In this document: positions 1 through 23,726 of the stretch, piece by piece
Layout of the letters: the number at the start of each line of letters is the position of its first letter
Numbering within the stretch: position 1 is the stretch's first letter
Source: a virus
Length of the DNA: 23,726 bases
Strand: one strand, 5' to 3'
Virus record (IMG/VR): IMGVR_UViG_3300025626_001225
Coordinates: 1-23,726 of that record
Translations under genes and position numbers: made by a program
The notes under the pieces: model-generated
What the model saw: only the letters and a program-made list of their open reading frames with translations
Databases searched by the model: none
What the model was told of the DNA's origin: nothing

Positions 1-2192
1 GCTTTTGTACCTTTTGCAACGAATGTACCGCCACCGCCTCCACCGTCGTATGTGTTGTTTTGTCCGCCACGTCCGATAGCTATGATTACAGTGTCATCTT
101 TTTCAAGTGTAACTCGGGCATCAACAAAGCCGCCACGTCCACCTTGGTCACCCCAGTTGTTTGAGTTGCCACCTTGTGCGCCACGAGCCTGGAATCTATA
201 TATACCGTCTTTTGGCACAGTCCATTCTAAGAAACCTTGTGTTTGGACATTAAAGTATGCTGTGTCGTCTTTAATAGTATTGTCTGGCGTCATAGTTGTT
301 ATACTGCGATAATTGGTTAAAGAGTAACCAGCTGTGCTTATACTGTTGCCAGTTATAGTCATTGAAGCAAAATCATATAACTGTGGCTCAACTGGATTAA
401 TTGTTAGTATAGTACTTGCATTTCCAGAAGATATAGTAATTGTTTGTGGACCACTTGCGAGATAATCTAATTCAGTAAGGTCGTTGGTGTCTATTGATAT
501 AGTAAACTGACCTCCTGATGCTACATCTGTAGTTGTTCCTGTTCCACTAGTTGCTGTTTTAACTACAGAAGTATATCCACTAATGCTCCATGGTATACTA
601 AACCCTGCATTGTCAGAATATGGAAGAGCAACTGTTATAGTTGCTTCAAAGGTAGCTCCTTGATCATAAGAAGTTTCTGGAACCGTTATTGTAGTTTCGA
701 TTGCTCTAGTAGAGTAGTTATCAGGCTGTTCTCTGTATGTAAACACTTTACCAGCATCTGAGTTAGCTCCTACATCTAGTCTAGGTGCTGATGCAATTAC
801 CATAGCATCTGTTGCTTCTATTGCTGTACCAAATTCATCTGCGAATTCACTAGGAGAATTAATATCTGCTACCACTACCGGTGACGTTACATCTAAAGTA
901 ATTGCATATGCTTTACCTTGATTATTATTGAATCCAGGAGCACCTACCCATGCTAGTTCAGAATTAACTGCAACTGATGTTCCAAATTTTAAATCTAATA
1001 TTCTTTCATCTTCGGGTGGAAGTATTAGTGTTGTTGCTAGATCTGATAGTCTTACAAGTCCTACTGTACCGATGCCTGGCACACCGACACTGTCGACATC
1101 TATAACACTATTTGCCGCACCTGCAATTAACCAATTGCTGTTTATTTGTAGCGAAGTGCCGTATCCTCCACCTGTAACACCAGCGACTGCTGGGAACGGT
1201 AACCAGTTTGCAGGCGGCGCTGAATTCATAGTTGATGTTGACATTGGTATAACAACACCTACTCCACTTCCTGCCCCTGGTGCACCTGTGTATATCGCTG
1301 TGCCGTCTGTAGTTAAAGCTAAACTTGTTCCAAAGTCATCGCCACTGTTACTGCCTGTTTCAACAGCAGTATCATATGCACCTGTGCTTAGAACAAATCT
1401 TAAAACTGCACCTATGCCAGCGTGTCCTTTAGCGCCAATATATAATTTATCATTAGCGTAATCCATTACAACAGCAGATCCAAAGAATCCGTTAACTTGT
1501 TCTCCGGTAACTGCAACTGGTTGTGAAATAGTATGTACTAAAGAACCTGTAAAACTTTCAAATATAAAAACCTTACCAGCATTTACTTGGCCGCTGCTGC
1601 CTTCAGCTCCAGGTGAACCAACTGCAATATAAAAATCATTAATATCAATACTGTGTCCAAATAAATCTGCTGAAGTATTTGTTAATGGATTAGTTAATGT
1701 AAACAGAGCTTGTCCGTCTATAGTTTTAACATCAACTTTACCTTCGTTTAAACTTGATGTAGCAATAAATGATGTTGAACTTACAATCGATTGTCCAAAC
1801 AATGCTGATGTAGTAGGCGTTGCTTGAGCAAACTCGTCAGCTGATGTTAGTGAAGGTGCTGCTGTTGCAGCAATGTTATCACTGCTTTGACTACCAGTAC
1901 ATACAAATGTTATATTGTTTACACTAGATCTACATACAATAGTGTCACCTGTTGACAATCCGATACTCGTTCTTTCAAGCGTGCCTTTGGGTAATATTTC
2001 AGTATTAAATTCTATCCAATTGGTATTATCATTACTATCTTTAATACCTATATCAAGATGGGTAGCAACAATATTTCGATTAACTACGTGTACTGTTACA
2101 ATACTAAAAGCATCAGGATCAGTTAATTTGTATAGTTCGTAAAGTGTATCTGCTAGTATAGTATTTACACCACCTAATTTACCAATTTTCAT
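1..2192 (-). CDS. Virion adhesin / tail-fibre-like protein (FG-GAP propeller plus Gly-rich domain), 3' end outside window
   Basis: The reading frame is open from ATG at 2192 to the left edge (about 730 codons), so the C-terminus is missing. The N-terminal ~120 residues (begins MKIGKLGGVN) look like a phage structural attachment region. Seven FG-GAP-like repeats follow, each opening with a motif such as LFGQS, LFGHS, FFGSA, DFGTS, GYGTS, KFGTS or EFGTA near residues 132, 178, 235, 285, 345, 400 and 452. Many carry GAPG-like loops and an AGKVF strand, which predicts a seven-bladed beta-propeller. A beta-sandwich-like stretch spans about 500-610. From about 650 there is a glycine-rich domain (ARGAQGG, GGRGG, a run of six Gly) like those in phage and cell-surface adhesins. 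A GGAG 11 nt upstream and a late promoter motif at 2225-2232 support the start. The likely role is receptor binding or decoration on the virion; the exact structural position is unknown. Confidence 0.8.
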   Translation of the reverse strand, partial: MKIGKLGGVNTILADTLYELYKLTDPDAFSIVTVHVVNRNIVATHLDIGIKDSNDNTNWIEFNTEILPKGTLERTSIGLSTGDTIVCRSSVNNITFVCTGSQSSDNIAATAAPSLTSADEFAQATPTTSALFGQSIVSSTSFIATSSLNEGKVDVKTIDGQALFTLTNPLTNTSADLFGHSIDINDFYIAVGSPGAEGSSGQVNAGKVFIFESFTGSLVHTISQPVAVTGEQVNGFFGSAVVMDYANDKLYIGAKGHAGIGAVLRFVLSTGAYDTAVETGSNSGDDFGTSLALTTDGTAIYTGAPGAGSGVGVVIPMSTSTMNSAPPANWLPFPAVAGVTGGGYGTSLQINSNWLIAGAANSVIDVDSVGVPGIGTVGLVRLSDLATTLILPPEDERILDLKFGTSVAVNSELAWVGAPGFNNNQGKAYAITLDVTSPVVVADINSPSEFADEFGTAIEATDAMVIASAPRLDVGANSDAGKVFTYREQPDNYSTRAIETTITVPETSYDQGATFEATITVALPYSDNAGFSIPWSISGYTSVVKTATSGTGTTTDVASGGQFTISIDTNDLTELDYLASGPQTITISSGNASTILTINPVEPQLYDFASMTITGNSISTAGYSLTNYRSITTMTPDNTIKDDTAYFNVQTQGFLEWTVPKDGIYRFQARGAQGGNSNNWGDQGGRGGFVDARVTLEKDDTVIIAIGRGGQNNTYDGGGGGGTFVAKGTK

Positions 2193-2223
2193 TTTTCGTC
2201 AATCTCCGGGATAAGCGTATATG

Positions 2224-2493
2224 TTATTTATCACCAATACAAATTGCGTCTGAATACTTGAGAGAAAATAATGTACCTTCTCTATTATTATCAACATCCA
2301 CATATATATCACAGCGACAATATACATCACCAGGCAGTGTCTGGCTATTTGATCTAACGTATACTAAATTAAATCCGTCTTGGTTACATTGTCTAGTAAG
2401 TTCTTCACCTAACTGTCTGCGAACCCACAGTGTTTCCATGTCTGTATCAGCATGTGTCCATTTATATTCACATTGTCCTAAATAATATCTCAT
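2224..2493 (-). CDS. Conserved-looking small phage protein, 89 aa
   Basis: The 89-residue protein begins MRYYLGQCEYKW. It has three further cysteines (residue 36, then CRC in the VYCRCDIYVDVD stretch) and a Cys near the C-terminus (AICIGDK). No domain is recognised and no function is assigned. It follows the gp41 gene after 25 nt in the same direction and is probably co-transcribed with it. No convincing ribosome site precedes the ATG. The weak A/T-rich motif ACTAAATA lies a few bases upstream, one mismatch from the late promoter consensus, and may mean some independent late expression. The stop codon region doubles as the late promoter of the adhesin gene. Confidence 0.7.
   Translation of the reverse strand: MRYYLGQCEYKWTHADTDMETLWVRRQLGEELTRQCNQDGFNLVYVRSNSQTLPGDVYCRCDIYVDVDNNREGTLFSLKYSDAICIGDK
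2225..2232 (-). promoter_or_regulatory. T4-like late promoter (GATAAATA)
   Basis: The minus strand reads GATAAATA, matching the NATAAATA/TATAAATA late promoter of T4-like phages, which is recognised by the phage late sigma factor gp55 with the sliding clamp. It lies 33 nt upstream of the adhesin ATG and overlaps the last codons (GGT GAT AAA TAA) of the preceding gene. It marks the boundary between the replication block and a virion gene. A leader of about 27 nt containing GGAG would result. Confidence 0.6.
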
Positions 2494-2518
2494 GCATATA
2501 TTTAGTTAAATACATACT

Positions 2519-3934
2519 TTATTCACTGCTTAAATTATTTAAAAAAGTTTTTAATTTTGTAGAATCAGCTTCGGCTTTTACTTTTCCTATACCTGATCCT
2601 TCTGAAGGATTAGATGGTTGATTGTTACCATTCCTTTTAATACTTTCCAATACACTACTACCGTTACTAGGTGCTGAACTATAACTATCTTGTTCATCCT
2701 CATCTAAATCTTCAATACGTAGTGTGTCTACATTAAAACTTAAATCAATCTTTTGTCCTACACCACTTGATGAACGTGTCTTCATAAGCTGGATCTGATA
2801 GCGCCCACGCTCACGCATAGCTCTACTAGTAAAGATACCAATCAAGTTATCTGCTGTATTGATCTTTGATATACCGCCTGAGATATGCGAGTGATCAAAC
2901 TCAATTTCTTCTACGCTACTTCTGTTTAGCTGTGATGCTGTAACAAAGATAGTGTTAAGTTCCATAGCTAGGTTACGTAGCTCTTCTGACACGTACTTGT
3001 CTTTGACAAACAAGTTCTCTGCACTAATCTTTGCAGCAATTGGATGCATAAGATCCAAGTAGTCTACAAGTAATACATCTACCTTCTTGCCTGTTTTGAT
3101 CTCATACTCTTTCAAATAACTTCTAATATCATTTGCATTCTTACCTGTGGGCATGTACTTAACTTGGAACGCACCTGATTTTTTACCAATAATACGCACT
3201 TTCATTTCAACATCGTCGATATTTTTAAACACATCACGACTTGGAATATCTGTAGTCATACTATCAACACGCATACTAACAAGTGCTTCTGAAAGTTCAA
3301 ATGTCAAGTACACTACGTTAAGTCCTTGTAGTGCCCAGTTCACGCCCATGTTTGCTAAGAACAAGCTCTTACCTGAGCCTGACCCACCTGCAAAGATATT
3401 AAGTTCGCCCCTGTTAAATCCACCAAACAGTTTCTTATCCAACGCAGGCCAGCCTGTGCTGATCTGTCCGTTCTTATCTTTAATGCTTTCTAATCTACTT
3501 CTAGGATCAGCAAAATAGTCTGTGCCTAAATCTTTTTGCAAACCAATTTGTACAGCTTTTTTAACCAAGTCTTCACATGCACCGTACTCGCCGTTCTCTA
3601 GTAAGTCAGCACTCTTAAGAATAGCTGCTTCTAATGCTTTATGCTTACTAAACGTTTCAAAATCTTGCAGTAACCAATCATAATGATTCTCCATTAAATC
3701 ACCTGGGTGTTTCAACTGTCCATCAGTAGCTGCATTAATTATATCAAACGTAGGCAATGCATTATGCTCAGTTACATAGTCATTTAAAAAAGTTGCCTGT
3801 GGTTGCAATCTTCTGTCAAAACTTGCAGGATCAAACACTGCTTGACAGCGCACAAAGCTCTCAGCATCTGTCATCATCATTTCAAGATACACTTTCTGTA
3901 TCTCATACCCATAGTCTGTGTTTTGTCTTGTCAT
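2519..3934 (-). CDS. 41: Replicative DNA helicase, DnaB family (T4 gp41-like)
   Basis: This is the 5'-3' replicative helicase that unwinds DNA at the phage fork with the gp61 primase. The 471 residues contain a RecA-like core: Walker A GGSGSGKS at 183-190, Walker B VLLVDYLDL at 287-295, the TASQLNR motif at 332-338, and a C-terminal basic KTRSSSGVG stretch at 385-393 typical of the arginine-finger region. The N-terminal ~150 residues match the hexamer/primase-interacting part in position. The last ~60 residues are acidic and low-complexity (EDLDEDEQD) and end in KLKTFLNNLSSE. Length agrees with T4 gp41 (about 475). A near-consensus sigma70 promoter ends 6 nt before the ATG, with no Shine-Dalgarno sequence. 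The primase lies in the same cluster. Confidence 0.95.
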   Translation of the reverse strand: MTRQNTDYGYEIQKVYLEMMMTDAESFVRCQAVFDPASFDRRLQPQATFLNDYVTEHNALPTFDIINAATDGQLKHPGDLMENHYDWLLQDFETFSKHKALEAAILKSADLLENGEYGACEDLVKKAVQIGLQKDLGTDYFADPRSRLESIKDKNGQISTGWPALDKKLFGGFNRGELNIFAGGSGSGKSLFLANMGVNWALQGLNVVYLTFELSEALVSMRVDSMTTDIPSRDVFKNIDDVEMKVRIIGKKSGAFQVKYMPTGKNANDIRSYLKEYEIKTGKKVDVLLVDYLDLMHPIAAKISAENLFVKDKYVSEELRNLAMELNTIFVTASQLNRSSVEEIEFDHSHISGGISKINTADNLIGIFTSRAMRERGRYQIQLMKTRSSSGVGQKIDLSFNVDTLRIEDLDEDEQDSYSSAPSNGSSVLESIKRNGNNQPSNPSEGSGIGKVKAEADSTKLKTFLNNLSSE

Positions 3935-3940
3935 GTATTA

Positions 3941-3970
3941 ATTATACTTTCTGATACCATCGATTGTCAA
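3941..3970 (-). promoter_or_regulatory. Sigma70 promoter for gp41, leaderless geometry
   Basis: The minus strand shows TTGACA (3965-3970), an 18-nt spacer and TATAAT (3941-3946). The -10 is followed by exactly 6 nt (3935-3940) and the gp41 ATG at 3934, so a start site 7 nt after the -10 would be the A of the ATG. The -10 overlaps the stop codon of the carbamoyltransferase gene. Both hexamers are perfect consensus, so host RNA polymerase should read it early in infection. Confidence 0.75.
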
Positions 3971-4901
3971 GTGTTACTTTGGTTTTTGTTTTTGCAAGAA
4001 CTGCGCCTACACAGCTTCCAGGGTCACCAGGATTTTGTGGAACCCATACGCTTTGCCAGTCTCGACGTATACCGTCTATAGCAAGTTTGTTGAGAGCCCC
4101 GCCGCCAGCTAACGCAATATTATTTGATTTAGTTTGTTGCTTTGTGTAATCACTTAACACATGTACACATATTTCAAATACCTTTTGTGTAGTTGCTGCT
4201 AGGTCAGCTATATCCTGAACTGTTTTTATTTCTGGGTGCCAATCTAAGCAGCCTCTATGTAAATTTTTTTTAAGTTTTACTATGGGTCTAGCTTCAATGT
4301 CAATAATTTCATCTAGCATGATATTCATATAACGTCCTGGGTTGCCTGTTGCTGCATGTTTTGCAATTAAGTATTCGTCACGTTGTGGTGTAAATCCCAT
4401 ACGTTGTGTCATTGCACTATAGAACAAACCGAGGCTATGTGGATACCCTTGACTATATATCTTACGCAATTTATTGTTTTTACCATGCCATAATGTTAAG
4501 GTCTCAAACTCTCCTATACTATCTAAGCATATTACTGCACAGTCGTCGTAGGGCTGAGTGTAGTAAGCATAGGCCGCATGGCTTAAATGATGTTGGGTAT
4601 ATTCAATCTTACAACTGATGTTCCATTGTTTGAGATAATCACGTATGTTGTTTTCTTTATACAACCAACCCTGCCCTGCTCTCCATTGACGTAATGTTTT
4701 TAAGAATGGACGTTCATACCATACAACCTTATTAGGGCGTCCAAAACTTTGTCTAGCTACTTCTAGCATAGTCCAATTTGGATTAGGGTCGTTAGGTATG
4801 TTCGAGAAGTCTTTAGATAAAGCTGCCCATAAAAGTTTATTGTCATCAAACACTGCTAGGCTGGCATCGTGACTATTACCAACCATTCCCCAAGTAATCA
4901 T
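3942..4901 (-). CDS. Carbamoyltransferase-like protein, N-terminal (Kae1-like) domain only
   Basis: Related to the NodU/CmcH/TobZ O-carbamoyltransferases. Visible motifs are the N-terminal GNSHDASLAVFDD (8-20), a metal-binding HHLSHAAYAYY (104-114; His104, His105, His108), the LDSIGEFET nucleotide-site stretch (126-134) and LAGGGALN (264-271), all typical of the Kae1/YrdC-like carbamoyl-adenylate half. At 319 residues it lacks the ~200-residue C-terminal domain of full NodU proteins (usually about 550-600), so either it is a minimal form or a host or other phage protein completes it. The ATG overlaps the stop of the 40-residue gene upstream (ATGA). Likely role: carbamoylating a sugar or other small acceptor, perhaps linked to the glycan genes in this window (inference). 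The acceptor is unknown. Confidence 0.8.
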   Translation of the reverse strand: MITWGMVGNSHDASLAVFDDNKLLWAALSKDFSNIPNDPNPNWTMLEVARQSFGRPNKVVWYERPFLKTLRQWRAGQGWLYKENNIRDYLKQWNISCKIEYTQHHLSHAAYAYYTQPYDDCAVICLDSIGEFETLTLWHGKNNKLRKIYSQGYPHSLGLFYSAMTQRMGFTPQRDEYLIAKHAATGNPGRYMNIMLDEIIDIEARPIVKLKKNLHRGCLDWHPEIKTVQDIADLAATTQKVFEICVHVLSDYTKQQTKSNNIALAGGGALNKLAIDGIRRDWQSVWVPQNPGDPGSCVGAVLAKTKTKVTLDNRWYQKV

Positions 4902-5020
4902 TTGTATATAAAAGGATCCTTTTTTCTAAGTTCTTCCATACGTTTTTTAAAACGCTTATGTTCTTTATACCATGTATATGGCCATATAATAATATTCCAA
5001 ATCTTTTTTAAGTAAACCAT
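4898..5020 (-). CDS. Small conserved-looking basic protein, 40 aa
   Basis: A 40-codon frame begins MVYLKKIWNIIIWPYTWYK and ends KKDPFIYK. It fits exactly between two genes: its ATG lies 13 nt inside the 3' end of the primase gene and its TGA overlaps the carbamoyltransferase ATG (ATGA). The N-terminal half is hydrophobic and Trp-rich; the C-terminal half is a charged helix (EHKRFKKRMEELRKK). It could be a small membrane-associated or partner peptide. It resembles small proteins I recall from T4-like cyanophages ending in DPFIYK, but no function is known to me. The coupled junctions on both sides are the best evidence that it is real. Confidence 0.75.
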   Translation of the reverse strand: MVYLKKIWNIIIWPYTWYKEHKRFKKRMEELRKKDPFIYK

Positions 5021-5991
5021 TTCTTTGCTCTCAGTCTAATTTTAAGTGGGCTAGTTTCAACAGCACTAGCAATACTGTATAGTGTATATAGTCTTCCGTA
5101 CTTATCTACACAATCTCCAATATCGTTAATGTTTTGATCCCAATCCGGTAAACTAACTCCCCAGTTTAAATCAATAGCACGTTCTACTAATTTACTACCT
5201 GCTTTATCTCTGTCAGGGACAACAATAATATCTTTTTGTAGTCTATTTAATAACATTATTTGCTGGTCTGATATTTCGCTGCCACCTAATGCACATCCGT
5301 CTATATGAATAGCATCAAGTTGCCCTTCACAAACTATGCAAAAAATTTTGTTATATCCTTGTTCGTCTAAACCGTACACAAACCCAGGCTGTACTTCTGT
5401 CAAGTACTTAGGCTTTTTGTCTGGCACTACTGAACGACCAGTCCATCCTACTATACGTCCTTCATAGTAAAACGGAATAATAAGTCTGTCACGATACCCT
5501 AAACTAGGTGCCCAGTAGTAGGCTGTATCATCTACGTTTAAATTCCTTGCTGCCATATACTCAAGTACAGCCATACTAAACTTATTAAAGTCTGTAATGT
5601 CCGTAATCTTGATAGCATCGTCTGGCAACGGGACAGTATTGAATGTAGGCAGTTGTGCTATCTGAGTTTTTGCCTCAACGCCTTCATTCTCTCTCATCAC
5701 TTCTAACGCCACCTTATTGACTATGTCGTCAGGCGCTCCCATCCATTGTAGGAGTTTTCGTAACTTGTGACTAAAAGATCTGCCCGGTTGCCAGCTTGCT
5801 TTAAAGCCGCAGTTAAAGCAATGATAACTTACGCCACCATCTGGATTGGAGATCAATCCGCCGCGGCCACGAGTGTCTGCACTGTTGCCATTGTTATGAC
5901 AACAAGGCGCATTGAAACTTAACCAGCCACTAGGAGTTTGCTTCCGCTTGGCCGGCAAGTATGTCAGAACTGTTTCATTCACTACACTCAT
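5008..5991 (-). CDS. 61: DNA primase (T4 gp61-like)
   Basis: Synthesises RNA primers for lagging-strand DNA and partners the gp41 helicase encoded just downstream. The 327 residues show an N-terminal zinc-binding domain (Cys30, Cys31, His32 and the CFNCG pair Cys58/Cys61) followed by a TOPRIM catalytic domain with VCEGQLDAI (220-228, Glu222) and VVPDRDKAG (257-265, Asp260/Asp262). Length matches T4 gp61 (342). The start is set by a perfect sigma70 promoter whose -10 ends 6 nt before this ATG; there is no Shine-Dalgarno. The 3' end overlaps the 40-residue gene. Confidence 0.93.
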   Translation of the reverse strand: MSVVNETVLTYLPAKRKQTPSGWLSFNAPCCHNNGNSADTRGRGGLISNPDGGVSYHCFNCGFKASWQPGRSFSHKLRKLLQWMGAPDDIVNKVALEVMRENEGVEAKTQIAQLPTFNTVPLPDDAIKITDITDFNKFSMAVLEYMAARNLNVDDTAYYWAPSLGYRDRLIIPFYYEGRIVGWTGRSVVPDKKPKYLTEVQPGFVYGLDEQGYNKIFCIVCEGQLDAIHIDGCALGGSEISDQQIMLLNRLQKDIIVVPDRDKAGSKLVERAIDLNWGVSLPDWDQNINDIGDCVDKYGRLYTLYSIASAVETSPLKIRLRAKKWFT

Positions 5992-5997
5992 ACTACT

Positions 5998-6026
5998 ATT
6001 ATAGCGTAAGTGTGCTAGGTTGTCAA
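5998..6026 (-). promoter_or_regulatory. Perfect sigma70 promoter for the primase operon, leaderless geometry
   Basis: The minus strand reads TTGACA (6021-6026), a 17-nt spacer and TATAAT (5998-6003), then 6 nt and the primase ATG at 5991. Hexamers and spacer are all optimal. The -35 box abuts the stop codon (TAG, 6027-6029) of the structural gene upstream, so the promoter fills the whole 35-nt intergenic gap. Predicted transcription starts at or next to the A of the ATG. Confidence 0.85.
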
Positions 6027-6806
6027 CTAGTTTCTTACTAAAACTTTAGAAATTTTATTTGCAGGATCTGCTGTCGTTTTAAAACGTAGATAACTAAACA
6101 CCCCATTAAAATTAATAGGAGCAGGTTCTGTTTCTGTACCTGTAAACGTTAATGTATCGATGTCAGCCCATACTGTAGAGCCAGTTATTTGATTTTCTAA
6201 TGTAGCTTGTATTACTACATTTCCTACATAGCTATCTGTATATACAACAACTGTATGCAATGCTTCATTACCATTAATAGCAGGATGTGCTTCTATGCTT
6301 TCGCTATTCCATACAGTATCATCTTGTGTAAATGTACTAATGCTGTATGTTGGTTTTGGCCCTGGAAAGGCACAAGTGTCAACTTCAATAGTATTACATG
6401 CATCAAATGCAACATTATTATATGTTATCTCGTTTAAATTAGTCGTATCATTTGTTAAGTACACAGTATAATTTAAAAACTGTCCATCAATATTCAATGT
6501 GTCATTGTCACCTATAAGAACAGTAAATAATCCTCTTGTAGTTGTTGATCCGTCATCTAATACAGTTCCTTGTTTGTCTAGTACTTGTGCTTTGTTTTCA
6601 TCAAACGCTACAAGACGAGGTGTGTAATTTGCTAAATTAACAGGCTTTTGATCTGCGTTCATAAGTCTAAATTCTAAAGTATTATCAATACCTTTATATA
6701 TCTTTAATTGTTTATTATACACTGGTCTATACTCCGTGACAAATCCTACGTCATTAGAGACGAGGGTTATTTTACTTTTTAATAAATATCGATGTGCTAG
6801 TTGCAT
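6027..6806 (-). CDS. Putative virion structural protein, 259 aa
   Basis: No catalytic motif is visible. The protein is rich in Thr, Asn and Val and looks all-beta. An N-terminal stretch (TEYRPVYNKQLKIYKG, then DNTLEFRLMN) resembles structural proteins of T4-like cyanophages. A C-terminal segment (residues ~180-259) looks like a discoidin/jelly-roll-type fold (TVVVYTDSYVGNVVIQATLE, FNGVFSYLRFKT). A role in the tail, neck or head decoration is inferred. The late promoter motif AATAAATA sits 4 nt before the ATG, so the message would be nearly leaderless. No other in-frame ATG exists before residue 49, and the conserved-looking part begins upstream of that, so the first ATG is kept. It is the only minus-strand gene facing the plus-strand gene at 6827. 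Confidence 0.75.
   Translation of the reverse strand: MQLAHRYLLKSKITLVSNDVGFVTEYRPVYNKQLKIYKGIDNTLEFRLMNADQKPVNLANYTPRLVAFDENKAQVLDKQGTVLDDGSTTTRGLFTVLIGDNDTLNIDGQFLNYTVYLTNDTTNLNEITYNNVAFDACNTIEVDTCAFPGPKPTYSISTFTQDDTVWNSESIEAHPAINGNEALHTVVVYTDSYVGNVVIQATLENQITGSTVWADIDTLTFTGTETEPAPINFNGVFSYLRFKTTADPANKISKVLVRN
6781..6788 (+). promoter_or_regulatory. T4-like late promoter (AATAAATA) for the plus-strand gene
   Basis: AATAAATA on the plus strand lies 38 nt upstream of the ATG at 6827, inside the first codons of the minus-strand structural gene. The spacing gives a leader of about 33 nt with a weak TGGA ribosome site. It forms a divergent, interleaved pair with the motif at 6811-6818. Confidence 0.5.
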
Positions 6807-6810
6807 AATG

Positions 6811-6818
6811 TATTTATT
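6811..6818 (-). promoter_or_regulatory. T4-like late promoter (AATAAATA) for the structural gene
   Basis: The minus strand reads AATAAATA followed by CATT and the ATG at 6806. With the usual T4 late start site 5-6 nt after the motif, transcription would begin at or within the start codon. No ribosome site is possible in such a leader. Confidence 0.5.
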
Positions 6819-6826
6819 GGATTTAA

Positions 6827-7198
6827 ATGTTATTAAGAGATATACAAGAAAATTTTCCGTTTATTAGTGTAGTAACTTACGGTGGCTCAGAATATGTTGG
6901 TATAATTATTAACCAAGATCAATGGGTAACAAGTATGTATGTGTTTACAGATTTAAAAACAGAAATAGAGAAAAAATTATTTTTACAGTTAGGCGAAACT
7001 TGGTGGTGGGAATCAAATCGAATGATTCCTATTAATATATTTTTGCGTGATGAAATGACTAACATGCGTTATGCAATTACAACAATGAATAGTAAAGATG
7101 TAAGAGTTAGTATTGGTCCAACTGTTAATTTAGGTGAAATGCAAATTAAACGAATTAAACGCAAGTCAGTACAACTTATAAGAAATCCTAAGAAATAA
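6827..7198 (+). CDS. Conserved-looking T4-like phage protein, 123 aa (only plus-strand gene)
   Basis: The protein begins MLLRDIQENFPFISVVTYG. It contains YVGIIINQDQWVTSMY, a Trp-rich GETWWWESNR stretch (residues 57-66), and ends in a strongly basic tail (KRIKRKSVQLIRNPKK). The layout resembles a conserved hypothetical protein of T4-like marine phages; the function is unknown to me. The basic tail suggests nucleic-acid or capsid contact. A late promoter motif at 6781-6788 suggests expression with virion genes. Its last 11 nt overlap, tail to tail, with the DnaE-like gene on the other strand. Confidence 0.8.
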   Translation: MLLRDIQENFPFISVVTYGGSEYVGIIINQDQWVTSMYVFTDLKTEIEKKLFLQLGETWWWESNRMIPINIFLRDEMTNMRYAITTMNSKDVRVSIGPTVNLGEMQIKRIKRKSVQLIRNPKK

Positions 7199-7745
7199 TT
7201 TTCTCACACAATAAATTCATATGTACTACACATGCCATTGCATAAGAAATAGCATGTGCTTTTTTAAAGTAGTAACCTTCCTCAGGCTTCTTCCAAACTT
7301 CTTGGAATATCGTTTGCCATGTTTCGTTGGCAAGATGCCTCTTTGCAGGCCGTATTATCGCTAGTGTAGCTGCTAATTGTTTTACCGATGTAGGCTTCAA
7401 TTGCTGCAATAGTGCGCTGTGCCCGTTGAGATGAAAGACTTGCTCGCTGAAGTCTGCGTGTTCCAGTAGTTGCCATAATGGTTCCTTTTCCATTAGTTTA
7501 ATTAAGTGTTCTTCATCCTTAACGTCTTTGTATATGCTTACGTTAAGAAAGTCTAGTTTAAAATAACCTCGATCCTCAGCAGTTTTATAATCAAATGTTG
7601 CAAGATTATTAACAGGGTTATGAGGTATTTCAGTTGCATATATTCCAGAATTATGTTTTTTTTCGCTATTCATTCTAGCAACACGATGGTGTAATCTATT
7701 TAAAACAATCTCTCTGTTTGCAAAGTCTATGTCAATATCAGGCAT
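7188..7745 (-). CDS. Miniature DNA polymerase III alpha (DnaE)-like protein, 185 aa
   Basis: Several motifs line up in order with the C-family polymerase core: PDIDIDF (2-8) matches the PDFDVDF motif carrying two catalytic Asp; HNSGIYATEIP (31-41) matches the HAAGVVI region; RGYFKLDFLN (59-68) matches KFDFLGL, carrying the third Asp; LNGHSALLQQLKP then LAATLAIIRP matches the fingers stretch ending in ALYRP; KKAHAISYA (161-169) matches the HAAAYA motif. A real DnaE exceeds 1,000 residues, and here the PHP, thumb, OB and tau-binding parts are absent. Whether it polymerises, binds primer ends or regulates the host polymerase is unknown. It starts in a TAATG overlap with the radical SAM gene. I recall similar short proteins in T4-like cyanophages, but none with a shown function. 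Confidence 0.7.
   Translation of the reverse strand: MPDIDIDFANREIVLNRLHHRVARMNSEKKHNSGIYATEIPHNPVNNLATFDYKTAEDRGYFKLDFLNVSIYKDVKDEEHLIKLMEKEPLWQLLEHADFSEQVFHLNGHSALLQQLKPTSVKQLAATLAIIRPAKRHLANETWQTIFQEVWKKPEEGYYFKKAHAISYAMACVVHMNLLCEKIIS
7229..7265 (+). terminator. Possible rho-independent terminator after the plus-strand gene
   Basis: A 7-bp stem, CACATGC (7229-7235) and GCATGTG (7252-7258), with a 16-nt loop is followed by C and six T residues. It lies 30 nt past the plus-strand stop, inside the coding region of the opposite-strand gene. The stem is short and the loop long, so it may be fortuitous. Confidence 0.35.
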
Positions 7746-7762
7746 TATAAATTACTTTCTTT
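7726..7762. repeat. 37-bp direct repeat, left copy
   Basis: A perfect 37-bp match to 8867-8903, 1,141 bp apart. On the minus strand this copy covers the end of the radical SAM gene (codons for KESNL and stop) and the first codons of the DnaE-like gene (MPDIDID). Both flanks differ from the other copy immediately outside the repeat. Confidence 0.95.
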
Positions 7763-8851
7763 AATATTTAACAAATAATCTAAATTAGGATTATACAATT
7801 TCCAATGTTCTTTTCTTATATCATTTAGCTGCCGGTCGTGCTTGACAAATAATTTGTAGTTACCTTCTTTAGAAAGTTCTTTGATCATCACTTTAAAAAT
7901 ATCCTGAGTATCTATGTTCTTATATAAATTATCAATAATGATTTGTTTTATGTGAGCAGGTAGATTTCGAGGCATCATATAATCAGGACCGTCTATCAAT
8001 ACATATTTTTGTTTTAAATCTCTGTCTTTACAATAATTTATAAGATCTAATAAAACATTACAATTATATATACTTGCTACGCTATGAACATACAGATGGT
8101 ATTTTCTACGTTGAAACCAATCAATTGTTTGAGTAGTTTGTTTCCAGGATGTTCCTTTACGCAAAAATTCATTTAGCTTACCATAACTGTCAATACTTAA
8201 AGTAATACTAACTTTCTTACACTGTTTTAATAGATTGTGTAATTTACTATTAGGTATCACTGTAGTATTAGTTGATATTGAAAATTGTAGATTTGTTAAA
8301 TCACACTGTTCTAATATTTTAATTAATTTTTCCTGTTCTAATAATGGTTCGCCACCTAATAATTTAAGATATTTTAATTTACTAAAATCTCCGTTTTCGA
8401 CAAAAGGATTTACAACTATACCTTTAGGTATGTCAAATGGATAATTCATTTTTTTAGCATCACTGTACCATTGTGAGCTTAATGCAGGGCCGCACATTCT
8501 ACATTTGTTATTACATGTATTGCTTATACTTAGATCAATATAAGTTAGTTCAGGAGTTGTATTATCTTCAAAACTATTTAATCCTAACGTATCTTTATCT
8601 TTGTAAAATTGCGTTCTAAGACTAGATCCTTTTGTTTCTTCGTCTTGATAACAATAAGAACATCCACTTACATACTCGTCATTAGACATTTTGTTTCGCA
8701 AGTTTTGCATGTAAGGATGATTAAAAGGATCTGGATGAAAAATATTTAAATCATCAGGCACATCTTCCCATCTATAGATACAACAAGGAACTATTTTACC
8801 ATCAGGACGAACAGCCATATGATTGAAAGGTAACAAGCATGTATATTTCAT
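7745..8851 (-). CDS. Radical SAM protein (twitch/SPASM-type cysteines)
   Basis: Radical SAM enzyme that would reductively cleave SAM to a 5'-deoxyadenosyl radical. The cluster motif is CNNKCRMC preceded by NT: Cys113, Cys117, Cys120 (CxxxCxxC). GGEPLL (166-171) is the SAM-binding GGEP motif. Additional cysteines (Cys23/Cys24 in PCCIYRW, Cys64/Cys67 in CSYC) lie before the core and suggest a second cluster or zinc site of the twitch type. It has 368 residues; the substrate is unknown. The gene is bracketed by 37-bp direct repeats, and its C-terminal residues (KESNL) are identical to those of the gene upstream because they lie inside the repeat, so it looks like a cassette inserted between two older phage genes. 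A GGA 9-10 nt before the ATG may serve as ribosome site. Confidence 0.9.
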   Translation of the reverse strand: MKYTCLLPFNHMAVRPDGKIVPCCIYRWEDVPDDLNIFHPDPFNHPYMQNLRNKMSNDEYVSGCSYCYQDEETKGSSLRTQFYKDKDTLGLNSFEDNTTPELTYIDLSISNTCNNKCRMCGPALSSQWYSDAKKMNYPFDIPKGIVVNPFVENGDFSKLKYLKLLGGEPLLEQEKLIKILEQCDLTNLQFSISTNTTVIPNSKLHNLLKQCKKVSITLSIDSYGKLNEFLRKGTSWKQTTQTIDWFQRRKYHLYVHSVASIYNCNVLLDLINYCKDRDLKQKYVLIDGPDYMMPRNLPAHIKQIIIDNLYKNIDTQDIFKVMIKELSKEGNYKLFVKHDRQLNDIRKEHWKLYNPNLDYLLNIKESNL

Positions 8852-8853
8852 TT

Positions 8854-8886
8854 TTAATTTTCCAGATCTATGTCAATATCAGGCAT
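8854..8886 (-). pseudogene. Vestigial start of the DnaE-like gene (10 codons, MPDIDIDLEN)
   Basis: Immediately after the zinc-finger gene, a TAATG overlap opens a 10-codon frame whose first seven codons equal those of the DnaE-like gene, then diverges (LEN) and stops 2 nt before the radical SAM ATG. It lies in the right copy of the 37-bp repeat. It is best read as the cut-off original 5' end left by insertion of the radical SAM gene. It may still couple translation to that gene. Confidence 0.7.
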
Positions 8887-8903
8887 TATAAATTACTTTC
8901 TTT
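8867..8903. repeat. 37-bp direct repeat, right copy
   Basis: Perfect copy of 7726-7762. On the minus strand it spans the end of the zinc-finger gene (KESNL and stop) and the start of the vestigial frame. Recombination between the copies would remove the radical SAM gene exactly and restore the order zinc-finger gene, then DnaE-like gene with a TAATG junction. Confidence 0.95.
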
Positions 8904-9632
8904 TGCTACGTCTTTTACTAATGCTACATCATTACGTTGTCTTTTAAATCTAAGTGACCAATGTTCTGGATCTAAAATATGATAAATCATTGTTAATTGT
9001 TCTTCATTAAATTTACTAAGCATATCTTTTCCGCTTTTACAATTTAACACTAACCAAGGACTGACCTTTCCGTCTTTAATGTGCCACACAGCTCTATTTA
9101 AACTTACATGTTCAAAGTAATGATTCCACGGTGCAGGCTCATTTTCGTCTGCCCATTCCATCATAGTTTTTACGCTACGTTCTAATGCTGTAGTAACATC
9201 CTCTTTCTTTATTAATTCAATTGCATACTTTTCGTACATCTCATCTTTGCACCAATGATCTAATTTAACACCACTAGTAACAACGTAGTCAATATATTTT
9301 TCGGGATACAAAGGTTTTACATTACTAAGAAAACTACCAAACTTTACAAATGCATTATAGTAAGGACTACTACAAAAATCTTCGTAGGTCTTTTTACTTT
9401 TTATCTGCATTGAAGTTTCATAAAATCTAGTAAATGCATAAAATCCTAATTGCACCCTTTTTTCATCTTTTTGCAATGCTCTGCGTTTCTTTTCGCACAT
9501 ATGGACTGCAAGAGTTTTTTCTCTTGTGTAACCTGTACCGCAGTACTTGCATACATATGGTTTAGAATTTAATGTCAATGTTATGTTCTTCAGCCAAAAG
9601 TTTGAGTTCTTTTTTTGTAAATGTTCCAGCAA
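8886..9632 (-). CDS. Phage protein with N-terminal C2HC zinc finger
   Basis: Residues 27-46 form a zinc finger (Cys28, Cys31, His44, Cys46; VCKYCGTGYTREKTLAVHMC). The remaining ~200 residues have many Trp/Tyr and charged residues and no recognised domain. It resembles a conserved zinc-finger protein of T4-like cyanophages; DNA or RNA binding is inferred. No ATG fits: the start given is TTG at 9632, with GAGG 9 nt upstream but a 71-nt overlap with the previous gene. TTG at 9578 is an alternative that leaves the finger intact and cuts the overlap to 17 nt. The C-terminus lies within the 37-bp repeat. Confidence 0.8.
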   Translation of the reverse strand: MLEHLQKKNSNFWLKNITLTLNSKPYVCKYCGTGYTREKTLAVHMCEKKRRALQKDEKRVQLGFYAFTRFYETSMQIKSKKTYEDFCSSPYYNAFVKFGSFLSNVKPLYPEKYIDYVVTSGVKLDHWCKDEMYEKYAIELIKKEDVTTALERSVKTMMEWADENEPAPWNHYFEHVSLNRAVWHIKDGKVSPWLVLNCKSGKDMLSKFNEEQLTMIYHILDPEHWSLRFKRQRNDVALVKDVAKESNL

Positions 9633-10014
9633 GTAATTCTACCTCATCCATTTTCATAGTTGGATTTATTTGTGCTAATAATTTTACAGCTTTATTATTA
9701 TCATTTGTTTTCTTTTTAAACCCTTGCCAAGGATGAAATTCTATCTTGCCTGTGTTTCCGCTCATGCACAATAATTGCCATTGTAATTTAGGATGCTTAC
9801 TTACTTCCATATAATTTTTATTGTAGTATTCGTTAGTTTTAAAAACAGCCATTGCTTGTTTTTCAAAATTACCTTTTACACTAGATACATATCTATTTAG
9901 TAACCAAAAACTCACTTGCTTGCGTTCTTCATCTGAAAAATCATTCCATACATCCTTAGCACCTAAGTCTATTGCTGCTAAGATGTCCTTTATTGGAAGT
10001 TTTTGTTGTGCCAT
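9562..10014 (-). CDS. Conserved-looking T4-like phage protein, 150 aa
   Basis: The protein begins MAQQKLPIKDILAAIDLG. It looks mostly helical, with a Trp-containing central part (NDFSDEERKQVSFWLLNRY, then HPKLQWQLLCM) and a C-terminal segment like a short SAP-type or helix-hairpin-helix fold (AGTFTKKELKLLAEEHNIDI). Similar hypothetical proteins occur in T4-like marine phages; no function is known to me. It overlaps the kdsB-like gene upstream by 25 nt and the zinc-finger gene downstream, so it belongs to the same operon. The C-terminal segment might bind DNA (weak inference). Confidence 0.75.
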   Translation of the reverse strand: MAQQKLPIKDILAAIDLGAKDVWNDFSDEERKQVSFWLLNRYVSSVKGNFEKQAMAVFKTNEYYNKNYMEVSKHPKLQWQLLCMSGNTGKIEFHPWQGFKKKTNDNNKAVKLLAQINPTMKMDEVELLAGTFTKKELKLLAEEHNIDIKF

Positions 10015-10670
10015 GTATCTAAATCCTCAGGTGTGTTAATCTCTACTCCATTAAAGTATACACTCAAACAGCCGACTTGCCAACCGTTTTTTAACCAGCG
10101 TAGTTGTTCAAGTTTTTCTACATGTTCTTCTTTTGATACTTGTAGGTGCGGATATGCTCGTAGTGCATCTTTGCGATATCCATATACTCCCAAGTGCCAA
10201 TCGCCGTAGCCAGTCATACCTCTACCAAACCATAGTGCTTGATTACCTGCACGTACCATCTTAACACTGTTAGGGTTGTTCTGTTCTTCTTCGGGCATTT
10301 CGGTGTACACTGTACTTACTTCGTATTGATTAAGACTAACTATGCACTTATGAATCATGTCAACTGTTACATCGGGCATGTCTCCTTGTACGTTAACAAA
10401 CTGATCGTAGTCGTCAAGTGTGCGCATTTCTACAGCGCCTGCGCATCTTTCTGTACCGTTTTCATAATCGGCTAAATCCATAATGCATCTACTAGCACCC
10501 ATCATATTATATATTTCTTGATGATCAGTAAGCACATATGTTGGTAGATTAGACGCTGTACAAGCGTCATACACACGTTGTATCATAGGTACACCATCTA
10601 ACATACATAGTGGCTTACCTGGGTAGCGTGTGCTACCGTAACGTGCAGGGATTAGTATTGCTGTTTTCAT
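9990..10670 (-). CDS. kdsB: CMP-KDO synthetase-like cytidylyltransferase (KdsB-like)
   Basis: Predicted to activate KDO (3-deoxy-manno-octulosonate) with CTP to CMP-KDO. Motifs over 226 residues: IPARYGSTRYPGKPL (7-21) is the nucleotide-binding loop; NVQGDMPDV (93-101) holds metal ligand Asp97; HLGVYGYRKDAL (159-170) and EKLEQLRWLKNGW (185-197) match the sugar-binding and dimer parts; INTPEDLD (211-218) matches the C-terminal metal motif. Start chosen at the ATG overlapping the upstream TGA (ATGA); an upstream TTG frame would add 16 unrelated residues. Oddities: Met for Glu in GDEP, and Asn212 where bacterial KdsB has a metal-binding Asp, so activity or substrate may differ. Its neighbour kdsA supports a KDO pathway. 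A related CMP-sugar is possible. Confidence 0.85.
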   Translation of the reverse strand: MKTAILIPARYGSTRYPGKPLCMLDGVPMIQRVYDACTASNLPTYVLTDHQEIYNMMGASRCIMDLADYENGTERCAGAVEMRTLDDYDQFVNVQGDMPDVTVDMIHKCIVSLNQYEVSTVYTEMPEEEQNNPNSVKMVRAGNQALWFGRGMTGYGDWHLGVYGYRKDALRAYPHLQVSKEEHVEKLEQLRWLKNGWQVGCLSVYFNGVEINTPEDLDTWHNKNFQ

Positions 10671-10825
10671 CCAAATACTACCAGTAAAATTATTACAAGT
10701 ATTATACCGCCTAGCCAATTGTTGTTGCCTGTTAGTCCTTTGCTCTTAGCGCAGTCATAACAGTAGCGAAACTTCTTTGGCGTCTTATTGCTACAAAAAA
10801 AGGCATCACATGTTTTCTTACTCAT
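10667..10825 (-). CDS. Small zinc-ribbon, single-pass membrane protein, 52 aa
   Basis: A 52-codon frame directly follows the kdsA stop (TAAATG) and ends in an ATGA overlap with kdsB. Residues 1-30 hold four cysteines in two pairs (Cys6, Cys11, Cys22, Cys25; CYDC) with many lysines, suggesting a zinc ribbon. Residues 37-51 (WLGGIILVIILLVVF) are one transmembrane segment at the C-terminus. The predicted layout is a cytoplasmic metal-binding head on a tail anchor. Function unknown; the position between the two KDO genes could be chance. Gapless fit and a coherent design argue for a real gene. Confidence 0.75.
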   Translation of the reverse strand: MSKKTCDAFFCSNKTPKKFRYCYDCAKSKGLTGNNNWLGGIILVIILLVVFG

Positions 10826-11638
10826 TTAACAATCCTCAAAGTTTCTATCAATAGTTGTTATTTCTTGTATTGTATATTGATGTGCAATAATATCTCTAAC
10901 AACTTTTTCAAAGTCATCTAGTCTAAGCATATTTGGACCATCGCTAGGTGCGTTGTCTGGGTCAGCGTGTACTTCTAAAAAGAAATTTGTAACGCCCAAA
11001 GCACTTGCAGCACGTGATAAGCCTGGTACATAATTACGATTGCCACCACTACTAGTGCCATTGCCTCCGGGCTTTTGAACACTGTGGGTAGCGTCCAAGA
11101 CCACAGGTACATCATAGGACTCAAGCATATACTGAATGCCAGTAAAGTCAACAACAAGAGTATTATAACCAAAACTTGTACCTCTCTCAGTTATCCAGAC
11201 TTCGCGAGCGTCTGCACACTTACTTAGCACTCCTGCCATGTCCCACGGTGCAAGGAACTGGCCTTTCTTGATGTTAACAATCTTATCTGTAGCACAAGCT
11301 GCTTGAATAAGATCTGTTTGTCTACACAAGAACGCAGGAATTTGATAGACATCAACTGCATCCTTAAACTGTCGTTCAATACGTCTAACTTGTACAGCAT
11401 CATGTACATCTGTTAGAGTCTTTACACCCAGTGTAACTTTAAGTGCAAGAAAATCTGTGAGTGTTGCATCTATGCCCATGCCACGTTTACCACTGGCACT
11501 TGTACGGTTGGCTTTGTCAAAACTTGCTTTGAAGTAATATTCAATGCCATACTTGTCGCACACACGTTTGCACTCTTTAGCAATCTCTGCACTCTGTGCT
11601 AGACCTTCATGTTGACATGGTCCTGCAATAATTCTCAT
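10826..11638 (-). CDS. kdsA: KDO-8-phosphate synthase (KdsA), metal-dependent type
   Basis: Condenses phosphoenolpyruvate with arabinose-5-phosphate to KDO-8-phosphate, the first committed step of KDO synthesis. The 270-residue TIM-barrel protein shows IAGPC (4-8), KASFDKANR (37-45), IPAFLCRQTDL (100-110), KKGQFLAPWDM (124-134), TERGTSFGYN (150-159) and DATHSVQKPGG (182-192). The four metal ligands of the metal-dependent class (Aquifex-like) are present: Cys8, His185, Glu222, Asp233. This start is chosen because its ATG overlaps the metK stop (TAATG); an upstream extension of 7 residues is possible. No KDO-8-P phosphatase or A5P isomerase is seen, so host enzymes would have to supply these steps. 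Confidence 0.95.
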   Translation of the reverse strand: MRIIAGPCQHEGLAQSAEIAKECKRVCDKYGIEYYFKASFDKANRTSASGKRGMGIDATLTDFLALKVTLGVKTLTDVHDAVQVRRIERQFKDAVDVYQIPAFLCRQTDLIQAACATDKIVNIKKGQFLAPWDMAGVLSKCADAREVWITERGTSFGYNTLVVDFTGIQYMLESYDVPVVLDATHSVQKPGGNGTSSGGNRNYVPGLSRAASALGVTNFFLEVHADPDNAPSDGPNMLRLDDFEKVVRDIIAHQYTIQEITTIDRNFEDC

Positions 11639-12732
11639 TACCATCCAATCCTTTCCCATGGTACATCTTTGTTACCAAAGTGTCCGTACGTACAATTGTT
11701 ACTATAATTATAAAAGTTAAACATATCAAATCTATCAATTATACCTTTAGGTGTTAAATCAATTTCTTTTTCAATAAATTTTTGTATTGACTTATCATGA
11801 CCATTGCTATGAACGTAAATGCTTGTTGGCTGTTTAACACCAATGGCGTAACTTAATTGAATATTACACCAATCGGCCATATTGTCTGCTACAACATTTT
11901 TGGCTAGCCACCGTGCCATGTATGCTGCACTCCTGTCAACCTTAGTAGGATCTTTACCACTAAAAGCACCACCCCCGTGAGGAGCAAAGCCACCATAAGT
12001 ATCAACGATAATTTTACGACCAGTAACTCCTGCGTCACCATCAGGACCACCAATAACAAAATTACCAGTAGGATTAAGATGCCATATAGTATCATCATCA
12101 ATTAAATCTCCAAACGCTGTATATGCTGCCCTACGACTTAGTCTTTGAGCTTCTTTAATTTCGCCTTCTGTATGTTGTGTACTTACAACAACTTGATCAA
12201 TACGTTTAGGAACGCCACCTTCGTATTCAACACTTACTTGAGACTTTGCATCAGGGCCTAGTTTCGTAGTACCTTCACCTGATACACGTTCGTCTTTTAA
12301 ATTTTTTAGTAATTCGTGTGCATAATAGATAGGTGCTGGTAAGTATGCATCGTTGTCGTTACATGCATACCCAAACATAATACCTTGATCGCCTGCACCA
12401 AAGTCATCTGTACCTAATGCAATATCGGTACTTTGTGAATGAATTTCATTATAAATGTTTAGTTTATCCCAATGAAACCCTTCTTGTTCATACCCAATCT
12501 CTTTAACTTTGTTGCGTACAATTTCTTTAACTTCTTCTTTGCTTACGTTAAAGTTTTTTACTTCGCCCGCCAATGTTACGTGATTGGTAGTTACAAGTGT
12601 TTCAACAGCAACACGAGTAGTCTCGTCTCCTGCTTTTAGTCCAGCATCAACAAGTGCATCCGAGATTTGGTCTGCTACTTTATCTGGGTGACCGTTACTA
12701 ACACTCTCGCTGGTAAAAATATAATTATTCAT
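11638..12732 (-). CDS. metK: S-adenosylmethionine synthetase (MetK)
   Basis: Makes SAM from ATP and methionine in the cytoplasm. The 364 residues are close to full length (about 384 in E. coli). Diagnostic motifs are intact: GHPDK (14-18), GAGDQG (112-117), and the P-loop-like GGGAFSGKDPTKVDRSAAY (253-271). It begins inside the last codons of the 86-residue gene (8-nt overlap) and ends in a TAATG overlap with kdsA. In this window SAM would feed the radical SAM enzyme and two FkbM methyltransferases; relief of host SAM limitation during infection is another reading (inference). Confidence 0.96.
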   Translation of the reverse strand: MNNYIFTSESVSNGHPDKVADQISDALVDAGLKAGDETTRVAVETLVTTNHVTLAGEVKNFNVSKEEVKEIVRNKVKEIGYEQEGFHWDKLNIYNEIHSQSTDIALGTDDFGAGDQGIMFGYACNDNDAYLPAPIYYAHELLKNLKDERVSGEGTTKLGPDAKSQVSVEYEGGVPKRIDQVVVSTQHTEGEIKEAQRLSRRAAYTAFGDLIDDDTIWHLNPTGNFVIGGPDGDAGVTGRKIIVDTYGGFAPHGGGAFSGKDPTKVDRSAAYMARWLAKNVVADNMADWCNIQLSYAIGVKQPTSIYVHSNGHDKSIQKFIEKEIDLTPKGIIDRFDMFNFYNYSNNCTYGHFGNKDVPWERIGW

Positions 12733-12985
12733 TATTATCCTTTATTATAAAATATGTTGTTACTAACTTATTCATTAGTTTTTTTAGAGTAGAATTAGAT
12801 TCACACATATCACATAGATTTTGCCATTCACTGTAATCAAATAAATGTCCTTGCGCCTTTGCTACTCCTGCAGGGTCGCCGCCAACGATCCAACGAGGTA
12901 TCTCAGGTTTGTCACGATAACGAGCGAACACAACACCGTTGGCCCGCTCGTATATCAATGCTTCTCCCGGAAGGAGTTTACTCAT
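12725..12985 (-). CDS. Conserved-looking T4-like phage protein, 86 aa
   Basis: The protein begins MSKLLPGEALIYERANG and continues with VVFARYRDKPEIPRW and IVGGDPAG. The pattern resembles a short conserved protein of T4-like cyanophages; no function is known to me. It is soluble, with a cysteine pair near residues 58-61 (CDMC). The ATG shares one base with the stop of the transporter gene (TAATG) and an AGGAG-like purine run (GGGAGAAG in reverse order is not seen; AAACTCC is) is not evident, so translation is probably coupled. It overlaps metK by 8 nt. Confidence 0.75.
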   Translation of the reverse strand: MSKLLPGEALIYERANGVVFARYRDKPEIPRWIVGGDPAGVAKAQGHLFDYSEWQNLCDMCESNSTLKKLMNKLVTTYFIIKDNNE

Positions 12986-13674
12986 TATCCGGCTTTCTTC
13001 TTAGTAGCTGCTTTCTTCTTAGTAGCTGCTTTCTTCTTAGTAGCTGTTTTCTTAGCCGGCGCATCTATAACCACTTTACTTTGCATCCATTTTAATAGTA
13101 CACCGTATGCTGGTAGGAATACAATTAGTCCTACAACAATCTTTGTAAGTGTATTATTAAATGCTACGTCTGCAACCCAAGGTGCAGGATAAAATGCTGT
13201 GTAGAAGAATGCATATGTATCAATGATGTTTGCTGCAATAGTTGATACTGCTGGAGCAATCCACCATGCACTCATACGCTCACGAATGTATTGGAATACA
13301 TATACGTCAAGCATTGTACCTACTGCATATGCTACACCTGATGCTAACCCAACACGATATGCGTGTTCATCACCTAGTGCCAATAGCACAAGCACTGATG
13401 CTACAATAGCAGGAATAATAGCCATTGCTACAACAGCTCTACCTGCTTGCTTGCCAACCATACGTACTGTAAGGTCAGTTGCAATTACAACGATCGGAAA
13501 TGTAAACGCCGCCGCTGCTAAAGGAAATGATCCAAACAGAGGCAATTCTGCACCTGGAAATAAATCAAACCTAATTGTAACTAGATAGTTTGACACAGCA
13601 ATTACTAGCGTGTGTAAAATAACTAGATTTCTTACAAGTGTCTTGTCAACACCTTCTAATAGTCTTGTAAACAT
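12985..13674 (-). CDS. yhhQ: VUT-family (YhhQ-like) queuosine-precursor transporter with Lys/Ala tail
   Basis: An integral membrane protein of about six helices, e.g. residues 13-33, 50-66, 82-100, 108-125, 137-158 and 175-195. FPIVVIATDLTVRMVGKQAGR (59-79) matches the conserved TDL...R..GK..A signature of VUT/YhhQ transporters, which import 7-deazaguanine queuosine precursors in bacteria. A phage copy could support host tRNA queuosine or 7-deazaguanine bases in phage DNA; no other gene of that pathway is seen here. Oddity: the C-terminus (206-229) is a Lys/Ala/Thr repeat (KKTATKKKAATKKK) encoded by perfect 18-bp tandem repeats, like histone H1 or AlgP tails. Confidence 0.85.
   Translation of the reverse strand: MFTRLLEGVDKTLVRNLVILHTLVIAVSNYLVTIRFDLFPGAELPLFGSFPLAAAAFTFPIVVIATDLTVRMVGKQAGRAVVAMAIIPAIVASVLVLLALGDEHAYRVGLASGVAYAVGTMLDVYVFQYIRERMSAWWIAPAVSTIAANIIDTYAFFYTAFYPAPWVADVAFNNTLTKIVVGLIVFLPAYGVLLKWMQSKVVIDAPAKKTATKKKAATKKKAATKKKAG
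12992..13045. repeat. Three perfect 18-bp tandem repeats coding for a Lys-rich tail
   Basis: The unit gctttcttcttagtagct (plus strand) occurs three times without a mismatch, and a diverged partial copy follows. Each unit encodes six residues of the AATKKK pattern at the end of the transporter. The count is likely to vary by slippage, in whole codons, so frame is kept. Confidence 0.95.
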
Positions 13675-13677
13675 AAT

Positions 13678-14037
13678 TTACTTTTTTCCTTTTGTTACTT
13701 CTGTGCCGCTTGTACGACGAACAATGTCATCGTGATTAAACTCCGCCCAGTATAGTTCAAAAGCGACACCGTCTTCTAAACCTTCGAACTGGTGGATCTT
13801 GCCGGGCTTTACTTGTGTAAAGTCACCTGCTTCAAGAATAGTCTCATCTAACAATCCTTGATCTTCTTGCCAAACACGGACAATCATCTTGCCCGATTCA
13901 ACATAGAATCCGTTCCATTTAAATTGATGCTCATGCTCAGAGCATTTGTATCCTGCTTTGTATTCAATACGGTGAAACTCTAGTACACCGTTTGCGTGGA
14001 TCAATTCTGTCTGACCCCATATTTTACCTGCTTTCAT
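13678..14037 (-). CDS. Small cupin protein, 119 aa
   Basis: A single cupin barrel. Motif 1: SEHEHQFKWNGFYVESG (33-49) with His35, His37 and Glu47. Motif 2: GDFTQVKPGKIHQFEG (71-86) with His82. These residues could bind one metal ion. Comparable small cupins act on nucleotide sugars or as lyases/isomerases, but the substrate here is unknown. It starts in a TAATG-type junction with the gene upstream (14037 shared) and is followed by the transporter after 3 nt. The tail ends in TSGTEVTKGKK. Possible link to sugar metabolism given the kds genes in the same operon. Confidence 0.8.
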   Translation of the reverse strand: MKAGKIWGQTELIHANGVLEFHRIEYKAGYKCSEHEHQFKWNGFYVESGKMIVRVWQEDQGLLDETILEAGDFTQVKPGKIHQFEGLEDGVAFELYWAEFNHDDIVRRTSGTEVTKGKK

Positions 14038-14543
14038 TATAATAAATTCCCATATTCTATAACTTCGCTTTGTCTGCTTATCTCTTTAATAAAGAATGCA
14101 CACAAAGGTTTTTCTGTGTTTGTTATTGGTACACTTAAAAGTTGTCCGTTTTTTGTTTTTGGAAAAAACCATTTTACATCATTATAAAAGTTTATAATCC
14201 TTATACTTTTAAAATCAAACTTTGTACCTGTAAGAGGATTAAAACAAAATGCTTGAAACCCTCTATCATTTAAACTTGTTAATGGTAATACTTCAAGGTC
14301 ATTATCTGCCATTGGGTCACCGACTGCAATACTCCAGTCCAAAGGCATTGTAACTTCGTGGCCGCCTATTTCTAATACCATTGCAGGTGAACTAAAACTT
14401 TCCAAAAAAATCAAAGGCATAAAATAAAAGTCAGGGTCTTTTGGATCTGAATTATCTAACACACTAAATCTTATATCATCGTCTAGCTCATCAGGCATTT
14501 TATTTAAATCATAACTGTAGTTATCTAATGTTAATATTCTCAT
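14037..14543 (-). CDS. Conserved-looking T4-like phage protein next to uvsW, 168 aa
   Basis: The protein begins MRILTLDNYSYDLNKMPDEL and has LPLTSLNDRGFQAFCFNPL (86-104) and NDVKWFFPKTKNGQLLSVPI (121-140). It looks like a compact soluble alpha/beta protein. Proteins with this appearance accompany uvsW in T4-like cyanophages as far as I recall; the function is unknown to me. Its ATG follows the uvsW stop directly. No catalytic motif, metal site or membrane segment is seen. The operon position suggests a replication/recombination or transcription role (weak inference). Confidence 0.8.
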   Translation of the reverse strand: MRILTLDNYSYDLNKMPDELDDDIRFSVLDNSDPKDPDFYFMPLIFLESFSSPAMVLEIGGHEVTMPLDWSIAVGDPMADNDLEVLPLTSLNDRGFQAFCFNPLTGTKFDFKSIRIINFYNDVKWFFPKTKNGQLLSVPITNTEKPLCAFFIKEISRQSEVIEYGNLL

Positions 14544-16007
14544 TTAATTCCAATCTACTTTCTCAATTGTAAATGGATACTCTGCTTCTTTGTAAAACTT
14601 TTTACGCTGAGTCAAGTGTCGCTTCGCAAACTTGCATGTTGATGTCAAGTCCCATATTTGTACGAAGTCTTTATCTTTTGCTATTCTTACGCCTCTACCA
14701 ATACTTTGAATTACTCTTACAAAAGACTTGCCGGGCTCAAGGAGCACAAGATTAAAAATACGAGGTATATTAAGACCAACAGCCGCAACTCCATAAGTTG
14801 CAATAATAACTTCGTTGGTGCCTTCTTTAATCGTGTCGTATGTTTCTTTTCTGTCTTTGTTCTTAACAGCGCCGCTTACAAACGTGCTGCCTGGAATAAG
14901 TTCAGCAAGCATTTCGCCTGCGCTAATTCTATCTACTAGTATAAGTGTGTTGCCTGATTCTTTTACTGTGGTTAGTAGTTTGCCTATATATTCTAATCTT
15001 GCTGTATTTGTTGTTAAATATTTTAATTCTTCTTGGTAGCCTGCATGTGCTACTGTATCTATTAGTTGTACTACATTAACATGACATTGCGATAGCACAC
15101 CTTTGTCCTGCAATTCTTTTGCTGTAATGTTGCCAATTACAGGTCCTAGACTAGCATGAATACTTTCGAACTCAAACTTCTCTTTAGGTACTGTGCCAGT
15201 TAGTCCCCAACGTATGGGTGCATTACGTAGGTTGCGAGTGAGCAGGTTCTTGAGAACTTCTGCTTTGGCTTGGTGTACTTCGTCGACAATAATAGTGCTC
15301 ACATCTTCTAAGAACTCTGCAAGTGATAATACTGCTGAGCCATCCTTATGCTTCTTGTCGAGAATATTCAAACTCTGCCAAGTGCATATAGTGTGAGTCT
15401 TACCTAACATCTTTCTGTCGCCGAAGTACACCCCTACATCAAGCCCACAGTTAATGTAGTCTTCTTCTGTTTGTTCAACAAGTGATTTGTTTGGAACAAT
15501 AACAAGACTACGACCGTAAGGCTCCGTTATGTGTGACAGCGTTGCTGTGGTAATAGTTTTACCTGCACCAGTAGCAATCTGTTGCAAGCTCTGTGGATTA
15601 TTTAAAAAGTTATTGATTGCTTCTACTTGATAGTCACGTAGAATAATTTCTGTACCTGCTACAGGATGTCCTTCGGGCCAGCACACACCTTGGTCTGCCC
15701 AGTAACGTTCTGTTACAGGTGCAAAGTTTAATTTTATAGGGTGACGTCTATCATCAATGTCTACTATTTGTACATTATTTTTTTGTAGCACTTGACTAAT
15801 AGTGTCAAGATGATTAACATACCCAGTGCCGCCAATACCAAAAAAAGCAACTTTGCCGTCCCAGCGACCAAGTTTATATTGTGGCATGTACTTTGCATAG
15901 GGCACTTCAAACTTAAGAGAATTTGCCAACTTTCTGCGTACATCAACATCAAGACCTTCTATTTTGATGTTTACTTCATCTTCTATTATTAGTTTACACG
16001 TTGCCAT
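14544..16007 (-). CDS. uvsW: Recombination DNA helicase UvsW, SF2 family
   Basis: T4 UvsW unwinds branched DNA and R-loops, promotes fork regression and switches replication from origin- to recombination-dependent. The 487 residues (T4: about 500) carry an N-terminal substrate-binding domain (1-120), the Q/motif I region LQQIATGAGKT (141-151), DEVH box VDEVHQAKA (241-249), motif III GLTGT (266-270), a second RecA-like domain with LILVDR (353-358), and motif VI QSIGRGVR (432-439) with arginine fingers. It directly follows the 399-residue gene with no gap and is presumably transcribed from the promoter at 17214-17242. Confidence 0.95.
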   Translation of the reverse strand: MATCKLIIEDEVNIKIEGLDVDVRRKLANSLKFEVPYAKYMPQYKLGRWDGKVAFFGIGGTGYVNHLDTISQVLQKNNVQIVDIDDRRHPIKLNFAPVTERYWADQGVCWPEGHPVAGTEIILRDYQVEAINNFLNNPQSLQQIATGAGKTITTATLSHITEPYGRSLVIVPNKSLVEQTEEDYINCGLDVGVYFGDRKMLGKTHTICTWQSLNILDKKHKDGSAVLSLAEFLEDVSTIIVDEVHQAKAEVLKNLLTRNLRNAPIRWGLTGTVPKEKFEFESIHASLGPVIGNITAKELQDKGVLSQCHVNVVQLIDTVAHAGYQEELKYLTTNTARLEYIGKLLTTVKESGNTLILVDRISAGEMLAELIPGSTFVSGAVKNKDRKETYDTIKEGTNEVIIATYGVAAVGLNIPRIFNLVLLEPGKSFVRVIQSIGRGVRIAKDKDFVQIWDLTSTCKFAKRHLTQRKKFYKEAEYPFTIEKVDWN

Positions 16008-17207
16008 TTATATTTCTTCAAACTGTTTTTTTAACATTAACGATATTTCTTTACTGTATGCTATACTAAGATCACATACGTTATATACGTAACTAGAAAT
16101 AATTCTTCCTGTGTAACCAGAATCAAGTGTTAACGAACTTTGAAATTTAATTTTTGATTCAATTAATGGTTTAGGTATTTTATTACTATCTATATTAATA
16201 TACACTATATCAACTGATTTGTCAAGAGAAACATTTAAATTATTGTTTTTTATATACAAATTAAAATCAAGTCCGTCATCATTGTTAGGTAATCTAAACA
16301 ATACAGAATGTTTTAAGTTGGGATTTAAATAATATAATGTCTTGTGCAGATGTTCTAATTGTTCTAAACATTCATTTTCGTTTAATCCTATTAGTATCGG
16401 CAAACGTTTTAATTGTATTAAGGTTGTAAACATCTGACATATATCATACTGATCAGGATTAACTTGTATTGAATGTCTCGAACGGTTAGCAATCTTATGT
16501 AATAAATTATCTTGTTTTTTGTAATTATCTAACACATTAAGATTATATAATATACTCCTATCTTGATAAAATACTAAATTACTCTTACAAGGTTTACCAA
16601 ACATATTATGTAATGTTTGTACATGTTCGTTTGCTAAATTACGAAGGTTATATTGATATAAACTAGGTACATAATTTTGTGGTGATACTCTAATTGCCTT
16701 TATTTGAGTATAAAAATCTATTAATTTTTTATCAATGTCGAACCCATTATTTTGAAATGTGTCAATAATCTCTTCTAGAATACGTTCTTTAAATTCAAAT
16801 ATATGTTGATGACTACCTTTAACATGTGTATGATACCCTCTAAATTTAGAAGTAATGGATTCTAATTTTATTATTAATTTTTTACTGAACGGAAATCTTA
16901 GAATTAATTTATTATCTTCTAATTTTAAATATTTAGATCTATCAATCGTCCTTAATGGAGTGCGTAATACCTGTAGTCTATTCTCTAGATCGTCAATACC
17001 AGCTAACAAAAACTGATCATTATATTTTATTAATTTTTCTTTTACTACAGTATATTGTCTATCAGTAAATGCAATACCTTTAAATATTTGCCTAGCAATA
17101 CTAGTTAGAAATCCAATATCGGATGCATCGATATTAAATTCTATGTCTTCACGTAGGCCAACAAACAATTCTAAACAATCTTCTGCAGTATTATAATTAT
17201 GTATCAT
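16008..17207 (-). CDS. Unrecognised phage protein, 399 aa, first gene of the uvsW operon
   Basis: No firm family. Residues ~85-165 (NKLILRFPFSKKLIIKLESI, then a His-rich stretch and FEFKERILEEI) resemble in layout the HARP-like substrate-recognition domain found beside some SNF2/SF2 helicases (FPYNP...), but this is tentative. Residues 265-390 alternate beta and alpha elements (LPILIGLNENECLEQLEHL, VDIVYINIDS) like a RecA-type fold without Walker motifs. A degenerate helicase or UvsW partner is therefore a guess supported mainly by its place directly before uvsW. Transcription starts from a perfect sigma70 promoter 6 nt before its ATG, and no Shine-Dalgarno is present. Confidence 0.75.
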   Translation of the reverse strand: MIHNYNTAEDCLELFVGLREDIEFNIDASDIGFLTSIARQIFKGIAFTDRQYTVVKEKLIKYNDQFLLAGIDDLENRLQVLRTPLRTIDRSKYLKLEDNKLILRFPFSKKLIIKLESITSKFRGYHTHVKGSHQHIFEFKERILEEIIDTFQNNGFDIDKKLIDFYTQIKAIRVSPQNYVPSLYQYNLRNLANEHVQTLHNMFGKPCKSNLVFYQDRSILYNLNVLDNYKKQDNLLHKIANRSRHSIQVNPDQYDICQMFTTLIQLKRLPILIGLNENECLEQLEHLHKTLYYLNPNLKHSVLFRLPNNDDGLDFNLYIKNNNLNVSLDKSVDIVYINIDSNKIPKPLIESKIKFQSSLTLDSGYTGRIISSYVYNVCDLSIAYSKEISLMLKKQFEEI

Positions 17208-17213
17208 ACGTTA

Positions 17214-17242
17214 ATTATAGCTTAGACTAAAGCAGATGTCAA
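17214..17242 (-). promoter_or_regulatory. Perfect sigma70 promoter for the uvsW-metK-kds operon, leaderless geometry
   Basis: The minus strand reads TTGACA (17237-17242), a 17-nt spacer and TATAAT (17214-17219), then 6 nt and the ATG at 17207. The -35 box lies in the final codons of the glycosyltransferase gene upstream. The arrangement is the same as before the primase and gp41 genes. It should drive the tightly packed genes from 17207 down to 7188. Confidence 0.85.
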
Positions 17243-18082
17243 GTTTTTTAATGGCAGTCCTTGTGATATTTCTTCTATTGTATATTCAGTGTGTGCGTAA
17301 TCATTAAGCCATTGTGTTCTATCTGGCATCACAGGATTTTCAATATCGTATAAAAAGTCTATATCGTTGGCCACGTCATAAGCAAGACTATGAGTACTAA
17401 CAAAAGCAGGAACGCCTTCGATGATAGAATGTATCCCAGGATTGCTACTGTAACTGATAGTACAATGTATATCATTAAAGCCCATATCAAAAGAATCATA
17501 AGTGCCGTTAACATGTCGGGGCTCCTGTCTATATACGTGTCGTAAGCCTCGTTCTATTTCAGGTAATCGACAGCGTGGGTGTGGCCTAAATATAATTGGC
17601 CGTTGTGTGTGTTTACGTATTTCATCGTATGTATCTAAGAACCAGTTGCTCATAGGTGGCATGCCTTGCCACTGTAGACTTTTATCATGCTGTCCACATA
17701 ATAGTATATACTCGCCGTCAGTACGCCAAGGCTTTAACGATAGACCGAGTAGACGATGGCGATCACTGTTATTACTATCGGGCCCAAAGTAAGCATCTCT
17801 ATTAATCCCATTTAATCCCACCTTCCACGTTGTGCTTCTTTTGATTCCTCCGACTTCGAGGACGATAACTGGTTTGCGAAGTTCAAGACAACGGGTCCAA
17901 ATATCTTTGTTACGAGCCATTCTACCGTGAAAAAGCACACTCCAAATAACATGGCAATCGGCATCATCGATATTATTACTATCACTAATATTATGCCCAT
18001 TAGAAATGCAACTGTGCTCAAAAGCACTAAAAATATTAGAGGCATTTAATGCACCGTATTCCTTCCAAAGCCTAAACTTCAT
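17222..18082 (-). CDS. Capsule-type (KpsS/KpsC-like) GT-B glycosyltransferase, 286 aa
   Basis: The C-terminal half carries a module shared with the genes at 18921 and 19819: GEYILLCGQ (123-131), RPIIFRPHPRC (161-171), and YSSNPGIHSIIEGVPAFVST (211-230). RPHP and the Ser/Asn-rich loop before IEGVPAF resemble bacterial KpsS/KpsC capsule transferases, which use CMP-KDO. That would fit kdsA/kdsB in the next operon, but the donor cannot be read from the sequence. It is soluble with no membrane segment. It starts in an ATGA overlap with the preceding GT gene. It is the last gene of the glycan operon, and its 3' end contains the promoter for the uvsW operon. Confidence 0.72.
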   Translation of the reverse strand: MKFRLWKEYGALNASNIFSAFEHSCISNGHNISDSNNIDDADCHVIWSVLFHGRMARNKDIWTRCLELRKPVIVLEVGGIKRSTTWKVGLNGINRDAYFGPDSNNSDRHRLLGLSLKPWRTDGEYILLCGQHDKSLQWQGMPPMSNWFLDTYDEIRKHTQRPIIFRPHPRCRLPEIERGLRHVYRQEPRHVNGTYDSFDMGFNDIHCTISYSSNPGIHSIIEGVPAFVSTHSLAYDVANDIDFLYDIENPVMPDRTQWLNDYAHTEYTIEEISQGLPLKNLTSALV

Positions 18083-18924
18083 CTAGATGTCCAATATGTT
18101 TCTTTACGATTAACCATTATATCTTTGGCTAAACTTTTTCCAGTATCTTTACGGGCACCTTTTAAATGGTCAATCCATTGACCAAGTTTAGTATTTATTA
18201 AAGGATGACCGCCGCCTCCGCTCTTAGCTTCACGCAAATACATGTCTGCACTATAATCTAAAACGTCTGGATTATATATTTTCATAAGGTTAAGTATATG
18301 TCCAAATATATAACTATCGTGCCACTCAACTAACTTAAACATTCCATTATCTGCATCTTCGTAAAATCTTTCAAATTCTTTTAGAAATTCAATACATACT
18401 GGGGTATTTAAGTTTAATCCGTAAAATCCACATTCGGGCCATGTCTGTGATCCTTTACCTCTACCAACATATGTAATCCATTTATCATCAGGTAATAGTT
18501 CTGCAAAGTCTTCATAACTCCAATTAGTATGTACAAATGTATCTGCATCCATCCACACGCACCAGTCCTTAGAGCGCTGTACAGCATCATAAACTGCGTA
18601 TGTCTTATTTGCAAAGCGCACAGCATCCCATTTGAATTCCTTTTGCCAATCCTTGCGTCCTTTACGTGCAGGATGGTTTGTTATATCTCCGTTTGCGTGT
18701 GGAACGCTGCTCCATTTATTTTTAAACTGATTTAATTTTGGTAATACAATTTGTGCATCTAGTACAGTAATATTGTTTGCAGAAACTATTGGATTACAAT
18801 TTTCCGCGTACACTAATAATTTAATTTTTGGATCAACCTTTTCAGCAAAGCTATCTAGAAATCTTTGGCCATATTTTTCTAATCCAGGTTGATGAAATGT
18901 TGTTACTACAGTAATATCTTTCAT
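18079..18924 (-). CDS. GT-A fold glycosyltransferase, 281 aa
   Basis: Predicted nucleotide-sugar glycosyltransferase. It begins MKDITVVTTFHQPGLEKYG and has the metal/nucleotide-binding DxD motif as WMDADTF (124-130). FYGLNLNTP and a WHDSYIFGHIL stretch lie in the acceptor half. The ATG at 18924 overlaps the stop of the upstream gene (ATGA) and is preferred; a GTG 27 nt upstream is in frame but inside that gene. It looks cytoplasmic, with no membrane segment. Donor and acceptor are unknown. Operon neighbours suggest assembly of an envelope or virion glycan. Confidence 0.82.
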   Translation of the reverse strand: MKDITVVTTFHQPGLEKYGQRFLDSFAEKVDPKIKLLVYAENCNPIVSANNITVLDAQIVLPKLNQFKNKWSSVPHANGDITNHPARKGRKDWQKEFKWDAVRFANKTYAVYDAVQRSKDWCVWMDADTFVHTNWSYEDFAELLPDDKWITYVGRGKGSQTWPECGFYGLNLNTPVCIEFLKEFERFYEDADNGMFKLVEWHDSYIFGHILNLMKIYNPDVLDYSADMYLREAKSGGGGHPLINTKLGQWIDHLKGARKDTGKSLAKDIMVNRKETYWTSR

Positions 18925-19832
18925 GTAAATTCTCGCATATGTTTCCAGCACTCTCCAGAGCGCAGTTCTTCGAAATTCCAGTGACTCATACTAATACGCT
19001 GACACCAACTATTTCTATCAAATTGCTGCGGAGTTTCGATTTGATTAAGGTTAGTATTTGCAATTTCTCTGCATTGACTATCTCGATGGTCAGTTAAAAA
19101 TATATTGTAACCTTTTATTGCAGGGCCAACGGCTGCACTACTATTATGATTTATTACAGCCCAAGCACCTTGTAAATCTGTTTCTAAAGGTTTATTTGAA
19201 GGACTTATAGAAACATTTTTATAATTTAATAATCTACACCCTTTTCCTAAATAATCCCTAGCACGTTTATCACCAGGATGTCCTCTAATAATAATTGGTC
19301 GATCACTATATTGTTGTATAGTGAATATTGTTTTTTCTAACCATTCTAATACTGACAATCCTTTCATACTCCACCCTCCATTTCTTTGAGCCATTAGTAA
19401 AATATGATTACCTGTTGTCTTGTATGGTTCCATACGTATTCCGGTAGTTTGTTGTATTTTATTCCATCTATTTCTATCTATAACAGTGTCGCAGTATTCA
19501 CCAGTAGTTGGAAAAATTCCATTATAACTATATCGCAAGTACCCCCAAGGATTTAAATGATTATGGTACAAAAATAAATTAGCATCAGCAGTAATCGTAG
19601 GAATATTAGACTGGATTATTTGTTTTCTTAATGCAAGATGCGGTGAATGAGTTTGATCATATATCCAACCTTGTATAACATTTACATCACTTGGTATTAT
19701 GTTACGTTCGTAACATAGTTCTCCCTGATCGCCTGCTACATTTACACCTGTTATAAAGTCACGTAATAGTTGTTCTTTTTGAGGTTTAGTATTTCTAGCA
19801 GGAACTGTATGTAGATAACTAACTACTTTCAT
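18921..19832 (-). CDS. GT-B-type glycosyltransferase, capsule-transferase-like, 303 aa
   Basis: Second copy of the module seen at 17222: GNHILLMAQRNGG (141-153), WLEKTIF (164-170), RPIIIRGHPGDKR (178-190), and INHNSSAAVGPAIKGYNIFL (227-246). The similarity to the genes on both sides is clear by eye but limited to these blocks. The N-terminal 130 residues would be the acceptor half. It begins inside the last 14 nt of the 552-residue gene. Specific sugar unknown; a KpsS-like or CDP-glycerol-transferase-like reaction is inferred from the motif layout. Confidence 0.7.
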   Translation of the reverse strand: MKVVSYLHTVPARNTKPQKEQLLRDFITGVNVAGDQGELCYERNIIPSDVNVIQGWIYDQTHSPHLALRKQIIQSNIPTITADANLFLYHNHLNPWGYLRYSYNGIFPTTGEYCDTVIDRNRWNKIQQTTGIRMEPYKTTGNHILLMAQRNGGWSMKGLSVLEWLEKTIFTIQQYSDRPIIIRGHPGDKRARDYLGKGCRLLNYKNVSISPSNKPLETDLQGAWAVINHNSSAAVGPAIKGYNIFLTDHRDSQCREIANTNLNQIETPQQFDRNSWCQRISMSHWNFEELRSGECWKHMREFT

Positions 19833-21477
19833 TTAAAATGTCCCAAGCAAATCCCGAAATCATTTCTCTTGGTGTGAATTGGCAATAACTTAGATGTGCA
19901 GCAAATGCCATTATATCATCTGCTTTTGGCATGTATAAATTATTAAGGTCGTCAATTTTTGTGTTACACAGTACACTTGCTGCATTAGGTGCAAGTGCAA
20001 TAGCGGGTACACCGTATAATAATGCTTCTGTAGCTGCAATGCTGTTAAATGTTATTAAACAAAATGTTTTATCTAAAGCATTGTATATTGTATTTGTTGT
20101 AATTCTTTCTGACCTGTTAGGTTTTGTACGAATAGTAATTTTACGATCAGTTTGTAATTTTACTTGTGCTATAGTGTCATTAATCCAATCATCTAAATTC
20201 ATTCCGTAAAATTTCATAACCTTTTCACTAGGCGGACAAATTAATATTTCGCTACCGTGTTTTCGTTTAGCAACAAATTTATATTTTAATTTTTTTAATC
20301 TATCATGCGGTCTTTCAATAATTGGACCAAGGTTTTGAACATGATTAATTGTTAATCTATGATATTGTTTATGTTTATCATTCCCAAAATATCCAGTATC
20401 CATATAGTAAAATTTACGTCCTGTATCCCAACAATGTTGTATTGCTTGTTGACAGTTTGTAGATAATCCTCTAATTAATAACGGAGTACTAGATTTTTTC
20501 TCTCTATCCCATGTTGATATATTTCCAGGAGACCCTTGTATAAAGGTTTCAATTATTGGATCATATTTTAATCCTCTAGACTCATACGGAGCATCACTTT
20601 CTATAGATACTACTCTTATTGGTTTAGTCACAGTATTATCTCCTTTATAAAATATATTATCTGGGTCTATCCGATTTTTTAAAGTTTTTTTTAGATGATC
20701 CTTTGTTTCAGTATTTAATGTTAAATCATCGATACTTTTATCTCTGTCAATTTCTCTTAGATATTTTAATTTAAGTTCAGAAATTTCATCTCTTAATACA
20801 TGACGCTCAACTTTATACCATTCATTTGCATATTCACAATCTTTATATTTTGAAAACCAAGGACCGCCTTCTGTATAGTGTAATGCTTTTGGCTTGCCGT
20901 CTTCTGGTTCTTTATACCATCCAACTAACCAATTCCATTCGTAACTTAGCCTACCAATTTCGGTATTATCTAGCCAACTAAATCTGTGTAAGTATGCACC
21001 AGTTATTTCCGGATCGTTAACTAAATCTAATGTTAATTTTTTATTACTAGGATGGCTACAATTAATTAACATCATACTTGACCAGTTTTTACGAGGATAT
21101 TGTGTCTGTTGTTTTCCGTCCATTTTTACATCTTCTTTAGGTGTATAATCATGATGCGCACACATAACTGCATATTTAGGATCACATTGTGCAAATAAAG
21201 TTTGTACATCTTTTAAAAATACAAAATCACAATCAATAAACAATGCCCAACCTTTATATTCTTGCAACGCAGGAATTAAAAATCTTGTAAATGTAAACTC
21301 TGTAGATGCTAATTTGTCTTCATCTCGCCAGTAAAAATTGTCTCGCCTTAACTCTTTTTGTTTTAACGGAACTATATCTGTTAATCTTACAGTTCGACCT
21401 TCTATACTTTTCTTACAGACTTGGTATGCAATGTCTTCTCTACTATCCCAGCCTACATAAATTTTTAATGGATCCAT
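19819..21477 (-). CDS. Two-domain glycosyltransferase: GT-A (GT8-like) fused to GT-B capsule-type module
   Basis: The N-terminal domain (1-~230) begins IYVGWDSREDIAYQVC and has the DxD motif as LFIDCDFVFLKD (79-90), the Ser/Asn-containing SSMMLIN stretch and HYTEGGPWF (200-208), as in GT8-like/GT-A enzymes. A charged helical linker (225-280) follows. The C-terminal domain (~285-552) repeats the GT-B module of the two downstream genes: GSEILICPPSEK (408-419), RKITIRTKPNRSER (445-458) and FCLITFNSIAATEALLYG (472-489) with GVPAIAL. The fusion would put two consecutive sugar transfers in one polypeptide. It starts in a TAATG overlap with the cytidylyltransferase gene. Confidence 0.8.
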   Translation of the reverse strand: MDPLKIYVGWDSREDIAYQVCKKSIEGRTVRLTDIVPLKQKELRRDNFYWRDEDKLASTEFTFTRFLIPALQEYKGWALFIDCDFVFLKDVQTLFAQCDPKYAVMCAHHDYTPKEDVKMDGKQQTQYPRKNWSSMMLINCSHPSNKKLTLDLVNDPEITGAYLHRFSWLDNTEIGRLSYEWNWLVGWYKEPEDGKPKALHYTEGGPWFSKYKDCEYANEWYKVERHVLRDEISELKLKYLREIDRDKSIDDLTLNTETKDHLKKTLKNRIDPDNIFYKGDNTVTKPIRVVSIESDAPYESRGLKYDPIIETFIQGSPGNISTWDREKKSSTPLLIRGLSTNCQQAIQHCWDTGRKFYYMDTGYFGNDKHKQYHRLTINHVQNLGPIIERPHDRLKKLKYKFVAKRKHGSEILICPPSEKVMKFYGMNLDDWINDTIAQVKLQTDRKITIRTKPNRSERITTNTIYNALDKTFCLITFNSIAATEALLYGVPAIALAPNAASVLCNTKIDDLNNLYMPKADDIMAFAAHLSYCQFTPREMISGFAWDILNESS

Positions 21478-22241
21478 TAATCTCTTCTTTCAATATCGTT
21501 TTCAGATAGCACATTCCCCATCCACACTTCAATTACTTTTGCAACCTTGTTATCTAAGTTTACAGCCTTATGCCACCATCCTACAGGTATATCTATGCTA
21601 TCTCCAGGTACAAGTAATGTACTAGTTTTGTTACCTTTTTTGTCTTCAAGAAACATATTTATAACTCCGTCTACAACATGCCAGTGCTCGCTACGTTTAA
21701 AATGTCTCTGATCACTTAATTCATGTCCTTCGTAAAACTCAAGTTGTTTGACTTGCCATCCGTTACCGTTGTCTAATATAGTATACTTACCCCATTGACG
21801 CACAGTAGTTGGCTGATTCCAGTTTTTTAATATCCAACTTGATGAATTTTTCTTATCTTCACCACCGACACCAAACGCAAATTCAACTTGGGAATGATTG
21901 CCGTATGTAGCATATTCAGGCGTAGTTGTGTTTGTTCTGTCGCCGCCGTTAGCAAAGACTATCTTGTTAGTATTAGTTGACATTGTATGAAAAATTGCCT
22001 GGCATGCGCTGTCGTCACTATCATCAAATCCGATGACTTTATCTACAACAGACAATTCTTTAATAATAGCAACTCGTTCTTCAAACGGCATAAATGGCTT
22101 ACCTTTCTTTCGTGTAAGCCATTCGTCGCTATTTACACCGACAATAAGTTTACTGCCGAGCTGTTTTGCTGATTTAAAATATTCGATATGTCCGCTATGG
22201 AGTGGATCAAACCCACCTGTTACTAATACTACATTGCTCAT
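21477..22241 (-). CDS. Cytidylyltransferase-cupin fusion (RfaE2/TagD-like plus sugar isomerase-type cupin)
   Basis: Residues 1-~140 are a nucleotidyltransferase: VTGGFDPLHSGHIEYF (7-22) with the HxGH motif at His15-His18, and VGVNSDEWLTRKKG (34-47) with FANGGDRTN (96-104), as in glycerol-3-phosphate or heptose-1-phosphate cytidylyl/adenylyltransferases. Residues 148-250 are a cupin like the C-terminal domain of type II phosphomannose isomerase: RQWGKY (148-153), QRHFKRSEHWHVVDG (178-192), IPVGWWHKAVN (218-228; His224), ending GNVLSENDI (242-250). It would activate a sugar or polyol phosphate and perhaps isomerise or sense it in the same chain. Substrate unknown. It is placed directly before the transferases. 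Confidence 0.85.
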   Translation of the reverse strand: MSNVVLVTGGFDPLHSGHIEYFKSAKQLGSKLIVGVNSDEWLTRKKGKPFMPFEERVAIIKELSVVDKVIGFDDSDDSACQAIFHTMSTNTNKIVFANGGDRTNTTTPEYATYGNHSQVEFAFGVGGEDKKNSSSWILKNWNQPTTVRQWGKYTILDNGNGWQVKQLEFYEGHELSDQRHFKRSEHWHVVDGVINMFLEDKKGNKTSTLLVPGDSIDIPVGWWHKAVNLDNKVAKVIEVWMGNVLSENDIERRD

Positions 22242-22256
22242 GTAGATATTTACTAG

Positions 22257-22877
22257 TTACCATCCAAAGATATAGTCTTTTCTGACATTAGTAATTTCTC
22301 TTGCGCCTAACTCTTTTAAAAAATTACCTGCGCAATATTCAGTATCTTCGTGTTGTTCACATACAATGATAGGCTTATATTTTGTAATAGTATCCACTGC
22401 ACCTTGAATAACTTGTAGTTCGTGTCTTTCACAATCAATTTTTAGTAATCCAAATTTAGGCAAATCTAAATTATCCATGCGTTTAATATCAATCGAGCCT
22501 GTACCAACTTCGCTTACAAAGCTATTACCAGTATTAACACTATCAAAAATCATTTGTACTTTGCCATCAATATTACCTAGCGCATGTCGGTGTACGTCAA
22601 CAGGCAATCCATAAACATTACGCTCTAAACAACTATACACTTGTTTAAGAGGTTCAAATGCTATTACATGTTTAAATTTTTCAGTAAGTGGTTTTGCCCA
22701 TAATCCAACATTAGCACCAACGTCTACGGCAATATCAAAATCTGTAACATACTTGTATGCTTCGTCTCTAACATCGTCTTGATATTCTGGAGGCCCGCCA
22801 TTCCGTATACGTTTTGTGATTAACCTTTCAAAATGGTTGTCACTATCGGGCATAAAATAATTATATACTTGTTTCAT
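22257..22877 (-). CDS. FkbM-family SAM methyltransferase, 206 aa
   Basis: Class I methyltransferase fold. SAM-binding motif I is VDVGANVGLW (51-60), followed by AFEPLKQVYSCLERNV. The FkbM-type motif LLKIDCERHELQVIQGA lies near 144-160 (KIDCE replacing KIDVEG), and CEQHED near the C-terminus. FkbM enzymes usually O-methylate sugars or other small hydroxyl groups. It starts in an ATGA overlap with the second FkbM gene and ends 15 nt before the cytidylyltransferase gene. Likely target: a sugar of the glycan made by the downstream transferases (inference). Confidence 0.88.
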   Translation of the reverse strand: MKQVYNYFMPDSDNHFERLITKRIRNGGPPEYQDDVRDEAYKYVTDFDIAVDVGANVGLWAKPLTEKFKHVIAFEPLKQVYSCLERNVYGLPVDVHRHALGNIDGKVQMIFDSVNTGNSFVSEVGTGSIDIKRMDNLDLPKFGLLKIDCERHELQVIQGAVDTITKYKPIIVCEQHEDTEYCAGNFLKELGAREITNVRKDYIFGW

Positions 22878-23530
22878 ACTATTCCTATCAATGCATTTTT
22901 GCTGCCTATATATTCCAGCTCTTGATATCCGTATGATTTTAAAATTTCTAAAACACTATTTTTATTAAAGCCATATCTGCGTTCATGACCCTTTCTTTCA
23001 TATAAAATAACAGGATTATACTTTTCAATAGTTTTTATGCCGCCATTAATAATAAAAGGCTCAAATCCTTCTGCATCTATTTTAATAAAATCTATATCTA
23101 CAAAATTAAAGCTATCTAATGTTTTTATTTTTGCATTGCCATCTTTGTTTTTGGTTACATGTGTTGAAAAAGTACTTTGGGGATTAAAGTTCAATGCTAC
23201 GGTAGTTTCATTGTCGCCAAGCCCGCAGTCGTATATATCTACATTTTTAATGTTAAAGTTAGACATATTCATTTTAAAACAAGTGTTTATTTCAGGTGCA
23301 ATTTCAAAAGCAGAAACTTGATTAAATATTTTTGCCATGTTTGTAGACATAATACCATAATTAGCACCGACATCAATAGCGTGTCTAAACTTTTTACAAA
23401 AGGATAATGCAACATTTAACTGATCTTTTTGATAATCTAAAATATTATCTATTTTTGATTTTTCTATTGCCCGTTTTAACGTATTATCTCCTTGAAGAAT
23501 ACTCCAGTCTTTATATAAATCAGTTTTCAT
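22874..23530 (-). CDS. FkbM-family SAM methyltransferase, 218 aa
   Basis: Second FkbM protein, distant from its neighbour. Motif I is AIDVGANYGIMS (51-62), followed by AFEIAPEINTCFKMN. The second hallmark FIKIDAEGFEPFIINGG lies near 149-165, and ILYERKGHERRYGF near 176-189. It lacks any membrane segment. The ATG overlaps the stop of the 61-residue gene upstream (ATGA). Low identity to the adjacent FkbM copy suggests separate acquisition rather than recent duplication. Two different methylation positions on one glycan would be a simple explanation. Confidence 0.88.
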   Translation of the reverse strand: MKTDLYKDWSILQGDNTLKRAIEKSKIDNILDYQKDQLNVALSFCKKFRHAIDVGANYGIMSTNMAKIFNQVSAFEIAPEINTCFKMNMSNFNIKNVDIYDCGLGDNETTVALNFNPQSTFSTHVTKNKDGNAKIKTLDSFNFVDIDFIKIDAEGFEPFIINGGIKTIEKYNPVILYERKGHERRYGFNKNSVLEILKSYGYQELEYIGSKNALIGIV

Positions 23531-23712
23531 TTTTTATTTCTTTCATTCCGAAGCATATATTTTTCTTGACGAATTTCTTCACTTTCTTTGTCCCACCATC
23601 CATCGTCATAGTTATGTTTATATTGTCGAAGCTTTCCATTCATTTTTTTTGCCATTAAAAATGCTTCTTCAAGTTTACATTCTATATCATTTTTAACTTG
23701 GCCTGCAGGCAT
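23527..23712 (-). CDS. Small charged phage protein, possibly longer than the window shows
   Basis: The 61 residues from ATG at 23712 begin MPAGQVKNDIECKLEEAF and end KYMLRNERNKK. The protein is helical and highly charged, with a Trp pair (DDGWWDKES) in the middle. The frame remains open through the last 14 bases to the right edge, so the true start may lie outside and the ATG used here may be internal. It overlaps the FkbM gene by 4 nt (ATGA). Function unknown; it is the first visible gene of the glycan operon. Confidence 0.6.
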   Translation of the reverse strand: MPAGQVKNDIECKLEEAFLMAKKMNGKLRQYKHNYDDGWWDKESEEIRQEKYMLRNERNKK

Positions 23713-23726
23713 ATTATCATAGATTA

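Follow-up and report, generated by a model that had tools for sequence, protein, structure and literature searches.

On the minus strand of the window (the whole 23,726-nt stretch of viral DNA analysed here, IMG/VR record IMGVR_UViG_3300025626_001225), three genes follow one another in a tightly coupled operon: an intact C2H2 zinc-finger gene (8886–9632, 248 aa, phrog_11058, given a TTG start), a radical SAM gene (7745–8851, 368 aa), and an intact mini DnaE-like gene (7188–7745, 185 aa, phrog_11778). A fold search with the zinc-finger protein gave no useful match. For the mini-DnaE protein, profile and fold searches alike indicate Pol III alpha, with modest scores; the similarity covers palm and fingers only, without the PHP and N-terminal part, and the protein opens directly with the palm motif PDIDIDF of Pol III alpha. 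A full-length DnaE (PHP plus complete palm) is rejected for this protein of 185 aa that starts at PDIDIDF. The zinc-finger and mini-DnaE genes adjoin in a replication cluster (uvsW, zinc-finger, mini-DnaE, primase, helicase) that is also present in cultured jumbo phages, including PA5oct, RaK2, Vibrio phage 2.275.O, Atu_ph07, Phosso, and SCTP-2, and the window phage is itself marine and related to jumbo phages. This mini-DnaE also occurs on some marine phage contigs longer than 200 kb (e.g., that of L024, 262 kb).

The product of the middle gene is a predicted radical SAM enzyme of the N-terminal twitch family (NF033640), against which it scores 244.4 bits, above the curated cut-off of 170. 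Of the near-invariant residues of that family, 76/78 are intact, CNNKCRMC among them; the CxxxCxxC cluster motif (C113, C117, C120) is kept, as are the N-terminal cysteines C5, C23, C24, C64, and C67. IMG/VR contains 55 other homologues, the best with 62% amino acid identity (L082), and all are located elsewhere. Nearly all of the 13 homologue contexts inspected have further radical SAM-like genes (L082, L104, L121, and others, on other phage contigs), possibly parts of a multi-enzyme pathway. About 3 kb from the radical SAM gene, on the same strand (11638–12732), lies a phage S-adenosylmethionine synthetase gene with three Pfam domains, the product of which is what the radical SAM enzyme would use.

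Around the radical SAM gene, positions 7726–7762 and 8867–8903 form a direct repeat with 37/37 identity (on the minus strand, AAAGAAAGTAATTTATAATGCCTGATATTGACATAGA), correct to the base in the original prediction. With as many as three mismatches allowed, the sequence occurs nowhere else in the window and never in 100 dinucleotide-preserving shuffles. Each copy spans the same junction, KESNL-TAATG-MPDIDID: the zinc-finger and radical SAM ORFs each end in KESNL and a stop codon that overlaps the following ATG (TAATG). The upstream copy (8867–8903, minus strand) holds the end of the zinc-finger gene (KESNL-TAA) and 19 nt beyond it, copied from the start of the DnaE-like gene. The downstream copy (7726–7762, minus strand) supplies the last five codons and the stop (KESNL-TAA) of the radical SAM gene and contains the true start of the DnaE-like gene. 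Since the inspected C termini of the radical SAM homologues are without KESNL, the window gene owes its final codons and stop to the zinc-finger tail. The DnaE start in the upstream copy leaves a remnant of 10 codons, MPDIDIDLEN-stop (8854–8886, minus strand; ATG CCT GAT ATT GAC ATA GAT CTG GAA AAT TAA, read from 8886 to 8854), as had been noticed from the letters together with the shared junction; the ORF ends and starts bear out both. The remnant stop lies 2 nt ahead of the radical SAM ATG, so that ribosomes may be handed on.

With 1141 nt between the starts of the two copies, the unique insert is 7763–8866 (1104 nt, minus strand), with 28.6% G+C compared with 32%–36% in the flanking genes. 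A single ORF, that of the radical SAM gene, fills it, preceded by a Shine–Dalgarno-like GGA and with no recombinase or nuclease domain. Promoter-like sites are no more frequent than in shuffles, and no terminator-like site is found at the insert. The insert has no terminal inverted repeats (15/40 positions match, about chance for AT-rich sequence), and a tRNA search of the window found none.

In about 19 distinct IMG/VR relatives, an alignment of both genes places the zinc-finger gene straight on the mini-DnaE gene with the same TAATG, the allele that had been predicted. In a further sample (90 loci with greater divergence, some of them also in the first), 31 junctions are shorter than 60 bp. 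Among the nearest relatives, L139 has an empty junction with collinear flanks; its near twin L138 (flank DNA identity 93% and 89%) carries 854 bp of other cargo exactly here. The junction repeat is thus in two copies around the insert in the window and in one copy in relatives without the insert. Among more than 100 distinct alleles, a radical SAM gene at the zinc-finger/mini-DnaE junction is found only in the window phage, and we did not find a diverged relative with it at the same site, the reverse of the situation, envisaged beforehand, in which all relatives would carry the gene here. An IMG/VR scan with the 27-nt core of the repeat recovered only the junctions of other phages and no near-identical single-copy allele; in a degenerate scan for double-junction loci, only the window phage has two matches among the at least 80 loci listed. 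The proposal that the radical SAM gene was inserted at the junction of the zinc-finger and DnaE-like genes, with duplication of that junction, is therefore well supported by the empty relatives and by the restriction of the gene at this site to the window phage. The clean excision also proposed, by recombination between the copies, is plausible, with 37 bp as a short substrate; removability of the cassette is a reasonable expectation and not a result.

The duplication appears young. In the empty relatives, the 37-nt junction differs from that of the window by 2–13 nt, and the identical pair thus points to recent copying inside the window lineage. Zero differences in 37 nt bound the divergence of the copies at about 8% or less (95% bound), whereas DNA divergence between the window and its nearest relatives (L138, L067) is ~18%–19%; the duplication is thus younger than the split from them.

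The same junction is filled repeatedly in related phages. It contains more than 150 bp in 78/104 distinct alleles, against 17/107 at the next junction upstream, 34/95 at the next downstream, and 0/25 at uvsW. The cargo ORFs found at it (L002–L215) form 38 sequence clusters, with Pfam matches that include peptide deformylase, an AAA/APS-kinase-like protein, DUF2061, 2OG-Fe(II) oxygenases, serine hydroxymethyltransferase, RpiB, an HhH-GPD repair protein, carbamoyltransferase, sulfotransferase, and an Fe–S assembly protein. On a tree of 113 zinc-finger and mini-DnaE sequences, there are at least 18 switches between empty and filled, and the four members of the window's own clade (SH-aLRT 98) show four states: radical SAM, kinase, kinase with a second ORF, and empty. 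The zinc-finger/mini-DnaE junction is a hotspot with repeated gain and loss of cargo. Most cargo genes begin on the zinc-finger stop codon, and in 51 of 85 filled alleles (counted by hand) the cargo ends at an out-of-frame TGA within the mini-DnaE start ATGCCTGA; that start thus doubles as a stop for arriving genes.

Several elements of the history are established: an empty TAATG in many relatives, a one-gene insert with a ribosome-binding-like sequence, and duplication of both flanks. In the history that we consider quite probable, a foreign twitch-family radical SAM gene was put into this once-empty hotspot junction, with replication-linked illegitimate recombination as the likeliest means. 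From the arrangement, we infer a template switch. A strand would have departed from the phage genome at a point 20 nt into mini-DnaE, taken as template a donor fragment about one gene long (a ribosome-binding site and an ORF without its stop), and re-entered 37 bp upstream of the exit, in the last zinc-finger codons. Such a backward re-entry would duplicate the junction and provide the cargo with both a stop codon and a TAATG that couples it to mini-DnaE; the remnant mini-ORF 2 nt before the cargo start could let the operon remain translationally coupled. Had the re-entry been farther downstream, one or other of two conserved genes would have suffered, so that selection would keep the duplication-type product; selection by itself can account for the duplication. 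We did not find a donor close enough to reveal the breakpoints, the best homologue being the L082 protein.

The same end product, an insert between two perfect copies, would also follow from homologous recombination, by a single crossover at the 37-bp junction with a circular or concatemeric DNA bearing one junction copy and the radical SAM gene. For the 29-bp repeat of mycobacteriophage LRRHood, acquisition by recombination within the repeat is preferred by its authors (PMC3029335). Here, that route requires a prior molecule in which the radical SAM gene already adjoins the junction; none is seen in IMG/VR, and the problem is pushed one step back. We consider it unlikely. Much less likely still is a mobile element, transposon-like or borne by a homing endonuclease, with a 37-bp target-site duplication. 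Direct repeats of a target sequence do flank the insert, and the site has been hit many times in relatives, but the insert is filled by a single enzyme ORF with no transposase, recombinase, or nuclease domain, it lacks terminal inverted repeats and a tRNA, and the other inserts at the site are without such repeats. Transposase duplications are usually shorter than 37 bp.

Both contigs with the arrangement are metagenome assemblies, in which a repeat could join reads from two genomes or loci, and the original prediction named such an artefact as a possible source of the repeat. An independent IMG/VR assembly, 3300025704_000816 (19,200 bp), however, has the same arrangement and is 99.9% identical; the seven SNPs over 7,899 bp all lie outside the repeats and the insert. 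Two assemblies seven SNPs apart thus agree, the usual read is longer than 37 bp, the insert fits the operon in phase, and the variable junction appears in the repeat in the window phage's own version; an artefact is very improbable. We give equally little credence to ancestral presence, with an old radical SAM gene and its repeat lost from the relatives by recombination between the copies. The empty alleles do resemble clean excision products, but no relative retains the gene here, and the two copies are identical in a 37-nt stretch that varies among relatives. Recent, replication-linked insertion of a foreign gene remains the preferred history.

The closest known likeness is in LRRHood (Cluster C1), where a 1.35-kb segment (genes 43–46) lies between the 29-bp direct repeats; relatives without the insert have this repeat once, at the very 3′ end of a gene (PMC3029335). 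The window has the same layout, with an insert between direct repeats and a single-copy junction in relatives without it. The LRRHood insert, however, comprises four genes including a repressor, where that of the window is a single gene, and the window repeat carries a stop codon and start coupling, with which the LRRHood repeat is not described in the accessible text (PMC3029335). The window is a new and very clear member of the LRRHood-type repeat-flanked insertions. As with phage morons, an extra gene sits between genes that are contiguous in relatives; classical morons have their own promoter and terminator (PMC3029335), whereas the window insert has neither in any conspicuous form, and start/stop overlaps fit the cargo closely into the operon. 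In T4, too, replication-linked short-repeat recombination alters gene content, but there it acts between homologies of 2–10 bp and gives amplification and deletion within one genome (PMC9391042), while in the window a foreign gene is gained with a 37-bp duplication. Accessory metabolic genes likewise vary at defined places in marine cyanomyoviruses, where proximity to tRNAs or homing endonucleases is suspected (PMC3037559); the window contains no tRNA, and its insert no endonuclease. A literature search for radical SAM hotspots in jumbo phages gave no match.

The footprint of one phage gene gain is well preserved here: the site can be read both empty and filled, along with its duplicated junction. 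It shows a route by which a gene from outside can be taken into a tightly coupled operon with its neighbours unharmed. More useful than this single case are the hotspot and the variety of its cargo; the hotspot is common to marine phages through PA5oct, RaK2, Atu_ph07, and Phosso, in which gain and loss are directly testable.

Among 83–85 filled alleles, a long junction repeat is present in no other, and neither zinc-finger-tail nor DnaE-start similarity, either of which would betray vestigial repeats, exceeds that of mismatched pairs. Exact repeats of at least 14 nt occur at one other locus only (L045), away from the insert ends. A degenerate repeat scan gives five matches against 1.2 expected, and at insert ends only the window repeat and that of L203. 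Thus, either most cargo entered by other routes or the repeats have decayed. On the contig of L203 and L064, a DUF6445 gene between a kinase gene and the next cargo gene is flanked by a 17/19-nt repeat (GAGAGAAAYAATGTYTGAT), and its two copies (3310–3328 and 4118–4136) carry the last codons of the upstream gene and the next start. In L209, a near twin, the repeat is single and the DUF6445 gene absent; relatives of the L203 DUF6445 gene were not found in IMG/VR. Judged from these sequences, L203/L064 is a possible second junction duplication and a weaker case. That junction duplication is a recurring route of cargo gain at a dedicated replication-operon hotspot, with a copied tail and stop/start coupler and with repeats that later erode, seems doubtful to us; if true, arriving genes would be plug-compatible at once.

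Elsewhere in the window, also on the minus strand, a vitamin-uptake-transporter-like gene (Vut_1, 12985–13674) has a lysine-rich C terminus that comes from three 18-nt direct repeats (12992–13053). Sugar and surface-modification genes occupy 9990–11659 and 16008–23530 on that strand. They include cytidylyltransferase and DAHP-synthetase-family enzymes resembling the KDO pathway, an FkbM methyltransferase, and a nucleotidyltransferase–mannose isomerase fusion.
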